Assembly: GCA_018648645.1 (NCBI GenBank)
Contig: JABGQS010000003.1
Location: 65,791-129,790 of the forward strand
Direction of reading: 5' to 3'
From: Clostridia bacterium
Lineage (GTDB): Bacteria; Bacillota; Clostridia; Christensenellales; SZUA-584
Length of the DNA: 64,000 nucleotides
Part shown: positions 1 to 64,000 of the stretch, piece after piece
How positions within the stretch are numbered: the first letter of the stretch is position 1
How the letters are laid out: each line of letters starts with the position of its first letter
The notes under the pieces: generated by a model
Seen by the model: the letters and a program-made list of their open reading frames with translations, nothing else
What the model was told of the DNA's origin: nothing
Database searches by the model: none
Made by a program: the position numbers and the translations under genes

Positions 1-2
1 TG

Positions 3-293
3 CAAAACGCAAAGGACGTCACCAATATACTGATGCTGATTCTGCCTGTTATCTGCATCGAGTTCACGCTGTTCATCGGCGTGCTGCGCTCCGGCGGCGA
101 CACGCTCTACTGCGCGGTTGTAGACCTCAGCGCGCTCTTTTTCGTCGGTCTACCGCTTGCGCTCGTCGGCGCGTTCGTGTTCCATTGGCCTTTGCCCATA
201 GTATATCTGCTCGCTCGCTCCGAAACAATCGTGCGCGCCGTTGCCAGCTTCATCCGCTACAAAACCAACATCTGGGTCAAGAACGTTACGTAG
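3..293 (+). CDS. MATE family efflux transporter, C-terminal fragment (5' end outside window)
   Basis: The frame is open from the window edge to a TAG at 291-293, so only about the last 96 residues are present. The visible part has two hydrophobic segments and the motif VLRSGGDT followed by PLALVGAFVF, which I recognise from the last transmembrane helices of MATE multidrug/Na+ antiporters. It ends with the basic tail FIRYKTNIWVKNVT, also typical of the family. MATE proteins are inner-membrane exporters of cationic drugs or metabolites driven by Na+ or H+. The start, substrate and operon context cannot be judged from this fragment. Confidence 0.8.
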   Translation, partial: QNAKDVTNILMLILPVICIEFTLFIGVLRSGGDTLYCAVVDLSALFFVGLPLALVGAFVFHWPLPIVYLLARSETIVRAVASFIRYKTNIWVKNVT

Positions 294-350
294 CAGAAAG
301 TTGTGCAATGATTGTGTTGCTTGTGTCGCACAGTATAGAATGAGGTTATT

Positions 351-827
351 ATGCATATATGGACAATCCCAAACTGGCAAAAATACTATAATTCGGATCG
401 TCGAGCCGGATTACGTTTTGTATTTGATAAAGATGTTGACCCTGAAGTTAGGAGAGCTTGTAAAGAATTTGGAGTGTGGTTACGCAAAGAATATTATTTT
501 CCAATAAGAGTACCAGTCTATGTCAAGTCACACTATAGAATAAAAGCAAGAGATGGAGAAATAGTCACCGGAGCATGCTTTCAACCGCATGAAAGGGAAG
601 AGGAACCATATATTCGTATTGCCGCCGGTGATTACATTGACCTTATAAATAAAAAGGGGAAGGATAATGCATTGGGAGCTATGTTGGGCACAATTGCGCA
701 TGAATTAACTCACTATTTCCAATGGATTAATGATATTGAACTAACAGAAATAGGCGTAGAAAGACAAGCCAAGGCATACGAAGATTTCATAATCGATGAA
801 TACAAAGATACGAGAGAACATCCGTGA
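351..827 (+). CDS. HExxH-motif putative zinc metallopeptidase-like protein
   Basis: 158 residues, ATG start 5 nt after GAGG (342-345). The central feature is IAHELTHYFQW (around residues 121-131): an HExxH zinc-binding helix with a conserved-looking ELTHYFQ context, followed about 20 residues later by a Glu-rich helix (VERQAKAYEDF) that could supply the third metal ligand, as in gluzincin and SprT-like folds. No signal peptide or transmembrane segment is visible, so it is probably cytoplasmic. Its codons are clearly more AT-rich than those of the neighbouring MATE and arg genes, which hints at recent acquisition. I do not recognise a named family; protease activity is an inference from the motif only. 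Confidence 0.55.
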   Translation: MHIWTIPNWQKYYNSDRRAGLRFVFDKDVDPEVRRACKEFGVWLRKEYYFPIRVPVYVKSHYRIKARDGEIVTGACFQPHEREEEPYIRIAAGDYIDLINKKGKDNALGAMLGTIAHELTHYFQWINDIELTEIGVERQAKAYEDFIIDEYKDTREHP

Positions 828-844
828 GCTTGACTCGTTTTGTA

Positions 845-864
845 GGGGCGATTATTAATCGCCC
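845..864. repeat. Small palindromic element
   Basis: GGGCGATT, loop ATT, AATCGCCC: an 8-bp perfect stem between the HExxH gene and the argH terminator, embedded in TGTAGGGGCG...CGCCCGC. Short palindromes with TAGGGGCG/CGCCCG ends occur as dispersed intergenic repeats in Clostridia genomes as far as I recall. Only this one copy is seen in the window. It has no T-run, so it is a poor terminator. Confidence 0.4.
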
Positions 865-904
865 GCATTCTGTCGCGATTACAATGGGAGAAAAAAACTC
901 TAAA

Positions 905-937
905 CAAAAAAAGAACCCGGTGTTGGTATCACCGAGC
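905..937 (-). terminator. Rho-independent terminator of argGH
   Basis: Read on the minus strand: CTCGGTG, loop ATACCAA, CACCGGG (7 bp with one G-T pair), then GGTTC and seven T. It lies about 65 nt past the argH stop and closes the minus-strand argGH unit. Confidence 0.75.
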
Positions 938-1000
938 CTCAAAATAAGATAAAAAAAGTATTATTTTTTTCCTAAGGCATTCAACCATTGGTTGTGTGCC

Positions 1001-2377
1001 TTATTTGGTAAATTTAATCATCAATTCAATATGCTTTTTTACACTGTCTGCGCTCGGACCGCCGTAAACATTCCTTTTATCCACACACGTCTCCAGCGAC
1101 AACGCATCAAACACGTCACCCTCAAACATGGGGGACAGGCTCTTCAAGTCTTCTATCGACAACTCATCAATCGCTTTGCCGTTTTGCTCGCACATAAGCA
1201 CCAGCTTGCCTACAACCTCATGCGCATCGCGGAACGCCAATCCCTTTTTGGTCAGGTAATCCGCCGCGTCCGTCGCGTTGGTGAATCCTAATCCCGCGCT
1301 CGCTTTCATCTTTGCCTTGTTCCACGTCGCCGTTTGCATCATCCCCGTAAACACAGGCAAACATGCTGCCATCGTGTCATACGCGTCAAACAACGCTTCC
1401 TTGTCCTCCTGCATGTCCTTGTTGTACGCCAGCGGCAATCCTTTCATCACGGTCAACAGCGACATCAAATCGCCATATACCCGCCCCGTTTTGCCTCGTA
1501 TCAGCTCTGCCATGTCAGGGTTTTTCTTTTGCGGCATAATACTCGAGCCGGTCGAATAGCTGTCCGACAGCGTCACCATGTTAAACTCGTTTGAAGACCA
1601 CAATATAATTTCTTCGCAAAACCGCGATAGATGCATCGCGCACACACTGCACGCATAAATGAAATCGAGTATAAAATCCCTGTCGCTCACAGCGTCCATG
1701 CTGTTGTTGGTGATTGCGGCAAACCCCAGTTCATCCGCCACCATTTCCCTATCCAACGGATACGTCGTCGCGCACAGCGCACCTGCACCCAGCGGCATCA
1801 CGTCCGCGCTTTTTGCGCTTGAATCAAACCGCACACAATCGCGGTAAAACATCTCGCAGTACGCCATTATATAATGTGCAAGTGTCGTCGGCTGTGCCTT
1901 TTGCAAATGCGTATACGCCGGCATGATGGTATCAAGGTTGACCTGCGCAATGTCAATCAACGCGCTCATCAACGCTTTCACCATTACTGTCATGTCTGCG
2001 CTCGCCTGCTTCACAAACATGCGAGTGTCCAGCGCAACTTGGTCATTACGGCTTCTGCCCGTATGCAGCTTCTTGCCATTCTCGCCAATGCGCTCCGTCA
2101 ACACCCGCTCAATATTCATGTGTATATCTTCATCGTTTTCATCAAAAGCAACCTTGCCGCTTTCGATATCGACCAGTATCGCTTGCAATCCGCGCACAAT
2201 CTCCTGCGCGGCTTCTTGCTCGATAATGCCTGTCTCGCCCAGCATTTTTGCGTGCGCAATGCTTCCGAGTATATCGAACTTATACAATCGGCTGTCAAAC
2301 GATATTGAAGAGTGGAACCCGGCAGCCTGCGCATTCGTTGCGCCTTCAAACCTACCGCCCCAAAGTTTCTTGTCCAT
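1001..2377 (-). CDS. argH: Argininosuccinate lyase
   Basis: 458 residues, the usual length. It splits argininosuccinate into arginine and fumarate, the last step of arginine synthesis; cytoplasmic homotetramer of the fumarase/aspartase superfamily. The N-terminus KLWGGRFEG, the HTGRSRNDQVALD block and the superfamily signature GSSIMPQKKNPD (flexible loop with the catalytic Ser) are all present. It starts 2 nt after the argG stop, so the two genes are co-transcribed in the order argG-argH from the promoter near 3.65 kb. Confidence 0.97.
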   Translation of the reverse strand: MDKKLWGGRFEGATNAQAAGFHSSISFDSRLYKFDILGSIAHAKMLGETGIIEQEAAQEIVRGLQAILVDIESGKVAFDENDEDIHMNIERVLTERIGENGKKLHTGRSRNDQVALDTRMFVKQASADMTVMVKALMSALIDIAQVNLDTIMPAYTHLQKAQPTTLAHYIMAYCEMFYRDCVRFDSSAKSADVMPLGAGALCATTYPLDREMVADELGFAAITNNSMDAVSDRDFILDFIYACSVCAMHLSRFCEEIILWSSNEFNMVTLSDSYSTGSSIMPQKKNPDMAELIRGKTGRVYGDLMSLLTVMKGLPLAYNKDMQEDKEALFDAYDTMAACLPVFTGMMQTATWNKAKMKASAGLGFTNATDAADYLTKKGLAFRDAHEVVGKLVLMCEQNGKAIDELSIEDLKSLSPMFEGDVFDALSLETCVDKRNVYGGPSADSVKKHIELMIKFTK

Positions 2378-2379
2378 TA

Positions 2380-3606
2380 CTATTTTCCTTCTTTGTTTTT
2401 AGCTTCCCGGTTCTCGTCCATCAGCGCCTTTATCTTCAGCGGCAGACCGAACAGATTAATAAACCCTTCTGCGTCATACTGGTTATACACTTCGTCTTCG
2501 CCAAACGTCGCAAACTCTTCGCTAAACAGCGAGTAGTCCGACTTGATACCGACGCTTGTGCAGTTGCCCTTATACAGCTTCACACGCACCGTGCCCGTCA
2601 CAGATTCCTGTGTCTCGTCAACAAAAGCGCTTAGCGCCTCGCGAAGAGGCGAATACCACTGCCCAAAATATACGATGTCGGCAAACTTTAATGCAATGCC
2701 TTCCTTATAATGCGCAGTCTCACGGTCAAGCGTCAGGCTTTCGAGCGCCCTGTGCGCTTCATATAGTATCGTTCCGCCCGGCGTTTCGTACACCCCGCGC
2801 GATTTCATACCGACTAATCGGTTCTCTACCATGTCGATAACACCAACGCCGTTTTCCGCGCCAAGTGCGTTCAGCGTTTCCAGCAGCTTTATAGGCGGCA
2901 TCTTCTGCCCGTCCACAGCAACCGGAATGCCCTTTTCAAAGTCCACTTCCACATAAGCCGCTTTGTCGGGAGCGTCCTCAGGGTTTTTGCACGTCATTGT
3001 CAGCTCGCTGCTCGGTTCATTCCACGGGTCTTCAAGATCATATCCTTCGTGACTGAGGTGCCAAATATTCCTGTCCATGCTGTATGGGCGTTTCTTGGAC
3101 ACCGGCACAGGTAGGTTTCGCTCCTTTAGATATGCAACAGCGTCCTCGCGCGATTTTATGTCCCATATACGCCAAGGCGCAATAATCTTCATGTTTGGCG
3201 CAAGCGCCTTGATAGTCAGCTCAAATCGTACTTGGTCGTTGCCTTTGCCCGTCGCGCCGTGACATATCGCGTCACAGTTCTCCAGTTTCGCAATCTCTAC
3301 CAATCGTTTCGCAATCAGCGGGCGTGCTGTCGAAGTACCCAAAAGATACTTTCCTTCATACACCGCGCCTGCTTTCAGCGTGGGGTATATAAAGTCCGTG
3401 ATGTACTCTTCCACTAAATCTTCTATATATATTTTATCAGCGCCGCTGTCTATCGCTTTTTTGTTAAGTGGCTCAAGCTCTTCGCCCTGCCCAACGTCGG
3501 CCGCCATACAAACGATTTCACAATCATAGTTTTCCTTCAGCCAAGGAATGATTACGGACGTATCAAGTCCTCCCGAATATGCAAGTAATACCTTCATTTT
3601 TGCCAT
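2380..3606 (-). CDS. argG: Argininosuccinate synthase
   Basis: 408 residues, full length. ATP-dependent condensation of citrulline with aspartate to argininosuccinate. The PP-loop ATP pyrophosphatase motif [10 protein letters not shown] sits at residues 9-18, and the family blocks [10 protein letters not shown] and DIKSREDA follow. It is the first gene of argGH; a GGAGG-like site (GGAGGT on the minus strand, around 3617-3612) precedes the ATG. The promoter 30-60 nt upstream is overlapped by an ARG box, so arginine-responsive repression by an ArgR/AhrC protein is expected; no such regulator gene lies in the window. Confidence 0.97.
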
Positions 3607-3636
3607 TGTTATGTAACCTCCGAATTAATATTTATA

Positions 3637-3665
3637 ATTATACAATATAATGAATAATTATGCAA
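3637..3665 (-). promoter_or_regulatory. argGH promoter
   Basis: Minus strand: -35 TTGCAT (3665-3660), 17-nt spacer, -10 TATAAT (3642-3637). Spacing and hexamers fit sigma-A. The start of transcription would fall about 25 nt upstream of the argG ATG. Confidence 0.75.
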
Positions 3666-3666
3666 C
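3649..3666. promoter_or_regulatory. ARG box (ArgR/AhrC operator candidate)
   Basis: AATGAATAATTATGCAAC agrees at nearly all positions with the Bacillus ARG-box consensus as I recall it (CATGAATAAAAATKCAAK). It overlaps the -35 and spacer of the argGH promoter, the expected place for repression. A weaker TGTGAATAAATTGTATA at 3673-3689 may be a second half-strength box. Confidence 0.65.
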
Positions 3667-3830
3667 AGCAAATGTGAATAAATTGTATATTTTTTTATAG
3701 AAATCGGTTATTTGGTAAAATCGCCGCCATTGGCGTTGCATTGACTATGCATATATGTTACTATAAGACAGCATTTTTTCGTAGTGTTAGAATGCTATTA
3801 TTATGGTTATGAAAGCAGGAGGAAATCAAA

Positions 3831-5186
3831 TTGGCAAAAGTAGAGAATGTAGACGTAAACAAGGTTAAGGTAAGCATTGAGGTTTCAAAGGAAGATTTTG
3901 CGGCTGCATTGCAAGAGGCATATGTAAAGAGCAAGGGCAATTTTGCGGTTCAGGGCTTTAGAAAAGGTAAAGTACCAAAGAGCGTTGTCGAGAATTACTA
4001 CGGTGAAGGCATCTTTTTTGAAGACGCTTTCGAGATCGTGTTCCCGGACAGCTATCAGAAAGCGGTTGAAGAGCTAGAGCTCGTGCCCGTTTCACGCCCG
4101 GACATAGATATAGATAAAATCGGCAAGGAAGACGGCATCGTATATAACGCGACTATCTTTATAAAGCCGGATGTAGAGCTTGGCGAGTACAAAGACGTCA
4201 AAGCCGAAAAGGCCGTTGCAAAGGTCGACGAGTCGGGCGTTCAGGACGAAATCAACAGGATGTCAGAGCAAAACGTGCGCTGGGTAGACGTAGAGCGCGC
4301 CGCAGCAGACAAAGACAAAGTGGTAATCGACTATTCGGGCAGCGTTGACGGTGAGCTTTTCGACGGCGGCACCGCAGAGAACCAAACCTTAGAGCTTGGT
4401 TCGGGTTCGTTCATCCCCGGGTTTGAAGAACAGGTTATTGGTTTAGATATAGGGAAGGAACGCGATATCACTGTATCGTTCCCGAAAGAATACCAAGCAG
4501 AACATCTTGCAGGCAAGGAAGCGGTCTTCCATATCAAGCTGCACGAAGTGAAAGAAAAAGAGATGCCGGAGGTTGACGACGAGTTTGCGCAGGACGTAAG
4601 CGAATTCGACACTTTGGAAGAATACAAGGCGGACATCTTGAAGAACATAACGGAAGCTGCGCAGAAGCAGGCAGACCAGGAGACTAAAACCAACGTCATC
4701 AAAGCGGTGACAGAAACAGCAAAAATCGATCTGCCGGAAGTTATGATCGAGAACCAAATAGACAACCAGATTCAGCAGATGGAATACTCAATGATGTATC
4801 AAGGCATAAAGCTGCCGGACTATCTCAAGATGATGGGTACCACGATGGAAGCGCTGAGGGCAGACTATAAAGAGCCCGCAGAAAGCATGGTTATCTCGCA
4901 GCTGGTTGTAGAAGCAATCCAAAAGGCAGAGAAAATCGAAGCGAGTGATGAGCAGGTAGAAGCTGAACTCGTAAAGCGGGCAGAGCAGTACAAGAAAGAG
5001 CTTGACGAGTACAAGAAGCAGGTCGAAGGCGACGAGCTAAGCTACATCAAAGACAACCTTGGGTACGACAACACGGTAGCTTTCCTGGTCGAGAACGCAG
5101 AGCTAAAGGTCGCAAAGAAGAAGCCGGCTAAGAAGGCTGCTGCAAAGAAAGATGAGCCAAAGAAGGAAAACAACGAGGAAAAGTAG
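3831..5186 (+). CDS. tig: Trigger factor (ribosome-associated chaperone, peptidyl-prolyl isomerase)
   Basis: 451 residues. It binds ribosomal protein L23 at the exit tunnel and shields nascent chains. N-terminal ribosome-binding domain with the signature GFRKGKVPKSVVE (residues 43-55), FKBP-type PPIase domain around 150-240 (DYSGSVDGELFDGG, FIPGFEEQVIG), then the helical C-terminal arms. The tail is a Lys/Ala/Glu-rich low-complexity extension. The start is TTG at 3831, set by AGGAGG at 3817-3822 with 8-nt spacing. A possible promoter (TTGACT 3741-3746, TATAAG 3762-3767) has a short 15-nt spacer. First gene of tig-clpP-clpX. Confidence 0.96.
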   Translation: MAKVENVDVNKVKVSIEVSKEDFAAALQEAYVKSKGNFAVQGFRKGKVPKSVVENYYGEGIFFEDAFEIVFPDSYQKAVEELELVPVSRPDIDIDKIGKEDGIVYNATIFIKPDVELGEYKDVKAEKAVAKVDESGVQDEINRMSEQNVRWVDVERAAADKDKVVIDYSGSVDGELFDGGTAENQTLELGSGSFIPGFEEQVIGLDIGKERDITVSFPKEYQAEHLAGKEAVFHIKLHEVKEKEMPEVDDEFAQDVSEFDTLEEYKADILKNITEAAQKQADQETKTNVIKAVTETAKIDLPEVMIENQIDNQIQQMEYSMMYQGIKLPDYLKMMGTTMEALRADYKEPAESMVISQLVVEAIQKAEKIEASDEQVEAELVKRAEQYKKELDEYKKQVEGDELSYIKDNLGYDNTVAFLVENAELKVAKKKPAKKAAAKKDEPKKENNEEK

Positions 5187-5216
5187 AATAGTATACATAT
5201 AATGGAGGAAACCAAA

Positions 5217-5804
5217 GTGACATTAGTACCTTATGTAATAGAACAAACAAGCAAAGGCGAGCGAAGCTACGATATATACTCACGGTTGTTGAAAGACAGA
5301 ATTATTTTCATTACCGGCGAAGTAGAAGACAACATGGCAAATCTGGCCGTCGCCCAAATGATATTTCTTGAGGCGGACGATCCGGACAAAGACATATTTT
5401 TGTATGTCAACAGCCCGGGCGGAAGCGTAACTGCGGGCATGGCGATATACGACACCATGCAGTACATCAAGTGCGACGTATCGACGATTTGTATCGGTAT
5501 GGCTGCATCCATGGGAGCATTTCTGCTGGCTGCCGGCGCAAAGGGTAAACGCAAAGCGCTGCCAAACGCAGAGGTGATGATTCATCAACCCTCCGGCGGC
5601 ACACGCGGTCAGGCAACTGATATTCAAATCCATGCAGAGCACATCATCAGCATCAAGAAAAAGATGAACAGGATTCTTGCTGAAAGAACGGGGCAGACTG
5701 TTAAGAAAGTTTCTGCCGACACAGAGAGAGACAACTACATGAGCGCGAGCGAAGCGCTCGAATATGGGATAATCGACGAGATTATCACGCCAAAAGGCAA
5801 GTAG
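5217..5804 (+). CDS. clpP: ATP-dependent Clp protease proteolytic subunit
   Basis: 195 residues from the GTG at 5217; an in-frame ATG at 5202 is upstream, but GGAGG (5204-5208) lies inside that extension and is 8 nt from the GTG, and ClpP proteins normally begin LVPxVIEQT as here. It forms the double-heptameric serine protease chamber fed by ClpX. Catalytic Ser in GMAASMGAF, His in MIHQPSGG, and Asp in the [11 protein letters not shown] segment are all present; the handle region follows. It is 30 nt after tig and 15 nt before clpX. Confidence 0.97.
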
Positions 5805-5819
5805 GAGCGAGGTAGACAA

Positions 5820-7094
5820 ATGGCGAATTATACGGATGAGCAAAAACAATTAAAGTGTTCGTTCTGCGGAAAGACACAAGAGCAGGTAAGGCGACTCGTC
5901 GCCGGACCCGGTGTGTATATTTGCACCGAGTGTATTGAGCTGTGCAAAGAAATCATCGAGGAAGACTATCAGGAGGAAACGACATTTGATGTGGGCGAAA
6001 TCCCAAAACCCGCAGAGATTTCCGATTCACTGGACGAATACGTAATAGGACAAAAAACGGCGAAGCGCAACTTGGCGGTGGCGGTATACAACCACTACAA
6101 GCGCATCAACGCGGTAGAGAAGGACGACGATGTAGAGCTGCAGAAAAGCAACATCGTGATGATAGGACCCACGGGCAGCGGCAAAACTTTGCTTGCGCAG
6201 ACGCTCGCACGCATATTGAATGTGCCGTTTGCGATGGCGGATGCCACATCGCTGACCGAAGCCGGCTACGTCGGCGAAGATGTCGAGAACATACTGCTAA
6301 AGCTGATTCAAGCGGCAGACTACGATATCGAGCGCGCACAGCGCGGCATCATATACATCGACGAAATTGACAAAATTGCGCGCAAAAGCGACAACCCATC
6401 CATCACCCGAGACGTTTCGGGCGAAGGTGTTCAGCAGGCGTTGTTGAAGATTATCGAAGGCACGGTTGCAAGCGTTCCTCCACAGGGCGGGCGAAAGCAT
6501 CCGCACCAAGAGTTTCTGCAGATAGACACCACCAACGTGCTGTTTATCGTCGGCGGCGCATTTGGCAGTCTTGCAGATATTATTGAACGCCGCATCGGCA
6601 AAAAGTCTATGGGCTTTGGCGTAGACGTGGCTTCAAAGGTAGAAAAAGACCTAAGCGAAATCTACAAGAACATACTGCCCGAAGACTTGCTAAAATTCGG
6701 ATTAATCCCCGAGTTCGTTGGCAGAGTGCCGGTCATCGTAACGCTGCATCAATTAGAGCAGGAGGCGCTGATAGGCATACTGACACAGCCGAAGAACGCG
6801 CTGGTCAAACAGTTCGCAAAGCTGATGGACATGGACGGCGTGCAGCTAGAGTTCGAAGACGACGCGCTCGAAGAGATCGCTCGCCTTGCGCTCGACAGAA
6901 AAACAGGCGCCCGTGGGCTTCGTGCCATTCTCGAGTCAATTATGCTCGACGTAATGTACGACATTCCGTCGCGAGACGACGTCAAAAAGTGCGTAATCAC
7001 AAAAGAAACTGTGCAGCATGCAAAGATGCCGATACTCATTCTCGGCGAAAACGAAAAGAAAGCACTGCCAAAAGCACAAAAGGAAATGGCATAA
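5820..7094 (+). CDS. clpX: ATP-dependent Clp protease ATP-binding subunit ClpX
   Basis: 424 residues. AAA+ unfoldase that delivers tagged substrates to ClpP. N-terminal C4 zinc domain (CSFCGKT near residues 13-19, then CTECIELC), Walker A GPTGSGKT near 114-121, Walker [12 protein letters not shown], pore loop [10 protein letters not shown], and sensor-2 GARGLRA. The start ATG follows a GGAG/GAGG-like site in the 15-nt gap after clpP. A terminator 12 nt past the stop closes the unit. Confidence 0.97.
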
Positions 7095-7105
7095 CAACAA
7101 AACAC

Positions 7106-7141
7106 AAAGCACTTCGGCAATGCTCGGAGTGCTTTTATTTT
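7106..7141 (+). terminator. Terminator after clpX
   Basis: AAAGCACTTC (7106-7115) pairs with GGAGTGCTTT (7126-7135) with one wobble, followed by a T-rich run. Confidence 0.8.
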
Positions 7142-7187
7142 TCCGCTATACTAAAAAAACACTTGCGCACCTGCCGGGAGGAACCTT

Positions 7188-7604
7188 ATGTTTGAAATCG
7201 TGACCGATCACAACCCAACCAAAAAAGACATCGATATTATCGAGGAGAATTTGAGCGAGTACAACCGAAAGCACACCGGGTTTTCGCAGCCAAAGAAGCA
7301 CGCAATTTACGTCAAGAAGGACGGCGAAATCGCAGGCGGTATCGTTTTTGTCTGCATGGAACCGTGGGCATACATAAAGCTTCTCTGGGTCAGTGACGAC
7401 CTGCGTGGCAAAGGATACGGCGCAAAACTGCTGGATGCCGCAGAGACGCAAGCACGCTCTCTGGGCAGCACAAAAATGATGCTCGACACGTTCTCGTTCC
7501 AAGCGCCAATGTTTTACTTAAAGCAAAGCTACAGAGTTATTTCCCACATCGATGGATACCCCGGCGAGGGCATGTCCCGTACATGGTTTATGAAAGCGCT
7601 CTAG
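7188..7604 (+). CDS. GNAT family N-acetyltransferase
   Basis: 138 residues, a single Gcn5-related acetyltransferase domain. The acetyl-CoA pyrophosphate loop is RGKGYGAKLL (motif A, around residues 73-82), preceded by the beta-4 strand AYIKLLWV. The C-terminal half (FSFQAPMFYLKQSYRV) matches motif B and the family's usual ending. GGGAGG about 9 nt before the ATG supports the start. Flanked by terminators on both sides, so monocistronic. The acetyl acceptor cannot be told from the sequence. Confidence 0.85.
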   Translation: MFEIVTDHNPTKKDIDIIEENLSEYNRKHTGFSQPKKHAIYVKKDGEIAGGIVFVCMEPWAYIKLLWVSDDLRGKGYGAKLLDAAETQARSLGSTKMMLDTFSFQAPMFYLKQSYRVISHIDGYPGEGMSRTWFMKAL

Positions 7605-7625
7605 CCGCAAATCAGCATAGCAATC

Positions 7626-7660
7626 AAGCGCATTTGCTTTTCCCGGCATTGCGCTTTTTT
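7626..7660 (+). terminator. Terminator after the acetyltransferase
   Basis: AAGCGCA (7626-7632) pairs with TGCGCTT (7650-7656) across a 17-nt loop, followed by TTTT and more T. Confidence 0.6.
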
Positions 7661-7685
7661 CTTTGCGCTGCGGCACATATATTCC

Positions 7686-7715
7686 TTGCTTATTTTAAAG
7701 CGCACAATGTATAAT
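7686..7715 (+). promoter_or_regulatory. Promoter of the six-gene URO-D operon
   Basis: TTGCTT (7686-7691), 18-nt spacer, TATAAT (7710-7715). It lies 40 nt upstream of the TTG start at 7755. It is the only clear promoter before the terminator at 14.2 kb. Confidence 0.65.
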
Positions 7716-7754
7716 GAAACCAATAAAAAACAAATATTGGGGAGGGAACATGCT

Positions 7755-8723
7755 TTGAGAGAAGAAAGATTTGACTTTGAGAATGAACTGCCTTTTGAAT
7801 TTGACCCCGCGCCGTGGATACCGTTTCGCGACAAAGAGGTGCTGCAGCGTTGCCGAAACATGACGAGGGAGCAGCTTACTGCGCACGACAACCCCGACAT
7901 GGAAATCCACATTACCGGCGATGCAGATGCGCTGTTCACTGCCGACTTTTTCACGCGTATAAAAGAGTCGGACGAGCAGGAAAAGCGTTTGGTTGTAATC
8001 CTGCCAAATCCGCAGGCCGTTCAGTATTCCAACATCGTATATCTTTGCAACAGGTTTGGAGTAAGCTGCCGGAATTTGCACACATTCGCGATGGACGAGT
8101 GGGCAGACCAAGACGGCAACGTCGCCCCTTTAACGTACAAACTCGGGCTCGGGCACTCCTTCATGAACAACTTTTTCAAAAAACTCAATCCGGAGTTACG
8201 CCCAGACATCAGTCAGATGAATTGCTTTACAAACGAGAACGTAGACAATTTCTCTGACCTAATTGAGGAAGCCGGTGACGGTGGTGCGGACGTTTGCTAC
8301 AGCGCGACGGGGTGGCCGGGGCACATCGCTTTCATAGACCCCGACACAAAGGAATTTGCCTCAGACAGCATTGAAGAGTTCTTAACTCTAGGGTCGCGTA
8401 TCGTAACACAGCACCCGCTGACAACGGCGCAAAACTCGCTTTCGGGCAAGTTCGGCGGCAGCGGCGACATCGCGAACATTCCATATAAAGCAGCAACTAT
8501 TGGCCCCCGAGACGTCAAGAACTCGCGCCAAATTATCGAGCGACAGTGCCTTGCTAACCTCGGCGGCACAAACTCTTGGCAGCGCATGATATCGCGCCTC
8601 TCGCTGCACGGACCGGTCACCATGCAGGTGCCGTCATCCATCATACAGCTTTTCAAGACAACAGTGTTCATGAGCGAAGACCTCGCCAGACCAATCGTCA
8701 CCAACGAGACAGGCAGATACTAA
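7755..8723 (+). CDS. Glucosamine-6-phosphate deaminase/isomerase-like protein (NagB fold)
   Basis: 322 residues from the TTG at 7755, chosen because GGAGGG (7741-7746) is 8 nt upstream and the promoter at 7686-7715 lies inside the longer in-frame extension. Motifs FAMDEWAD and GHIAFIDPD correspond to the NagB/6-phosphogluconolactonase active-site strands (LDEY.. and GHIAFNEP.. in NagB), so an aldose-ketose isomerase or deaminase of a phosphosugar is likely. It is longer than NagB (about 240-266 residues) and clearly diverged. It leads the operon with galM, three URO-D proteins and an LDH2 dehydrogenase. The real substrate is unknown. Confidence 0.65.
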   Translation: MREERFDFENELPFEFDPAPWIPFRDKEVLQRCRNMTREQLTAHDNPDMEIHITGDADALFTADFFTRIKESDEQEKRLVVILPNPQAVQYSNIVYLCNRFGVSCRNLHTFAMDEWADQDGNVAPLTYKLGLGHSFMNNFFKKLNPELRPDISQMNCFTNENVDNFSDLIEEAGDGGADVCYSATGWPGHIAFIDPDTKEFASDSIEEFLTLGSRIVTQHPLTTAQNSLSGKFGGSGDIANIPYKAATIGPRDVKNSRQIIERQCLANLGGTNSWQRMISRLSLHGPVTMQVPSSIIQLFKTTVFMSEDLARPIVTNETGRY

Positions 8724-8779
8724 ACTATTACCACACGCGTACTCGAACTCGCGCATTAAATAAGCAAAGGAATTAACTT

Positions 8780-9820
8780 ATGAAAAAAACAGATGACAAG
8801 ACACAAGAAGGCATATATTACTACACGCTCGAGAACAAAAACGGCATGAGCGTCACGCTGACCAATTACGGCGCGACACTAATGTCAGTAATCACACCCG
8901 ATAAAAACGGTAATTTTGACGAAGTCACGCTCGGCTACGACGATGTGCAAGGCTACAAGCAGGGCAAATGCTTTTTCGGCGCAACCGTCGGCAGATACGC
9001 AAACCGCATAGCAGGCGGCAGATTTGCGCTGGGTGATGAGCAATACACCCTCGCCCGCAACGATGGGAATAATCACCTGCACGGCGGCATTGTCGGTTTT
9101 GATAAGGTGATTTGGGACGAAGCGGCTTATTCAAACGACAGCGTAACCTTCTCGTACTTCAGCCCCAACGGTGACGAAGGGTATCCGGGTAACCTAAACG
9201 TTACGGTGCAGTTCTCGCTTGATGACGTCGGAGAGCTCAAGATTCACTACACAGCCACTAGCGACAAAGACACGGTGGTCAACCTTACCAACCACGCATA
9301 TTTCAACTTGGCAGGGCACAAGTCGGGCGTCATCAACGAGCACCTGATGATGATCAACGCAGAGCGCTACACACCGCTCGACAATGGCGGAACCGCCAGC
9401 GGCGAAATCGCGCCCATTAAAAACACACCGTTTGACTTTTCGGAATTCACAGCCATCGGCGACCGTATGAACGACGAAAACGAGCAATTAAAGTTCGGCA
9501 GCGGTTATGACCACAACTACATAATAAACGGCAGCGGATATCGCCTTGCCGCAAAGGCGTTCGAAAAATCGAGCGGGCGTTTGATGAGCGTGTATACCGA
9601 CAAACCGTGCATGCAGCTCTACTGCGGTAACTTTCTTGATGCCGAGTCGGGTAAAGACGGCGCGACTTATAACATCCACGACGCGTTTTGTCTCGAGACA
9701 CAGTTTGCCCCCGACGCACCAAACCAAGAGAGTTTTGCATCGGCAGTACTTCGAGCAGGCGATACATACGATTACACAACCGCCTATCGGTTCGAGGTTA
9801 AAGACGATATTGAAGGCTAA
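8780..9820 (+). CDS. galM: Aldose 1-epimerase (mutarotase)
   Basis: 346 residues, normal length for galactose mutarotase, which interconverts alpha and beta anomers of aldoses. Key segments: TNYGATLMSV near the N-terminus, GRYANRIAGGRF, the substrate-binding HLHGG, the catalytic His in NLTNHAYFNLAG, YDHNYIING, and the late catalytic Glu in CLETQFAPDAPNQ. Start ATG at 8780 is preceded by AAAGGAA. It is 56 nt after the NagB-fold gene, so it is probably in the same operon and acts on the same sugar. The specific aldose is not known. Confidence 0.92.
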   Translation: MKKTDDKTQEGIYYYTLENKNGMSVTLTNYGATLMSVITPDKNGNFDEVTLGYDDVQGYKQGKCFFGATVGRYANRIAGGRFALGDEQYTLARNDGNNHLHGGIVGFDKVIWDEAAYSNDSVTFSYFSPNGDEGYPGNLNVTVQFSLDDVGELKIHYTATSDKDTVVNLTNHAYFNLAGHKSGVINEHLMMINAERYTPLDNGGTASGEIAPIKNTPFDFSEFTAIGDRMNDENEQLKFGSGYDHNYIINGSGYRLAAKAFEKSSGRLMSVYTDKPCMQLYCGNFLDAESGKDGATYNIHDAFCLETQFAPDAPNQESFASAVLRAGDTYDYTTAYRFEVKDDIEG

Positions 9821-9905
9821 ATCAAGCATGTCGAATGTGTCAAAACGACCATAGCACCATATGCAACACGTAAAAAGGCTTTTCAACAATAGAAGAGGTA
9901 CAGCC

Positions 9906-10979
9906 ATGACAGGAAAAGAAAGACTGAGGTGCACAATGCGGCACGAGCAGCCCGACCGTGTGCCGATATTCGAGTTTTTGTACAGCCGCCCTTTTTACAA
10001 AGAGGTTCTAGGCTTCGTACCCAAGGTTTTCGGCGCAGAGACTATCGTAGCGTGCTCGCAAAAGGTCGGATACGATCTCGTGTTTATACCGATGGGCGGT
10101 GTCAGCGGCTTCAACGCAAAGGAAGACAGCGGTGAGATTTACACGGACGAGTGGGGTATCACATACAAGAAAGACCCCGCGACCTGGCCTATCGACGCAA
10201 CTATCAAGTATCCCATGCAAAGCGGCGCAGATTGGGAAAGCTACACCATACCCGACCCGCACATCCCCTCGCGATACGACGGCATCAAAACTGCGCTGGC
10301 AATGTGCGCACAAAGCGGCACCGGCGTGGTCGGCACAGTACGCGGTCCGTACTCTGCTGCGTGGATGCTGTTCGGCTTCGAGAACTTCTTCTATATGATG
10401 TACGACGACCCCGACACTGTGGACGCGGTGCTTACCGCAACAACCGATTTTGCGATTACGGGCGGACTGCATATGGCTGCTCTCGGCGTCGATGCTCTGC
10501 TGTTTGCCGATGATTACGGCTCAAACACGCAGACGTTCTTTTCGCTGCCACACTTCGACCGCTTCATACTGCCGCACATAAAGCGCATGTGTGACGCGTT
10601 TGCGCAGGTCGATATGCAGCTCATTATGCACAGCGACGGACATGTAACCGACCTTGTCGAACGATGCGTAGACGCAGGAATCAAGGGTTTGCACCCCATT
10701 CAGCGCACAGCGGGCATGGATATCGGCGCAATTAAACGCGAATTCGGAGACAGGATCACCATTTTCGGCAACATCGACAACTCCGACCTGCTCGTCAACG
10801 GCACACCGCAGCAAGTCGCGGCACAAGTAAAGGAGTGCATAGCGCTCGCGGCAAGCGGCGGTGGCTATTGCCTCGGTTCCGACCACAGCATACACGACGA
10901 CGTCCCCAACGAAAACGTCTTTGCAATATATGAAGCAGGCAGAAAGCACGGTAAATATCCAATAAGTTCAGAGGAGTAA
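9906..10979 (+). CDS. Uroporphyrinogen decarboxylase (URO-D) family protein, paralogue 1
   Basis: 357 residues from the ATG at 9906 (AGAGG site just upstream); an earlier in-frame ATG at 9861 adds 15 unlikely residues. The TIM-barrel URO-D superfamily is shown by the N-terminal RLRCTMRHEQPDRVPIFEF, the central DDYGS block and the C-terminal CLGSD...DVPNENVFAIYEAG. The HxC zinc-ligand position found in methylcobamide methyltransferases reads HSD here (His242, Asp244), so classical MtaA zinc chemistry is not supported. It is not HemE-like either: no other heme gene is nearby. Next gene starts 3 nt after the stop. Function unknown within the superfamily. Confidence 0.8.
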   Translation: MTGKERLRCTMRHEQPDRVPIFEFLYSRPFYKEVLGFVPKVFGAETIVACSQKVGYDLVFIPMGGVSGFNAKEDSGEIYTDEWGITYKKDPATWPIDATIKYPMQSGADWESYTIPDPHIPSRYDGIKTALAMCAQSGTGVVGTVRGPYSAAWMLFGFENFFYMMYDDPDTVDAVLTATTDFAITGGLHMAALGVDALLFADDYGSNTQTFFSLPHFDRFILPHIKRMCDAFAQVDMQLIMHSDGHVTDLVERCVDAGIKGLHPIQRTAGMDIGAIKREFGDRITIFGNIDNSDLLVNGTPQQVAAQVKECIALAASGGGYCLGSDHSIHDDVPNENVFAIYEAGRKHGKYPISSEE

Positions 10980-10982
10980 ACC

Positions 10983-12029
10983 ATGCAGCTTACACCCAAG
11001 CAGAGATTTCTTCGCACCGTCAAGGGCGAGGAAGTCGATCACCGACCGATGCAGTGCGATTTTTCCGCAAGCGGTCTGAAAAATTATCTGCATACAAAAG
11101 GCATCAACAACGTGTCCGATTTAGAGCTGCTGCCATTTTTCGAAAACCACGTGCTGTACGCATACATGAACGGCACGCTGCTCGATATGAAAACCAAGCG
11201 CGACACCGGCAGCCGCTATGCTCTGGACGAGTGGCAGTGCGAGTGGGATCTGCACCAAGACCTCATGTACTCGGGGCACCCGCTTCCGGGCGGGTCGGCG
11301 TACAAGAGCTACGTTTTTCCCGACCCAAACGCTGTCGGCTACCTCGACTACGCCGAAAATCTGGTCAGCAGCTACGCGGATAAGTATATCGTCACGTCAT
11401 ACCACTTCGCGTGCCTTTTCGAGCGCGCCTACATTTTACGCGGCTTCGAGAACGCGCTTGTCGACTTTCTGCTAAACAAAGAATTCATCGCAGAGCTTCT
11501 CAATAGAATCACGCAGTTCCATGTAGACCTCGCAAAGCGCTATGTGAGCATCGGCGTCAACTGCGGCAGAATCGTAGACGACTACGGCTCACAGCTTGGG
11601 CTAATGATGTCGCCTGCCGTTTGGCGTCAGTTCATCAAACCAAATCTGGCTCGAATCACCGCTGTATATAAAAACGCGGGGCTTCCCGTCATTCTGCACA
11701 GCTGCGGTGACGTTTCCGCAATCATAGAGGACTTTATCGAGATTGGCATAGACGTACTGAATCCGGTTCAGCCAAACGTGATGGATTTAGAATCGCTGGT
11801 AGATACCTACGGGCAGCGAATCGCATTTTTCGGTGGCATATGCAACCAAGAGATTCTGCCGCTAAGCACGCCCGAGCAAATTGACGCAGAGGTTGCCCGC
11901 GTCACGAAGCTGCTCGGCAGACACGGCAGATACATCATCAGTCCATCCAACGGAATCGGGACAGATGTCCCGCAGCAGAACATCGAAGCATACATGCGCG
12001 CAGCCGCTAAATATTCTAAAATGTTATAG
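10983..12029 (+). CDS. Uroporphyrinogen decarboxylase (URO-D) family protein, paralogue 2
   Basis: 348 residues. N-terminus TPKQRFLRTVKGEEVDHRPMQCDF and DDYGSQLGLMMSP are standard URO-D superfamily features. The metal site reads HSCGD (His239, Cys241), as in methyltransferase members, but the expected third ligand Cys near the C-terminus is replaced in IISPSNGIGTDVP. It sits between paralogues 1 and 3 with 3-nt and 9-nt gaps, so the three are surely co-translated. The three paralogues are diverged over most of their length, which argues for different roles, perhaps subunits or successive steps, rather than a recent duplication. Confidence 0.8.
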   Translation: MQLTPKQRFLRTVKGEEVDHRPMQCDFSASGLKNYLHTKGINNVSDLELLPFFENHVLYAYMNGTLLDMKTKRDTGSRYALDEWQCEWDLHQDLMYSGHPLPGGSAYKSYVFPDPNAVGYLDYAENLVSSYADKYIVTSYHFACLFERAYILRGFENALVDFLLNKEFIAELLNRITQFHVDLAKRYVSIGVNCGRIVDDYGSQLGLMMSPAVWRQFIKPNLARITAVYKNAGLPVILHSCGDVSAIIEDFIEIGIDVLNPVQPNVMDLESLVDTYGQRIAFFGGICNQEILPLSTPEQIDAEVARVTKLLGRHGRYIISPSNGIGTDVPQQNIEAYMRAAAKYSKML

Positions 12030-12038
12030 GAGAGCACT

Positions 12039-13097
12039 ATGAACTCAAGAGAGCGAGTTTTCGCCACAATCGAAGGAAAGCCTACCGACTGTATTCCCGT
12101 TACGCCATACAACGGCAACTTTTGTATAGGTATCGCCGGTTTCGAGATAAGCGAATGCTATCTGGACGGCAAAAAGCTGGCACAGGCGATGATTCGCGCG
12201 CAGGAGATTACGGGGCAAGATGTGGTCATCTCCCAGTCCGACCAATACTACATCACCGAAGCGATGGGCGTCAAAACAACGTACAGCAAAGGCAGTCTGC
12301 CGAATGTCGTCTCGCGACCTGTTCAAAACATCAAAGACATATCAAAGCTTAAACCCGTCGATCCGTCGATGGGCAGAATGGGCGTATATATTGAGGCGAT
12401 AAAGCGGATGAACGAACACTACAAGGGCGCAGTGGCAATCCGCGCTTCGGGCGCAGGGTGCTTTCCACTCGCGAGTCACCTGATGGGCATGGACGACTTT
12501 CTGCTCATGCTGGCATACGCGCAAATGGGCGAAGCCGACTACGAGAAGTATCTTTTTGACATGATGGAAGTGCTGTACGAGTCGCACTATCAATATGTTG
12601 AGGCGTGCGTCAAAGCGGGCGCAGACATCGTCCAGTGCGCCGACTCTTTGGCTTCGCTCGACGTCATTTCGCCTGCCATGTACGAAAAATACGCCTTCCC
12701 GTACGAGAAGAAGTTTTTCGACAGAATTGACAAGCTTAAATATGAATACGACTTTCACACGCTGCTGCACATTTGCGGCGACAACACGCTGATTATCGAG
12801 AAAATGGCGGACACAGGCGCCGACATCATCGAGTTCGACTACAAAGTCAGCATGGCATATGCTAAACAAAAGGTGGGCGAGCGGGTTTGCCTGATGGGCA
12901 ACCTAAATCCATGCGGTGCAATGCTCGATGGCACACCCGAGCAAGTATCTCGCGAAGCAAGCCAAGCCATTTTGGATGGCGGCAAAAACGGCAGATTGTG
13001 CCTCGGCAGCGGCTGCGAGGTCGCGGCAGGCTCTCCGCTGCAAAACGTCAAAGCGATGATAGACATCGGTCATTCCATGAAGCCCGATTTTGATTAG
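12039..13097 (+). CDS. Uroporphyrinogen decarboxylase (URO-D) family protein, paralogue 3, with a complete HxC...C metal motif
   Basis: 352 residues. N-terminus NSRERVFATIEGKPTDCIPV and the central block IVQCADSLASLDVISP identify the URO-D superfamily. His244-x-Cys246 (HICGD) and Cys326 (LGSGCEV) match the spacing of the zinc ligands in MtaA/MtbA-type methylcobamide:thiol methyltransferases, so this member could be a true methyltransferase. No corrinoid protein gene or MtaB/MttB-type partner lies in the window. Start has GGAGAG just upstream. Followed after 42 nt by the dehydrogenase gene. Confidence 0.82.
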   Translation: MNSRERVFATIEGKPTDCIPVTPYNGNFCIGIAGFEISECYLDGKKLAQAMIRAQEITGQDVVISQSDQYYITEAMGVKTTYSKGSLPNVVSRPVQNIKDISKLKPVDPSMGRMGVYIEAIKRMNEHYKGAVAIRASGAGCFPLASHLMGMDDFLLMLAYAQMGEADYEKYLFDMMEVLYESHYQYVEACVKAGADIVQCADSLASLDVISPAMYEKYAFPYEKKFFDRIDKLKYEYDFHTLLHICGDNTLIIEKMADTGADIIEFDYKVSMAYAKQKVGERVCLMGNLNPCGAMLDGTPEQVSREASQAILDGGKNGRLCLGSGCEVAAGSPLQNVKAMIDIGHSMKPDFD

Positions 13098-13139
13098 CGC
13101 ATATAGCAAGCAATACAAAATATATTTGGAGGATTTGAA

Positions 13140-14189
13140 ATGAAAACAATCACCGAGAAAGATTTAAAGGTGTTCTGCGTCAGCGCTCTAGTGCAAAACG
13201 GTATGAATGAGCAGGATGCGGCAATTACGGCAGACGTGCTGGCGGGTACAGACGCTCTTGGGTGCTTCTCACACGGCACAAAAAACCTGCGCATGTATAT
13301 AGAGAAAATCAAAGTTGGCGCGCTCGATCCAAAGGCGCAGCCGGAGGTGGTTAAGGAAGGGCCTGCATTCGCGCTCATGGACGCACATGACGCCATGGGT
13401 ATGGTCGCGTCGGTCAAAGGCATGGCAAAAGCAATGGACCTCGCGAAAAAAAGCGGCGTTGGTTTCGTTACAATGAAAAACAGCTGTCACTTCGGCGCGG
13501 CAGGCTACTACGCGAACATGGCGGCAGAGCAAGGCATGGTAGGCATCGCTATGAGCAACACCGATCCGAACATGGCGGTTCCCGGCGGCAAAAGCATGGT
13601 GGTCGGCAACAGCCCCATCGCATACGCAGCCCCTGCAAAAGGGCACGACCCGGTGATGCTCGATATCGCGATGAGCGCAACTGCGGCACTTAAAATCAAC
13701 CAAGCCAAAATCGACAAGAAACCAATTCCGGACACATGGCTGGTCGATACAGATGGCGTGCCCACATCCGACCCCGGCTTCTACGGCACCGGCGGTGCAC
13801 TGCAGCCGATGGGCGCGCACAAAGGCTACGGGCTCTCGATATTGGTAGACATTCTCTCGGGACTGCTGTCCGGCGGCGCTACGAGCAAAGACATCCCAAG
13901 CTGGTGCTTTGAACTGGAAGAGAAAAACAAAGCAAGCCACGCTTTCCTCGCTTTTGACATCGGCGCAATTCAGACAAAGGACGAGTACGAAAATGCGATG
14001 GACGCGTACATCGACAACATCAAGCAATCGCCAAAAGCGAAAGGCAGCGGCGGTATATACATGCCGGGCGAGATCGAGTTTTCAAAAAAGAAAAAGGCTG
14101 ACAAGACGGGCATCCCGCTTACCGACGACGTTGTGCAAAGCCTAGAGCAGCTGGCCAATAGCAGCGGGCTTAAATTAAACTGGAAGTAA
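13140..14189 (+). CDS. Malate/L-lactate dehydrogenase family (LDH2/MDG2) oxidoreductase
   Basis: 349 residues. NAD(P)H-dependent 2-hydroxyacid oxidoreductases of this fold act on malate, L-lactate, sulfolactate, ureidoglycolate or 2,3-diketo-L-gulonate. Motifs: SHGTKNLRMY near residue 45 (family SHG), NSCHFGAAGYY, NTDPNMAVPGG and GAHKGYGLS, all standard. TTGGAGG lies 9 nt upstream of the ATG. It is the last gene of the operon, ending at a strong terminator. Its neighbours (sugar isomerase, mutarotase, three URO-D proteins) suggest a sugar-derived or methylated hydroxyacid substrate; this is inference. Confidence 0.88.
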   Translation: MKTITEKDLKVFCVSALVQNGMNEQDAAITADVLAGTDALGCFSHGTKNLRMYIEKIKVGALDPKAQPEVVKEGPAFALMDAHDAMGMVASVKGMAKAMDLAKKSGVGFVTMKNSCHFGAAGYYANMAAEQGMVGIAMSNTDPNMAVPGGKSMVVGNSPIAYAAPAKGHDPVMLDIAMSATAALKINQAKIDKKPIPDTWLVDTDGVPTSDPGFYGTGGALQPMGAHKGYGLSILVDILSGLLSGGATSKDIPSWCFELEEKNKASHAFLAFDIGAIQTKDEYENAMDAYIDNIKQSPKAKGSGGIYMPGEIEFSKKKKADKTGIPLTDDVVQSLEQLANSSGLKLNWK

Positions 14190-14203
14190 GCCTTTAATAT
14201 AAC

Positions 14204-14246
14204 AACACCTCCTGCTCGGTGTATACTCCGCAGGAGGTGTTTTGCA
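14204..14246 (+). terminator. Terminator of the URO-D operon
   Basis: AACACCTCCTG (14204-14214) and CAGGAGGTGTT (14231-14241), an 11-bp perfect stem followed by TT. It may act on both strands, since rbsD converges on it. Confidence 0.85.
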
Positions 14247-14268
14247 TTAAGAGATTTTTTAAGGGTGT

Positions 14269-14715
14269 TTAACTGTAATCCACACCCGAAACAAGCACCA
14301 TGTTAGCAAATGGGGTAAACTCGCCGCATTTTACAATGCCGCATTGCTGTTTGCCGACCAGCGCGCCGCACAGAATCGTTTTTTTCAATTCACTGTGAGA
14401 CATCCTAGATACTTTTACCGGCTTACCTTTATGAGTTATATTGGACACAATCTGCAAAAACTCCTTGTTTGTCTCCGGGCTGTGCTTTGCAGTTTCGTTA
14501 GCAATAATCACTTCTTCAACTTCAAGCTCTTCCAGCGTTGCCTTGATGACATCTGCAACCTTTGGCACATCTCTGCAAACCGACAGGTCAATACACTCTG
14601 TCTGGCTATGCACGGGAAAGGGAAACCCTCTGTCAGTTATCGCAAGCATATCGCCGTGTCCCATACGTGCCACCAATCTAGCTAGGTCTGTGTTTAGTAT
14701 TCCGCTCTTTTTCAT
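14269..14715 (-). CDS. rbsD: RbsD/FucU family sugar mutarotase (D-ribose pyranase-like)
   Basis: 148 residues. RbsD converts pyranose to furanose ribose before phosphorylation. N-terminus MKKSGILNTDLARLVARMGHGD with the catalytic His in MGHGD, then AITDRGFPFP, and the C-terminal FANMVLVSGV are the family hallmarks. It stands alone on the minus strand, convergent with the URO-D operon; no ribokinase is nearby. The RbsABC-type importer at 59.9-63.7 kb is a possible functional partner. RbsD and FucU cannot be firmly separated here. Confidence 0.88.
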   Translation of the reverse strand: MKKSGILNTDLARLVARMGHGDMLAITDRGFPFPVHSQTECIDLSVCRDVPKVADVIKATLEELEVEEVIIANETAKHSPETNKEFLQIVSNITHKGKPVKVSRMSHSELKKTILCGALVGKQQCGIVKCGEFTPFANMVLVSGVDYS

Positions 14716-14809
14716 ATAGCTTCCCTCCGACCAACGTTTCGACTAGTATAACAAGCGAAAGGGCGCGTGGTCAACCGCTTATTGAATAATTTACACAAAT
14801 TATACATAA

Positions 14810-14911
14810 CAGGGAGTAGACAATAAGTTTACTTTTGACACAAAACTGGGACTTGAAGCATCAGCCCTAAGCATTTTGCTGCTGCTCATTTACCGGGCGA
14901 GGGTAAGCTAA
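14810..14911 (+). pseudogene. Possible remnant of a membrane-protein N-terminus
   Basis: In the 530-nt gap between rbsD and accB, one frame encodes NKFTFDTKLGLEASALSI then LLLLIYRARVS and a TAA at 14909-14911. An AGGGAG sits at 14811-14816, but no ATG, GTG or TTG follows in this frame. It looks like the amphipathic lead-in and first transmembrane helix of a sensor-type membrane protein whose start and body are lost. It could also be chance. Confidence 0.25.
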
Positions 14912-15114
14912 TCTGCTCTGTTTTCGCAGCGCACACATATTTTTTCAATTTTTCTATTGATAGATGCAGTAATATTTTTAAACTAAAATACATATAATTT
15001 GCCGTTTCGCAACATTTTTGTAACAAAACACGGCGCAAATCAAGCACTTTGTGCCGTGCTAATACGCGAGGTTTTTTCTTTGACTTTTTTGCTACAACTG
15101 TTAATTATAATTCG

Positions 15115-15143
15115 TTGACAACATATTAGGTGCGTGGTATTAT
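15115..15143 (+). promoter_or_regulatory. Promoter of the acc-fab operon
   Basis: TTGACA (15115-15120), exactly 17 nt, TATTAT (15138-15143): near-consensus sigma-A promoter. Transcription would start near 15150, about 94 nt before accB. The rest of the gap from 14912 to 15114 shows no gene. Confidence 0.85.
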
Positions 15144-15159
15144 TTGATATCAGTCGATA

Positions 15160-15173
15160 GTTAGCTTGCTAAC
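15160..15173. promoter_or_regulatory. Dyad operator candidate for the acc-fab operon
   Basis: GTTAGC-TT-GCTAAC, a perfect 6-bp inverted repeat about 10 nt downstream of the predicted transcription start. A repressor bound here would block the operon. FapR sites are also TTAG...CTAA dyads, but the internal bases and spacing differ, and no fapR or fabT gene is in the window. Confidence 0.45.
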
Positions 15174-15243
15174 CGTCTTTTGTGTATGTAGAGAAAAGTG
15201 ACACTATAGCGATGTATATAATGGAAAGAGAAAGGAATCAACG

Positions 15244-15678
15244 ATGGATTTAGATAAAATTTTCAGTCTTATGGACAAGGCAGAAAAATCTTCTTTTAAT
15301 AAAATAGAGATACAAATTGGCGACACAAAGCTTAGCCTTGATAGGAGCACAGCGGCCGCAGTTGTTTCCGAACCTGCTGCGCAGGCACCGTCTGCACCCG
15401 CCAAAGAGATAGCTAAGGAGATACACATCAAAAAGGAAGATGTTGTACCGGCACCGATATCGGGCGTATTCTATATAGCAAAAGCTCCGGGCGAGCCTGC
15501 TTTTGTGAGCGCGGGCGACTCGGTTAAGAAAGGCGAAACAATTTGTATTATTGAAGCGATGAAGACGATGAACGAAATAGTTGCGCCAAAGTCGGGCGTC
15601 ATAGAGAGCATTCTAGTAAGCGACGGCGATTCGGTCATTGCAAACCAGCCGCTGTTCAAATACGCAGAGGGAAAATAG
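15244..15678 (+). CDS. accB: Biotin carboxyl carrier protein of acetyl-CoA carboxylase
   Basis: 144 residues. Carries the biotin that AccC carboxylates and AccDA uses to make malonyl-CoA. N-terminal helix, an Ala/Pro-rich linker (residues 38-60), then the biotinyl domain with EAMKTMNEI; Lys107 is the biotinylation site. The residue after the Lys is Thr instead of the usual Leu or Met. AAAGGAA lies upstream of the ATG. First gene of the 9.1-kb fatty-acid operon. Confidence 0.95.
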   Translation: MDLDKIFSLMDKAEKSSFNKIEIQIGDTKLSLDRSTAAAVVSEPAAQAPSAPAKEIAKEIHIKKEDVVPAPISGVFYIAKAPGEPAFVSAGDSVKKGETICIIEAMKTMNEIVAPKSGVIESILVSDGDSVIANQPLFKYAEGK

Positions 15679-15679
15679 C

Positions 15680-17037
<1,358 letters not shown>

Positions 17038-17041
<4 letters not shown>

Positions 17042-17931
17042 AACTTTTTTCAGAAAAAATAGAAGTTAAAAACGATAAGAGCAAGGAAGTCAAAGAGCTT
17101 GCGAAATTAAAGTGTACTGAATGCGGCAAAGACATAATTGCAGAAATTGCACACGCTAACGACTCGATTTGCCCGTACTGCGCTGCGTTGTTTCGCCAGC
17201 CGGCATATAAACGCGTCGAAATGATAGTGGACAGCGGAAGCTTTATCGAAATTGAACGGGAAGCAAAAAGCAAAGACCCGATTGAGTTCCCCGGATACAA
17301 GAATAAAATTGTAGACGAGCAGAATAAAAGCAAATCAAAAGAAGGCGTAGTCATCGGCAAAGCAACCATCAAGGGCGTGCGAACCGCGCTTGCCGTGATG
17401 GACTCATACTTCATGATGGGCAGCATGGGCACGGTGGTCGGCGAGAAAATCGTAATCATCGCAGAATTCGCCACGCTTAACGAGCTGCCGCTCATCATCT
17501 TTTGCGCATCGGGCGGTGCGCGCATGCAGGAAGGCATCCACTCGCTGCTCCAAATGTCGCGCACAACGATAGCACTTGCTCGCCACAGCGAAAAAAAGCT
17601 GCTGCACATCAACGTTCTGACGCACCCAACCACAGGTGGTGTGACGGCAAGCTTTGCAATGCAAGGCGACATCACAATCGCCGAGCCAAAGGCGCTTATC
17701 GGCTTTGCCGGCCCGCGGGTCATACAACAAACGACAACCGAAGAGCTTCCCGAAGGCTTCCAAAGGGCAGAATCGCTGCTCGAAAACGGTATAATAGACA
17801 GCATCGTAGACAGGAAAGATTTGCGCGACACGCTGGCAGATCTGCTTGCATTGCACAGCAAACCGGCTGCAACGCACGAGAAGAAGTCAATAATCAGAGA
17901 GGTATATGACGATGTCTTCAAACGAAATTGA
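17038..17931 (+). CDS. accD: Acetyl-CoA carboxylase, carboxyltransferase beta subunit
   Basis: 297 residues. Transfers the carboxyl group from biotin to acetyl-CoA together with AccA. N-terminal C4 zinc ribbon CTEC...CPYC (residues 35-55), then the crotonase-like carboxyltransferase fold with CASGGARMQEG and GGVTASFA. Coupled to accC by a 4-nt overlap and to accA by a 20-nt overlap. Confidence 0.96.
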
Positions 17932-18751
17932 TATAAAGACTAACAGCCCAGAGGCGCAGCCTGACCATCCGTGGGAGAGAGTCAAAAGCGCCAGAAAAGA
18001 GAATAGACCGCAGGCGCAGGACTACATTGCAAAGCTGTTTCACGGCGTATATGAGATGAAAGGCGACAAAGTCTGTGGAGACGACCCGTCGATAATCACT
18101 GCTATCGGGTGGTTCGAAAGCTGGTCAGTAACGATTATCGGTCAGAAAAAAGGTCACACACTCGAAGAGCGCATGAAGTACAACTTTGGTATGCCACACC
18201 CCGAAGGATACCGCAAATCAATCCGGGCGCTAAAGCAAGCAGAAAAGTTCGGCAGACCGATTATCTGCTTCGTGGACACACCGGGCGCATATCACGGCGT
18301 AGAAGCCGAGCAACGCGGACAAGGGCTTATCATCGCAGAGCACCTTAAAGCGATGGCAACGGTAAAAGCGCCGGTCATATCTATTATCATCGGCGAAGGC
18401 GGCAGCGGAGGCGCGCTTGCGTTGTCTCTAGCAGACAGGCTGATAATGCTCGAGAACAGCTATTTCTCGGTCATATCGCCCGAAGGCTGTGCGTCCATAC
18501 TGTTCAAAGATAGCTCGCTCGCACAAACGGCGGCAGAAAGCTTGAAGCTGACTTCGGAGGATTTGAAAACGTTTAATATTGTTGACAGCGTAATAAAAGA
18601 GCCGGAAGGTTTTAACCGCTTTAACATGGAAAAAAGTGTGGCGGATGTCAGCAAAGAGATTAAAACTACACTAAGAAGACTTACAAGAATTGATCCGGCT
18701 AAATTGGTAGAAAAACGGCATCAAAAATTCTTGGGGATGAGAGGACTTTAA
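17912..18751 (+). CDS. accA: Acetyl-CoA carboxylase, carboxyltransferase alpha subunit
   Basis: 279 residues from the ATG at 17912, which has GAGAGG (17897-17902) at 9 nt; the ATG at 17906 is too close. Partner of AccD in the carboxyltransferase. AccA hallmarks: PEGYRKSIRALKQAEKFGRP, DTPGAYHGVEAEQRGQG and IGEGGSGGALAL. Shorter than the E. coli protein (about 319), normal for Bacillota. fabH starts directly after the stop. Confidence 0.95.
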   Translation: MSSNEIDIKTNSPEAQPDHPWERVKSARKENRPQAQDYIAKLFHGVYEMKGDKVCGDDPSIITAIGWFESWSVTIIGQKKGHTLEERMKYNFGMPHPEGYRKSIRALKQAEKFGRPIICFVDTPGAYHGVEAEQRGQGLIIAEHLKAMATVKAPVISIIIGEGGSGGALALSLADRLIMLENSYFSVISPEGCASILFKDSSLAQTAAESLKLTSEDLKTFNIVDSVIKEPEGFNRFNMEKSVADVSKEIKTTLRRLTRIDPAKLVEKRHQKFLGMRGL

Positions 18752-19723
18752 TTGATAGACAAAGTAGAGATAGCGGGCATTGGCAGCAGTGTACCTGAAA
18801 AAGTGGTCACTAATTTCGATTTAGAAAAAGTTGTCGATACGAGCGACGTGTGGATTAAAAAGCGCACAGGCATAAGCTCGCGCCACGTCGTGACGAGCGA
18901 AAGATCAATAGACCTTGCAGCTGCCGCAGCACTAAAGGCGATCGACCACGCAGGTATTGATGGCAGCGACATCGGGCTTATCATTGGCTGCACAATAACA
19001 AGTGAACAAATCACGCCAGGGATGTCAAGTTTCGTGGCTAAACAGGTCGGTGTAGATTGCGCAATGATGGACATATCAGCGGGGTGCACGGGCTTTGTTA
19101 CTGGTCTTATTACAGCATCCAGCATGATGGATACGCTTAATATTGATTATGCGGTTGTGATTGCAGGCGAAGCGCTTACGAAAATTGCAAATTGGTCAGA
19201 CCGCAGCACCTGCGTGCTGTTCGGCGACGGCGCGGGCGCTGTTGTGCTAAAAAAGGGTGATGAACAAAAGATGCACTACCCGGTGCTTACGGGCACGCGC
19301 GACTACGATAACGTGCTGATCTGCAAGAAAGAGGACAGGAAGACACCGTTCGGCGGTGTAGATAATCCACCGCTGGAATACATCAAAATGGACGGCAGGG
19401 AAGTCTTTACCTATGCAGTTGGTGCAGTCGAAGACGTACTGCGACGAATGCAGAAAAGCTGCGGTGACAAACCGTACACAAAGGTAATCGCGCACCAAGC
19501 GAACGAAAAGATACTCGACTACGTGGTGAGAAGCATTGGGATGGACAAAGACCAGTTTTTCATCAACATAAGTGAATACGGCAACACTTCTTCAGCAACG
19601 ATACCGATCGCAATGTGCGATGCACTCGAGCAAGGTTGGCTGCAAAAAGGCGACAGAGTCGCGCTTGTAGGCTTTGGATCGGGGCTCAGCTGCGGTGGGA
19701 TTGTTATAGATTGGACCTTATAA
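18752..19723 (+). CDS. fabH: Beta-ketoacyl-ACP synthase III
   Basis: 323 residues with a TTG start (AGAGG 7 nt upstream) immediately after the accA TAA. Starts fatty-acid chains by condensing acyl-CoA with malonyl-ACP. Catalytic Cys in ISAGCTGFV, His in VIAHQANEKI and Asn in SEYGNTSSA are all present; substrate-binding KRTGISSRH near the N-terminus. The acyl primer preference (straight or branched) cannot be read reliably. Confidence 0.96.
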   Translation: MIDKVEIAGIGSSVPEKVVTNFDLEKVVDTSDVWIKKRTGISSRHVVTSERSIDLAAAAALKAIDHAGIDGSDIGLIIGCTITSEQITPGMSSFVAKQVGVDCAMMDISAGCTGFVTGLITASSMMDTLNIDYAVVIAGEALTKIANWSDRSTCVLFGDGAGAVVLKKGDEQKMHYPVLTGTRDYDNVLICKKEDRKTPFGGVDNPPLEYIKMDGREVFTYAVGAVEDVLRRMQKSCGDKPYTKVIAHQANEKILDYVVRSIGMDKDQFFINISEYGNTSSATIPIAMCDALEQGWLQKGDRVALVGFGSGLSCGGIVIDWTL

Positions 19724-19744
19724 AAAATTTAGGAGGAAACAAAA

Positions 19745-19975
19745 ATGAAAGAAATTATTATCAAGAACCTGATGGACCAGCTCGACTTGAGCAGAGACGA
19801 AATTACAATGGACAGCAAATTCGTGGACGATTTTGAAATGGACTCACTCGACATGGTAGAAATGCTTATCGACCTCGAAAAAGAGACAGAAATCAAAATT
19901 CCAAACGAAGACGTAAAAGACATCGCAACAGTTGGCGAGCTACTAGCCTACCTCGAAGCAAAGAAGAATGCCTAA
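19745..19975 (+). CDS. acpP: Acyl carrier protein
   Basis: 76 residues, acidic. The phosphopantetheine attachment site is the Ser of EMDSLDMVEM, in the usual position for ACP. Strong AGGAGG upstream. The stop overlaps the fabK start by 8 nt. It carries growing acyl chains for the Fab enzymes. Confidence 0.96.
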   Translation: MKEIIIKNLMDQLDLSRDEITMDSKFVDDFEMDSLDMVEMLIDLEKETEIKIPNEDVKDIATVGELLAYLEAKKNA

Positions 19976-20924
19976 GTACTCGGGTACTATTTCCGAACTG
20001 CTTGGCATCGACTATCCCGTGATCCAGGGCGGCATGGCATGGGTTTCAAACGCTAGCCTTGCTGCTGCTGTATCAAAGGCGGGTGGTCTTGGAGTCATCG
20101 CGGCAGGCAACGCGCCAAGTGACTGGGTACGCGAGCAGATTAAACTCGTGCGTGAGCAGACGGACAAGCCTTTTGGCGTCAACGTCATGCTCATAAGCCC
20201 AAACGCACAGGAAGTCGCGCAAATCGTCGCAGACGAAAAAGTTCCGGTCGTCATCACGGGCGCAGGTAACCCCGCGCAATACGTGAAGACATGGAAAGCA
20301 GCAGGCTGCATCGTAGCTCCTGTTGTCGCCAGCAAAGCGCTTGCCGTAAGGCTAGAGCGCAAGGGCGTAGACTTTCTCATAGCCGAAGGCAACGAAGCGG
20401 GCGGTCACATTGGCGAGCTGACTACAATGGTGCTGATGCCGACAATCGCTCGAAGCGTAGACATTCCTGTCGTTGCGGCAGGTGGCATTTTCGACGCTGC
20501 TACAGTAGCGGCAGCATTCTGTCTCGGCGCAGCGGGTGTTCAAGTCGGCACAAGATTTATACTAGCCAGCGAATGCACCGCGCATGACGAGTACAAGAGG
20601 CGGCTAATCAAAGCCAAAGACATCGACAGCAAAGTCACAGGGCGCGTCACGGGACACCCTGTACGGCTGCTACGAAGCCCGATTTTCATAGAGATGTCAA
20701 AGGTCGAGTACGAGGAAAACGCTGTCAAGAAGCTCGAGGCGATTGGCGAAGGTTCGCTGCAATGCGCAGTCACCACGGGCGACAAAGACAAAGGCTCGTT
20801 TATGGCGGGGCAATGTGCAGGCTTGCTCGATAAAGAGCAGACCAGCAAAGAGATTATAGAAGAGCTGTTTGACGAGCAGGCTTTAACGGACATAGCAAGA
20901 AACTTGAAAACGAAGCTTTTCTAG
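19968..20924 (+). CDS. fabK: Enoyl-ACP reductase II (FMN-dependent)
   Basis: 318 residues. Reduces enoyl-ACP in the last step of the elongation cycle with FMN and NAD(P)H. N-terminus ISELLGIDYPVIQGGMAWVS, then EGNEAGGHIGE with the conserved His, and the FMN phosphate-binding GGIFDAATVAAAFCLGA. It belongs to the nitronate monooxygenase-like TIM-barrel family, but its place between acpP and fabD fixes the role. No fabI gene is in the operon, so FabK is the apparent sole enoyl reductase here, which usually means low triclosan sensitivity. Confidence 0.95.
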   Translation: MPKYSGTISELLGIDYPVIQGGMAWVSNASLAAAVSKAGGLGVIAAGNAPSDWVREQIKLVREQTDKPFGVNVMLISPNAQEVAQIVADEKVPVVITGAGNPAQYVKTWKAAGCIVAPVVASKALAVRLERKGVDFLIAEGNEAGGHIGELTTMVLMPTIARSVDIPVVAAGGIFDAATVAAAFCLGAAGVQVGTRFILASECTAHDEYKRRLIKAKDIDSKVTGRVTGHPVRLLRSPIFIEMSKVEYEENAVKKLEAIGEGSLQCAVTTGDKDKGSFMAGQCAGLLDKEQTSKEIIEELFDEQALTDIARNLKTKLF

Positions 20925-20940
20925 AAAAGGGGGGTGTTAT

Positions 20941-21864
20941 ATGAAAACCGCATTTTTATTTCCGGGTCAAGGCGCGCAAAAGATAGGCATGGGCATGGAC
21001 TTATACGATCATAATATTATTTATAAACAAACATTTAACGAGTGCCAAGACGGAGCACAGCTGGATTTGCAGAAAGCGTGCTTTTTGGGAGATAGAATGA
21101 ACGAAAGCGAAGTGGTACAGCCCGCGATATTTGCACATTCGATGTCGCTGCTGGCAGTCCTTCGCGACGCAGGTTTTGAAGCAGACATATACGCCGGTCT
21201 TTCGCTTGGCGAATACAGCGCATTGACCACTGCGGGCGCTCTTGATGCCGCGCAGTGCGCGGCTCTCGTGCGAAAGCGCGGACGCATCATGGACAACGCG
21301 TATGAAAAAGGTGTGTGCGGTATGTTGTCGGTTATCGGTCTTGATATCGACAAAGTAAGCAGCGTCATTGAAGACTACGACAACGTATACGTCGCCAACC
21401 ATATTTCGGAGCTTCAAATCGTCATATCGGGATACCAAAGCGACTTATCTGAGCTCGAACCTGTCTTTTTAGAGCAGGGCGCAAAAATGGCAGCAAAGCT
21501 CGATGTCGCGGGTCCTTTCCACTCAACGCTGCTCAGCGAAGCGGCAAAGTCGTTTTACGACGTGCTAAGCGCAGAGCCAATCGGCGAGTTCAGTAAAACC
21601 GTGTACGCAAACGTGCTCGGCAAACCGTACGAGTCGGGCAGCGACGTGAAGCAGCTGCTAACCGACCAAATGTGTACGCGAGTTCGTTGGCACGAATGCA
21701 CGGAAAACATGATAAGCAGCGGTATAGATAACTACATCGAAATCGGTCCGGGCAATGTGCTCGGCAAATTACTCAAGCGCAGAATCGGCAAGGACGGCGC
21801 ATCGGTGGCAAGTATAAACAGCGCGAAGACGCTGGACAAGTTTTTGGCGAAAGCCGGACAATAA
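20941..21864 (+). CDS. fabD: Malonyl-CoA:ACP transacylase
   Basis: 307 residues. Loads malonate on ACP. N-terminus FLFPGQGAQKIGMG, nucleophile elbow YAGLSLGEYSAL (GxSxGE, with Leu where many have His), and catalytic His in AGPFHSTLL. A G-run ribosome site (around 20928-20935) precedes the ATG. Spaced 16 nt from fabK. Confidence 0.95.
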   Translation: MKTAFLFPGQGAQKIGMGMDLYDHNIIYKQTFNECQDGAQLDLQKACFLGDRMNESEVVQPAIFAHSMSLLAVLRDAGFEADIYAGLSLGEYSALTTAGALDAAQCAALVRKRGRIMDNAYEKGVCGMLSVIGLDIDKVSSVIEDYDNVYVANHISELQIVISGYQSDLSELEPVFLEQGAKMAAKLDVAGPFHSTLLSEAAKSFYDVLSAEPIGEFSKTVYANVLGKPYESGSDVKQLLTDQMCTRVRWHECTENMISSGIDNYIEIGPGNVLGKLLKRRIGKDGASVASINSAKTLDKFLAKAGQ

Positions 21865-21881
21865 AACATGAGGTGAAACAC

Positions 21882-22628
21882 ATGTGTAAAATGGAGTTAG
21901 GCAAAAAAGTCGCGGTGGTTACCGGCTCTGCAAGGGGTCTCGGTAAAGCGATTGCAGCAGAGTTTTTAGAGCAGGGTGCAACAGTCGTCATCACAGATAT
22001 CAATCAGGAATCGATCGATAAGACTGTAGATGAGCTCAAAGCTTACGGCGAAGTCTTTGGACTTGTGATGGACGTCACAGACATAGGCAGCGTACAGGCA
22101 GGTATGGACACCATCGTAGAGAAGTACCACAAAATTGACATACTCGTCAACAACGCCGGCATCACAAATGACGGCTTGCTGATGCGCATGAGCGACAACG
22201 ATTTTGACAGCGTTATTTCGGTTAATCTCAAAGGCACGTTCAACGCAACCAAAACGGTTTCGCAATACATGCTTAAGCAGCGCAGCGGCAACATCATCAA
22301 CATATCATCTGTTGTGGGCATCACAGGCAACATCGGGCAAGCAAACTACTCCGCTTCCAAAGCGGGCGTTATCGGGCTTACCAAAACGAGCGCTAAAGAG
22401 TTTGCAAAACGCGGCATCAGAGTAAACGCAATTGCGCCGGGATTCATCAAAACAGATATGACAGATAAATTATCGGATGCAGCAAAGGAATCGCTGCAGA
22501 AAAGTATTCCGCTCGGCAGACTTGGGCTCCCGCGCGACGTAGCAAACGCAGCCGCATTTTTAGCGGGAGATAACGCAAGCTACATCACGGGGCAAGTGCT
22601 TGTAGTAGACGGCGGAATGGTTACCTAG
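21882..22628 (+). CDS. fabG: 3-oxoacyl-ACP reductase
   Basis: 248 residues from the ATG at 21882, with AGGTGA (21871-21876) upstream; the GTG at 21873 lies inside that ribosome site. NADPH-dependent short-chain dehydrogenase: GSARGLGKA cofactor loop, NNAGIT, catalytic Ser in INISSVVG and YSASK (Tyr/Lys). PG-containing C-terminal pattern and ending DGGMVT are typical of FabG. Confidence 0.95.
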   Translation: MCKMELGKKVAVVTGSARGLGKAIAAEFLEQGATVVITDINQESIDKTVDELKAYGEVFGLVMDVTDIGSVQAGMDTIVEKYHKIDILVNNAGITNDGLLMRMSDNDFDSVISVNLKGTFNATKTVSQYMLKQRSGNIINISSVVGITGNIGQANYSASKAGVIGLTKTSAKEFAKRGIRVNAIAPGFIKTDMTDKLSDAAKESLQKSIPLGRLGLPRDVANAAAFLAGDNASYITGQVLVVDGGMVT

Positions 22629-22642
22629 AAGGTGAGGAGTTT

Positions 22643-23872
22643 ATGAGTAATAAAGTAATAATAACGGGCATGGGTGCAGTGTCACCATTAGGCCTTGATG
22701 TAGAGTCATCTTTTGCAGCAGCAAAGGAAGGCAAGGGCGGTATCGTCAAAGTAACAACCTTTGATGCACAAAGCACGCAGATTTTTGTTGCGGGAGAAGT
22801 TAAAGACTTTGACCCAAGCAAATATATTAACAAACGCGAAGCGCGCAGAATCGCCATGTTCACGCAATACGCTGTTGTTGCGGCAATGCAAGCGTGGGAG
22901 CAAAGCGGAATTGCAGATGGTGAGTACGACGCAGATAACATTGGAACAATACTTGGCTGCGGCATGGGCGCGCTCGACGAAATTTGTGTGCAGTGCAACG
23001 AGCTCGAAAACAACGGACCCCGAGCCGTGTCGCCGATATTTATACCAAAATGTATTATCAATTCTGCGGCAGGGCAGGTTGCTATCCGCCTGGGGCTTCA
23101 CGGTCCTTGCTACGCTGTGGTAACGGCGTGCTCATCGGGCGCAGACGCGCTTGGGCAGGCTTACTACGCTATCAAAGAAGGACGGCTCGATGCTGTGCTT
23201 GTTGGTGGTACAGAGTCCACGATGACAGAGCTTGCCGTTCAGGGCTTCCACCAAATGCAGGCGCTGTCCGAATCTAAGGATCCTAAGCGTGCAATGATGC
23301 CTTTTGACAAAGACAGACAAGGCTTCGTTATGGGCGAAGGCGCGGCTTTCATGCTTCTTGAGACGCAGGAGCACGCCAATAAACGCGGAGCAAAGCGACT
23401 GGGCGAAATCGCCGGATACGGGCAAACATGCGACGCGCATCATATCACCGCACCCGAACCAAGCGGAAAATACGCTTCAAAAGCGATGACGCTTGCAATC
23501 AAGGAAGCGGGCATAGAGCCAAAGGATATTGGATACATCAACGCACACGGCACAAGCACTCCGCTTAACGACGCTTTCGAGAGCGCTGCCATAGAGCGCT
23601 GCTTTGGCGACCACGCAAAAAACCTTCTGGTCAACTCGACAAAATCAATGACCGGGCACATGCTCGGCGCTGCCGGTGCATTCGAAGCTGTCATGACAGC
23701 ATGCGCGCTGAGGGACGGCATCTCACCGCCCACAATCGGGCTAGAGGTCGAAGACGAAGCATGCAAGCTCAACTACGTAAAAGGCAAAGCACAACCTTTG
23801 GATACGAGCTATGGTTTGTCAAACTCGTTCGGATTCGGCGGACACAACAGTTGTGTCATAGTGAAGAAATAA
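22643..23872 (+). CDS. fabF: Beta-ketoacyl-ACP synthase II
   Basis: 409 residues. Elongation condensing enzyme. Catalytic Cys in VVTACSSGADA, His in NAHGTSTPLND and His in KSMTGHMLGAAG; C-terminal NSFGFGGHNSCV is the standard ending. AAGGTGAGGAG upstream of the ATG. 14 nt after fabG. Confidence 0.96.
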   Translation: MSNKVIITGMGAVSPLGLDVESSFAAAKEGKGGIVKVTTFDAQSTQIFVAGEVKDFDPSKYINKREARRIAMFTQYAVVAAMQAWEQSGIADGEYDADNIGTILGCGMGALDEICVQCNELENNGPRAVSPIFIPKCIINSAAGQVAIRLGLHGPCYAVVTACSSGADALGQAYYAIKEGRLDAVLVGGTESTMTELAVQGFHQMQALSESKDPKRAMMPFDKDRQGFVMGEGAAFMLLETQEHANKRGAKRLGEIAGYGQTCDAHHITAPEPSGKYASKAMTLAIKEAGIEPKDIGYINAHGTSTPLNDAFESAAIERCFGDHAKNLLVNSTKSMTGHMLGAAGAFEAVMTACALRDGISPPTIGLEVEDEACKLNYVKGKAQPLDTSYGLSNSFGFGGHNSCVIVKK

Positions 23873-23896
23873 GTATATCGGTTAGGAGATAACAAT

Positions 23897-24337
23897 ATGA
23901 TAGGGATAGATGAAATTAAGAAAATACTGCCACACAGAGAACCGTTTTTGATGGTAGACCGTGTAGACGAGCTTGAGCCGGGTGTCAGCGCAAAAGGCGT
24001 TAAGGCAGTCAGCGGCAACGAGTGGTTCTTCATGGGTCATTTCGCCGAGACGAAGATTATGCCGGGCGTGCTGATTGTCGAAGCTTTGGCACAGATGGGT
24101 GGCATTGCACTTCTAACGCTGCCGGAGATGAAAGGCAAATTGGCTTTTCTAGGGCGAATCAAGAACGCGCGCTTCAACGACAAAGTCGTCCCCGGCGACA
24201 TGCTTAGGCTCGAGACAACCATCGACGTTTTAAAAGACACCATCGGCATGGGCACCGGCATCGCATACGTGAACGGCAAAAAAGTCGCTTCCGCCAGTTT
24301 AGTGTTTGCCATCGGTGAGGAAGAGCCAGCAGAATAG
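23897..24337 (+). CDS. fabZ: 3-hydroxyacyl-ACP dehydratase
   Basis: 146 residues, single hotdog fold. KILPHREPFLMVDRV at the N-terminus, catalytic His in GHFAETKIMPGV and Glu in IVEALAQMGG. The usual GHFPxxPxMPG is changed (AETKIMPG). Last gene of the operon, with a terminator 17 nt after the stop. Confidence 0.95.
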   Translation: MIGIDEIKKILPHREPFLMVDRVDELEPGVSAKGVKAVSGNEWFFMGHFAETKIMPGVLIVEALAQMGGIALLTLPEMKGKLAFLGRIKNARFNDKVVPGDMLRLETTIDVLKDTIGMGTGIAYVNGKKVASASLVFAIGEEEPAE

Positions 24338-24354
24338 CATAACCCAAATAGAAT

Positions 24355-24388
24355 AAAAGAGAGTTGACGACATGTCACCTCTCTTTTT
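24355..24388. terminator. Bidirectional terminator between fabZ and the convergent gene
   Basis: AAAAGAGAG (24355-24363) pairs with CTCTCTTTT (24379-24387), with an inner TGAC/GTCA pair; T-runs on both strands serve fabZ (+) and the 207-residue gene (-). Confidence 0.8.
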
Positions 24389-24416
24389 CTATGTAACGAA
24401 AAACTTAGTTGTGCTT

Positions 24417-25040
24417 CTATTGCATCTCCATCGCCATCATCAAAAACCCCGAAAATGCCGCATTGCTTGGGCTGAGCGACGGGTCAACCTGCGCTTTCAT
24501 TTGCGCGATCGCATTCCTATACTCCACAAAAAAGTCATAGCTTGGCCGTGGCTTATATATAAGACCATCCAACTCAAAAATCTTGACCGCGTTTTTAACG
24601 GTAGTCGGCTTAAACAACAGGTCGGTTTCCGGATAATAGTAACACCGAAACACCGTAATCAACGTCCACTTCGCGAGGCTGTACTTCGTCAAAATATCGA
24701 GCATTTGATGAAATCCCTTAGCTTCGTCACCGTGCAGCAAATCATTCAGACTATCTGTAAGGTAGCCCTTCTCATCAAGCGTCATCGCACGCACCGCGTC
24801 TCGGAACTTTGGTTTCTCAAACACCGACACCATAGAGCTGCGCGACACCAGCCTAATCATATTCTCCGCAGTTTCTTTCACGTTCTCCAGCGCCTGTGGC
24901 GTAAAATTCTCGTGAGCAAACGCAACCAGCTTGTCCATCTTGTGTTTTTTGCCAATCTCAATCATCTCAGGGCTGTTAAAGCCTTGCGGATACTGCGCAA
25001 GAAACGCTTTCTCTGCGTCTTTCAGCTTTTCAGCATTCAT
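24417..25040 (-). CDS. Conserved protein of unknown function (207 aa)
   Basis: 207 residues, soluble and mainly helical, no signal peptide. Visible conserved-looking blocks: FLAQYPQGF at the N-terminus, SRSSMVSVFEKPKFRD in the middle, KWTLITVFRCYYYP, and DPSLSPSNAAFSGFLMMAM at the end. I recall proteins of this pattern as uncharacterised in other Bacillota, but know no function. GGAG precedes the ATG on the minus strand. It converges with fabZ and diverges from the MmcQ gene. Confidence 0.75.
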   Translation of the reverse strand: MNAEKLKDAEKAFLAQYPQGFNSPEMIEIGKKHKMDKLVAFAHENFTPQALENVKETAENMIRLVSRSSMVSVFEKPKFRDAVRAMTLDEKGYLTDSLNDLLHGDEAKGFHQMLDILTKYSLAKWTLITVFRCYYYPETDLLFKPTTVKNAVKIFELDGLIYKPRPSYDFFVEYRNAIAQMKAQVDPSLSPSNAAFSGFLMMAMEMQ

Positions 25041-25157
25041 AATTTCTCCTTACATGTGCGTGTCTTCTACGCTTATTATATCACACAGCTAAAACATATG
25101 TACACGCCAATTCATTAATAGTATAATAGAGTAAAGAGATACAGCAAGGAGGATGCC

Positions 25158-25517
25158 ATGAACAAAACAGAGGTCAGAAGATACCTGCTCGCCAAACACG
25201 GTGTAGTAGAGGAAAATCCTTTCAAAATGGGCGTGCCTGTTTTCAAGGTGGGGGGCAAAATGTTCGCGCTCATAAACATCGGTGACTGGGAGGGCAGCAT
25301 CAACTTAAAATACCACAAAGAATCCATCGAAGCGCTGCGAAGCAGCCACGAAGCCATTATCCCCGGTTATCACATGAATAAAAATCATTGGAACACGCTG
25401 CACATAAGCAAGCTCAAAGACAGCGTCATCAAGGAATTAATCGACATATCCTACGATTTGGTGGTCGATTCGCTCACGCGGGCAAAGAGGCAGGAGCTTA
25501 ATAGCAACAGCTGGTAA
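25158..25517 (+). CDS. MmcQ/YjbR family protein (CyaY-like fold)
   Basis: 119 residues, the family's usual size. MNKTEVRRYLLAKHGVVEE at the N-terminus, then FKVGGKMFALINI and PGYHMNKNHWNTLHI, the conserved signature of YjbR/MmcQ double-wing DNA-binding-like proteins. AAGGAGG upstream of the ATG. Cellular role not established. It converges with the histidine kinase gene, with only 3 nt between the two stops. Confidence 0.85.
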   Translation: MNKTEVRRYLLAKHGVVEENPFKMGVPVFKVGGKMFALINIGDWEGSINLKYHKESIEALRSSHEAIIPGYHMNKNHWNTLHISKLKDSVIKELIDISYDLVVDSLTRAKRQELNSNSW

Positions 25518-25520
25518 CCG

Positions 25521-26867
25521 CTACTTCTTCAGCACAATCGTAAACAGCGCACCGCCGTGCTCGTTGTTGCCGACGATGAATTTTCCGCCGTGTGCTTCGA
25601 TAATCGCGTTTACTATGGACAGCCCAATACCGCTTCCGTTGCTTTTCTCCTGCGCGGTGCCGCTTAACAAATTATCAAGCGCCTCTTGGTCAAACCCATC
25701 GCCGTCATCGCTAATGTTCACTTCTACCGCATCGTTGGTCTCGTCAATTGCAATTTTTATCAACGTTTTTGTGTACTTGGTGCAGTTAGACAGTATATTT
25801 ACAAACGCCCGAAACAGCTTGTCCTCGTCCGCTCGAATCGCGCTCGGTGCTTTCGGTTGATAGTCAATATCAATATCATTCAATATTGCGATGCTCTCAA
25901 TGGTCTCGATCGCCCGCTCAATAATTTTTGGCAAATCGCACTGCTCAAATTGGAACACCTCAATATTGCTGTTAAGCTTGCTAAGCAGCACGATATTCTC
26001 GGTCAGTTTCTTTATACGCAGACTTTCGCTCATTATGATATCAAGCGGCTTGTCGGTCTCACTGAACACATTGCTTTTGATGCCCTCGGCATACCCGTAT
26101 ATCGCCGTCAACGGCGTTTTTATTTCGTGAGAAATTTGGCGGAACAGCCTGTCCTTTTCGCCTTCATGCGCTTTTATACTTCGCGCCATATGGCTCACAG
26201 CCACCGACAAGTCCTGTATCTCGTCGTTTGTGTCTGCGATATACTCCGCATCAAAGTTTCGCTGCTCATACTGCTTGGCAATTTGCGTCAGCTTTGTTAT
26301 AGGCTTGGTTATCCTCCTCGACACAAGCAGTGTGATTAGTATCGAAACAAGCGTCAACCCGGCGATGGTAATAATGAGCGCGATAATAAAGCTTCTTGTG
26401 ACCATCCCAACGCTTTGCGTAGAGATAAGCGAAACAATCGCACTGTCCGCTTTTTGAAGCTCTTCCCTGTTCGTCGTGATGGTACACAAATACGTTTTAC
26501 CGTCAATGGTTACCTGCAACACTTTTTTGCCGGCACGCACATACTCGCCAATCAGCTCTTCAATATCAACGACATTACTCAGCCTGTTGTCGCTGCTATA
26601 GTCAAGCTCAAGAGCGCCTTGCTCGCCCTGCTTGGTGTACACAAGGTTAACGCTGTCCGAAAGCACCTTATAAACGGCAGGCTTGTCTATCTTGTCGTTG
26701 CGATGCACCCTGTTCGCAATTTGGTTTTCAATCAACAGCTGACGGCTAAACTCATTAAACGTATAATTGTTAAAAATCACAATAACGATGCTAAAGAAAA
26801 CAAGCAGCGCCACAATGACGATGAGCACGTTGGTAACAGTTAGCTTTCTAGCAATACTACTTTTCAT
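25521..26867 (-). CDS. HAMP-containing sensor histidine kinase
   Basis: 448 residues from the ATG at 26867, which overlaps the response-regulator stop by 11 nt; the longer frame would bury that gene's end. Transmembrane helix at residues 10-32, an extracytoplasmic sensor region of about 130 residues, a second helix, HAMP (SRRITKPITKLTQIA), HisKA with phospho-acceptor His in ISHEIKTPLTAIYGYAEG, and HATPase_c with NILSNCTKY, ISDDGDGFD and NGSGIGLSIV. It partners with the OmpR-type regulator upstream in the same transcript. The signal is unknown; the cell-envelope genes next door (27.7-28.9 kb) are possible targets. Confidence 0.92.
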   Translation of the reverse strand: MKSSIARKLTVTNVLIVIVALLVFFSIVIVIFNNYTFNEFSRQLLIENQIANRVHRNDKIDKPAVYKVLSDSVNLVYTKQGEQGALELDYSSDNRLSNVVDIEELIGEYVRAGKKVLQVTIDGKTYLCTITTNREELQKADSAIVSLISTQSVGMVTRSFIIALIITIAGLTLVSILITLLVSRRITKPITKLTQIAKQYEQRNFDAEYIADTNDEIQDLSVAVSHMARSIKAHEGEKDRLFRQISHEIKTPLTAIYGYAEGIKSNVFSETDKPLDIIMSESLRIKKLTENIVLLSKLNSNIEVFQFEQCDLPKIIERAIETIESIAILNDIDIDYQPKAPSAIRADEDKLFRAFVNILSNCTKYTKTLIKIAIDETNDAVEVNISDDGDGFDQEALDNLLSGTAQEKSNGSGIGLSIVNAIIEAHGGKFIVGNNEHGGALFTIVLKK

Positions 26868-27549
26868 CCTGACCGCCAATCTTATACCCAAAGCCCCAAA
26901 CTGTTTGTATCCGGCACCGCGCATCCAGCAGAAGCATTTTCTTTCTCAGCCGCTTTATAATATGGTCTACCTGCCGCGAATCGCCGTAATAATCGTAGCC
27001 CCAAATTTCCTCTATGATTTGCTCTCTGGAGAACGCGCGGTTTTGGTTGGTCAAAAACAGATGCAGCAAATCAAATTCCTTCGTTGTTGCCGCAAGCAGC
27101 GTATCATCCACATAAACTTCTCTGCTCTCCTTGATAAGCTTTATGTCCATGCAACTGACAACATCGCCCTGCTGCGTTTCGCCATAGCTCTGCTGCCGCA
27201 TAAACGTATTCTTTATCTTAATCAACAGCTCCCTAAAGCTGATAGGCTTGCTGATATAATCATCGCTCCCAAGCTCCAGCCCAAGCACCCTGTCAATTTC
27301 GTCATTATTCGCGCTAATCATAAATATGGGGATCATACTGACTTTGCGCACTTCCTTGCACAAATCATACCCGCTCATCACAGGCATCACAATATCCGTT
27401 ATAATCATGTCACACGGCATTTTATTGAACGCATCCAAAAGGCTTTTGCCGTTTGAATAAATCTGCACGGCGTACCCCGCGCTCTCGATATGAGATTTTA
27501 GCAGCTCGCAAATGTTTTTGTCGTCATCCGCCACATATATAGTTTTCAT
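26857..27549 (-). CDS. OmpR/PhoB-family response regulator
   Basis: 230 residues from the ATG at 27549 (GAAAGGG upstream). Receiver domain: acidic pair in VADDDKN, phospho-acceptor Asp in IITDIVMPVMSGYD, switch Ser in MISAND, Lys in SKPISF. C-terminal winged helix with WGYDYYGDSRQVDHIIKRLRKK. Cognate of the kinase that overlaps its 3' end. No binding-site repeats could be assigned with confidence. Confidence 0.93.
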   Translation of the reverse strand: MKTIYVADDDKNICELLKSHIESAGYAVQIYSNGKSLLDAFNKMPCDMIITDIVMPVMSGYDLCKEVRKVSMIPIFMISANNDEIDRVLGLELGSDDYISKPISFRELLIKIKNTFMRQQSYGETQQGDVVSCMDIKLIKESREVYVDDTLLAATTKEFDLLHLFLTNQNRAFSREQIIEEIWGYDYYGDSRQVDHIIKRLRKKMLLLDARCRIQTVWGFGYKIGGQDEK

Positions 27550-27599
27550 AGCAACCCTTTCGCCCATATTATAACACATCTATCCGTGATATAAAACGA

Positions 27600-27629
27600 A
27601 CTCGCAGCAAATCAATCTTTGCTGCGAGT
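27600..27629. terminator. Terminator-type hairpin between the repeat protein gene and the two-component system
   Basis: ACTCGCAGCAAA (27600-27611) and TTTGCTGCGAGT (27618-27629), a 12-bp perfect stem with a 6-nt loop, extended by GAAC/GTTC-like flanks. It lies downstream of the minus-strand repeat gene and upstream of the response regulator, so the regulator may have its own promoter or be read by leakage. Confidence 0.65.
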
Positions 27630-27685
27630 CGTTCTCAACTTTTATTGAACACCATTATGCGAGGGCAGTTTCGTTATGCGCTTAT

Positions 27686-28357
27686 TTAGGCAGCAGCGCC
27701 ACCTTGCTGTCCATCTCCATCGCCTTGCTGCTCACGTTGCTCTTTTCTCTCCCGAAGCATTTCCATATACTCTTCCAGTGTCAGCCCCAGCTCTTCAGCC
27801 CGTGCTTCAAACCGCGCTTTTCTCTCTCTCAGCTGCTCTCGAAGCTGCTCCGGCGTCAAACCAAGTTCCTCAGCCCGCGCTTCAAACCGTGCTTTACTCT
27901 CTCTCAGCTGTTCTCTAAACTGTTCCGGCGTCAAACCAAGCTCCTCGGCCCGCGCTTCAAACCGCTCTTTTCTTGCTCTAAGCTGCTCTCTATACTGCTC
28001 AGGTGTCAGCCCAAGCTCCTCGGCTCGCGCCTCAAATCGCGCTTTTCTTGCCCTAAGCTGCTCTCTATACTGCTCAGGCGTCAGCCCAAGCTCCTCAGCC
28101 CGCGCCTCAAACTTCGCTTTCCTTTCGCGAAGCAACTCTTTGTACTCCTCGACGCTCAGCCCCAGCTCACTTGCCCGCGCTTCAATTCGCGCTCTTAGCA
28201 GCTCAGCATATTCCTCAAGAGTCAGCCCCAGCTCGCTCGCCCTTTGCTCCATCCTCTCAATAGGTGTTGGGAACTCCTCTTCATCCGCAGCAAACGCTAC
28301 GGTTGCGGTTCCCATCAAGAATATAAACACAAGCAAGATAACAATAACTTTTTTCAT
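27686..28357 (-). CDS. Secreted 25-residue-repeat helical protein
   Basis: 223 residues. Signal peptide: MKK, hydrophobic stretch to about residue 20, cleavage after AFA. Residues 39-209 are seven tandem repeats of about 25 residues: R-A-(E/S)-E-L-G-L-T-P-E-Q-Y-R-E-Q-L-R-x-R-K-A-R-F-E-A. Each repeat looks like two helices with a turn at LGLTPEQ, rich in both Arg and Glu. The tail is Gln/Gly-rich and ends GGAAA. No catalytic motif and no cell-wall anchor. The LGLTPEQ turn recalls helical surface or DNA/cell-wall repeat proteins, but I do not recognise a family. The next gene upstream, 110 nt away on the same strand, encodes a Leu/Glu-rich lipoprotein. Confidence 0.75.
   Translation of the reverse strand: MKKVIVILLVFIFLMGTATVAFAADEEEFPTPIERMEQRASELGLTLEEYAELLRARIEARASELGLSVEEYKELLRERKAKFEARAEELGLTPEQYREQLRARKARFEARAEELGLTPEQYREQLRARKERFEARAEELGLTPEQFREQLRESKARFEARAEELGLTPEQLREQLRERKARFEARAEELGLTLEEYMEMLRERKEQREQQGDGDGQQGGAAA
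27731..28243 (-). repeat. Tandem 75-bp coding repeats
   Basis: Seven in-frame units (one of 66 bp, five of 75 bp, one of 72 bp) that encode the 25-residue repeats. Central units are very similar at DNA level (for example GCCCGCGCTTCAAACCG recurs every 75 nt on the plus strand), which suggests recent expansion or ongoing homogenisation. Confidence 0.85.
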
Positions 28358-28467
28358 TTTTCACTCCTCGTTTTCGTTTTATTTAGCGCCAAGCGCTTCG
28401 TACGGCTTATATGATACAGGGCAATTGTGTTGTCTTTATACCCCAATTGTGTCAACTTTGTGGCACA

Positions 28468-28872
28468 TTACTCCCCGGCGCCAAGCGCCTCAAGCTCTTC
28501 AAGCTCACTGAGCTCCAGCAAATCTTCCAGCTCACTAAGCTCAAGCAGCTCCATCAATTCCTCCAGCTCATCAATCTCCATCAATTCCTCGTGCTCCAGC
28601 AGATCAGACAGCTCCATCAATTCCTCAAGCTCTGTATCCGAGACAAAATCCTCGCCCGCTTCCTGCTCCTCAGTCAAGGTTTCCAGCTCACTAAGTTCGC
28701 TAATCTCCTCCAGCTCCTCTAGCTCAAGCAACTCCTCTATCTCAATAATATCGGCAAGCTCCTCCAGCTCAACCAAATCAGAAAGGTCTGCTTCGTTGGT
28801 GTTGCGACAGCCGCCCGCCAAACAAACCAAAACGAAAACCATCAGCAAACCAATTACGACCGTTTTCCTCAT
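28468..28872 (-). CDS. Leu/Glu-rich acidic lipoprotein
   Basis: 134 residues from the ATG at 28872 (GGAGGG just upstream). Lipoprotein signal: basic MRK, hydrophobic core, lipobox LAGGC, so the Cys is lipidated and the protein is anchored outside the membrane. The mature part is almost wholly built from Leu, Glu, Asp, Ile, Met and Ser in a loose LEELxEL / LSELEEL heptad-like pattern, predicted helical or coiled, with extreme negative charge. No known domain. It pairs with the Arg/Glu repeat protein next to it, so the two could interact by charge, which is inference. Confidence 0.7.
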   Translation of the reverse strand: MRKTVVIGLLMVFVLVCLAGGCRNTNEADLSDLVELEELADIIEIEELLELEELEEISELSELETLTEEQEAGEDFVSDTELEELMELSDLLEHEELMEIDELEELMELLELSELEDLLELSELEELEALGAGE

Positions 28873-29055
28873 AAAACCCTCCAATATGTCTTTACTCATA
28901 CGATACTAACATAATAAATTACAAATGTGGTAGCCCCGTATCCGAATTGTGGCATAATTGTGGCAAAATGCAGCCGCTGTTTTATTACTGCTCCTCGCGC
29001 GGGCATACAAAACTAAAATCTGCGCAACCCGATGTGTACGCAGCGGCTTGACATG

Positions 29056-29064
29056 TGTTATAAT
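29056..29064 (+). promoter_or_regulatory. Extended -10 promoter before the DsrE-like gene
   Basis: TGT-TATAAT: an extended -10 (TGn) ending at 29064, with no good -35. A TTGACA lies only 5 nt upstream of the -10 and cannot act as its -35. Confidence 0.5.
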
Positions 29065-29090
29065 AGCCCCAAGCAAAAAAGGAGGTCACT

Positions 29091-29438
29091 ATGGAAAAAC
29101 AACCAAACAAGCTCGCTGTACTTTGGACAGTGGCAGATCGCGACACCGCGTTAAGAATGGTGTTCATGTACAGCTTTAACGCAAAGAAAAACGGTTGGTT
29201 CGACGAAGTAAAACTAATCATATGGGGTCCGACCGCAAAGCTTATAAGCGAAGACAAAGAGCTGCAGGATTACCTCGCAGAAATGATCAAAGTCGGAGTA
29301 GAAGTAATCGCGTGCAAAGCGTGTGCCGATATGTACGGTGTAAGCGACAAGCTGACGCAGCTCGGTGCGGATGTCTTCTTGGTGGGCGAAGAATTCACAC
29401 AGATTCTTAAAACAGACTGGAAGCTGTTGTCGGTATAA
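29091..29438 (+). CDS. DsrE/F-like family protein
   Basis: 115 residues. N-terminal LAVLWTVADRDTALRMVFMY, central EVKLIIWGPTAKLI and EVIACKACADMYGV are the usual blocks of small DsrE/DsrF-like proteins linked to sulfur transfer. It has a CxxC (CKAC) at about residue 75 that could carry persulfide. AAGGAGGT upstream of the ATG. Likely co-transcribed with the thioesterase-like gene 31 nt downstream. Specific function unknown. Confidence 0.8.
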   Translation: MEKQPNKLAVLWTVADRDTALRMVFMYSFNAKKNGWFDEVKLIIWGPTAKLISEDKELQDYLAEMIKVGVEVIACKACADMYGVSDKLTQLGADVFLVGEEFTQILKTDWKLLSV

Positions 29439-29469
29439 CAACTAATCAGCAGCATTGGAGGAGAACAAC

Positions 29470-29883
29470 ATGAACAGACCGATGATGGTAGAAGTCCCAA
29501 TTATGGTAAAGGCGTACGAAGTAGACTGTGTTGGCATCGTCAGCAACATTGTGTACATCAAATGGTTCGAAGATATGCGTCACTATTTTATGGACAAGTA
29601 CTATCCATACAGAGAAATGATGGCAAACCACGTGTCGCCCGTACTGGTCAAGACAACGGCGCAGTACAAAGCACCGCTGACCATCACCGACATACCAATC
29701 GGCAGATGCTGGATGGAGAAACTCGGCAAAGTGAAATGGGAAATGCATATTGAGATAGAATCAGATGGTAAGCTTTGCTGTGCTGGCGTTCAAAATGGAT
29801 GCTTTTTTGACACTAAAGAGAACGCACCTACAACAACGCCAAAGGTATTACTCGACGCATATCGCGAAGAGGGCGGGCAGTAA
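29470..29883 (+). CDS. Hotdog-fold acyl-CoA thioesterase-like protein (4HBT type)
   Basis: 137 residues from the ATG at 29470; the upstream in-frame TTG at 29455 overlaps the GGAGGAG ribosome site. The block VDCVGIVSNIVYIKWFEDMR is the 4-hydroxybenzoyl-CoA thioesterase/YbgC active-site region, with Asp and the N-x-x-Y-x-x-W-F pattern. It probably hydrolyses an acyl thioester in the cytoplasm; substrate unknown. A terminator follows after about 45 nt. Confidence 0.82.
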   Translation: MNRPMMVEVPIMVKAYEVDCVGIVSNIVYIKWFEDMRHYFMDKYYPYREMMANHVSPVLVKTTAQYKAPLTITDIPIGRCWMEKLGKVKWEMHIEIESDGKLCCAGVQNGCFFDTKENAPTTTPKVLLDAYREEGGQ

Positions 29884-29928
29884 ATGTTGAACTTCTCAGG
29901 CGAAGAGATGATTGTACCAATGGATACG

Positions 29929-29955
29929 AAAAGGCGCTCAGACAGCGTCTTTTTT
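29929..29955 (+). terminator. Terminator after the thioesterase gene
   Basis: AGGCGCT (29932-29938) and AGCGTCT (29944-29950) with a 5-nt loop and one G-T pair, followed by T6. Confidence 0.75.
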
Positions 29956-30074
29956 ATGTTAGCATATGGTACCTACCATAACTATTATTCCTGCTTGAAC
30001 GTCAATCTGCACAATGCTATAATGCAAGGGTGCAAAACCTACGACGGATATTTAATACACATACGGGAGAATTC

Positions 30075-32234
30075 ATGAACGATATATCAAAACGAATTGC
30101 AAACGAGCTTAACATAAACGTCAAATCCGCAGCAAGTGCAGTCGAGCTCATAGACCAAGGCAACACCATACCGTTTATTTCGCGCTATCGCAAAGAAGCA
30201 ACGGGCGGGCTTAACGACGAGGTTCTGCGTAACCTCGGAGAGCGCCTCGAATATCTGCGCAAGCTAGACGCGCGCAAGCAGGAAGTCGTGCGGCTGATAG
30301 GCGAGCAGGGCAAGATGACCGACGCGCTGCAAAGTAAGATATCTGCTGCGCAAAGCGTGACAGAGGTGGACGACCTCTATCGACCATATCGCCCAAAGCG
30401 CCGCACAAAAGCAACGATCGCGAAGCAAATGGGGCTGTCTGCACTGGCGGATATGATATGGCAGCAGAAGTCAAGCGACAGCGAAATCGCCAAAGCGGCG
30501 GTGAGTTTTATCAGCGCAGAGAACGGAGTTGACAGCATCGAGGACGCGATCGGCGGCGCAAAAGACATCGTCGCAGAAATGATATCGGACGACGCGGCAT
30601 TGCGCAAAAAGCTGCGCCAGCTCATCAGCGAAAAGGGCGAGCTTATCTCAAAAACATTGACCAAGCAAAGCAGTGTATACGACACTTACTACGACTTTTC
30701 CGCGCCAATCAGCAAGCTCGTGCCGCACCGCGTACTTGCGCTAAACCGCGGCGAAAAAGAGAAAATTCTCTCCGTCAAACTCGAGATGGAGCTGCGCGCC
30801 GCGCAAGCGAGCATAATAAAATCGCTGTACAGAGGAAGGATACCCGGAGAATATTTGACACAAGCGGTGACAGACGCATACAAACGGCTGATATTCCCTT
30901 CCATCGAGCGCGAGATTCGCAAAACGCTGACCGAGCAGGCGGACGAACAAGCAACCAAAGTGTTCAGCGAAAACCTACGAAACTTGCTTCTTGCTCCGCC
31001 CGTAAAAGGCAAAACAGTCATGGCACTCGATCCCGGTTTCAGGACAGGAAACAAAGTCGCAGTGGTGGACGACACGGGCAAAGTTCTTGGCACCGGCGTC
31101 GTCTACATGACGCTCGGCATTCACGATATGACCAAAGCAAACGACAAGTTAAAATCGCTAATCGACAAACACAAAGTAGACATCATAGCCATCGGCAACG
31201 GTACCGCAAGCAAGGAAACCGAAAGCGCAGTTGCCGCGCTGTTGAAGCAAATCGACAGAAAAGTCGTATACATGATAGTCAACGAAGCGGGCGCGTCAAT
31301 ATACTCGGCGTCAAAACTCGGGACAGAGGAGTTTCCCAACTTCGATGTCGCGCTTCGAAGCGCAGTGTCAATTGCACGCAGGCTGCAAGACCCGCTGGCA
31401 GAACTGGTTAAAATCGACCCAAAAGCCATCGGCGTTGGTCAATACCAGCACGATGTCAACCAAAAACACCTTGCCGACACGCTTGACGGCGTGGTCGAGT
31501 TCTGCGTCAACGACGTGGGGGTAGACCTCAACACCGCGTCGCCGTCACTTCTAAAACACGTTTCGGGAATCTCAACAGCCGTAGCAAACAGCATCGTTTC
31601 GCTGCGAGAAAGCGGCGGCAGCTTTTCGGACAGAAAGCAGCTGAAAAAAGTTCCCAAGCTTGGCGGCAAAGCGTTCGAGCAGTGCGCAGGCTTTTTGCGC
31701 ATCGCCGACGGTAAAAACATACTCGACAACACCGCGATTCACCCCGAGTCCTACGGCGCGGTGGAAAAGCTGGTACAGCTAGAGGGTTATAAGAAAACAG
31801 ATGAGCAGGCTTTGGCACAGATTAGAAGCAAGCTCGACATGCTCGACATAGAGCAGACCGCCAAAGAGCTTGACATTGGCGAAATGACACTCGCCGACAT
31901 CTTTACCGAGCTGAAAAAGCCGGGGCGCGATCCACGAGAAGCCTTTGCACAGCCGGTTTTTCGCAGCGATGTCATGCACATGGAGGATCTAAAGGAAGGC
32001 ATGGTGCTGACCGGCACAGTCAGAAACGTAATTGATTTTGGCGCGTTTGTCGACATCGGCGTTCACCAAGACGGTCTGGTGCACATATCGCAGCTCGCAG
32101 ACAAGTTCGTCAAGCACCCAATGGACGTGGTCAAGACGGGCGACGTGGTAAAAGTAAAAGTATTAAGCATAGATTTGCAAAAGAAACGCATCGCACTCAG
32201 CATGAAAAATATAGACAAAGGACGCAATTTATGA
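30075..32234 (+). CDS. tex: Tex-family RNA-binding transcription accessory protein
   Basis: 719 residues from the ATG at 30075 (GGGAGA at 30064-30069). Tex binds nucleic acid and is linked to transcription and stress or toxin gene expression. Order of domains: N-terminal helical Tex region (residues 1-200), YqgF/RuvC-like core (VMALDPGFRTGNKVAVVDDTG near 320), helix-hairpin-helix (LLKHVSGISTAVANSIVSLR), and a C-terminal S1 domain (GMVLTGTVRNVIDFGAFVDIG to IALSMKN). The stop overlaps the HAD gene by 4 nt. Confidence 0.95.
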   Translation: MNDISKRIANELNINVKSAASAVELIDQGNTIPFISRYRKEATGGLNDEVLRNLGERLEYLRKLDARKQEVVRLIGEQGKMTDALQSKISAAQSVTEVDDLYRPYRPKRRTKATIAKQMGLSALADMIWQQKSSDSEIAKAAVSFISAENGVDSIEDAIGGAKDIVAEMISDDAALRKKLRQLISEKGELISKTLTKQSSVYDTYYDFSAPISKLVPHRVLALNRGEKEKILSVKLEMELRAAQASIIKSLYRGRIPGEYLTQAVTDAYKRLIFPSIEREIRKTLTEQADEQATKVFSENLRNLLLAPPVKGKTVMALDPGFRTGNKVAVVDDTGKVLGTGVVYMTLGIHDMTKANDKLKSLIDKHKVDIIAIGNGTASKETESAVAALLKQIDRKVVYMIVNEAGASIYSASKLGTEEFPNFDVALRSAVSIARRLQDPLAELVKIDPKAIGVGQYQHDVNQKHLADTLDGVVEFCVNDVGVDLNTASPSLLKHVSGISTAVANSIVSLRESGGSFSDRKQLKKVPKLGGKAFEQCAGFLRIADGKNILDNTAIHPESYGAVEKLVQLEGYKKTDEQALAQIRSKLDMLDIEQTAKELDIGEMTLADIFTELKKPGRDPREAFAQPVFRSDVMHMEDLKEGMVLTGTVRNVIDFGAFVDIGVHQDGLVHISQLADKFVKHPMDVVKTGDVVKVKVLSIDLQKKRIALSMKNIDKGRNL

Positions 32235-32893
32235 AACTCGCAATATTTGACTTCGATGGAACTTTGATGAAGATAGACTCTTTGCCATATCTGCTCTCCA
32301 TGTGGACAAAAATGGGCTACCCTCGCCGCAGACAATGGCAGATATACGGACTTATCGGCGTTTTGTACGTGCGCTACAAGCTCGGGCTAAACGGTAGGAT
32401 GACCACCGAGCAAATGAAGAAAACCGCGCTGCAGAAATTCACGCGCATATTCACCGGCATGAACGAGCAGCAAGTAGACGAGTTTTTTGACAAAAGCGTC
32501 GCACTAATTTCCGATAAGATGAACGAGCACGTTGTCAGCGAAATTGCGACCGTCAAAAACCTTGGATACCACACCGTGCTGTTGTCCGGGTTTTATGACA
32601 ACCTATTATCGCGCATAGCAAAAGAAGCTGGTATAGACACGGTGCTCGGCACAAAGATGCACTTTAAGGATGGCGTCATAGAAGCAAAAAAACCGATGGA
32701 CATCAAAACGGGGACCGACAAAGTCAACCGAATTCTCGAAGCTTTCCCGACAGCAGACCTAAGTACAAGCTGCGCATATGCCGACAGCTTGTCCGATTTG
32801 GATTTGCTGGAGCTGGTCGGGACACCCGTTGCCGTTGCACCTGATGCAAACCTGAAAGAGATTGCAGAAAAGCGCGATTGGCGGATTATCTGA
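32231..32893 (+). CDS. HAD-superfamily (IB type, SerB-like) phosphatase
   Basis: 220 residues. Motif I DFDGTL with the nucleophile Asp and general acid, motif II Ser in VLLSGFYDN, a Lys in the EAKKP region, and motif III YADSLSDLDLLE. The helical cap after motif I is of the IB kind, as in phosphoserine phosphatase and related lipid- or sugar-phosphate phosphatases. Translationally coupled to tex by ATGA. Substrate unknown. Confidence 0.87.
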   Translation: MKLAIFDFDGTLMKIDSLPYLLSMWTKMGYPRRRQWQIYGLIGVLYVRYKLGLNGRMTTEQMKKTALQKFTRIFTGMNEQQVDEFFDKSVALISDKMNEHVVSEIATVKNLGYHTVLLSGFYDNLLSRIAKEAGIDTVLGTKMHFKDGVIEAKKPMDIKTGTDKVNRILEAFPTADLSTSCAYADSLSDLDLLELVGTPVAVAPDANLKEIAEKRDWRII

Positions 32894-32908
32894 AAAGAGG
32901 AAAATATC

Positions 32909-33760
32909 ATGAAAGATATTTTTATCAAAAAAACGACACTCGGTGATGCAAAGGACTTGGTTGACGACCACATCTCATCGCTCGCATTTCCGCTCGACTC
33001 ATATCTCGAAGACATTTTGCTTGATGCGCAAATCTATTGCTTCGTGCGCGATGATAACCTAATCGGCTACTTTGCTGTCAGCGAAAGGACGATGCAGTTC
33101 TTTCACGTAATCAAAAGCCATTATCGCTATGCAGCATCGCTGTTTCTTCGTGCCATAACCGAACACGCGCTAAAAACCGTCCGCGTGATGTCGCAGGACA
33201 GTCAGCTTTGCGCGCTGATGGTCGAGTGGGATTATACACCGGAGCGCGGTGCATGCTGGTTCACCGACAGCGGGGCAGAGGTGAACAGCGCATCCAAAGT
33301 ACCGCATGCTGTGCTTCGTAAAGCAAAAATGCAAGACCTTGATGCCGTAGAACAGGCAACCGGCGACTTTTTCAGCGAGGAAAGCGGCGGTTTTTCAGGT
33401 TTGGCACAGCGTATTGAAGCGGAGACGATATTCATACTGGAAAACGACAACGAGCTGCTTGGCTGCGGAATAGTGGAATATGGGCGTATCTGCAAAGACT
33501 ATATGTCGATTGGCATGTTCGTCTGTCCGCATCACAGACAAAAGGGTGTTGCAAAAACGATACTGCTGGGTCTCAAAGACTACGCATACTCCAAAAACAA
33601 AAAACCGCTCGCAGGCTGCTGGTATTATAACACCCTGTCGCGCAAAAGCTTAGAATCAGCAGGCATGATAGCAACATCGATGGGGTATAACGCGCACCTC
33701 AAGAAAAAGGACAACCCACCAAAGCGCACAGGCAACCCGCCGGGCGAGTCGGTAGAGTAA
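32909..33760 (+). CDS. GNAT family N-acetyltransferase (two-domain length)
   Basis: 283 residues. The C-terminal half is a clear GNAT domain: IGMFVCPHHRQKGVAKTILLGL holds the RxxG(V)A acetyl-CoA loop, and WYYNTLSRKSLESAGM is the typical end. The N-terminal ~130 residues have a weaker GNAT-like pattern, so this may be a tandem-domain protein. AAGAGG upstream of the ATG; 15 nt after the HAD gene, so part of the tex operon. Terminator follows. Acceptor unknown. Confidence 0.82.
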   Translation: MKDIFIKKTTLGDAKDLVDDHISSLAFPLDSYLEDILLDAQIYCFVRDDNLIGYFAVSERTMQFFHVIKSHYRYAASLFLRAITEHALKTVRVMSQDSQLCALMVEWDYTPERGACWFTDSGAEVNSASKVPHAVLRKAKMQDLDAVEQATGDFFSEESGGFSGLAQRIEAETIFILENDNELLGCGIVEYGRICKDYMSIGMFVCPHHRQKGVAKTILLGLKDYAYSKNKKPLAGCWYYNTLSRKSLESAGMIATSMGYNAHLKKKDNPPKRTGNPPGESVE

Positions 33761-33773
33761 CGTAGAAACACAC

Positions 33774-33803
33774 AAAGCGGCAGAAAATACTGTCGCTTTT
33801 TCT
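33774..33803 (+). terminator. Terminator of the tex-HAD-GNAT operon
   Basis: AAAGCGGCAG (33774-33783) and CTGTCGCTTT (33790-33799) with one G-T pair, then T-rich. Confidence 0.8.
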
Positions 33804-33890
33804 ATTCCAAAATTATTTTTTACCGTTCATGGAACTTTTCTGTACCCCCGTGCGTCTTATATCCGGAATAAAAATTTTGGAGGAAAAGAA

Positions 33891-34355
33891 ATGAGAACAC
33901 AAACAAAGAACAAACTATTTGGAATATTGATGGTACTGGTACTTACAGCATGCGTATTCTTGACACTAACACCGATCGCATTGGCGGGCGAGCCACCCGT
34001 GCCCGAGCTGTACGAGGACGGCGAAGTATTGGAGGGTGCACCGGAAGAGCCACAGCCGGAGATCATGCCGATATCGGCAGAAGACCCGCAGCCCGAGTTG
34101 TATGAAGAGGAAGCGGACGAATCACTCGAAGTCATGCCGGCGGAGGAAGACGACCAAGTGCCGACGTTATACGACGACGCTCCCGTACCTGAGCTGATAT
34201 CCGAGGAGGAGCCGCTACCTGTACTGATTACAGAGCAGCCGACGAGCGCATCAAAAATAATGCCGACGTGGTCATGGGTTGTAATCGCACTCGCAGCAGT
34301 TGCCATAGCAGCACTCATAATTATTGGTGTAAGAAAAAGAGCATCAGCCAAATAA
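33891..34355 (+). CDS. Small surface protein: signal peptide, acidic Pro/Glu ectodomain, C-terminal membrane anchor
   Basis: 154 residues. Signal peptide to IALAG (about residue 32), then about 85 residues with loose repeats of the kind PxLYEDxx / EIMP / PELYEEE, very acidic and Pro-rich, and a C-terminal transmembrane helix (WSWVVIALAAVAIAALIIIG) followed by RKRASAK. Topology: extracytoplasmic acidic stalk anchored by its C-terminus. No enzymatic motif. TTTTGGAGG upstream of the ATG. The gene after the next terminator encodes a shorter protein with the same layout. Confidence 0.72.
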   Translation: MRTQTKNKLFGILMVLVLTACVFLTLTPIALAGEPPVPELYEDGEVLEGAPEEPQPEIMPISAEDPQPELYEEEADESLEVMPAEEDDQVPTLYDDAPVPELISEEEPLPVLITEQPTSASKIMPTWSWVVIALAAVAIAALIIIGVRKRASAK

Positions 34356-34369
34356 CAACTCGCGAAGCA

Positions 34370-34397
34370 AAAGCACGGAGACATCCGTGCTTTTCTT
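34370..34397 (+). terminator. Terminator after the acidic surface protein gene
   Basis: AAAAGCACGGA (34370-34380), loop GACA, TCCGTGCTTTT (34385-34395): 11-bp perfect stem ending in T. Confidence 0.85.
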
Positions 34398-34464
34398 TTA
34401 CGCTTTTGAACTTTTAAGGATGCCAAACGTTTTATATAGTGAAAGAGGCTTTTGGAGGCGGATA

Positions 34465-34737
34465 ATGAAAACAACACACGCACGAAAAAAACTGCGTATC
34501 GTTTTGATTGTACTAGTGATGCTTACCGGCGTTTTAGTACTGCCGATGATCGCGCTGGCAGACGAGACGCACATGGAAGAGCAATATGATAATGCGACCC
34601 ATGCAGAGCAGCTTGCAGAAGACACGCTGCCGTTTTGGGCATGGCCCGTCATCGTACTCGGGTTTATAATCGTGGTTGCAATCATGGCACACAGCGTGGC
34701 TGTCGGCAGAAGAAAAAACCAAACCAAACAAACTTAA
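34465..34737 (+). CDS. Small membrane-anchored protein, short relative of the preceding surface protein
   Basis: 90 residues from the ATG at 34465 (TTGGAGGCGGATA upstream). Basic MKTTHARKKLR, hydrophobic signal (IVLIVLVMLTGVLVLPMIALA), a short acidic segment of about 30 residues, then FWAWPVIVLGFIIVVAIMAH and a basic tail. The layout and the W-P/W-V-I start of the last helix match the 154-residue protein just upstream, so they are probably paralogous. Function unknown. Confidence 0.65.
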   Translation: MKTTHARKKLRIVLIVLVMLTGVLVLPMIALADETHMEEQYDNATHAEQLAEDTLPFWAWPVIVLGFIIVVAIMAHSVAVGRRKNQTKQT

Positions 34738-34750
34738 CTAAACAAGAGAG

Positions 34751-34772
34751 CACGGAGTTTTCCGTGTTTTTC
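34751..34772 (+). terminator. Terminator after the 90-aa protein gene
   Basis: CACGGA (34751-34756), loop GTTT, TCCGTG (34761-34766), then TTTTTC. Confidence 0.75.
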
Positions 34773-34882
34773 TTATATTGGAATACTCTGTATGCATAAT
34801 ATTAAGAAAGTCTAAAATATCAATGTCAAAACGGGTCTAATAAAGGAAAAGTCACGGCACTATGGTATAATACCGATGCCGA

Positions 34883-35138
34883 AGGATAGGCGGCGCAATT
34901 TGAAAGGGGTAACTATATGTCTAAAAAAGTACTTATGATTCTTGGTATCATTATTGTAGTAATTGGTATTCTCAGTATTTTTAACGTTTGGATTTTCTCA
35001 GCAGTGTGGTGGTATGCCGTCATTCAGATCGTAGTTGGCGCATTTGCCGTATTAGTATCACTCAAAAAGTAATTATACATTTATTCTTATTATTAACTAA
35101 CTAGAACCAAAGCCGCCTATCCTAAAGGCAATTACCCC
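34883..35138. repeat. Two interleaved inverted-repeat pairs flanking a micro-ORF
   Basis: Pair A: AGGATAGGCGGC (34883-34894) with GCCGCCTATCCT (35112-35123), 12 bp perfect. Pair B: GGGGTAA (34906-34912, the ribosome site of the micro-ORF) with TTACCCC (35132-35138). The order is A-B-A'-B', so the two pairings are not nested. A -10-like TATAAT is at 34866-34871, so both arms are likely transcribed. Confidence 0.6.
34917..35072 (+). CDS. 51-residue small membrane protein
   Basis: ATG at 34917 with GGGG ribosome site (34906-34909), TAA at 35070-35072. The protein starts MSKKVLMILGIIIVV and is made of two hydrophobic helices joined around WIFSAVWWY, ending VSLKK. TATAAT at 34866-34871 is a likely -10. 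The ribosome site can pair with TTACCCC in the 3' region. No family recognised; a small two-helix inner-membrane protein. Confidence 0.6.
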   Translation: MSKKVLMILGIIIVVIGILSIFNVWIFSAVWWYAVIQIVVGAFAVLVSLKK

Positions 35139-35147
35139 AAAGAAAAT

Positions 35148-35174
35148 GCGAACTCAATCGAGCTCGCGTTTTTT
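35148..35174 (+). terminator. Terminator after the 51-aa gene
   Basis: GCGAACTC (35148-35155), loop AATC, GAGCTCGC (35160-35167) with one mismatch, then GTTTTTT. Confidence 0.75.
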
Positions 35175-35212
35175 ATTTTATGCACTTTTGGTTAGCAGTA
35201 ACTTTTAGGCAA

Positions 35213-35242
35213 ATGAAAAAGAGCAGCCACTTTTTGGGCTGC
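35213..35242 (-). terminator. Terminator of the DUF1566 lipoprotein gene
   Basis: Minus strand: GCAGCC, loop, GGCTGC (plus coordinates 35237-35242 and 35223-35228), then TCTTTTTC. It follows the lipoprotein stop by 25 nt. Confidence 0.65.
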
Positions 35243-35266
35243 CCTTTCAATTGGGCATATTCTAAA

Positions 35267-36634
35267 TCACCCAACTTCAACACTACGCACGCAACGTACA
35301 AAATTATCTATTCTGACCACGTCACCCTGCGGTCCGCGTCCAAACGGGAAATCAGCGTTATCTCCGGTTTTTGGGTCGCTCCGCTGCGCACCCGCACCAT
35401 GCACGTCTGTTAGCGTATAGTCATCCGGATCCGCATTCGGGTCGGGCGATCCACTTTGCGGCGGTCCGTCCGTCATAAACCCAAGCGCCTGCCCAAAGGC
35501 GATATACACCGCCGCACCGGCATCGCGCGAGCTTATGTGCGTCGTGCTCGTCCAATAATACGGATAGTTCACTTCGCCGCCTTCATCCGCTATTTGCGTG
35601 CATTCAAACAACTCGTCTATCGCGGCGGTGCCTGTGGTCTCTGGTGATCTTGTATAATCGACAATGCTCTGCAGCTCCTTCGCATCGGGCAGCCGCCAGT
35701 CGTCATATCCGCTTTGCTCCAGATTTTCCGACCAAGCCAGCGCGTCCTCCCAGTCCATGCCTTGCCCGCTGTCGGCGCTCATCCACATCAGCCCGGTCGC
35801 CGTATCGGTAATCGTCCCGTCGCTGTTGTCGATAAAATTATTTTGTCCATACTCGGTGTTGCCGCGCACATGCATCACAAAGAAAGTCTTCTCACCTCCG
35901 AGCGGATCGGTCAACCCATAGCCCTTTATCCTTCCGTCCGCGAAGTTGACACCAAACGCAAGCTCTCCGTCTTGCGTGCTCACATACTTCGTGCTGCTGG
36001 CATACTGCGCGTCAATAATGCGCTCGCCGGCGCTCTCGTCGCCATACTCAAATACGAAGTAGTCGGTATCAATAAAGGGTACTAGTGACGATGTGTCGCT
36101 TGCGGTCGGGTCAGGGTCGGTGCCGCTAAAGTCAATCAGCGAATACAGCTCTTTAATGGTCGGCAGCCGCCAATCATCGTACCCGCCCAGCGAAAAGCTT
36201 TCCGCTCCACTCATAGCTTCGTCCCAAGTCATCTTAACGCCGCCGGGGTCCTGCTGCCACATCAGCCCCGTGTTGCTGTCGCTTACCGTGCCGTCGCCGT
36301 TATCCTCAAAGCTCATTGCATTATCCACATACTGTGCATCCTGACCGTAAAACGCTTCGCCCTGCTTTGTCGCCGCAATTTCACTCGTGTTGTCAAAATA
36401 CATCGTTTGCCCGGTGTCGTTGATAGCATACTTACCGACAGCCTCGCTGGTTTGCTGCGCCTCTGCCCGATCCATTTGCTCCTGCGCAGCTTGCTCCTGC
36501 TCTGTTTGCTCCTGTGCTGCTGTGTCATGCGGCACGGTTTCCGCATTGCTCGCGCTTATGTCAGCCCCACAGCCTATCAGCGCAATACACAGCGTTACCA
36601 CAACTACTAAAAACCCAATCCTCCTCATATTCAT
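35267..36634 (-). CDS. Lipoprotein with two DUF1566 domains
   Basis: 455 residues from the ATG at 36634, 6 nt after GAGG on the minus strand; the upstream ATG at 36646 has no ribosome site. Lipobox ALIGC. A Gln/Glu-rich linker of about 45 residues follows, then two copies of the DUF1566 (Lcl-like) pattern: GLMWQQDPGG...YDDWRLPTIKELYSLID and GLMWMSADSG...YDDWRLPDAKELQSIVD. The C-terminal part has PYYWTSTTH and ends FVRCVRSVEVG, also typical. The fold resembles formylglycine-enzyme/C-type-lectin surface domains. Surface-exposed; ligand unknown. Confidence 0.82.
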   Translation of the reverse strand: MNMRRIGFLVVVVTLCIALIGCGADISASNAETVPHDTAAQEQTEQEQAAQEQMDRAEAQQTSEAVGKYAINDTGQTMYFDNTSEIAATKQGEAFYGQDAQYVDNAMSFEDNGDGTVSDSNTGLMWQQDPGGVKMTWDEAMSGAESFSLGGYDDWRLPTIKELYSLIDFSGTDPDPTASDTSSLVPFIDTDYFVFEYGDESAGERIIDAQYASSTKYVSTQDGELAFGVNFADGRIKGYGLTDPLGGEKTFFVMHVRGNTEYGQNNFIDNSDGTITDTATGLMWMSADSGQGMDWEDALAWSENLEQSGYDDWRLPDAKELQSIVDYTRSPETTGTAAIDELFECTQIADEGGEVNYPYYWTSTTHISSRDAGAAVYIAFGQALGFMTDGPPQSGSPDPNADPDDYTLTDVHGAGAQRSDPKTGDNADFPFGRGPQGDVVRIDNFVRCVRSVEVG

Positions 36635-36864
36635 GTTGCACCTCATTTCAGTTTGTCAGAAAAGTAACTGTTCCAAATTGTATAGTGTAACCATACTATA
36701 CGAACATGGCAGAAAAAGCTCAGAAGTTTAAACAATCTATGAACGGACACATGTAATTCTTGAATAATTGCGCGACAGAAAAAATTTCTTTGCGCAAAAG
36801 CGCATGAAAGATGATATGATAAGGATAGCAAAAACGCCAGGCAAAACGGCAAGAAGGATGGCAT

Positions 36865-37617
36865 ATGATAATTGTAACTTGGAACGTGAACGGACTGCGC
36901 GCCTGCGTAAAAAAAGGCTTCATGGATTTTTTCTCTGCAGTAGATGCGGACATTTTCTGCGTGCAGGAAACCAAGCTTGGTGAAGGAGACATATCGCTCG
37001 ATATTCCCGCATACAAACAGTATTGGAACTACGCCGACAAAAAAGGGTACTCGGGCACAGCGGTGTTTACCAAAACTGAACCGATTTCAGTGACCTACGG
37101 CATTGGCGCCGACGAGCACGACCACGAAGGCCGCGTGATTACGCTGGAGTTCGATAAATTCTATCTCGTCAACGTATACACACCAAACTCGCAAAACGAG
37201 CTGAAGCGTCTGCCATACCGCATGACATGGGAGGACGATTTCCAGAGCTATCTGCAAAATCTCGGCGAAATCAAGCCAGTCATTCTCTGCGGCGACCTCA
37301 ACGTTGCTCACACCGAGATCGACCTAAAAAACCCGAAAACCAACCGCCGCAACGCAGGCTTTACCGACGAAGAGCGCGAAAAGTTCTCGCAGCTACTCGG
37401 CGCCGGGTTTATCGACGTGTTTCGCCACATCAATCCGGAAGCTATCGGCAAATACACCTTTTGGTCATATCGCTTTGGTGCAAGAGAGCGAAACGCCGGC
37501 TGGCGCATTGACTACACGTGCGTATCCGCCGCGCTTGCGGGCGACATCGGCGGCGCAGATATTCTCAGCGACGTGCCGGGCTCCGACCACTGCCCGATCT
37601 CGCTGGATATATTTTAG
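36865..37617 (+). CDS. exoA: Exodeoxyribonuclease III (AP endonuclease)
   Basis: 250 residues, full length. Mg2+-dependent repair nuclease acting at abasic sites. Active-site blocks: WNVNGLRA with the Asn, QETK with the metal-binding Glu, YTPNSQNEL, GDLNVAHTEIDL with Asp/Asn, and the C-terminal WRIDYTCVS and GSDHCPISLDI with the catalytic Asp-His. AAGGATG site before the ATG. Single gene, divergent from the DUF1566 lipoprotein. Confidence 0.96.
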   Translation: MIIVTWNVNGLRACVKKGFMDFFSAVDADIFCVQETKLGEGDISLDIPAYKQYWNYADKKGYSGTAVFTKTEPISVTYGIGADEHDHEGRVITLEFDKFYLVNVYTPNSQNELKRLPYRMTWEDDFQSYLQNLGEIKPVILCGDLNVAHTEIDLKNPKTNRRNAGFTDEEREKFSQLLGAGFIDVFRHINPEAIGKYTFWSYRFGARERNAGWRIDYTCVSAALAGDIGGADILSDVPGSDHCPISLDIF

Positions 37618-37772
37618 CGAGAATTGCAGAGTACGTCTTCACACAAAGTTATGTGAATTGGTTTTATTTTACTTGCGGCTATGGTATTATTAAAATATCG
37701 AGATATCAGCGATCCTGCACGCGCTGCAAAACGAGGAATCAGTGATTTTCGCAGGGTAAGAAAGGGTTTACT

Positions 37773-38153
37773 ATGTCAGAAAAAAAGAAGCTGCCCGGGC
37801 TCATAACGGGCTTGGTCGCGATGATTGCGACTGTTGTATTTTTAGTGCTTGGGCTTACCATCGGGCAATGGCACATCGTATGGATGGTGTTTCTGGTCAT
37901 CCCGATAACCGCGATTATCACAGAAACCGTGTCGAACAAAAAAGGCAATTTGGATTCATTGATTGGTCTTATTGCAATGATGGCTGTTATCGTCTTCATG
38001 CTCCTTGGTTTTCTCGCAGGCCTATGGCACATTGCGTGGATCGTTTTCTTGGTGATTCCAATAGCAGCAATCATCATTAACATCGTGAAAACCGCAAAGA
38101 AGGAGCGCGGCGACGACGAGCAAAGTGACGAATCGCAAGAGAAATCCGAGTAG
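37773..38153 (+). CDS. Four-helix membrane protein made of an internal duplication
   Basis: 126 residues. Two copies of about 55 residues: ITGLVAMIATVVFLVLG..GQWHIVWMVFLVIPITAII and LIGLIAMMAVIVFMLLG..GLWHIAWIVFLVIPIAAII. Each copy gives two transmembrane helices with WHI at the turn, so four helices in all. Charged C-terminal tail ending in QEKSE. Function unknown. Ribosome site GGTTT/AAGGG around 37759-37766. Confidence 0.65.
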   Translation: MSEKKKLPGLITGLVAMIATVVFLVLGLTIGQWHIVWMVFLVIPITAIITETVSNKKGNLDSLIGLIAMMAVIVFMLLGFLAGLWHIAWIVFLVIPIAAIIINIVKTAKKERGDDEQSDESQEKSE

Positions 38154-38229
38154 AATCTGGCGCGGATAATTCTGGCTGCTTACGCTTTTTTTGTGCAAGA
38201 CATATTTACAGCTTGAAAGTGAGGACAAA

Positions 38230-38565
38230 ATGGCTCAAACATACTACGTTTCGCTGGACGCAGCAAGCGCAGCAAGAATAATCAGCGATGCAGTTGTGGA
38301 AGGCAGCTTCACGGGCGAGTGTCTTGACAGCTATTCGCGCAGTACATCTGCGGGTTCCTGCACTGTAATGGTGTTCGAGAAGCACTACTACAGGGTGAGT
38401 AACCGCTTGACGTTGACGGTGATCATCGACGATTTTGAAGAGCGAACAAAGGTACACTGCGTCAGCGGAGGCGGCGGTCAAAGCATACTGTTCAACTTCG
38501 ATTGGGGTGCCAGCGGCAGCTTCACAACCGTTGTGCAAAAGGCGCTTGCGCCGTACATCGTTTAG
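38230..38565 (+). CDS. Small soluble protein of unknown function (DUF6054-like)
   Basis: 111 residues from the ATG at 38230 (GTGAGG upstream). Alpha/beta pattern with MAQTYYVSLD, then SGGGGQSILFNFDWGA near the C-terminus. It resembles small Clostridia proteins I recall as DUF6054, but this is uncertain. No signal peptide or membrane helix. Confidence 0.5.
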   Translation: MAQTYYVSLDAASAARIISDAVVEGSFTGECLDSYSRSTSAGSCTVMVFEKHYYRVSNRLTLTVIIDDFEERTKVHCVSGGGGQSILFNFDWGASGSFTTVVQKALAPYIV

Positions 38566-38646
38566 CGCAACATCGTTTTTCGCAGGCGTTTTGCAATAAT
38601 ACAGCTTTATATGACACAAACAATACAATATGAGTGAGGAAATAAA

Positions 38647-39087
38647 TTGAACATACTACAAATCGGAATACTAATTTTTGCAATAATCGAAGTCGGCAAC
38701 GTAATGATGCTCTACTTCATGCCCGGCTCAAGAATGGGCAACGGCGTGGGCGTTTTTAACGCGTGGGAAGCATCCAAAAAGGACGAGAATATACACGAGC
38801 TGATGAAATATCTAGTCTATTGGGTGGCGGGAGCAAAGCTGATTTTCATCATGATGGGCATCGTTGTCATCGTGTGGGGTGACATTTGGGTGCAATTGTT
38901 TACAGTGGTCGCTTTGATAATATCGATCGCTTCGTTCTTCTGGCGACTGTTCCCGATGATACGAAGACTCGACAAAAAAGGCGAAATCACGCCAAAGGGC
39001 TACAACAAAACGCTGGCGCTAATGATTGCGGCATTCATAATCGGCTTTCTTGCCGTATTGATTGTAGCTCTTATTCAATACTTCTAG
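38647..39087 (+). CDS. Small multi-pass membrane protein
   Basis: 146 residues with TTG start (GTGAGGAA site 6-10 nt upstream). Four hydrophobic helices: residues 3-25, 60-78, 81-99 and 121-145; the loop after helix 1 holds PGSRMGNGVGVFNAWEASK. No catalytic motif recognised. Transport or sensing role not known. Confidence 0.6.
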   Translation: MNILQIGILIFAIIEVGNVMMLYFMPGSRMGNGVGVFNAWEASKKDENIHELMKYLVYWVAGAKLIFIMMGIVVIVWGDIWVQLFTVVALIISIASFFWRLFPMIRRLDKKGEITPKGYNKTLALMIAAFIIGFLAVLIVALIQYF

Positions 39088-39160
39088 CAGCAACGCACAA
39101 AACAGCAGCAGAATAAATCAAATCGCGTTTTTACGCAGAAGAGCTTTATAGGAGGCAGAT

Positions 39161-39313
39161 ATGGACCAATACGTTTGCAGAGAATGCGGTTATACATTTT
39201 CCGCAGAAAACGTGGAGCCGGACTACGACGAGTTGATCGAAACGGACGAGCCTATGCAAGAGCCCGCTTGCCCTACATGCGGCGGCAAAGCCGATGCCAA
39301 GCAAGACGAGTAA
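39161..39313 (+). CDS. 50-residue zinc-ribbon/rubredoxin-like protein
   Basis: ATG at 39161 with AGGAGG at 39150-39155; TAA at 39311-39313. Two CxxC pairs: YVCRECGYTF (Cys6, Cys9) and PACPTCGGK (Cys37, Cys40), separated by an acidic loop. It could bind zinc or, less likely, iron as a short rubredoxin. Partner unknown. Confidence 0.7.
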   Translation: MDQYVCRECGYTFSAENVEPDYDELIETDEPMQEPACPTCGGKADAKQDE

Positions 39314-39481
39314 GCCAAAGTGCTTTAGCAGCAAGCCTTTGTTGAGGTTTTTTCAGCAATGCAGAAACCTGCGTATTCAACGCAGCGCGGTATACTTGTC
39401 GCAAAAGACTTGTTTGCATTTTGAGTTCAAACCGAACGATTTGTATAAAAACCAGCTTTTACGAGGTTCTTGCTGTTTTGC

Positions 39482-39510
39482 TTGAAAATCGACTGTGCAT
39501 ATGCTAAAAT
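39482..39510 (+). promoter_or_regulatory. Promoter of the NRPS operon
   Basis: TTGAAA (39482-39487), 17-nt spacer, TAAAAT (39505-39510). It is the best sigma-A match in the gap before the synthetase. Confidence 0.65.
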
Positions 39511-39812
39511 ATATGTAATTGTGGGATAGAATGCTGATTGGAAGAAAAGCAATGCTGACCGGCAGATTTTTGGGACTATAAAATTTCAATCGCGAATAAA
39601 GCAGCTCACAATAAAAGAAGCATTGCATTGGTTTTATATTTGGAGGAACGGAAGACGAGACCGCACACGTGCCACACGGTATAAGATGCAGGTCAAGCGC
39701 CTTACTTCAACAGGGGGGAGTGTTAATATATCACTTCTTTATACGTTTTTGGTTTGCAAAATGCAGCCAACAGCGTCAATGCGAATCCTAACTAAATAGA
39801 AGGTTGTACTTT
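39511..39812 (+). other. About 300-nt untranslated leader of the NRPS operon
   Basis: No gene with a usable start was found. It contains an isolated strong G-run (GGGGGG near 39713-39718) without a nearby start codon and a short hairpin around CACGTG (arms ACCG 39660-39663, CGGT 39677-39680). No riboswitch class was recognised. The region 39314-39481, before the promoter, shows nothing clear. Confidence 0.4.
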
Positions 39813-42800
39813 ATGAAAGAGCAAAAGCTTCGCTATGCCCTGACACAGCCGCAACAACGCGTGTGGCTTTCAGAAAAGCTGTATCCGGGCACAGGCATGT
39901 GGAACAACGCGGGTACCCTTAAAATCAAAGGGGAATTAAACTACGCGTTGCTTGCTCGCGCAATGAATATATTTTTGCAGGAAAACGAATCAATCCGCCT
40001 GCGGATAGGCGTCGATGATAACACGCCATATCAATATATCAGCGAATACGAACCATACAAGATTGACGTGCTCGATTTCTCAGACCGCGGCATAGATAAG
40101 CTGTACGAGTGGGACAGCATGCAGTCGCAGGCACCCATGCCGCTGATTGAAAGCGACTTGTTTTACTTTGCGCATGTGAAACTTGGCGACAACGAGGGCG
40201 GATATTTCGCTAAGTTCCACCACTTGATATCTGACGCGCTTTCTATTGTAGAGTTTGGCAACCAGACGATGAGCAACTACGAAAGGCTGCTCGCCGGTCA
40301 GGAACTCACACCAACACCTACTCGCTCGTACATCGAATATATCCATTCAGAGAAGGATTATTTCGAATCAAAAAGGTTCGCGATGGACCACAAGTATTGG
40401 ACGAACAAGTTTGAGGAGCTTCCCGAGCCCACAGTGGTCAAGCAAAAAAAGACCAACTATTTTAGCGTCAAGGCAGAACGTAAAGTCAACGTAATCGAGC
40501 AAGACCTATCTCTGAAAATCCGCGAATACTGCGTAGGAAACGGCATATCAGCGTTCTCGCTTTTCTTGTCGGCGCTTGCAATTTACATAAACCGAATTTC
40601 GGGAAAAGACGACATTATAATCGGCGCACCTGTAGCAAACCGCTCATCCAAAAACGCAAAAGGCTCTTTTGGCATGTTCGTCAGCACGGTGCCCATTCGC
40701 ATAAAAGTCCAAGAAGACCTCACTTTCACCGACTTTGCTAAAGTTGTATCGGGCATCTGGTTCGGTGCTCTAAAGCATCAAAAGTACCCCTACAACATGC
40801 TGATGCAAAGTTTGCGGGAGAAACACAAGAATCTCGAATCGCTGTTTGACGTCACCCTCTCATACCAAATCGGCACGTTCCAAAAGGATAGCGAAAAGTG
40901 TGAATACGAAGGACGCTGGCACTTTAGCGGATACCAAGCGAACTCGCTTAATATCCACCTTAACGACCGCGAAGCCGACGGCAGGGTAATCGTAGACTAC
41001 GACCATCACGCGCCGTTCTTTTCGGGCAAGGAGATGGAGTATTTCCACGCTCACTTAATCAACATCATACGGGACGTTATTGCGAGCCCGGACAAAAAAC
41101 TATATATGTTGGAGCTATTAGCCGACGAGGAACGCGACCGCGTACTCAACCGTTTTAACGCTACAGAGCACGACTTCCCACAGGGCGAAACGCTGGTTGA
41201 GATGTGGCAAAGTCGGATGCGCGTCACACCAAAAGAGAGTACAGCGATTGTTTTCAAAGGCAAATCGATGTCGTACGGCGAACTTGACGCGCGCTCAACA
41301 GCACTTGCGCTTTACTTAAGAAAAAAAGGTATCGGCGCAAACGACATTGTCGGGCTGCTGATGCCGCGCTGTACCGACCATTTCGTGTGCATGCTGGCTG
41401 TGCTAAAAGCCGGGGCTGCGTTTCTGCCTATAGATTCCGAGCTTCCGAATGAGCGTATCGCATACATGCTCAGCGACAGCGGAGCAGTAGCCGCACTGGT
41501 ATCACCCGATTTGATTGCCAAGTGCGAAAGCGTGCCGGAGCTGCTCATTATCAAGACGACGATACCGCTTGCGCTTCCGGACGATCCGTACGTTATGCCG
41601 ATTTGCAAACCAAACGACTTAGCATACGTCATCTACACATCCGGTTCAACAGGGCAGCCGAAAGGCGTACAGATAGAGCACCACTCAATCGTACACTTCA
41701 TGTATATGATGCAGGAGATATGGGACTATTCGCCGGGCGCACGTGTGCTTTGCGCCGCCTCGTTCTGCTTCGATATGAGCATTATGGAAGCGCTTCCGCC
41801 GCTCGTCAGCGGAGCCGTTCTGGTGCTGGCGGCAGAGCACGAAGCAAACATACCTCGCAACATGGTGCGTCTCATACAAAACTCGCTGGTCAACATAATG
41901 ATGGTGACACCGGGGCGAATGGAGCTGCTTTTGTCAGATACGCACGGTGCTGCCAGCCTAAAAGATTTTAGAGACATCGGAATGGGCGGCGATGTATTGC
42001 CGGAGAAGCTGCTTTCGGACGTTCAGCAATGCACGGGCGCACGCATTACAAACTTCTACGGTCCGACCGAGATCACCGTCTGCGCAACCTGTACCGATGT
42101 CACGAACGCAAAGGTACCCAACATCGGCAGCCCTATGCGCAACGTGAAAGCGTACATTTTGGACGCGCATCAAAATCCTGTGCCAATCGGCGTTCCGGGA
42201 GAACTGTACGTCGGCGGCAAAGGCGTTGCACGGGGCTACATCAACAAACTGGAACTCAACGAAGAGCGCTTTATTGACAACCCATTCGCAGCCGGAGAAA
42301 AACTATACCGCACAGGCGACTTGACTCGGTGGTACCCGCTTGGCGAGATCGAATTTCTCGGGCGAATAGACAAACAAGTAAAAATTCGCGGCTATCGTAT
42401 CGAGCTCGCAGAAATCGAAAACCGTCTCGTACAAGTGCCGGGCATTACGTCCTGTACAGTTGCCGACTACGCCGACTCGAGCGGACGCAAGTTCCTTGCA
42501 GCATACGTATGCGGGCAGCCTCCAAAGGTGGCCGACATCAAAGCACATTTGGTCAAAGAGCTGCCAAACTATATGATTCCGTCTTATTTCATGACGATAG
42601 ACAGTCTGCCTTTCAGCCCAAGCGGCAAGGTAGACAAAACGCGGCTGCCCGACCCTCTCGAAGGTATCGAAGCGCGAAGAGACGATTTTTCGCCGCCGCA
42701 AACACCGACAGAAACCGCTTTGGCACAAGTTTGGCAAAACGTGCTCGGTATCGAGCAAATCGACCGCAACGACAGCTTTTTCGACATCGGCGGAGACTCG

Positions 42801-45800
42801 CTGTCAATTGTAATGGTCATGTCGCAGATTCCTCAGCAGTTCCACGTAGAGCTTGCTCTCGAAGACGTGTATTTGCAGCCCCAGCTAAAAGAAGTCGCGG
42901 CGCTAATCGACGCGGCAGAGCTGTGCTCACATCAGCCTATCGTATCGGCACCAAAGCAGGATGATTACCCCGTGTCCTCTGCCCAGCAGCGCATGTGGAT
43001 AATCGAGCAGGCAGCTGGCGGAAACGCAGCGTACAACATCCCGATGGCTTTCAAGCTGCGCGGCAAAGTTAACTTGCCGCGTTTGAGAGCCGCATTCGAA
43101 GCGCTGATTTTGCGCCACGATTCACTAAGAACATCATATGTGTTGCGCGGGGGAGAGCTTCGGCAGCAAATCGCCGACAGCGTTGACTTGCCGCTTGTGC
43201 GTGCTGAATGCAAACACAGAGAGCTCGATGAGCAGCTCAAGTCACAAATCAAACCATTCGACATGCAAACAGCGCCGTTGATGCGCGCTGCATTAATCAA
43301 GACCGAAAAAGAAACGATATTTTTTATAGACATTCATCACAGTATTGCCGACGGCCGAAGTGCGAAAATACTGATTGACGACTTGGTAGCGCTGTACGAT
43401 GACGAAATACTACCGAGCCCGCTGTTCGAGTACAAAGACTACGCCGTATGGCAGCGCTCATACATGAAATCAGAAAGCATTGCCCTTCAGTGCGAATATT
43501 GGCAAAGCACATTAAACGGAGAGCTTCCGCTGCTTAACCTGCACACAGACCGACCGCGCGCATCCACACAGCAATTTTCCGGCGCCCGGCTTTCATTCAA
43601 CATACCAAAGCAAACGGCAGACAAGCTGCGCGATTTTGCAAAGCAGCACGGCGCAACACTGTTCATGAGCATACTTGCCGTATATAACATACTGCTTGCT
43701 AAGTACACCGGGCAGGAAGACATTATCGTAGGCACGCCTGTGTCCGGGCGAGGCCGACAAGAAGTGCAGGACATCGTGGGTGTGTTTATCAACACGCTGC
43801 CGCTTCGCAATCGTCCGCTTGCAGACCTCAGCTTCTTGCAGTTTTTCAACCAGCTGACCAAAAACAGTATATCGGCGTTTGCGCATTCCGACTATCCGCT
43901 CGAGCGCATGATAAGCGATATTTCACTGGCAAGGGACGCAAGCCGAAATCCGCTTTTCGACACTATGCTGGTACACTCGGCACAGCCGCAAGATTTTTCT
44001 CTCGGTAATGCAACATGCAGCCACTATCCGTTCGACCCGGACATAGCCAAGCTTGACCTAACGCTCGAAGTATACGAGAGCGACGAGGGGCTGGAGTGTC
44101 AGTTCGAATACAACACCATGCTGTGGAACGAGCCGACAATTCGGCGCATCAGCAGGCATCTATCGCGCCTTTTTGATACATTGCCGGACGAGCCGGACAC
44201 AAGAATCAAAGACGTTGCGATGTTGTCACAAAACGAAATTTGGCAGGTGACGCAGGGCTTTAACAAAACGGACAAGCCGCTGGCCGACATCAGCGTTCAA
44301 TCGCTACTCGAAGACCTCGCTGTTTCTGCTCCGGATAAAACAGCGCTCATTTGTGACGGGCAAAGCATGACCTTTGCGCAGCTTAACAACCGCGCTAACC
44401 AAGTTGCACATCAATTGCGAGAAAGCGGTGTAACGAGAAATTCTGTCGTGGCGTTGTGCCTGCCGCGCTCGCTTGACCTTATGATCGGGCTTCTTGCCGT
44501 GCTAAAAGCCGGCGGCGGATATTTGCCGATAGATCCAAGCTACCCGGAGGATCGCATCGCTTATATGCTTTTCGACAGCGGCGCTGCAATGATTATTAAA
44601 GAGCCGGACACCGACGTCGGTTTTTCCGGCAGGAGAATTCACCTAAAAGATATAGATGCAGACGGCATCTCGACCAATTTACCGAGAATCGACCATATGG
44701 AAGACGCGGCGTATATCATTTATACTTCGGGATCCACCGGCAAACCCAAAGGATGCACGCTCCCGCGGCGCGGTTTGCTAAACCTGTTTGCCGACACAAA
44801 ATCGACGATAGCTTATCAGCCGGAGGAGATCAGCGTATCGGTCACAACGGTCGCGTTTGACATCTTCATCGGCGACGCCGTGCTTCCGCTGCTTAACGGA
44901 TGCACCGTTGTTCTCAGCACAGAGGAGGAGCTGCGGCAGCCGCACTTGCTTGCAGATTTGATAGAGAGAACGCAAGCGACATTCATACAAACAACGCCGA
45001 CGCGCATGCGCATCATGATGAACGACGAAAGTTTCAGAGCGGCGGCGGGCAAACACATTACAAAAATCGTTCTCGGTGGAGAAATGATACCAATCTCGCT
45101 GCTTTCTCAGCTGCAAACCGAAATAGGCGCACAGATCATAAACGGATACGGACCTACCGAAGCGACGGTCTACAGCTCGTTCAAAGACTTGACGAGCTCC
45201 TCTTTCGTTACCATCGGGCGTCCCGTAGAGAACACCCGCATGTACATACTCAACAAGAACAAGCGTCCTGTGCCGGTTGGCGTGCTTGGCGAGCTATATA
45301 TCAGCGGCGCAGGTGTCGCTGACGGGTACATCAATCGCGACGAGCTCACAAAACACAGCTTTTCACCCGACCCGTACTGGCCGGGGCACATGATGTATAG
45401 AACGGGCGATGTTTGCGCGTTTATGCAGGACGGCGACGTCGAAATCTGCGGCCGCGTTGACCACCAAGTTAAAATCCGCGGTTTGCGCATAGAGCTTGGC
45501 GAAATCGAAGCGGCAATGCGCAGCGTTGACGGCATCGAAGAAGCTGTGGTCAAAGATTGGGGAGAAGACGTTAAAAAGTACTTGTGCGCTTACTACTCTG
45601 TCAGCAAGCATGTGGACGAAAAGGTACTGCGCGGCATACTTTCAGACGCGCTTCCTTCATACATGATCCCTTCGTTCTTCATCTTGATGGACGAAGTACC
45701 CACAACGCTAAACGGCAAGGTGGACAGAAAAGCTCTCTTGGAGCCGGATCGCAAAGAGCTTAGCAAACGCGCTTCGATTGAAGGCGTGCAAATGAGCGGG

Positions 45801-47207
45801 CAAGAGCGAAGAATGAGCAAAGTTTGGGCAGATATACTCGGTATCAGCGGCATTGGCCCGGACGACAACTTCTTTGAGCTTGGCGGAGACTCGCTTGCAG
45901 TAATCAACGTGCAGGCAGCGCTGGTTCAATATGGTTGGTCGGTCAGCACCAAGGACTTCTACGAAGCACAGACGCTGCGTGGCGTGTGTAGCTGCGTGAA
46001 TGCAGACCAAGAGCACGAGCCGGACAAAACGATCGAAAGCAAACTCGACATATCAGTACCGCCGTATGCGCACCTTTCACCGATACGGGCAGAGAAAGTA
46101 CTGCTGACGGGCGCAACAGGGTTCCTCGGCGCTCATATCCTCGCAAAAATGTTGAAAAAGAAGCGCACTCACGTTATTTGCTTAGTGCGCGGCAAAGACG
46201 AGCAAGACGCTTCGGCACGCTTGCGAGAGCAGCTGACATTTTACTTTGGCACACAGAGCAGCTCAGAGATTATGAAAAAAGTCAGCGTGCTTTGCGCAGA
46301 CATTTCAAAAGACAACCTCGGTCTTGATGAAGCGTCATATGCAGCGCTCAAAAAGGTAGACACGATTATCCACAGCGCGGCGATTACCGACCACGTCGGG
46401 CAAGAGGACGAGTTCGAAAAAGCAAACGTAGATGGAACACGCAACATCACATCGCTGGCAGGGCTTGCTAACGCGGCGCTGGTGCACATCTCCACAACGG
46501 GAGTATCCGGCACTCAATTTACACTGGACAAGCGCAAACACGGAGAGTTTGACGAAAGCAGCTTCTACATCGGGCAAAACTACGCAGACAATGTGTACAT
46601 AAACAGCAAGTTCAGAGCAGAAGAAATCGTACTCGAAGCTATAGAACTTGGGCTAAACGCTCGCATTATGCGCGTGGGGATGCTGACCGCGACGCTTGGC
46701 GGACGGTTCCAGAAAAATCCGGAACGCAACGCCTTCGCAAACCGAATTGCTGCTCTTTGCGCAATTGCATGCGTACCTGTCGGTATGCTTGGTGCAAACA
46801 TAGAAATGACCCCTGTCGATTCGTGCGCGCAAGCGATTTTGGCGCTGACCCACAACCAAAGCCCGCGACAGGCGATTCATCACGTGTTTAACACAAACAC
46901 TATGTCACTTACTGTGCTTATATCACTGCTCGAGCAAAACGGTAACCGCATAGAGATTATCTCGGACACAGCATTTATGGAAAAAATGACGCAACTAAGC
47001 CGACAAGGCGACTTCACACACGTTAGCAGCCTGGTGGACGACTTAAGCAATTATAACAGCGCGCCGCAAATTGTGATTACAGCATCCACTACCACGCAAC
47101 TATTATCGGGTGCAGGCTTTAGCTGGCCGGTTATTGACGCGGCATACATGGGCGGTTTTTTGCAAAGCATTACCGCTAATCCAAAACAAGGAGATAAAGA
47201 AGCATGA
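39813..47207 (+). CDS. Dimodular nonribosomal peptide synthetase, C-A-T-C-A-T-R
   Basis: 2464 residues from the ATG at 39813 (AGAAGG 9 nt upstream; the in-frame TTG at 39804 is inside that spacing). Domain order by motif: condensation 1 (HHLISD, His136-His137-Asp141); adenylation 1 (about 455-950; YTSGSTGQPKG, NFYGPTE, SGKVDK); carrier 1 (GGDSLS, Ser996); condensation 2 (HHSIADG, His1175-His1176-Asp1180); adenylation 2 (about 1485-1975; YTSGSTGKPKG, GYGPTEATVY); carrier 2 (GGDSLA, Ser2027); terminal thioester reductase (GATGFLG near 2099, catalytic Tyr2262-x3-Lys2266). The N-terminal C domain suggests an N-acylated start; the reductase releases an aldehyde or alcohol. All core residues look intact. 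No phosphopantetheinyl transferase, MbtH or exporter is nearby. Its stop overlaps the kinase start by 4 nt. Confidence 0.95.
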   Translation: MKEQKLRYALTQPQQRVWLSEKLYPGTGMWNNAGTLKIKGELNYALLARAMNIFLQENESIRLRIGVDDNTPYQYISEYEPYKIDVLDFSDRGIDKLYEWDSMQSQAPMPLIESDLFYFAHVKLGDNEGGYFAKFHHLISDALSIVEFGNQTMSNYERLLAGQELTPTPTRSYIEYIHSEKDYFESKRFAMDHKYWTNKFEELPEPTVVKQKKTNYFSVKAERKVNVIEQDLSLKIREYCVGNGISAFSLFLSALAIYINRISGKDDIIIGAPVANRSSKNAKGSFGMFVSTVPIRIKVQEDLTFTDFAKVVSGIWFGALKHQKYPYNMLMQSLREKHKNLESLFDVTLSYQIGTFQKDSEKCEYEGRWHFSGYQANSLNIHLNDREADGRVIVDYDHHAPFFSGKEMEYFHAHLINIIRDVIASPDKKLYMLELLADEERDRVLNRFNATEHDFPQGETLVEMWQSRMRVTPKESTAIVFKGKSMSYGELDARSTALALYLRKKGIGANDIVGLLMPRCTDHFVCMLAVLKAGAAFLPIDSELPNERIAYMLSDSGAVAALVSPDLIAKCESVPELLIIKTTIPLALPDDPYVMPICKPNDLAYVIYTSGSTGQPKGVQIEHHSIVHFMYMMQEIWDYSPGARVLCAASFCFDMSIMEALPPLVSGAVLVLAAEHEANIPRNMVRLIQNSLVNIMMVTPGRMELLLSDTHGAASLKDFRDIGMGGDVLPEKLLSDVQQCTGARITNFYGPTEITVCATCTDVTNAKVPNIGSPMRNVKAYILDAHQNPVPIGVPGELYVGGKGVARGYINKLELNEERFIDNPFAAGEKLYRTGDLTRWYPLGEIEFLGRIDKQVKIRGYRIELAEIENRLVQVPGITSCTVADYADSSGRKFLAAYVCGQPPKVADIKAHLVKELPNYMIPSYFMTIDSLPFSPSGKVDKTRLPDPLEGIEARRDDFSPPQTPTETALAQVWQNVLGIEQIDRNDSFFDIGGDSLSIVMVMSQIPQQFHVELALEDVYLQPQLKEVAALIDAAELCSHQPIVSAPKQDDYPVSSAQQRMWIIEQAAGGNAAYNIPMAFKLRGKVNLPRLRAAFEALILRHDSLRTSYVLRGGELRQQIADSVDLPLVRAECKHRELDEQLKSQIKPFDMQTAPLMRAALIKTEKETIFFIDIHHSIADGRSAKILIDDLVALYDDEILPSPLFEYKDYAVWQRSYMKSESIALQCEYWQSTLNGELPLLNLHTDRPRASTQQFSGARLSFNIPKQTADKLRDFAKQHGATLFMSILAVYNILLAKYTGQEDIIVGTPVSGRGRQEVQDIVGVFINTLPLRNRPLADLSFLQFFNQLTKNSISAFAHSDYPLERMISDISLARDASRNPLFDTMLVHSAQPQDFSLGNATCSHYPFDPDIAKLDLTLEVYESDEGLECQFEYNTMLWNEPTIRRISRHLSRLFDTLPDEPDTRIKDVAMLSQNEIWQVTQGFNKTDKPLADISVQSLLEDLAVSAPDKTALICDGQSMTFAQLNNRANQVAHQLRESGVTRNSVVALCLPRSLDLMIGLLAVLKAGGGYLPIDPSYPEDRIAYMLFDSGAAMIIKEPDTDVGFSGRRIHLKDIDADGISTNLPRIDHMEDAAYIIYTSGSTGKPKGCTLPRRGLLNLFADTKSTIAYQPEEISVSVTTVAFDIFIGDAVLPLLNGCTVVLSTEEELRQPHLLADLIERTQATFIQTTPTRMRIMMNDESFRAAAGKHITKIVLGGEMIPISLLSQLQTEIGAQIINGYGPTEATVYSSFKDLTSSSFVTIGRPVENTRMYILNKNKRPVPVGVLGELYISGAGVADGYINRDELTKHSFSPDPYWPGHMMYRTGDVCAFMQDGDVEICGRVDHQVKIRGLRIELGEIEAAMRSVDGIEEAVVKDWGEDVKKYLCAYYSVSKHVDEKVLRGILSDALPSYMIPSFFILMDEVPTTLNGKVDRKALLEPDRKELSKRASIEGVQMSGQERRMSKVWADILGISGIGPDDNFFELGGDSLAVINVQAALVQYGWSVSTKDFYEAQTLRGVCSCVNADQEHEPDKTIESKLDISVPPYAHLSPIRAEKVLLTGATGFLGAHILAKMLKKKRTHVICLVRGKDEQDASARLREQLTFYFGTQSSSEIMKKVSVLCADISKDNLGLDEASYAALKKVDTIIHSAAITDHVGQEDEFEKANVDGTRNITSLAGLANAALVHISTTGVSGTQFTLDKRKHGEFDESSFYIGQNYADNVYINSKFRAEEIVLEAIELGLNARIMRVGMLTATLGGRFQKNPERNAFANRIAALCAIACVPVGMLGANIEMTPVDSCAQAILALTHNQSPRQAIHHVFNTNTMSLTVLISLLEQNGNRIEIISDTAFMEKMTQLSRQGDFTHVSSLVDDLSNYNSAPQIVITASTTTQLLSGAGFSWPVIDAAYMGGFLQSITANPKQGDKEA

Positions 47208-49066
47208 GTTTTTCAATTCAATTCTATATCACATGTGGAACAATAGTGATGCTTGTATTGATGGGCATATACATTGCAATGGCCAAAAAAAAGAAGATTT
47301 TGCACTTCATCTTTTTGCTGATCATAATAGAGATTTTCATTTGGAACGGTGCGGCAATAATGCGCGGGGCCTTTGGAAGCAACCTAGCCAACTTCATCAT
47401 TTGGGAAAACATCACTTACATCGGCGCGGCAGCTGTTCCCGTCTCTCTCATATTTTTGGGCATCGCTTACGCTCAATCGGACAAGGGGCTTAGAAAGCGT
47501 CATTTGCTGCTTCTAATCATTCCTGTAGTCACGCAAATCATCGTTTGGACGAACGGCAGCCACAACTTATTCTACGGCGAGTTCGTCATGGTAAACGGCG
47601 CTTACGCGCCTGCGTCTCTCGGTATCTACGCATACGTGCACCTCGCATACTCGTACGTTTGCATGATTATCGGTCTTGGATACATGAGTTACTTTGCCAT
47701 CAAAAACTCGGCTGTGTGGTCGGCTCAGGCGACACTCATTATTATAGGGAGCGTGATTCCGTTGGCGACCAACGTAATCTATACTCTAAACGCGCTCGGA
47801 ATAGTGAATTACGCGTGGATTGATGGCTATTCTACGCCGATTGCGTTCACCTTTACGCTCGGGCTCTATCTGTTAGGCATGTTCCGATTCAACCTGCTGC
47901 GCATTACACCGGTTGCGCTTCAAACGGTCATCAACCGTATTTCGGACAGTTTTATTGTTGTCGACACCGAGATGAATATTATCGACTACAATAAAACATT
48001 CGAAGACAACTTTCATTACATAACAAACTTGCAAAAAGGCGAGAATTTCTATAAACTATTACTGAGTCTAGACAACGCTGACATGGGTGCCGAGCAGTTC
48101 AAAGACATCGTAACCAGCGCAGCTGAGGCGAACGACACACTAATCAAAGACATCGATATCGAAATGGATGGGAAGAAGCAGTTTTTCACCATCGAGTTCA
48201 CTCCGATATCACAGCGAGGCAGAAATACAGCGGTTATATTGCTCTACAAGAACGTAACACAGCAAATGAACGACATGCAGCAAATTCAAGACAACCAGTC
48301 GATTTTGCTCGAGCGGGAGCGCCTTGCTTCTCTGGGGCAGCTGATAGGCGGCATTGCGCACAACTTAAAGACGCCGATTATGTCTGTCGCGGGCGGCATC
48401 GACCAGATTAAGTATTTAAGTGAAGAGTATGTCACCTCGCTCGATGACGCAGAAGTAACCAAGGATGACCATAAAGAGATTGCGGGAGAGATGCAAGACT
48501 GGCTGACAAAGATGAAAGTGCATATGGGATATATGTCAGACATCATCACTACGGTTAAGGACCAAGCGGCCAAGTTTACAAACCCCGAGCATGAATGGTT
48601 CACATTGGACGAAGCGTTCAAACGAGTCAATATACTGATGCAGCACGAAATCACGGCAAACAAATGTCGCTACACAGAAGACGTACAGGCAGACCGCAGC
48701 CTTCGTATTGAAGGTGACATCAACAGCATGGTACAGATTATGGACAACATCATCGTAAACGCGATACAATCATACGGCAAAAAGGGCGGCGAGATTGCAA
48801 TACGAGTCACACGCAAGGAGAACAACTTGCTTATCGTAATCAGCGATTTTGGCAAGGGCATCAAGGATGACGTAAAAGAGCGGCTGTTCAAAGAAATGGT
48901 CACTACAAAAGGTAAGATGGGAACCGGCCTCGGGCTGTACATGTCGTACAGCACGATCAAAGGTATGTTCCGCGGAGAAATGTGGGTCGAATCCAGCGTG
49001 GGCGTGGGTACAGACTTCTATATACAATTGCCTATACACGAAGACATGGTATCGGAGGTAGAATAA
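47204..49066 (+). CDS. 7TM/PAS sensor histidine kinase coupled to the NRPS
   Basis: 620 residues. About seven hydrophobic helices in the first 230 residues (N-terminal 7TM histidine-kinase type), a PAS-like domain (SDSFIVVDTEMNIIDYNKTF, from about 247), then HisKA with His386 in IGGIAHNLKTPIMS, and HATPase_c with N-box IMDNIIVNAIQSY, G1 SDFGKGI and G2 GTGLGLYMS. The H-box has AHNLKTP instead of the common SHEIRTP, as in some NtrB/Ato-type kinases. AAGGAG lies 10 nt upstream of the ATG; 4-nt overlap with the NRPS stop. It probably phosphorylates the HD-GYP regulator that starts 1 nt after its stop. Ligand unknown; the NRPS product is a logical candidate. Confidence 0.93.
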   Translation: MSFSIQFYITCGTIVMLVLMGIYIAMAKKKKILHFIFLLIIIEIFIWNGAAIMRGAFGSNLANFIIWENITYIGAAAVPVSLIFLGIAYAQSDKGLRKRHLLLLIIPVVTQIIVWTNGSHNLFYGEFVMVNGAYAPASLGIYAYVHLAYSYVCMIIGLGYMSYFAIKNSAVWSAQATLIIIGSVIPLATNVIYTLNALGIVNYAWIDGYSTPIAFTFTLGLYLLGMFRFNLLRITPVALQTVINRISDSFIVVDTEMNIIDYNKTFEDNFHYITNLQKGENFYKLLLSLDNADMGAEQFKDIVTSAAEANDTLIKDIDIEMDGKKQFFTIEFTPISQRGRNTAVILLYKNVTQQMNDMQQIQDNQSILLERERLASLGQLIGGIAHNLKTPIMSVAGGIDQIKYLSEEYVTSLDDAEVTKDDHKEIAGEMQDWLTKMKVHMGYMSDIITTVKDQAAKFTNPEHEWFTLDEAFKRVNILMQHEITANKCRYTEDVQADRSLRIEGDINSMVQIMDNIIVNAIQSYGKKGGEIAIRVTRKENNLLIVISDFGKGIKDDVKERLFKEMVTTKGKMGTGLGLYMSYSTIKGMFRGEMWVESSVGVGTDFYIQLPIHEDMVSEVE

Positions 49067-49067
49067 G

Positions 49068-50588
49068 ATGCGTAAGAATCGGCGAGAATTGTCAGATGAG
49101 TTTAGAATCATCGCAATAGACGACGAACAGGGGATACTCGACAGTATTGAGGCCTTGCTGAACCGAAACGGCTATATGTGCGAAGGGTTTACTAACCCGC
49201 TTGAAGGTCTGGAGGATATACGCAAGAACCATTACGACCTTCTGGTCCTGGATTATTTCATGCAGCCGATTCATGGTGAAGAGGTCGTCGAAGAGATCCG
49301 CAAATTTAACAAAGAACTCTACATTCTGCTGCTGACTGGGCACAAAGACTTAGCGCCGCCAATCAGCACAATTAAATCGCTCGATATTCAAGCATACTGC
49401 GAGAAGAGCGACCGGCTTGACCAGCTTCAACTCTTGATCGAATCGGGCATAAAATCGATATCACAAATGCGCACAATACAGCAGTTCCGCGACGGTCTGC
49501 AAAGCATACTGGGCTCGGTGCCAAAAATCTACCAGCTTCAGCCGATTGGCAGCATACTTGAAGAGATTCTCATTCAGCTTTTGCCGATGGTGAACAGCGA
49601 AGATGCTTTTATTCTAGTCGACGACATTCCAAGCATAGAGCAGTCAAACGGTCAGACAGAGCATAAAAGTATTTACAAAGGTATCGGCAAATACAAAGTT
49701 GAGATTGAAGAGTTTACCGAGCTGCTAGACCCAGAGCTTATGGCTGCAATAGGACAAGCGCGTACCGATATGACGGTGATAAAGCGCCCAGACGGCATCA
49801 TTTTCCCACTCGGTGACGAAACAAACTCTGCAATAGGCGCAATATATGTAAACAGCATTGACGCAGACGAAGGGACAAAACTGCTGGAGATCTACGCAGC
49901 TCAGGTTGCTTCTTCAATTAGCAATGCTTTTCTACATTCGCTGGTCAACACCAAAAACGAAGAGCTCAACAGCACTTACGCACAACTGAAAGTGCGATAT
50001 ATGGACACCATTGAGGTGCTCAGGTTGGCTGTTGATGCCAAGGACGAATACACACAAGGGCACAGCGACCGCGTTGCATACTATGCAAGCAAAATCGGCG
50101 AGTCATTTGCGCTGGGCGATGAGGACCGCGAGAAACTGCGTATCGCGGGCGTGTTCCACGACATCGGCAAAATCGGCACAGCAGACGATATTCTGCTAAA
50201 GAATCAGAAACTGGAGAAAGCAGAGTACGAGCAAATCAAGCGGCATCCTATCAAAGGCGCGATGATACTTTCCGCCGTATCCATGTTCCAAGACATCGTG
50301 CCAATCGTTCGTCACCATCACGAGCATTACGACGGCAAGGGTTACCCCGACGGCATAAAGGGCGAGAAAATAGAGTTTTTCGCACGGATTATATCGGTAG
50401 CGGACGCTTTTGACGCCATGATGAGCGACCGGCACTACCGTCGCAGACTCTCATTACTCGAATCAAAATGGCAGCTTACTCAAGGCGCAGGCACACAGTT
50501 TGACGCAGAGGTTGTCGGACGTTTTATGAACGTGCTGGACACCGATCAAGAGCTTCGAGAGCGTCTGGAGCTAAACGAAGGCGAGTAG
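49068..50588 (+). CDS. Response regulator with HD-GYP phosphodiesterase domain
   Basis: 506 residues. Receiver domain 10-130: acidic pair Asp18-Asp19, phospho-acceptor Asp62 in LLVLDYFM, Thr in LLLTGH, Lys in CEKSDR. A middle region (about 150-300) looks GAF-like. HD-GYP domain from about 310: FHDIGKIG (HD pair near 364), then HHHEHYDGKGYPDGIKG with the GYP signature, and ADAFDAMMSDRHYR. HD-GYP proteins hydrolyse cyclic-di-GMP; all visible metal-binding residues are present. It has no DNA-binding domain, so output is enzymatic. Last gene of the NRPS operon. Confidence 0.93.
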   Translation: MRKNRRELSDEFRIIAIDDEQGILDSIEALLNRNGYMCEGFTNPLEGLEDIRKNHYDLLVLDYFMQPIHGEEVVEEIRKFNKELYILLLTGHKDLAPPISTIKSLDIQAYCEKSDRLDQLQLLIESGIKSISQMRTIQQFRDGLQSILGSVPKIYQLQPIGSILEEILIQLLPMVNSEDAFILVDDIPSIEQSNGQTEHKSIYKGIGKYKVEIEEFTELLDPELMAAIGQARTDMTVIKRPDGIIFPLGDETNSAIGAIYVNSIDADEGTKLLEIYAAQVASSISNAFLHSLVNTKNEELNSTYAQLKVRYMDTIEVLRLAVDAKDEYTQGHSDRVAYYASKIGESFALGDEDREKLRIAGVFHDIGKIGTADDILLKNQKLEKAEYEQIKRHPIKGAMILSAVSMFQDIVPIVRHHHEHYDGKGYPDGIKGEKIEFFARIISVADAFDAMMSDRHYRRRLSLLESKWQLTQGAGTQFDAEVVGRFMNVLDTDQELRERLELNEGE

Positions 50589-50604
50589 CACACTTATGCA
50601 AGCG

Positions 50605-50637
50605 AAAGCTCGGTGCAGCGATGTATCGGGCTTTTTT
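50605..50637 (+). terminator. Terminator of the NRPS operon
   Basis: AAAGCTCG (50605-50612) pairs with CGGGCTTT (50627-50634) with one G-T pair, followed by TTT. Confidence 0.75.
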
Positions 50638-50659
50638 AATGCAAATTTCACTCGCCGCA

Positions 50660-50668
50660 TGATATAAT
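50660..50668 (+). promoter_or_regulatory. Extended -10 promoter of the MEMO-AMMECR1 gene
   Basis: TGA-TATAAT, an extended -10, 22 nt before the ATG at 50691. No clear -35. Confidence 0.5.
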
Positions 50669-50690
50669 ATCATCAAAGGAAGTGATCAAT

Positions 50691-52073
50691 ATGATTAGCA
50701 AAGCATACGTTATGCCCCATCCGCCACTTATAGTGCCGCAAGTAGGCAGAGGGCAGGAGAAGAAAATACAGAAAACCATCGACGCGTTTGACGAAGCGGC
50801 TAAACGGATTGTGCGCGAGGCTCCGCAGACGGTGGTAATTATCACACCGCACAGCGTGATGTATGGCGACTATATCCACATCTCGCCCGGCATCGGTGCA
50901 AGCGGAAGCTTTGGCTGCTTTGGTGCAAAGGACGTCAGCATTTATAAAGACTACGACACCGACTTTTCGAGCGAGCTCGCCATATGTGCTGGCGAAGCAG
51001 ACATTAATGCCGGCATGATGGGAGAGCGGGACGCGACGCTCGATCACGCAACGCTGGTACCGCTGTACTTCATAAATAAATACACGCAAGACTACCGCAT
51101 CGTGCGCATCAGCGTCTCGGGGCTCAGCTACAGGGCGCACTACGAGCTCGGCAAATGCATCGCTCAATCCGCACAAAACCTTAACCGAAAAACGGTGGTA
51201 GTTGCAAGCGGCGACTTGTCGCACAAGCTGACCGAAGACGGTCCGTACGGTTACGCCGAGCAAGGCCCTGCTTTTGATGCGCAATTAACCGACGCGCTGA
51301 AGCAAGCCGACTTTTTAAAGCTGATGAGCTTCGACGAGTCTTTCTGCGAAGCGGCAGCAGAATGCGGACTGCGCAGCTTTGTAATGATGGCGGGCGCTCT
51401 CGACGGCAAATCGCTCGACACAGACTTCATGTCATACGAAGGACCGTTCGGCGTGGGTTACGCCGTTTGCGAATATTCGGTGTCGGGTGACGACGAGAAC
51501 CGTCGCTTTGGCAAGCAATACGCAGCGCAGCAAACACAAAAAATTGCAAGTATTCAAGGCGACGAGGACGAGTTTGTGAAGCTCGCGCGCCTCTCGCTCG
51601 AAACATACGTAAAAACGCGCGAATATGTCGATGTACCGAAAGGACTCGCACCCGAATTGACACATCGCAAAGCAGGCGTGTTCGTGTCGCTTAAAATGCA
51701 CGGGCGTCTGCGCGGTTGCATCGGCACGACATCTCCCGCTAAGGATTCCATTGCGCAGGAGATTATCGCCAACGCTGTCAGCTCGGGCACGGGCGACCCG
51801 CGGTTCGACCCTGTCAGCGCGGACGAGCTTGCTGATTTAGTCTACAGCGTGGATGTTCTCGGCGAAGCTGAGCCAATCAGCTCGATGGACGAGCTTGACG
51901 AAAAGCGCTACGGCGTTATCGTCAAAAAAGGTTTTCGCAGCGGTTTGTTGCTGCCAAACCTCGATGGTGTGGATACGCCGGACGAGCAGGTGAAAATCGC
52001 GCTGCAAAAAGCAGGCATCGACGCACGGTCAAAATACGAGATGCAGCGCTTCGAGGTGGTGCGTCACAAATGA
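50691..52073 (+). CDS. AmmeMemoRadiSam system protein: MEMO1-like (B) fused to AMMECR1 (A)
   Basis: 460 residues from the ATG at 50691 (AAAGGAAGTGAT upstream). Residues 1-260 are the MEMO1/LigB extradiol-dioxygenase-like fold: YVMPHPPLIVP, ITPHSVMYGDY, SGDLSHKLTEDGPYGY, with the conserved His residues. Residues 285-460 are AMMECR1: AGVFVSLKMHGRLRGCIGT and DPRFDPVSADEL. In many genomes these are separate genes or this same fusion, next to a radical SAM enzyme, as here (4-nt overlap). The reaction of the system is not known to me. Confidence 0.9.
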   Translation: MISKAYVMPHPPLIVPQVGRGQEKKIQKTIDAFDEAAKRIVREAPQTVVIITPHSVMYGDYIHISPGIGASGSFGCFGAKDVSIYKDYDTDFSSELAICAGEADINAGMMGERDATLDHATLVPLYFINKYTQDYRIVRISVSGLSYRAHYELGKCIAQSAQNLNRKTVVVASGDLSHKLTEDGPYGYAEQGPAFDAQLTDALKQADFLKLMSFDESFCEAAAECGLRSFVMMAGALDGKSLDTDFMSYEGPFGVGYAVCEYSVSGDDENRRFGKQYAAQQTQKIASIQGDEDEFVKLARLSLETYVKTREYVDVPKGLAPELTHRKAGVFVSLKMHGRLRGCIGTTSPAKDSIAQEIIANAVSSGTGDPRFDPVSADELADLVYSVDVLGEAEPISSMDELDEKRYGVIVKKGFRSGLLLPNLDGVDTPDEQVKIALQKAGIDARSKYEMQRFEVVRHK

Positions 52074-52897
52074 GCACAGTAACCTGCGAAATATGCCCGC
52101 ACAGCTGCAAGCTGAAAATCGGGCAGACGGGGCTGTGCCGTGCACGCAGCAACATTGACGGTAGCATAATTGCTGACAACTACGGGCGAATTACAGCAAT
52201 GGCGCTTGACCCAATCGAGAAAAAGCCGCTTCGGCGCTTCCATCCCGGCAGCTATATCCTCTCGGTGGGCAGCTTTGGCTGCAACCTAACGTGCAGCTTC
52301 TGCCAAAACCACCACATCTCAATGAGCGATTTCCACGCAAAGACGGTGTTAGTATCCCCCGAGGAGCTTGTCCGAAGGTCTGCGGCGGCGCAGAAGGACG
52401 GCAACATCGGCATCGCCTTTACGTACAACGAACCGCTGGTAGGCTACGAGTACGTGCGAGACTGCGCAATTGTCGCTAAGCAGTTCGGTCAGAAAATCGT
52501 GCTGGTCACCAATGGCTACATCAACGTAGCGCCGCTTTTGGCGCTGCTTCCATATGTGCACGCCATGAACATCGACCTAAAAGCGTTCAATGACGATTTC
52601 TATAAAACCATCGGCGGCGACCTGCAAACGGTCAAACGAACAATAGCGCTGTCCGCAGCCGCCTGTCACGTCGAGGTCACAACACTAATTATCCCGGGCG
52701 AAAACGACAGCGAGCAGCAGATGCGCGATATGGCGGCTTGGCTTGCCGATATCGACCCGCAGATTCCGCTGCACGTTGCGCGCTTTTTCCCGCAGTACAA
52801 CATGACCGACCGTCCGCCAACCAATTTGAAATCATTATTCAAACTGGCGGCTATCGCCCGAGAGCATTTGCAATACGTATATGAAGGCAATTGTTGA
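52070..52897 (+). CDS. amrS: AmmeMemoRadiSam system radical SAM enzyme
   Basis: 275 residues. N-terminal Cys cluster CEICPHSCKL...GLCRAR, then the radical SAM CxxxCxxC as CNLTCSFCQNH (near residue 70), GNIGIAFTYNEPLVGYEYV and NIDLKAFNDDFYK. This pattern is the PflA-like AmrS family. Coupled to the MEMO-AMMECR1 fusion by ATGA. Expected to generate a 5'-deoxyadenosyl radical with a [4Fe-4S] cluster; substrate not established. Confidence 0.92.
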   Translation: MSTVTCEICPHSCKLKIGQTGLCRARSNIDGSIIADNYGRITAMALDPIEKKPLRRFHPGSYILSVGSFGCNLTCSFCQNHHISMSDFHAKTVLVSPEELVRRSAAAQKDGNIGIAFTYNEPLVGYEYVRDCAIVAKQFGQKIVLVTNGYINVAPLLALLPYVHAMNIDLKAFNDDFYKTIGGDLQTVKRTIALSAAACHVEVTTLIIPGENDSEQQMRDMAAWLADIDPQIPLHVARFFPQYNMTDRPPTNLKSLFKLAAIAREHLQYVYEGNC

Positions 52898-53027
52898 GGG
52901 AATAATGTTCACCAAATTCTATTATTATGTGTAAGAATCCGATTATTCAGGATTAATTTGTATTGTTACAAAAAACCAATTCTCCCCGCTTATTTTATTA
53001 AATATGTATGACGGTTGCCAAAAAACC

Positions 53028-53056
53028 TTGTTTGGCACTCCCAAAATCGGTATACT
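53028..53056 (+). promoter_or_regulatory. Promoter of the alpha-oxoamine synthase gene
   Basis: TTGTTT (53028-53033), 17-nt spacer, TATACT (53051-53056). It overlaps a hairpin, TGCCAAA (53016-53022) with TTTGGCA (53031-53037), which could be an operator or the terminator of the previous operon. Confidence 0.55.
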
Positions 53057-53103
53057 AAGCTATGCAAAAGCGAAGACAATACTGAAGACTTAGGAGATTT
53101 TTT

Positions 53104-54348
53104 GTGGATATACTAAAGAAGTGCTATGAATATACAGAGGTGGAAGAGTCAAAGAAAACAGGGCTATACCCTTATTTTCACGCGTTACAAACCGCGCAGG
53201 ACACAGAAGTAATGATGGACGGAAAACGCATCATAATGATAGGTTCAAACAACTATATGGGACTGACCAACGACCCGCGCACCGCGCAAGCCGCTAAAGA
53301 CGCAATCGACAAATACGGCACAGGCTGCAGCGGATCGCGTTTCCTCAACGGCACGCTCGAGCTTCACGAGCAGCTTGAAGCCGCGCTTGCAGACTTCTTT
53401 CATAAAGAGAATGCACTGACTTTCAGCACAGGGTTCCAAAGCAACCTAGGCATAATCAGCTCGCTTGTAGGGCGGCGCGACTATATATTTAACGACGGAG
53501 AAAACCACGCAAGCATCGTGGACGCATGCAGACTCAGCTTCGCAAAAAAAATGCTTCGGTTCGAGCACAACGACATGGACGCGCTTGAAGCCAAGTTAGC
53601 TAGAATTCCCGAAGACGCGGGCAAACTGATTATCACGGACGGCGTGTTCAGCATGAGCGGCGACATCGCAAAGCTGCCCGAGCTCGTGGAACTTGCGAAG
53701 AAGTATGATGCTACTCTCATGGTAGACGACGCGCACGGCGTTGGTATGATTGGCAAGAACGGCAGAGGCACGGCATCGCACTTTGGTCTCGAGGACGAAG
53801 TTGACATCATAATGACCACGTTCAGCAAATCGCTTGCGTCGCTGGGCGGCTGCATGGCAGCAGACGAAGCGGTCATCAACTACGTCAAGCACAAATCGCG
53901 CCCGTTCATATTCAGCGCGTCAATACCGCCGGGCAACGCGGCCGCGGCAATGGAAGCGCTAAAGATCATGCTGGCAGAGCCGCAGCGCCAAGAGGACTTA
54001 ATCGAAATCAGCAACTACATGCGCGCAAAGCTTAAAGAAGCGGGCATCCCGATTATTGAGGGGACCACAGCGATAATTCCTGTGTTCACATACGACATGA
54101 CCCGCACCTTCCTCATCACAAAGATGCTGTTCGACGCGGGCGTATACGTCAACCCGGTCATTCCGCCGGCTGTCAAAAACGGCGAGTGTATGCTGCGGAC
54201 AAGCTATACCGCGACGCACACACAAGAGCAGATGGACACGGCTGTAGAAGCTTTCAAATACGTGTTTGGCAATGTCGATGATGTGATGGCGCAAATGGCA
54301 GCGCAGGTGGAAGAGCTAAACAGGCTTCAAACACAAAGGAATGGCTGA
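53104..54348 (+). CDS. PLP-dependent alpha-oxoamine synthase, serine palmitoyltransferase-like
   Basis: 414 residues with GTG start (TAGGAG site upstream). Condenses an amino acid with an acyl-CoA and releases CO2. Key residues: GSNNYMGLTNDPR, GTGCSGSRFLNGTLELHEQLE, the PLP-stacking His in ENHASIVD, DDAHGVGMIG, and Schiff-base Lys in TTFSKSLASLGG. The N-terminal extension with YPYFHALQTAQD and the GCSGSRFLNGTL block are closer to bacterial serine palmitoyltransferase as I recall it than to BioF or Kbl. No bio or tdh genes are near. An SPT-like role (sphingolipid or related lipid) is likely but not proven. Confidence 0.8.
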   Translation: MDILKKCYEYTEVEESKKTGLYPYFHALQTAQDTEVMMDGKRIIMIGSNNYMGLTNDPRTAQAAKDAIDKYGTGCSGSRFLNGTLELHEQLEAALADFFHKENALTFSTGFQSNLGIISSLVGRRDYIFNDGENHASIVDACRLSFAKKMLRFEHNDMDALEAKLARIPEDAGKLIITDGVFSMSGDIAKLPELVELAKKYDATLMVDDAHGVGMIGKNGRGTASHFGLEDEVDIIMTTFSKSLASLGGCMAADEAVINYVKHKSRPFIFSASIPPGNAAAAMEALKIMLAEPQRQEDLIEISNYMRAKLKEAGIPIIEGTTAIIPVFTYDMTRTFLITKMLFDAGVYVNPVIPPAVKNGECMLRTSYTATHTQEQMDTAVEAFKYVFGNVDDVMAQMAAQVEELNRLQTQRNG

Positions 54349-54397
54349 CGTTGAAGGCTTTCCATCTTATCAGATTATAAAATATCAGATTATCAAT

Positions 54398-54423
54398 AAA
54401 GTCCGCATCTTTGCGGGCTTTTA
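54398..54423 (+). terminator. Terminator after the alpha-oxoamine synthase
   Basis: AAAGTCCGC (54398-54406) pairs with GCGGGCTTT (54413-54421) with one G-T pair, then TT. Just before it TATCAGATTAT occurs twice (54368-54378, 54383-54393). The rest of the gap to 54601 shows nothing. Confidence 0.75.
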
Positions 54424-54601
54424 ACAATTATAAGATATACTTGCGAAATGGCAGCGCTGTGCACTCTATAAGCGCGATTCCGGCTAAATAAAAGCGCTTC
54501 ATTTTTATCTGCGTTACTGTAACAGCATTCACTCATTAATCGAAAACCCGGCTGCAAAGCACACGACAAACGAGTTTCTTATCTAAATAAAAAGATTTTC
54601 A

Positions 54602-54631
54602 TTGTCTTGCAGCGTATAAATGTTATATAAT
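54602..54631 (+). promoter_or_regulatory. Promoter giving a probably leaderless transcript
   Basis: TTGTCT (54602-54607), 18-nt spacer, TATAAT (54626-54631). Transcription would start around 54638-54639, which is the A of the ATG at 54639. No Shine-Dalgarno site lies before that ATG. Confidence 0.6.
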
Positions 54632-54638
54632 GTTTATT

Positions 54639-55589
54639 ATGAAAGCGGACAGGGAAAAGCCCGCAAAGGTGACGGTAGGAATACCAAAAGCGCTATTATA
54701 CTTTAAATATTTTCATCTTTGGGAAAGCTTTTTTCAAACATTGGGCATAAACTATATCGTAAGTCCGGATACGAACAAGGATATTTTGAACAAAGGTATC
54801 AACTATGCAGTAGACGAAGCGTGCCTTTCCTCAAAAATCTATCTCGGGCATGTCGCATGGCTCATGGGCAAATGCGACTATATTTTGGTGCCAAGAATTT
54901 CTAGCTTCGGTAAAGCCGGAAAGGTTTGCACCAAGTTCTACGCAATTTATGATTTGGTTATGAGCACATTTACCGATTCGGACTTCAAACTGATTAACTA
55001 CAACATAGATTCCACCAACTCAGAAAACGAGCGCAAAGCTTTCGTAAAAATGGGAGTAGCCCTTGGGAAAAGCAAATCGCAAAGTCTATACGCATACATT
55101 ATTGCCAAGCAAACGCAAAAAACGCAATTGAATATAATCAAGAACGAGCAGCTAAAACTTCTTAACAAGGACGGCATCAAGATTTTGATCATTGCGCACA
55201 GATACACGGTTCTCGACAAATACATCGGAGAGCCAATCGTAAGGCTGCTCAAGCAAATGGGCACAACGCCTATCTTTGGGCACGTTGTCGATACTAAAGA
55301 AGCGCTCGTCAGGTCAGAGGAAATTAGCAAAACGCTTCCGTGGCTTTTCAACAAAGAGCTAATCGGCGCACTCGCGCTCTACAAAGACAAGGTGGACGGC
55401 ATCATATTGATGACCACTTTCCCGTGCGGTCCCGATTCATTGGTAAACGAGGTCGTAATCCGCAAAATAAAGGACAAACCCATACTCAACCTGATCCTCG
55501 ACGGGCAGGAAGGCACCGCTGGGCTCGAGACCAGGCTTGAGAGCTTTATAGACATTATCAAGTTTAAAAGGAGCGATGAAATTGACTGA
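54639..55589 (+). CDS. 2-hydroxyacyl-CoA dehydratase activase-related protein (DUF2229-type), part 1
   Basis: 316 residues from ATG 54639; an in-frame ATG at 54630 lies within the -10 and cannot be used. VGIPKALLYFKYFHLWESFFQTLG is the start of DUF2229, found in large CoA-substrate-specific enzyme-activase-like proteins. Cys residues in DEACLSSK, GKVCTKF and FPCGPDS could bind an iron-sulfur cluster. In many Clostridia this domain is part of one very long protein; here it is a separate gene. It overlaps the next gene by 14 nt. Confidence 0.8.
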   Translation: MKADREKPAKVTVGIPKALLYFKYFHLWESFFQTLGINYIVSPDTNKDILNKGINYAVDEACLSSKIYLGHVAWLMGKCDYILVPRISSFGKAGKVCTKFYAIYDLVMSTFTDSDFKLINYNIDSTNSENERKAFVKMGVALGKSKSQSLYAYIIAKQTQKTQLNIIKNEQLKLLNKDGIKILIIAHRYTVLDKYIGEPIVRLLKQMGTTPIFGHVVDTKEALVRSEEISKTLPWLFNKELIGALALYKDKVDGIILMTTFPCGPDSLVNEVVIRKIKDKPILNLILDGQEGTAGLETRLESFIDIIKFKRSDEID

Positions 55590-56646
55590 CGTAAAAGCGA
55601 CATTTCCGCATCTTGGAAACTATTTTGTACCGCTTGAAGTTCTGTTTACCGCAGGTATTGAGGTAGACTATATCGTGCCGCCGCCAATTACAAACAGAAC
55701 GCTGGAGCTGGGGACAAGGCACAGTCCCGATTTTGTGTGCACACCTTTCAAATATAACCTAGGCAACTACATCGAATCACTCGAAGCGGGTGCAAACACG
55801 CTGGTTCAGGTGGGCGGTGCTTGCCGTCTCGATTACTACGGCGAGCTGCATGAGCAAATACTGCGTGACCTCGGTTACGATTTTAGGTTTGTGAATATTG
55901 GAAGCACAAAGCTCACAAAGCCGCTTACGTTCTATAATATACTAAAAGAAATAAACCCCGATATGACGCTTAAAAACATCGCACGGGTGCTTCCTGTAGT
56001 TCTCAAGATGATTCAGTATATTGACGAGGCGGAAGACTTCATCAGAAAAAATATCGGTTTCGAGAGAAACCCCGGTGAGTTTGACCACACGCACCAGCGT
56101 TTTTTGCTGGAGATGAGAAGCATACGCTCCAAGAAGGAGCTTTATAACTACTACATCAAATACATGAACATATTCAAATCTATCGAAGTGGACAAACCCA
56201 AAAAACCGCTGCGGGTGGGGGTCATCGGCGAGTATTACACAATCATGGTGCCGTTCAGCAACCACTTTATTGAGAAGGAACTCGCAACGATGGGCATCGT
56301 AATCGATAGATGGATGAATCTCACGAACTCGGTCATTCACGACTTTCGCCCCGAAGCCAAGGAACACATCAAGAACTATGTGACGTTCGACATGGGCGCC
56401 ACGGCGATGTACACGATAGACAAAGCGCTGCAGTTCGCCAAAAAAGGCTATGACGGAATCATCCACGTAAAATCGTTCGGATGCACACCCGAGACCGACG
56501 CTATACCTGTGCTGCAAAACATAAGCTCAGACTACAAAATACCGATACTATACTTCAGCTTCGATTCACAAACGAGCGAAATCGGCATAAAAACGAGGCT
56601 CGAAGCGTTCTACGACATGATTATAATGAGGAAGGAAGCAGTATGA
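55576..56646 (+). CDS. 2-hydroxyacyl-CoA dehydratase-like protein (HgdB/DUF2229-type), part 2
   Basis: 356 residues (AAGGAG upstream of the ATG). Conserved Cys residues: DFVCTPFKYNLGNYIE, VQVGGACRLDYYGEL and KSFGCTPETDA; these are the usual cluster ligands of dehydratase/double-cubane type proteins. Second half: RVGVIGEYYTIMVPFSNHFIE. It likely works with part 1 and the ATPase encoded downstream (4-nt overlap) in a radical or low-potential electron-transfer reaction. The substrate is not known, and a double-cubane-cluster role is an alternative to a dehydratase. Confidence 0.8.
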   Translation: MKLTDVKATFPHLGNYFVPLEVLFTAGIEVDYIVPPPITNRTLELGTRHSPDFVCTPFKYNLGNYIESLEAGANTLVQVGGACRLDYYGELHEQILRDLGYDFRFVNIGSTKLTKPLTFYNILKEINPDMTLKNIARVLPVVLKMIQYIDEAEDFIRKNIGFERNPGEFDHTHQRFLLEMRSIRSKKELYNYYIKYMNIFKSIEVDKPKKPLRVGVIGEYYTIMVPFSNHFIEKELATMGIVIDRWMNLTNSVIHDFRPEAKEHIKNYVTFDMGATAMYTIDKALQFAKKGYDGIIHVKSFGCTPETDAIPVLQNISSDYKIPILYFSFDSQTSEIGIKTRLEAFYDMIIMRKEAV

Positions 56647-57596
56647 GCACAAAACTATACCTCGGGCTCGACATCGGCTCCATATCAACAAAGGGCGTTG
56701 TAATAGACGCGCAAAATAACATCGTCGCCAGCGAATACATCTGGACAGAAGGTGACCCTATCGGCGCCGTAAAAAAACTGCTTCCGATATTCAAAGAGCA
56801 GCTTGGTGGCAAAGACTACAGCATCGCTGCGGTCGGTGTCACGGGAAGCGCGCGCAAACTAATCGGCGTTATTACCGGTGCGGCGATTGTCAAGAACGAG
56901 ATTACCGCACACGCAATCGGCACAATATCGCTTTACCCAAATGTCCGAACGATATTCGAAATTGGTGGACAGGACTCAAAAATTATACTCATTGATAATG
57001 GGTTTGTCACCGACTACGCAATGAACACGCTATGCGCAGCGGGCACGGGCGCTTTTCTTTCCAGCCAAGCCCAGCGGCTCGGTGTAAAGGTAGAGCAATT
57101 CGGCGAGATTGCGCTCACGTCCAAAAGACCAACCCCGATAGCAGCGCGCTGCACAGTGTTTGCCGAATCCGACCTCGTGCATAAAGCTCAGATGGGACAC
57201 ACGAAGCAAGACATCATCGCCGGGCTTTGCAAAGCCGTGGTCGCGAACTATTTGAACAACGTCGGCAAAGGCAAAAAAATAACGCCGCCCATCGTTTTTC
57301 AAGGCGGTGTCAGCAAAAACTCCGGTGTAATCAAAGCGTTCGAAGAAGCTGTAGAAAACGAGATCACCGTGGATGAAAACTCCCATCTTATCGGCGCGCT
57401 CGGCGTTGCGATACTTGCCCGAAAAACGAGGGCAGAAGATGACTTCAAGTTTGAAATCGCAGATATAGATTTTGTTACGCGCGGGGCAGAGTGCGGCAAA
57501 TGCTCTAACAACTGCGAAATCATATGTATCTATCAAGATGATAAACTTATCGATGCATGGGGAAACAAGTGCGAAAAAGGCACAATCCAAAAATAG
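56643..57596 (+). CDS. Acyl-CoA dehydratase activase (BadF/HgdC-type ATPase)
   Basis: 317 residues from the ATG at 56643 (GAGGAAG upstream; overlaps the previous stop by 4 nt). ASKHA ATPase fold: LGLDIGSISTKGVV phosphate loop, TGSARKLIG, IGGQDSKII, and the cluster region NTLCAAGTGAFL and ARCTVFAESD, whose Cys residues bridge a [4Fe-4S] cluster in the HgdC dimer. The C-terminal tail has an additional Cys set (ECGKCSNNCEIIC ... KCEKG), longer than in HgdC. ATP-driven electron transfer to the partner proteins encoded upstream is expected. Confidence 0.9.
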   Translation: MSTKLYLGLDIGSISTKGVVIDAQNNIVASEYIWTEGDPIGAVKKLLPIFKEQLGGKDYSIAAVGVTGSARKLIGVITGAAIVKNEITAHAIGTISLYPNVRTIFEIGGQDSKIILIDNGFVTDYAMNTLCAAGTGAFLSSQAQRLGVKVEQFGEIALTSKRPTPIAARCTVFAESDLVHKAQMGHTKQDIIAGLCKAVVANYLNNVGKGKKITPPIVFQGGVSKNSGVIKAFEEAVENEITVDENSHLIGALGVAILARKTRAEDDFKFEIADIDFVTRGAECGKCSNNCEIICIYQDDKLIDAWGNKCEKGTIQK

Positions 57597-57619
57597 CATA
57601 AAGAAAACTATTAGTACCG

Positions 57620-57656
57620 ATAATTACTGTTGCATAACGCAGCGGTAATTATTTTT
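57620..57656. terminator. Bidirectional terminator between the activase operon and the cupin gene
   Basis: ATAATTACTGTTGC (57620-57633) pairs with GCAGCGGTAATTAT (57639-57652) including two G-T pairs, loop ATAAC, then TTTTT on the plus strand. The right arm covers the last codons of the minus-strand cupin gene. Confidence 0.75.
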
Positions 57657-58176
57657 GGTCCTCATGACCAAATCGATGCACAGAAAACTCTCCGGTCTTC
57701 GTATCAAGATTATAAATATTAAAGTTGGTTCGTATGTCAAAACCGTCATAACGAGTAGCAAGGTTGACCGTAATCGAACCTTCCCCTCCGCTGGTGATTC
57801 TGTGGAAAACGCCGCGTGGCCAAACAAGCATCGAGCTCCCCTGGCACACCAGCTCGCCGTTTTTGTAGACACAATCAGAAGCGATTTTGAACGACTCAAT
57901 TCTGCCGTGTTCCTTGGTATATATCTGCACGTTTCGCTCGCCTTGCATTACCAGCAGATTGTCATCTTGAGCTGGGTGCATATACCACGTTCTCTCACCG
58001 CTCCCGTCGATACCCGGAGAAACCGCATTTGGTTGGTGCAGCACTTTATCAACGCCATCAACCCTTGGGAGAAACGGCTCGCCAATCACCATAAACTCAA
58101 CTTCGGGCGTCTTCCTAAACTCATCAATCGTAATGATCGTGTACAGTCCCTTAACTTCATCAACAACTCTTCCCAC
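57649..58176 (-). CDS. Cupin-domain protein
   Basis: 175 residues. Double-stranded beta-helix pattern: TWYMHPAQDDNLLVMQGER (metal-binding-like His and turn), VCQGSSMLVWPRGVFHRITSG (second cupin block with PxGxxH), and a beta-rich end. Usually cytoplasmic; cupins of this size bind metal and act as sugar isomerases or regulators. No partner gene; it lies between the activase operon and a divergent sugar isomerase gene. Exact role unknown. Confidence 0.75.
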   Translation of the reverse strand: MGRVVDEVKGLYTIITIDEFRKTPEVEFMVIGEPFLPRVDGVDKVLHQPNAVSPGIDGSGERTWYMHPAQDDNLLVMQGERNVQIYTKEHGRIESFKIASDCVYKNGELVCQGSSMLVWPRGVFHRITSGGEGSITVNLATRYDGFDIRTNFNIYNLDTKTGEFSVHRFGHEDQK

Positions 58177-58406
58177 TTAAGCCCCCTTCGGTTCAATTAT
58201 GCGCTCATTATATCATTCGCATATCCTTAATACAAACGAGCGTACAAGTATATGGAAATTCTCACTTATATTGAAAGCTAGAACCATAACATACGAATAT
58301 TTTAAGTTTTTCTCATAAATTATCGCTATTTACACTTTTATTTGCAGGAGGTTCATGATATGATGTCGAAGTAGCGTGTATCGAATGAATATATAAACGA
58401 TTATAA

Positions 58407-58434
58407 ATAATACGTATTACCAAATACGTGTTAT
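58407..58434. promoter_or_regulatory. Inverted-repeat operator candidate upstream of the sugar isomerase gene
   Basis: ATAATACGTATT (58407-58418), spacer ACCA, AATACGTGTTAT (58423-58434): 12-bp arms with one mismatch. A TATAAT at 58434-58439, about 46 nt before the ATG, touches the right arm. Position and symmetry fit a repressor or activator site. The rest of the gap 58177-58484 shows nothing else clear. Confidence 0.5.
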
Positions 58435-58484
58435 ATAATTTTGCTCGTTTCATAAAATTTCTATTAAATGAAGGGAGAGAAACA

Positions 58485-59330
58485 ATGATTAGATTAGGTA
58501 TGCACACAGACAACTGGAGAACGCTCTCGGGCAGCTTTGAAGCTGGCTGCGAGTCTGCCAAAAAGTATGAACTCGATTTTGTCGAAGCCGGAATTATTCA
58601 CGGTCAATATTTTATTCAAGCCATGGGGTATGAGCCAAGCCTCAACCTCGGACAGAACCCGATTGCCATCCGCCGCTATTGCGACTCTATGGGTCTAGAG
58701 ATTTCGCAGATTGACGGCAGCTACCCGATGATGGGTGTTGACGGCAGCACATATGGCGTACAATACGTACAGCAGAGCATCCGCTTTGCTAAAGACCTCG
58801 GTTGCCCTAAGGTTGACACCACCGACAGCGGAAACATCGCGCAGGATCTCACCAAAGACGAAGTCCTAAAGATTACCATACGCAACTATGCGGAATGTCT
58901 CAAGTGGGCTGAGGACTACGATATTATTATCAATATCGAACCTCACGGACCGTACACCGGTGACGAAGAGTTTATGACCAAGCTATTCGAGCACTTCGAT
59001 TCGGAATATCTGCGCTTTAACATGGACACCGGCAACGCGTTCATCATGGGCAAAGATCCTCTCGAGTACATGAAGAAGTTCTACAAATACATGACACATG
59101 CGCACGTCAAAGACGTGGATGCTGGTCTGGCGGCGTTGGTACGCGGCGAAGACACTGGTATACCATGCAGCGAAGTAGCAATTGGCGAAGGCGTGAACGC
59201 GGACAATATCAAAGCCTGCGTTGAATATCTCATCGAGAACAACTGGAGCGGCGACCTGTCGATCGAGTGCAGCGGCACTGACGATAAAATCGGCGCAAGC
59301 GTTGAGTATCTTGGAGGGTTAATCAAATAA
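58485..59330 (+). CDS. Sugar phosphate isomerase/epimerase (AP endonuclease 2-like TIM barrel)
   Basis: 281 residues from the ATG at 58485 (AAGGGAGAG upstream); a longer frame from 58428 is unlikely. Xylose-isomerase-like barrel: early VEAGIIHG, IINIEPHGPYTG (metal-binding Glu-His), FNMDTGNAF (Asp), THAHVKDVDAG (His) and SIECSG (Glu). These are the usual metal ligands of the family, whose members isomerise or epimerise sugars, inositols or hydroxypyruvate. A terminator follows, so the ABC importer downstream has its own promoter, but the two probably serve the same sugar or polyol. Confidence 0.85.
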   Translation: MIRLGMHTDNWRTLSGSFEAGCESAKKYELDFVEAGIIHGQYFIQAMGYEPSLNLGQNPIAIRRYCDSMGLEISQIDGSYPMMGVDGSTYGVQYVQQSIRFAKDLGCPKVDTTDSGNIAQDLTKDEVLKITIRNYAECLKWAEDYDIIINIEPHGPYTGDEEFMTKLFEHFDSEYLRFNMDTGNAFIMGKDPLEYMKKFYKYMTHAHVKDVDAGLAALVRGEDTGIPCSEVAIGEGVNADNIKACVEYLIENNWSGDLSIECSGTDDKIGASVEYLGGLIK

Positions 59331-59344
59331 CGGAGAGCGAAACG

Positions 59345-59378
59345 GAGCCACTACACGTTTTGCAGTGGCTCTTTTTTT
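59345..59378 (+). terminator. Terminator after the sugar isomerase gene
   Basis: GAGCCACT (59345-59352) and AGTGGCTC (59364-59371), 8-bp perfect stem, then T7. Confidence 0.85.
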
Positions 59379-59548
59379 ACAAACAACCACAGCCGGTTTG
59401 TGAACGGTTTTAGAGTGCTCGGCGAGGTGATTGTAAAAAAATGGAATATAATGGTGAAAAAAAAGGGGATATAGCACTTTAGACTACTAATTAACGAATA
59501 AAAGCAGTATGCAAAACCATTATTAGCATCTGAATCCTTGTTTAAGTG

Positions 59549-59577
59549 TTGAAATAAAGCTGGAAAAGGGTTATAAT
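59549..59577 (+). promoter_or_regulatory. Promoter of the sugar ABC transporter operon
   Basis: TTGAAA (59549-59554), 17-nt spacer, TATAAT (59572-59577): near-consensus sigma-A promoter. The stretch 59379-59548 before it shows no gene. Confidence 0.8.
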
Positions 59578-59898
59578 TAGTAGAAATATTGTGGGAAAGT
59601 TTAGTGTGAAAAGACTGCTTGGTCATCAGAGCCAGAAAGAAACATTGATAGCTCGGCGATTGAAAGCTTTAAAAAGATAAGCAATATGGCATTATAATGA
59701 GATAACGAATAAAACACCCTCGGTAATTGAGGAAGCGCAGCAGGGTGCATTGATAGGGAATTTAAATGGCGATGCAAATCAAGAACTTCCAAGCCAATCC
59801 AAAGCGGGATAGCAAAGCTGGGAAGACTGTTAGTGTCATAGTCATCTATAATAATGTTTATTAAATAGTTTAAGATAAGTTTATCAGGAGGTAGGAAA
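59578..59898 (+). other. About 310-nt leader of the ABC transporter operon
   Basis: No gene seen. It holds a hairpin with arms CACCCT (59715-59720) and AGGGTG (59742-59747), a competing CCTC/GAGG pair inside it, and a second TATAAT-like box at 59693-59698 without a -35. No known riboswitch was recognised. AGGAGG (59886-59891) is the ribosome site of the first gene. Confidence 0.45.
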
Positions 59899-61389
59899 GT
59901 GCAAAAAGAGCTAATTCTTGAAATGAACAATATAAAGAAATCATTCCCGGGTGTTGATGTGTTTGATGACTTTAGCTTTGATTTGAGAAAGGGAGAAATC
60001 CACTGTATTTGCGGCGAAAACGGCGCAGGTAAATCTACGCTGATTAAAATGCTCTCAGGGGCATATACACCTGACCAAGGCACGAGAATTGTAGAAGGAA
60101 AGAAAATCGACGTTATGACACCAAGGTCAGCGATGAAGCTTGGGATTCAAACGATATATCAAGAGCACAATTTATACCCGCTATTACCGGTATTCGAGAA
60201 CCTGTTTGCCGGAAACGAAGTTGGTCCGGGGCCAATGGTAAGCAAGGCAAAGATGGTATCGAAGACAAAAGAGGTCTTGGAGTTCTTACATTCAGACATC
60301 TCGCCCTTTGATAACGTTGGTCTTCTGGGGAGCGGGGCACAAAAAACGGTAGAGATCGCGCGTGCTTTCATTGAAGAATCAAAGATTATGATTCTCGATG
60401 AACCCACAGCGTCGTTCAGTAAAAAAGAGATCGAGCATTTGCTCGGCATCATCAAAAAGCTTTCGGCCGAAGGAATAAGCATCATATACATTTCGCATCA
60501 TCTTGACGAAGTGTTTAAGATTGCAGACCGCGTTACGGTTATTCGGGACGGCGAAAAAATCAACACTTATGAAATTGCAGACTTAACTGAACAGCAGCTT
60601 ATCCGCGACATGGTCGGCAGAGATGTTTCGGCATTCTACAAAAGAGACGAAGCAAAAATCGGCGATATCGTATTCGAAGCATCAAACATGTCCGGCAACG
60701 GCGTAAAAAATGCATCACTGCAAGTTCGCTCCGGCGAATTGCTTGGCATAGCCGGTATGGTCGGCTCGGGCAGGACAGAACTTGCCGAGCTTTTATTTGG
60801 TGTTGCGCGTGCTGATACCGGTAAAATAAAGATCAACGGTAAAAAAGTGAAAATCAAAAATCCATTGGACGCAATCGCGAATCATATGTGTTTTATTACC
60901 GAGGACAGACAGACTTCTGGACTCATCTTAATACACTCGATTGCTCAAAACACGGTTATCGCAAGTTATGCTAAATCGCGGCAGCCTTTCGCAACACCCG
61001 CTGCTGATGTCAAGCTGGCAAAGAAGTATGTAAAGGCGATGAACGTAATTACGCCAAGCGTATACCAAAAAGCGATGTTTTTATCGGGTGGAAACCAACA
61101 GAAGGTCGTCTTGGCAAAATGGTTTGCAACTGTCGGAGACATATTCATATTTGACGAACCAACAAGAGGAATCGACGTTGGCGCAAAAGAAGAGATATAT
61201 AAGATCATGACGGGTCTGCTCCAAGATGGTAAGAGTATCATCATGGTATCTTCAGACATGCCCGAGCTTATTGCCATGAGCGATCGCATTATGGTTATGC
61301 GTAACGGAAAGATGGTAGCAGAGATCGACAATAAGGAAGAAATTACAGAAGAAAATATATTGAATCATTCAATCGGAGGTAGCATGTAA
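59899..61389 (+). CDS. Sugar ABC transporter ATP-binding protein (RbsA/MglA type, two nucleotide-binding domains)
   Basis: 496 residues with GTG start (AGGAGG at 59886-59891). First domain: Walker A GENGAGKST, Walker B IMILDEPTASFSK, with a degenerate signature LLGSGAQK. Second domain: degenerate Walker A GMVGSGRTE, signature LSGGNQQKVVLAKW, Walker B IFIFDEPTRGIDV. This asymmetry is normal for the RbsA family. Powers import of ribose-, galactose- or polyol-type sugars. The stop TAA shares its last A with the ATG of the permease. Confidence 0.95.
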   Translation: MQKELILEMNNIKKSFPGVDVFDDFSFDLRKGEIHCICGENGAGKSTLIKMLSGAYTPDQGTRIVEGKKIDVMTPRSAMKLGIQTIYQEHNLYPLLPVFENLFAGNEVGPGPMVSKAKMVSKTKEVLEFLHSDISPFDNVGLLGSGAQKTVEIARAFIEESKIMILDEPTASFSKKEIEHLLGIIKKLSAEGISIIYISHHLDEVFKIADRVTVIRDGEKINTYEIADLTEQQLIRDMVGRDVSAFYKRDEAKIGDIVFEASNMSGNGVKNASLQVRSGELLGIAGMVGSGRTELAELLFGVARADTGKIKINGKKVKIKNPLDAIANHMCFITEDRQTSGLILIHSIAQNTVIASYAKSRQPFATPAADVKLAKKYVKAMNVITPSVYQKAMFLSGGNQQKVVLAKWFATVGDIFIFDEPTRGIDVGAKEEIYKIMTGLLQDGKSIIMVSSDMPELIAMSDRIMVMRNGKMVAEIDNKEEITEENILNHSIGGSM

Positions 61390-62510
61390 TGGGGAGAAAT
61401 GAGAGGAAAAGAGTAGGAACATCAAATACTGAAGGGAAATCAGGGCAAAAGTTTTTCAGTAAAGTTTCGCGTGGCCCTATGGGGAAATTTTGGCGTGGTC
61501 CTATGAGCAGAGCAGGGCACCACGACAACACACCGATTCTTTTGGTATTAGTAGCGATTATAGCAGTCGTTATAGTCATAGAGCTTATTGTGTATGGCAC
61601 CAATAACTTCGTATCACCGAGAAATTTATCAAACATTCTCATGCAAGTGGCAATTACAGGCATTTTCGCGCTGAGCATGAATTTGGTCATGGTATCCGGC
61701 GGTATCGACTTGTCGGTCGGCTGGATGATGAGTTTCCTAGGAGCTGGATTTGCATCCCTGATAAGACATGTAGGGCTAAGCGAACCGATTGTAGTTGTTA
61801 TAGTAATCCTTGCCGCAGTTGGACTACAACTGCTGATGGGCTACATTATTTCCAGAACCAAACTTGAACCGTTTATCATATCTCTCGGGTTTATGAGTAT
61901 CTACAGAGGCTTTACATACCTGATTACAAACGGCAGAGAAATCACAATAATAGGAAGATTTGAGTTTTTGGGAAGCAAGGTATTTACAATTGGTGAGGGA
62001 CTAGAGTATTCTCAACAGTTTGCATTGAGAGTGCCTGTAATCTTGTTTGTACTACTAATTTTTATCGTATGGCTGGTGGTCAAATACACCAAATTCGGTC
62101 GACGCGTATACGCAGTTGGCGGTAACGAAAATGCTGCGTACCTTGCCGGCATCAATGTGAAGAATTTTAAACTGTTGATCTATGGAATTAACGGACTATT
62201 TATATCTCTTGCATCCATGACATTGCTGTCAAGACTCGGCACTGGCAGCCCCATTATGGGGATGGGTAAAGAAATTGACGTCATCGCGGCGGTTGTGGTC
62301 GGCGGTACAGCACTGGCCGGAGGTAAAGGTAACGTCTGGGGTACCGTTATAGGAGTTGTGTTACTCGGCATTATGTCGAACGCGCTCAATATTCTTGGCG
62401 TGTCGCCGCATTTCCAATACATCATGAAAGGTCTGCTGATTATTGGCGCAGTACTTATTGGTTATTATAGCAGTCTGAGAACCGTTAAGAAAGCTAAGAA
62501 GAAAGCCTAA
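61389..62510 (+). CDS. Sugar ABC transporter permease (RbsC family)
   Basis: 373 residues. A charged N-terminal extension of about 45 residues, then 8-10 hydrophobic helices. Family motifs: NLSNILMQVAITGIFALSMNLVMVSGGIDLSVG and GGNENAAYLAGINVKNFK, with VVVGGTALAGGKGNVWGT late in the sequence. Forms the membrane channel with the ATPase upstream. Starts on the last base of the ATPase stop codon. Confidence 0.94.
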   Translation: MGRNERKRVGTSNTEGKSGQKFFSKVSRGPMGKFWRGPMSRAGHHDNTPILLVLVAIIAVVIVIELIVYGTNNFVSPRNLSNILMQVAITGIFALSMNLVMVSGGIDLSVGWMMSFLGAGFASLIRHVGLSEPIVVVIVILAAVGLQLLMGYIISRTKLEPFIISLGFMSIYRGFTYLITNGREITIIGRFEFLGSKVFTIGEGLEYSQQFALRVPVILFVLLIFIVWLVVKYTKFGRRVYAVGGNENAAYLAGINVKNFKLLIYGINGLFISLASMTLLSRLGTGSPIMGMGKEIDVIAAVVVGGTALAGGKGNVWGTVIGVVLLGIMSNALNILGVSPHFQYIMKGLLIIGAVLIGYYSSLRTVKKAKKKA

Positions 62511-62534
62511 CGGTAGAATGATTGGTTAATAATA

Positions 62535-62573
62535 GCATCAGAACTTTGATGCAAAAAAATTACCTGTTGGTAA
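62535..62573 (+). promoter_or_regulatory. Two small hairpins between permease and binding-protein genes
   Basis: GCATCA/TGATGC (62535-62540, 62547-62552) and TTACC/GGTAA (62560-62564, 62569-62573), both followed by A-runs rather than T-runs. They are likely RNA-processing or stability elements that raise binding-protein expression rather than terminators. Confidence 0.4.
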
Positions 62574-62594
62574 AAAAAAATAGGAGGAAGAAAA

Positions 62595-63719
62595 ATGAAA
62601 AAAATACTAGCAATATTGTTGGCACTCGCAATGGTGTTTGCATTTGCAGCATGCGTACCTGCTGCTGACCCGGCACCTGCAGACGATCAGGACGTTGAAA
62701 TGGAAGAGGAATTGGATAATATCACAGGAAAGAAAATTGGATTTATCAATGCAGGTCCTGATGACTATTATGCACAGTTCGGTGATGCTTTTAAAGCTAT
62801 CGGCGAAGCAGTTGGCTTCGTAGTAACCGAAGTTAACTCTGACTATCTTCCAGAAAAAGAATTGGCAAACGTTCAAGACATGATCGCACAGGGCATTGAC
62901 GCTATAGCTGTTATCACAGTTGGCGCGGCTGGTTCTGCTGCATCAATCGAAGCTGCATACGAAGCTGACGTTCCAATATTCTTTATCGCTGGAAAACCAA
63001 ACATCAACGAAGGTACAGACCTGACAGGTCACGTTACAGACAACTTTGTTATGATGGGATATCAGCTTGGTAAATGGGTAGCGGAAAACTATCCGGATGC
63101 AAAGAAAATCGTTAATATTCCTGGATTCCTAGGACAAGGACCTGCAGAAGGCGAAATCGTTGGATTTGATTTGGCTCTTACAGAAGCAGGCATGGACCCG
63201 GCAATTCTGACAGCAAGTTCAGAGTGGCAGAGACCTTTGGCTGTTCCAATTATGGAAGACTTGCTTGCTGGACCAAACGGCGACTTTGACGTGCTGTTTG
63301 CCTGCAACGAAGAAACATTCTTTGGCTGCCTCCAGGTACTAGAAGAGCAGGGTATCACAGACAAAGTTATTGTTTCAGCTAACGGTAAAGATGATGCATG
63401 GCCAAACCTTATAGACGGTACTTTGGCAGCAACAAGCCCGAACCCACCGTCATTGAATGCTGACCTTTGCATCCAGCAGATGATCGCTCACTTTAACGGA
63501 ACTCCGTTCGAGCAGTATATACAGATTATGCCGGCAGCAGTTTTGACAGGCGAAAACGTAGAAACAGCTGTTCCTTGGACAGTTTCAGACTATCTCGAAG
63601 GTCGCGCAAATGATGAGTTCATGTGGAAGCTTTCTGACTATGAAGAGAACTACCTAGCGAACACTGAGCTGTTTGCATCATTTGACGAGAAATTCGATGC
63701 GTACATGGCAGCAAACTAG
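62595..63719 (+). CDS. Sugar ABC transporter substrate-binding lipoprotein (RbsB type)
   Basis: 374 residues. Lipoprotein signal peptide with FAAC; Cys20 is lipidated. A Pro/Asp/Glu linker, then a type I periplasmic-binding fold: KKIGFINAGPDDYYAQFGDAF, VQDMIAQGIDAIAVITVG, and a late CNEETFFGCLQVLEEQG hinge region. TAGGAGG upstream. Codon use is more uniform than in most neighbours, as expected for a highly expressed protein. The ligand cannot be read from the sequence. Confidence 0.93.
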   Translation: MKKILAILLALAMVFAFAACVPAADPAPADDQDVEMEEELDNITGKKIGFINAGPDDYYAQFGDAFKAIGEAVGFVVTEVNSDYLPEKELANVQDMIAQGIDAIAVITVGAAGSAASIEAAYEADVPIFFIAGKPNINEGTDLTGHVTDNFVMMGYQLGKWVAENYPDAKKIVNIPGFLGQGPAEGEIVGFDLALTEAGMDPAILTASSEWQRPLAVPIMEDLLAGPNGDFDVLFACNEETFFGCLQVLEEQGITDKVIVSANGKDDAWPNLIDGTLAATSPNPPSLNADLCIQQMIAHFNGTPFEQYIQIMPAAVLTGENVETAVPWTVSDYLEGRANDEFMWKLSDYEENYLANTELFASFDEKFDAYMAAN

Positions 63720-63732
63720 AACATAGAACATA

Positions 63733-63760
63733 TTGAGGTCTGCCTTTGGGCAGACCTCAA
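63733..63760. terminator. Strong hairpin after the binding-protein gene
   Basis: TTGAGGTCTGCC (63733-63744), loop TTTG, GGCAGACCTCAA (63749-63760): 12-bp perfect stem, but followed by TAAAAAC rather than T. It probably protects the 3' end or gives partial termination. A second hairpin TGGGGTCC/GGGCCCCA lies at 63820-63846. The rest up to 64000 shows no gene. Confidence 0.6.
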
Positions 63761-64000
63761 TAAAAACTTGAATACACCAGCAGGTATTCAACAAAATGAA
63801 AAATAATTAACTTTAGTGGTGGGGTCCGAATTATGTTTGGGCCCCATCATAACGTTATTTAGAGTGTGATCGTGTTCTCAGTGGGAAGACGAGGACGGCA
63901 ACGGACTCTAGCGCAATCATAATATAATACCTTACTTCGTAGTGTCCGAAAACAAAAACGATAAACCGCACCATGTCTATGTCAAAGCATGGCACGTTTG

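Follow-up and report, generated by a model that had tools for sequence, protein, structure and literature searches.

Organisation of the operon

The window, a stretch of 64,000 nucleotides from the genome of a Clostridia bacterium, contains an operon of six genes on one strand with intergenic gaps of 56, 85, 3, 9 and 42 nt. Three consecutive genes encode proteins of the URO-D superfamily, and these are flanked by carbohydrate and dehydrogenase genes. The features of the locus are as follows.

7686..7715, + strand: promoter-like site TTGCTT-18-TATAAT, read from the sequence and scoring under the threshold of the consensus scan
7755..8723, + strand: P0001, NagB-like sugar-phosphate isomerase/deaminase homologue, 322 aa (TIGR00502, 35.8 bits, below cut-off)
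8780..9820, + strand: P0002, aldose 1-epimerase, GalM (PF01263, Aldose_epim, E 3.8e-85; PRK11055 over cut-off)
9906..10979, + strand: P0003, URO-D superfamily, ligand columns H-D-H, proposed methyltransferase I (PF01208, E 1.9e-35)
10983..12029, + strand: P0004, URO-D superfamily, ligand columns H-C-N, proposed methyltransferase I (PF01208, E 3.1e-27)
12039..13097, + strand: P0005, MtaA-like (Mlp-like) URO-D, proposed methyltransferase II (PF01208, E 1e-65)
13140..14189, + strand: P0006, LDH2-family NAD(P) dehydrogenase (PF02615, Ldh_2, E 9e-115)
14204..14241, no strand: terminator between convergent genes (perfect 12-bp inverted repeat, 14-nt loop, then a T run)
14269..14715, - strand: RbsD/FucU sugar mutarotase, convergent neighbour outside the operon (PF05025, E 1.3e-33)

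The gene calls, the recount of the gaps and the 12-bp stem confirm the preliminary description of this DNA as a six-gene operon with gaps of 3-85 nt that ends at a terminator. This terminator is absent from the scanner output because the scanner has a loop limit of 8 nt, whereas the actual loop measures 14 nt. The promoter proposed at 7686-7715 holds for its -10 element, with TATAAT matched perfectly at 7710-7715; the -35 element TTGCTT, however, is weak, with a 3/6 consensus match, and the site falls below the scan cut. No Rfam families were found in the window; an Rfam search of seven loci gave five tRNAs and, where the contig ends at locus L062, one c-di-GMP-I aptamer.

The Pfam assignments of P0002, the three URO-D proteins and P0006 are all far over the curated cut-offs. 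P0001, which starts at a TTG codon with GGGAGGG upstream (the mechanical open reading frame begins at the TTG at 7686), has been described as a sugar isomerase. This label stands as a distant likeness to NagB, since the protein has no Pfam match and all its matches to NagB models are below cut-off, with 35.8 against 236.9 bits for the glucosamine-6-phosphate deaminase equivalog. Four relatives of P0001 are present elsewhere in the same genome, at 62, 55, 50 and 32% identity. A single-chain AlphaFold model of P0001 was unusable (mean pLDDT 33). P0006 belongs to the LDH2 family (PF02615, 383.8 bits against a gathering score of 38.8), and it scores below the cut-off of every NCBIfam equivalog.

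Three diverged URO-D proteins

The second and third URO-D proteins are 20-27% identical to the first, P0003, and the three lie on separate tree branches, in agreement with their earlier description as clearly diverged paralogues. The view that they are enzymes other than HemE was likewise borne out, as the best score on the HemE model TIGR01464 is 97.9 bits, for P0005, against a cut-off of 302.95. The genome has 17 matches to this model, all of them below this cut-off.

P0005 shares 96 of 338 aligned residues (28%) with MtaA of M. mazei, and in the alignment to structure 4ay7 the residues H244, C246 and C326 are kept (HCC). These HxC...C positions are the zinc ligands of MtaA. The second cysteine is missing in both P0003 (HDH) and P0004 (HCN), whose alignments to MtaA-type proteins cover part of their length only. 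The three proteins remain below the cut-off of the MtaA/CmuA subfamily model TIGR01463 (235.4 bits), with 213.1 bits for P0005, 95.9 for P0003 and 74.3 for P0004, and P0005 reaches 161.4 bits on the MtaA equivalog, which has a cut-off of 400. The rule used for Mlps, more than 25% identity to a characterised soluble CoM methyltransferase (PMC10418091), includes P0005 only.

P0003 has a weak sequence match to CdmB (E 0.00081). Among the 50 fold matches listed for its predicted structure, the closest is MtaA 4ay8 (Z 24.0, rmsd 3.0, 264 aligned residues), and CdmB is not among them; these matches support the general UroD/MtaA fold only, since the model is of low confidence (pLDDT 59, pTM 0.66, 120 residues below 50). 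In an alignment of URO-D frames of at least 280 aa, a histidine followed by C or D occupies the ligand columns in 49 of 66 rows, and the columns as a whole vary (HCH, HDH, HDN, HCN). A tree of frames of at least 300 aa suggests an exploratory pattern: the same-strand trios of the window and of four other loci (L047, L060, L064, L082) each have exactly one member on a side of 20 rows, although this split is weak (93/83, drawn open).

URO-D expansion and sugar-gene neighbourhoods

The genome gives 42 URO-D match rows, corresponding to about 40 genes, none of which is HemE; at least one URO-D (C56:81754-82404) was missed when reading frames were picked. Many of these genes adjoin sugar transporters, FGGY kinases and isomerases. 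A sugar gene is found on the same strand within 3 kb of 20 of 43 genome URO-Ds, compared with 9 of 40 background genes in the window and 1 of 16 at L049, a count in which few seed families were used. The proximity is an enrichment and not a rule. In three genomes (loci L060, L198 and L195), an L-fucose isomerase over the equivalog cut-off lies beside or near three to four URO-Ds.

Conservation of the three-paralogue block was not observed. In a search across genomes, P0003 has one near-full-length ortholog (51% identity), which is part of a different, hexuronate-type operon together with a tagaturonate reductase over cut-off, and its fully readable surroundings contain no P0004- or P0005-like genes close by (P0004 and P0005 were compared with the retrieved loci). 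A partial P0003 relative on a 3.2-kb contig (L193) is adjoined by another URO-D and an SDR-like gene. Scattered and unlinked homologues, which had been named as refuting the preliminary reading, are partly the case for the three-gene block, but not for the link to sugar genes.

Corrinoid proteins in the genome and the order

Genes for a corrinoid protein, an activase or a folate methyltransferase are absent from the operon itself. Elsewhere in the genome, three stand-alone MtaC-like corrinoid proteins (contigs C2, C43 and C59) and RACo_C_ter matches (C16 and C12) are found, so that a corrinoid protein and a reductive activase occur together in this organism; corrinoid and activase matches lie on contigs C2, C12, C16, C36, C43 and C59, and none on C23.

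In a survey of the order (396 genomes), a corrinoid protein of the stand-alone, MtaC-like kind is present in 44 of the 47 genomes with at least two URO-Ds and in 7 of the 326 without any, a signal that spans 16 families and is counted with kinship ignored and with up to five URO-Ds tallied per genome (five meaning at least five). The corresponding figures for a comparator, the NagB-like sugar-gene family, are 18/47 and 41/326. Corrinoid proteins were separated from MetH by an E-value below ~8e-43 and the lack of an ~800-aa frame, a cut chosen after viewing the list, by which G263 (frame of 977) was scored positive and G191 (830) not, while several other positives are in frames of 399-519 aa. 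An MtaA-like gene adjoining a corrinoid gene could be the source of most of this signal. Among genomes without an MtaA-like URO-D (best E above 1e-40), the corrinoid protein is present in 4 of 6 with at least two URO-Ds and in 5 of 20 with one; G038 and G292, with two to three diverged URO-Ds, have no stand-alone corrinoid protein.

A sugar ABC transporter, a diverged URO-D and a corrinoid protein occur in one gene run in two genera of the same family. In this genome, such a run (L062) contains, on one strand, a sugar-binding protein, two URO-Ds, an ABC/AraC protein, a sugar ABC ATPase, a permease and a corrinoid protein. In the other genus, the run (L206), also on one strand, comprises a PocR-type regulator, a corrinoid protein, a sugar ABC importer and two URO-Ds, between which a glycyl radical enzyme with its activase is located. 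The sole URO-D of a further genome (G125) is 74% identical to one of the L062 URO-Ds and neighbours Gfo/Idh, ketohexokinase-like and IolE-like genes, and the corrinoid protein of that genome adjoins an activase.

Proposed function and alternatives

From the gene content, ligand residues, co-occurrence and gene runs shared with other loci, we infer methyl transfer, together with the part of each enzyme, the substrate and the acceptor. Judged from sequence, the best reading, with chances about even, is that the operon uses a corrinoid protein encoded elsewhere to remove and transfer the methyl groups of methylated sugars or sugar acids. The preliminary suggestion of methyl transfer is favoured by the corrinoid co-occurrence, the operons combining both parts with sugar transport and the MtaA ligands of P0005, and is further supported by the fucose isomerase and tagaturonate reductase neighbours, the lack of HemE and the presence of CODH/ACS and RACo in this genome; conservation of the three-gene block was not found. 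The operon would then encode some of the steps by which a methylated sugar or sugar acid is broken down. Acting as enzymes of the methyltransferase I type, P0003 and P0004 may transfer the substrate methyl, most likely from an O-methyl ether, to the Co(I) centre of one of the small MtaC-like corrinoid proteins encoded on C2, C43 and C59. P0005, with the MtaA zinc triad, could pass the corrinoid-bound methyl to a thiol or another acceptor, while the RACo-type activase would reduce the cobalt again, and GalM, the NagB-like protein and LDH2 would handle the freed sugar; in the preliminary description LDH2 might oxidise a hydroxyacid formed in this way. The methyl may enter CODH/ACS in this genome, which is not possible in most relatives. 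Strongly scoring CODH/ACS matches are limited to 5 of the 396 genomes, and 3 of the 47 genomes with at least two URO-Ds have them; on these counts, the idea that URO-D expansion serves the Wood-Ljungdahl pathway as a general rule was rejected. The CODH/ACS contig of this genome also carries a homocysteine S-methyltransferase.

Several points speak against this methyl transfer: the operon's own lack of a corrinoid protein, activase and folate methyltransferase, the possible origin of the co-occurrence signal in MtaA-like genes, the seven URO-D-free genomes that carry the corrinoid protein, and the rarity of CODH/ACS among URO-D-rich genomes. The three corrinoid proteins for about 40 URO-Ds in the genome likewise count against it and in favour of a different reading, in which the diverged P0003 and P0004 would catalyse a corrinoid-free reaction on a sugar or sugar acid (decarboxylation, a lyase reaction or epimerisation at a metal site) and only MtaA-like proteins would use corrinoid proteins. 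The surroundings rich in sugar genes, the varying ligand columns, and G038 and G292 are also consistent with such chemistry; the sugar link does not discriminate between an ether methyl and a non-methyl reaction. However, corrinoid proteins are commoner in genomes with diverged URO-Ds only than in URO-D-free genomes, and the L062 and L206 runs join a corrinoid protein, a sugar importer and a diverged URO-D, so that we regard the corrinoid-free reaction as unlikely.

Demethylation of S- or Se-methyl groups, in methylthio-sugar or methionine salvage as proposed for type 1 mlp clusters, would agree with the Mlp-like identity of P0005, with the methyl-sulfur and methyl-selenium roles proposed in PMC10418091 and with the homocysteine S-methyltransferase mentioned above. 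Only one of the three operon URO-Ds is Mlp-like, though, the other parts of a type 1 cluster are missing, and about 40 copies, many in varied sugar operons, fit poorly to one salvage path, which makes this distinctly improbable. Slightly less probable again is the demethylation of methoxylated aromatic aglycones of plant glycosides, with the sugar genes processing the sugar part: characterised UroD-superfamily O-demethylases act on methoxyaromatics, according to PMC13222342, but the genes around the URO-Ds here encode importers of monosaccharides, kinases, isomerases and uronate enzymes. Among the neighbours scanned individually, none was identified as an aromatic-degradation gene; this is a weak argument, as the larger scans list the 25 commonest families only. 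HemE paralogues for tetrapyrrole synthesis, to which the common URO-D Pfam domain might point, are excluded almost entirely by the HemE scores.

Comparison with known systems

Methylated sugars are present in plant and algal polysaccharides; 2-O-methyl-L-fucose occurs in RG-II (PMC12282258) and 6-O-methyl-galactose in porphyran (PMC10033563). Aerobic demethylation of 6-O-methyl-D-galactose is catalyzed by a P450 monooxygenase and produces formaldehyde, as described in PMC10033563, and a 2025 paper states that the anaerobic route of methyl-galactose demethylation is unknown. In literature titles and abstract openings, with subscription journals mostly outside the search, no description of corrinoid/UroD sugar demethylation was found. 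The proposed purpose, freeing a methylated sugar for catabolism, is shared with the P450 route, whereas corrinoid chemistry would proceed without O2 and without having to deal with formaldehyde.

P0005 resembles MtaA (methylcobalamin:coenzyme M methyltransferase, PDB 4ay7/4ay8) in its identity and aligned HxC...C ligands and differs in its scores below the cut-offs of both MtaA models, as P0003 and P0004 differ in the missing cysteine; compared with MtaA and the Mlps, this operon is set apart by its sugar genes and by the lack of a corrinoid protein of its own. Type 1 mlp clusters unite Mlp2, Mlp3, a corrinoid protein and an activase (PMC10418091). They share with this locus several UroD proteins per cluster, an anaerobic host and a Mlp-like member, but the operon has only one such protein, lacks the corrinoid protein and activase, and adds carbohydrate genes.

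MtvB, OdmB, VdmB and MtoB are UroD-superfamily O-demethylases on methoxyaromatics, and the known UroD O-demethylase and dehalogenase systems, for methoxyaromatics or chloromethane, consist of MTI, a corrinoid protein and MTII (both from PMC13222342). Likeness to these systems, including CdmBCA, lies in the superfamily and in the corrinoid protein and RACo-type activase of the genome; the difference is that a large number of enzymes, placed in sugar operons, would here rely on a small common set of corrinoid proteins. Tentatively, and with somewhat less conviction than for the operon itself, an anaerobic corrinoid kit can be envisaged, in which dozens of UroD methyltransferases, one sugar operon each, share one or a few corrinoid proteins; its sugars would include fucose, hexuronate, inositol-like compounds and others, and it would be the counterpart of P450 sugar demethylation. 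With this, a large URO-D family now annotated after the heme enzyme acquires a role that can be tested, and concrete gene sets are named, foremost the fucose-isomerase blocks L060, L198 and L195. If true, many methyltransferases per few corrinoid proteins would also depart from the clustered arrangement of the systems described to date.

The operon of the window

The preliminary description proposed a six-gene operon set between a promoter and a strong terminator, and most of this organization was upheld. All six genes were confirmed; they follow one another on the same strand, separated by 56, 85, 3, 9 and 42 nt, and a perfect inverted repeat of 12 bp ends the run. The promoter is plausible: its -10 element is perfect, but the -35 element is weak and a consensus scan makes no call. 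Profile searches assign genes 2 and 6 to the GalM and LDH2 families and genes 3 to 5 to URO-D (PF01208). Of the sugar isomerase proposed for gene 1, only a distant NagB-likeness remained.

7755-8723 (+), P0001, gene 1, distantly NagB-like
8780-9820 (+), P0002, gene 2, GalM
9906-10979 (+), P0003, gene 3, URO-D
10983-12029 (+), P0004, gene 4, URO-D
12039-13097 (+), P0005, gene 5, URO-D
13140-14189 (+), P0006, gene 6, LDH2
14204-14241, inverted repeat
14269-14715 (-), sugar mutarotase of the RbsD/FucU type, a convergent gene that shares the operon's terminator

Gene 1 belongs to a family with no fixed link to URO-D: relatives of P0001 are also present in URO-D-free genomes, in places adjoining an amidohydrolase gene (L058, L181, L182). 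In another genome of the order (G076, L176:7609-10502), three tandem copies (46, 49 and 63% identity) sit downstream of an M20-peptidase-like gene, so called because its initial residues resemble those of L173:6646-7923, itself Pfam M20. GalM, LDH2 and the NagB-like protein are compatible with a sugar or sugar acid, and the operon leaves the sugar unnamed. Taken alone, it looks like an ordinary sugar operon whose three URO-D genes have putative functions, and the interest lies in the genome-wide and order-wide pattern beyond it. Elsewhere in the window, a 2467-aa open frame (39804-47207, +) may begin with an NRPS condensation domain, judging from its first residues.

Divergence and metal ligands of the URO-D proteins

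The three URO-D proteins are not uroporphyrinogen decarboxylases (HemE), since the best score among them is 97.9 (P0005) against a model cut-off of 302.95; P0004 scores 32.6, and P0003 is absent from the matches listed. By the same cut-off, no HemE was found in the genome (17 matches, none above). Their proposed divergence was borne out by a tree of 64 proteins, in which they occupy three separate places: P0005 groups with MtaA-like proteins of the same genome (nearest pair 99/88), P0003 only with an ortholog from another genus (100/98), and P0004 falls in a 21-row clade (98/93). Recent duplication is excluded.

In an alignment to MtaA (methylcobalamin:coenzyme M methyltransferase), P0005 retains H244, C246 and C326, positions which we take to be the zinc ligands of MtaA. 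The same columns hold H, D and H in P0003 and H, C and N in P0004; HCH is the commonest triple (19 of 66 aligned rows), and H followed by C or D occurs in 49 of the 66. These residues suggest that the metal site varies with the substrate, and that MtaA-like acceptor enzymes are split from substrate enzymes. Zinc is not needed by all known members, CdmB being described as lacking it (PMC13222342). For a low-confidence model of P0003, the best match was MtaA (Z 24.0), followed by UroD (Z 22.8), a gap too small for much weight. URO-D proteins at L062:6542-9086 and L185:7335-8573 carry Y-E-T in these columns, with no HxC; they are ~74% identical across two families of the order in otherwise different operons, possibly through recent transfer.

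URO-D and sugar genes across the genome

The 2.67-Mb genome gives 42 PF01208 match rows, corresponding to about 40 genes because two pairs of rows look like pieces of one frame. The surroundings were extracted and neighbor genes scanned in two pools of 104 and 80, the latter including genes of L079, a locus from another genome. Sugar families were among the commonest neighbors: FGGY kinases (9/104), xylose-isomerase-like barrels (4/104), sugar-binding proteins (7/104 and 4/80), ABC transporter parts and Gfo/Idh/MocA proteins. In a strict count using few seed families, a same-strand sugar gene lay within 3 kb of 20 of 43 URO-D genes, against 9 of 40 other window genes and 1 of 16 genes of locus L049. 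The right-hand end of the window (58428-63719, +) holds phmmer seed matches to a xylose-isomerase-like barrel, a sugar ABC ATPase, a permease and a binding protein; another URO-D (C23:134437) sits on the same contig, ~4.6 kb past this end.

Two gene runs, each probably a single transcript, are individually the strongest evidence for a connection between sugar import, diverged URO-D and a corrinoid carrier. L062 (this genome, contig C43) encodes on one strand an RbsB-like binding protein, two URO-D, an ABC/AraC protein, a sugar ABC ATPase, a permease and a corrinoid protein. L206 (genome G004) holds a PocR-type regulator, a corrinoid protein, a sugar-binding protein, an ABC ATPase and two permeases, then URO-D, glycyl-radical activase, glycyl radical enzyme and URO-D. 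This 765-aa glycyl radical enzyme (L206:11416-14622, with the activase, between the two URO-D) scores under every named equivalog cut-off.

Regarding candidate sugars, an L-fucose isomerase well above its equivalog cut-off adjoins, or lies a few genes from, several URO-D genes in three genomes of two families (L060 of this genome, L198 and L195). The four URO-D of L198 show 64, 63, 45 and 33% identity to those of L060. These blocks hold 3-4 URO-D each; L060 and L198 include a sugar importer, and L195 a GH38-type glycosidase. The sole near-full-length P0003 ortholog (51% identity, another genus of the same family) neighbors a tagaturonate reductase above cut-off, galactarate-dehydratase-like and enolase-superfamily genes, dehydrogenases and a sugar importer. 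In genome G125, the single URO-D is grouped with Gfo/Idh, ketohexokinase-like and IolE-like genes.

Co-occurrence with corrinoid proteins

A corrinoid methyltransferase requires a corrinoid protein. None is encoded among the six genes of the operon; elsewhere, the genome has three small MtaC-like corrinoid proteins, a RACo-type activase, CODH/ACS and a CO dehydrogenase. After an initial comparison of 22 URO-D-rich genomes with 26 others (22 URO-D-free), one MtaC-like protein and PF01208 were both searched against a single set of 396 genomes from the order Christensenellales. Of the genomes with at least two URO-D, 44 of 47 carry the corrinoid protein, compared with 6 of 23 that have a single URO-D and 7 of 326 that have none (Fisher p ~5e-46 for at least two versus none, uncorrected for kinship; the 47 span 16 families). 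The association does not merely mark sugar-rich genomes, because a comparator sugar family, the P0001 relatives, occurs in 18 of the 47 versus 41 of the 326. When genomes with an MtaA-like URO-D are set aside, the corrinoid protein persists in 4 of 6 genomes with at least two URO-D and in 5 of 20 with one. Clear exceptions are G038 and G292; a third, G133, is just 75% complete.

CODH/ACS shows no general tendency to accompany URO-D (3 of the 47 genomes) and is rare in the order (5 strong cases in 396 genomes). At L056:12147-18927 and L194:861-6410 it clusters with RACo, CO dehydrogenase and homocysteine S-methyltransferase, and a 1173-aa frame fuses acetyl-CoA synthase with a CdhD-like domain.

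Proposed pathway and alternatives

The pattern across the genome and the order gives a consistent and testable argument that methylated sugars are demethylated anaerobically, a reading given an even chance of being correct. A methylated sugar would be imported by a transporter encoded outside the operon. Judging from family, ligands and co-occurrence, P0003 or P0004 would move the methyl group to Co(I) of a shared corrinoid protein, and P0005, being MtaA-like, may pass it on to a thiol or another acceptor. The corrinoid protein would be re-activated by the RACo-type protein, presumably the role of that family, and the freed sugar would be catabolized by GalM, the NagB-like protein and LDH2.

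Alternatively, the diverged URO-D could perform a corrinoid-free sugar reaction. The URO-D might also demethylate aromatic aglycones or have an S- or Se-methyl role, as suggested for type 1 mlp clusters.

Demethylation of sugars by corrinoid/UroD enzymes is the subject of no report found in the openly licensed literature, and according to a paper of 2025 no anaerobic route is known for methyl-galactose (PMC12316285). The aerobic route for 6-O-methyl-galactose uses a P450 (PMC10033563). For the UroD-type MtaA-like proteins (Mlps) that Kountz and Balskus describe together with corrinoid proteins, these authors propose roles in sulfur or selenium metabolism (PMC10418091).

Follow-up and report, generated by a model that had tools for sequence, protein, structure and literature searches.

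A conserved NRPS, 7TM histidine kinase, and HD-GYP regulator cassette as a candidate chemical-signalling system in Bacillota and Eggerthellales

In Xanthomonas, the rpfF-rpfC-rpfG genes of the diffusible signal factor (DSF) system together encode a synthase, a membrane histidine kinase, and a regulator with receiver (REC) and HD-GYP domains, through which a lipophilic signal alters c-di-GMP. The CqsA-CqsS and LqsA-LqsS systems also encode an autoinducer synthase beside a multi-transmembrane histidine kinase. Among small non-ribosomal peptide synthetases (NRPSs), AusA is not known to have a starter condensation (C) domain. An NRPS cluster of Clostridium yields N-octanoyl-Met-Phe-H, and acyl-dipeptide aldehydes from gut Clostridia inhibit proteases, with effects on host cells (PMC8518294). 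No role of these compounds for the producing bacterium is given in the open-access accounts searched. The locus described here, in which an NRPS, a kinase with a seven-transmembrane (7TM) sensor, and an HD-GYP regulator are encoded side by side, lies in a 64,000-nucleotide stretch of a Clostridia genome (contig JABGQS010000003.1), hereafter the window.

Organization of the operon and its proteins

The three genes follow one another on the + strand: the NRPS gene (39813..47207; 2464 aa; ATG at 39813, TGA at 47205-47207), the histidine kinase gene (47204..49066; 620 aa; ATG at 47204), and the response regulator gene (49068..50588; 506 aa; ATG at 49068). All three were delimited by ORF calls and assigned with Pfam, supplemented by NCBIfam and motifs for the NRPS, an AF2 model for the kinase, and motifs for the regulator. 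The junctions measure -4 nt (an ATGA overlap) between NRPS and kinase and +1 nt between kinase and regulator, in agreement with a sequence-only reading of this DNA that had described the 4-nt overlap and the regulator start 1 nt past the kinase stop. That reading had also placed a terminator 3' of the regulator, where a strong intrinsic one, a 14-pair hairpin with a U-run, is found at ~50604..50637 (+; MFE -22.5 kcal/mol, z -3.6), and had correctly noted that the three-gene unit includes neither an exporter nor a phosphopantetheinyl transferase (PPTase). Shine-Dalgarno-type sites precede the NRPS (AGAAGG), the kinase (AAGGAG), and the regulator (GGAGG), and a promoter-like site lies ~300 nt before the NRPS start (39482..39510, +; TTGAAA-17-TAAAAT with TG before the second hexamer, by consensus match only). 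The + strand carries no promoter- or terminator-like match at either junction, and thus no credible promoter or terminator, the feature that the earlier reading had named as telling against coupling, separates synthetase from kinase there. Within the whole unit, promoter-like matches (17 versus 12.1 in shuffles, sd 2.9) and terminator-like matches (18 versus 14.7, sd 4.5) are not clearly above background. Judged by this layout, with its own Shine-Dalgarno site for each gene and a single terminator, the unit is one operon. AmmeMemoRadiSam genes (50691-52897; proteins A and B fused, and a radical SAM enzyme) lie directly after the terminator, and a relative of the first of them adjoins the regulator in one related locus (L014); 2.5 kb past the regulator, 53104-54348 encodes an enzyme of the BioF/Kbl/serine-palmitoyltransferase family that scores below all curated cut-offs.

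The NRPS has the domain order C-A-T-C-A-T-R (Pfam: Condensation, AMP-binding, and PP-binding, each twice, and NAD_binding_4), with intact HHxxxD (twice), GGDS (twice), and TGxxGFxG motifs. Since the first C domain (39834..41153, +; Pfam; HHLISD) precedes the first A domain, the architecture implies a starter, acylating role for it. The A/T modules are followed by a C-terminal NAD(P)-binding reductase (R) domain (46098..47183, +, limits approximate; NAD_binding_4, 1.8e-47; TGATGFLG), as in peptide-aldehyde NRPSs. This architecture and the Clostridium cluster for N-octanoyl-Met-Phe-H (PMC8518294) suggest that the product is probably a small acylated peptide aldehyde, namely an N-acyl-dipeptide aldehyde. 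The best NCBIfam match, aureusimine synthetase (NF047350), reaches 1503.8 bits, below its cut-off of 2500. The only PPTase found in the 95%-complete assembly is an AcpS-type protein of 130 aa (L170, G000:C34), and no dedicated Sfp-type enzyme was seen there; the NRPS may rely on AcpS, or be inactive, or the PPTase gene may be missing from the assembly. An Rfam search of the NRPS leader (39000-39900) at thresholds up to E 1 found nothing, and hence no known riboswitch, of the c-di-GMP class or any other.

The kinase consists of a 7TM region, a PAS domain, an H-box, and HATPase_c (HisKA_7TM, 2.7e-36; PAS_4; HATPase_c, 1.2e-19), and its HNLKTP (H-box), DFGKG, and GTGLGL motifs are intact. In its AF2 model (mean pLDDT 79), seven helices stand ahead of the PAS domain, helices 4 and 5 being separated by a beta hairpin (residues 124-139); a Foldseek search with this model hit known histidine kinases in their kinase and PAS regions and offered no clue to a ligand of the 7TM region. 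In the regulator, REC, DUF3369, and HD-GYP domains follow one another (Response_reg, 1.6e-15; DUF3369, 1.5e-28; HD_5, 8.5e-35), and the domain scan bears out the earlier statement that it has no DNA-binding domain. The receiver residues D18, D19, D62, T90, and K113 are intact, and the HD pair (HDIGK) and HHEHYDGKGYP, which fits the HHExxDGxGYP signature of HD-GYP phosphodiesterases, are present; the protein is predicted to be a c-di-GMP phosphodiesterase.

Conservation and variation of the gene neighbourhood

Among 151 genomes of the same order, the kinase occurs in six other carriers, all of which hold NRPS, kinase, and regulator in the order of the window, although one copy (in G004) is split over two contig ends. 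Among 391 genomes of the class, 49 have the kinase at E 1e-80 or better. Loci found by kinase and by regulator sequence were pooled, scored with one profile, and cleared of duplicates, giving 99 kinases, of which the 60 distinct ones at >=500 bits (at least 500) form the nearest set. An NRPS lies directly upstream in 52 of these 60; the remaining eight are preceded by a stand-alone protein with PilZ and GNAT-like parts (three), a contig end (four), or the cassette's own regulator (one, an additional kinase next to a complete cassette in L116). Most NRPS-kinase gaps in this set run from -11 to +50 nt, the more negative ones being partly an artefact of mechanically chosen start codons, and the regulator comes next in most. 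The regulator alignment recovered relatives where a first contig scan by kinase alone had confirmed none. Loci picked by regulator sequence alone show NRPS domains in 54 of 78 cases by strict tblastn; blastp adds two further loci with an NRPS (L098, L100), and another two hold only the PilZ-GNAT protein. In a phylum-level sample outside the 60-kinase tally, an NRPS C-terminal domain directly precedes nine of the ten kinases uncut by a contig end, two of these (L179, L181) resting on weak R matches; for the tenth (L182), ~340 bases of upstream sequence are covered and a C domain lies downstream. Seen from the NRPS side, this kinase adjoins 20 of the 46 R-domain matches in the 391 class genomes by coordinates, and seven of the 26 without one come from a single genus.

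The cassette ranges over several classes and two phyla, including Clostridia, Erysipelotrichia, and Eggerthellales, with carriers such as Paraeggerthella hongkongensis and another Eggerthellales genome (Actinomycetota), Holdemania filiformis, Faecalicatena contorta, Faecalicatena orotica, and Clostridium lacusfryxellense; in all, the set occurs side by side in dozens of bacteria, from the gut and the environment, that are only distant relatives of one another. The Eggerthellales loci (L092, L123, L091) carry the whole cassette, and the 65-68% identity of their regulators to that of the window, in another phylum, suggests horizontal movement of the cassette between phyla. The three-gene order, whose poor conservation the sequence-only reading had listed as a possible objection, is thus strongly kept, and the consistent neighbour of the kinase is this regulator family and not a different one. 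Mapped on the kinase tree, an adjacent NRPS requires ~7 changes and shows mild clustering only, because it is a feature of nearly all rows. That the genes adjoin by chance and share no common pathway is a view in favour of which nothing was found, and it is refuted by the neighbourhood counts, in which the genes stay adjacent where kinase identity is down to 31-63%, in different classes and in two phyla, and in samples picked by kinase, regulator, and R domain; we regard its probability as negligible.

Around this core, much varies. The NRPSs of relatives have one or two modules and end in an R domain, a thioesterase, or a dehydrogenase-like domain with weak similarity to PigE reductase (1e-11 to 1e-12; L033, L059, L060, L061, L062, also L172 and L174), which, by motif, presumably also resembles cyanobacterial acyl-ACP reductase and is a possible alternative means of reductive release. 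All three NRPS types, as well as the PilZ-GNAT protein, are candidate makers of acylated amino compounds. Some regulators (~350 aa) have no DUF3369, some NRPS-linked kinases carry HAMP-type or unrecognised N-termini in place of the 7TM sensor, and some NRPS-kinase pairs have no adjoining regulator (L059, L060, L062, L063, L077). In Sinanaerobacter chloroacetimidivorans (L130), the order is kinase, regulator, NRPS. A PPTase gene stands beside the unit in seven relatives (L014, L016, L017, L114, L117, L118, L124), as does an acyl-CoA ligase gene in two (L014, L117). 7TM kinases that match the same profile more distantly, in class genomes (L075-L080, L082, L088), are accompanied by a regulator of 203-208 aa, REC-HTH in the two scanned, and by no NRPS. 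The constant core is a small-molecule synthase and this kinase, usually with the HD-GYP regulator, side by side.

The neighbourhood tallies show no gene for an exporter, a protease, or resistance that regularly accompanies the cassette. This speaks against the idea of a protease inhibitor or other weapon that is secreted, and sensed by kinase and regulator only for self-protection (immunity or stress), as does the HD-GYP output, which to our knowledge is not an immunity module. Such a function would fit the protease inhibition by acyl-dipeptide aldehydes (PMC8518294), and on the whole we consider it quite improbable.

Links to c-di-GMP and the proposed circuit

Several relatives tie the cassette to c-di-GMP by more than the HD-GYP domain. 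One NRPS (L072) is extended at its N-terminus by ~550 residues in which PilZ is matched (6.4e-07), and this extension also stands ahead of the NRPS in L112 (5.6e-06) and L108 (1.8e-04, just below the Pfam cut-off). The fusion thus occurs in three genomes (L116 overlaps L108 on one contig), for example in Clostridium lacusfryxellense, and the NRPS of the window has no PilZ domain. We know of no earlier case of a biosynthetic enzyme placed under second-messenger control in this way. The stand-alone protein found in the NRPS position (543 aa; L068:4179-5807 (-), L069:3147-4775, L070:3854-5482) is 28-30% identical over its length to the NRPS-fused region and, by sequence, does not match PilZ in Pfam. 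In its model (mean pLDDT 66, moderate), the N-terminal half resembles MrkH, MotI, and YcgR (Foldseek E 3e-12), and the C-terminal half matches tandem GNAT acyltransferases; from model and Foldseek, the protein is therefore predicted to be a c-di-GMP receptor of PilZ type linked to an acyltransferase half that resembles tandem GNAT enzymes. Directly after one regulator (L019:6057-7604) lies a gene for a HisKA_7TM-PAS-GGDEF protein, which would place the same type of sensor on a diguanylate cyclase with an effect opposite to that of the HD-GYP regulator, and another locus (L104) also holds a GGDEF protein. The connection with c-di-GMP is made stronger by the PilZ-NRPS fusions and by the 7TM-GGDEF gene that adjoins one copy of the cassette. 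The genome of the window has six GGDEF matches, which imply a c-di-GMP pool for the regulator to act on, and its sole PilZ match, on a cellulose-synthase-like glycosyltransferase, makes exopolysaccharide the likeliest target there.

From the gene order, domains, motifs, folds, and conservation, all directly seen, we infer product class, kinase ligand, phosphotransfer, and c-di-GMP hydrolysis as steps of a possible circuit. The first C domain would attach a fatty acyl chain, two amino acids would be joined, and the R domain would free an N-acyl-dipeptide aldehyde; this lipophilic product would be the ligand of the 7TM kinase, which would phosphorylate the neighbouring receiver; phosphorylation would switch the HD-GYP domain and change cellular c-di-GMP, with output through c-di-GMP effectors, here most likely on exopolysaccharide. 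In some lineages, PilZ built into the NRPS could feed c-di-GMP back on synthesis. By analogy with rpfF-rpfC-rpfG, an autoinducer is the simplest reading, and the -4 and +1 nt junctions, the conserved NRPS-kinase-regulator linkage, and its replication in the phylum sample support it. It is weakened by the swapped sensors of some NRPS-linked kinases, although such swaps are expected if signals differ, by the NRPS-kinase pairs without a regulator, by a genome in which AcpS is the only PPTase found, and by a leader in which no known riboswitch was found. In a mirror-tree test, kinase and REC divergence correlate strongly (rho 0.84). Corrected for kinase and HD-GYP, the last A domain correlates with the sensor at 0.24 (3 of 1000 permutations as high), the first A domain at 0.15 (70 of 1000), and the first C domain at -0.07; this co-divergence, weak and limited to the last A domain, is suggestive at most of product sensing.

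The same observations bear on another arrangement, in which the kinase senses some other cue (envelope state, a lipid of a neighbour or host, or membrane damage) and c-di-GMP controls the synthesis or use of the NRPS product, so that the cassette is a dedicated switch and not an autoinducer loop. Pathway-specific regulators are common in biosynthetic clusters; PilZ fused to an NRPS suggests that c-di-GMP acts on the synthetase, which this arrangement explains at least as well as the circuit does; and the persistence of NRPS linkage while sensor domains are swapped favours it. However, the fusion was seen in three genomes only and the NRPS of the window does not share it, no DNA-binding domain is present in the regulator, no c-di-GMP riboswitch was found ahead of the NRPS, and adjacent genes for a synthase, a membrane kinase, and a regulator are the usual layout of autoinducer systems. 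We give such a switch a substantial but minority chance. That the operon is instead a self-contained cassette of signal synthase, sensor, and second-messenger enzyme, its product sensed by the kinase, we hold to be somewhat more probable than not.

Relation to described systems

The encoding of a REC-HD-GYP regulator with a kinase is shared with Rpf/DSF, here with DUF3369 between the two domains of the regulator. Unlike in that system, the synthase position is filled by an NRPS and not by the enoyl-CoA-hydratase-like (crotonase-fold) RpfF, the kinase is of 7TM-PAS type without the receiver or Hpt domain of RpfC (only HisKA_7TM, PAS_4, and HATPase_c were found), and the hosts are Bacillota and Eggerthellales. 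Since the RpfF synthase and the hybrid features of RpfC are absent, the cassette resembles Rpf/DSF in logic but is not a member. The CqsA and LqsA systems differ in that their synthase is a PLP-dependent acyltransferase and not an NRPS, and in having no HD-GYP regulator. The synthetase itself is like the gut dipeptide-aldehyde NRPSs (BGC0001686, ruminopeptin) and AusA, likewise small enzymes that release peptide aldehydes through a terminal reductase, whereas no linked histidine kinase is mentioned in the open-access accounts of these enzymes that were searched. The PilZ receptors MrkH, MotI/DgrA, and YcgR have the fold predicted for the N-terminal half of the PilZ-GNAT proteins, whether these stand alone or are fused to an NRPS, but here a tandem-GNAT-like half follows, with a complete NRPS after it in three genomes.

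In the open-access literature searched, no earlier account of this gene set came to light. The kinase and HD-GYP regulator genes that accompany synthetases of this kind raise the hypothesis that acyl-dipeptide aldehydes are self-signals that set c-di-GMP, and the one-module, thioesterase, and reductase-variant synthetases in the same cassette point to a family of related signals. Our broader proposal, put forward tentatively and with chances a little short of even, is an undescribed signalling class of anaerobic Bacillota and Eggerthellales, in which NRPS-made N-acyl amino or peptide aldehyde autoinducers would act through a 7TM kinase and an HD-GYP regulator on c-di-GMP, in some cases with a receptor-in-synthetase loop. 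The cassette is found in culturable gut species. Compared with the systems above, its parts are known, and the combination of NRPS, 7TM kinase, and HD-GYP regulator looks like an undescribed chemical-signalling system.
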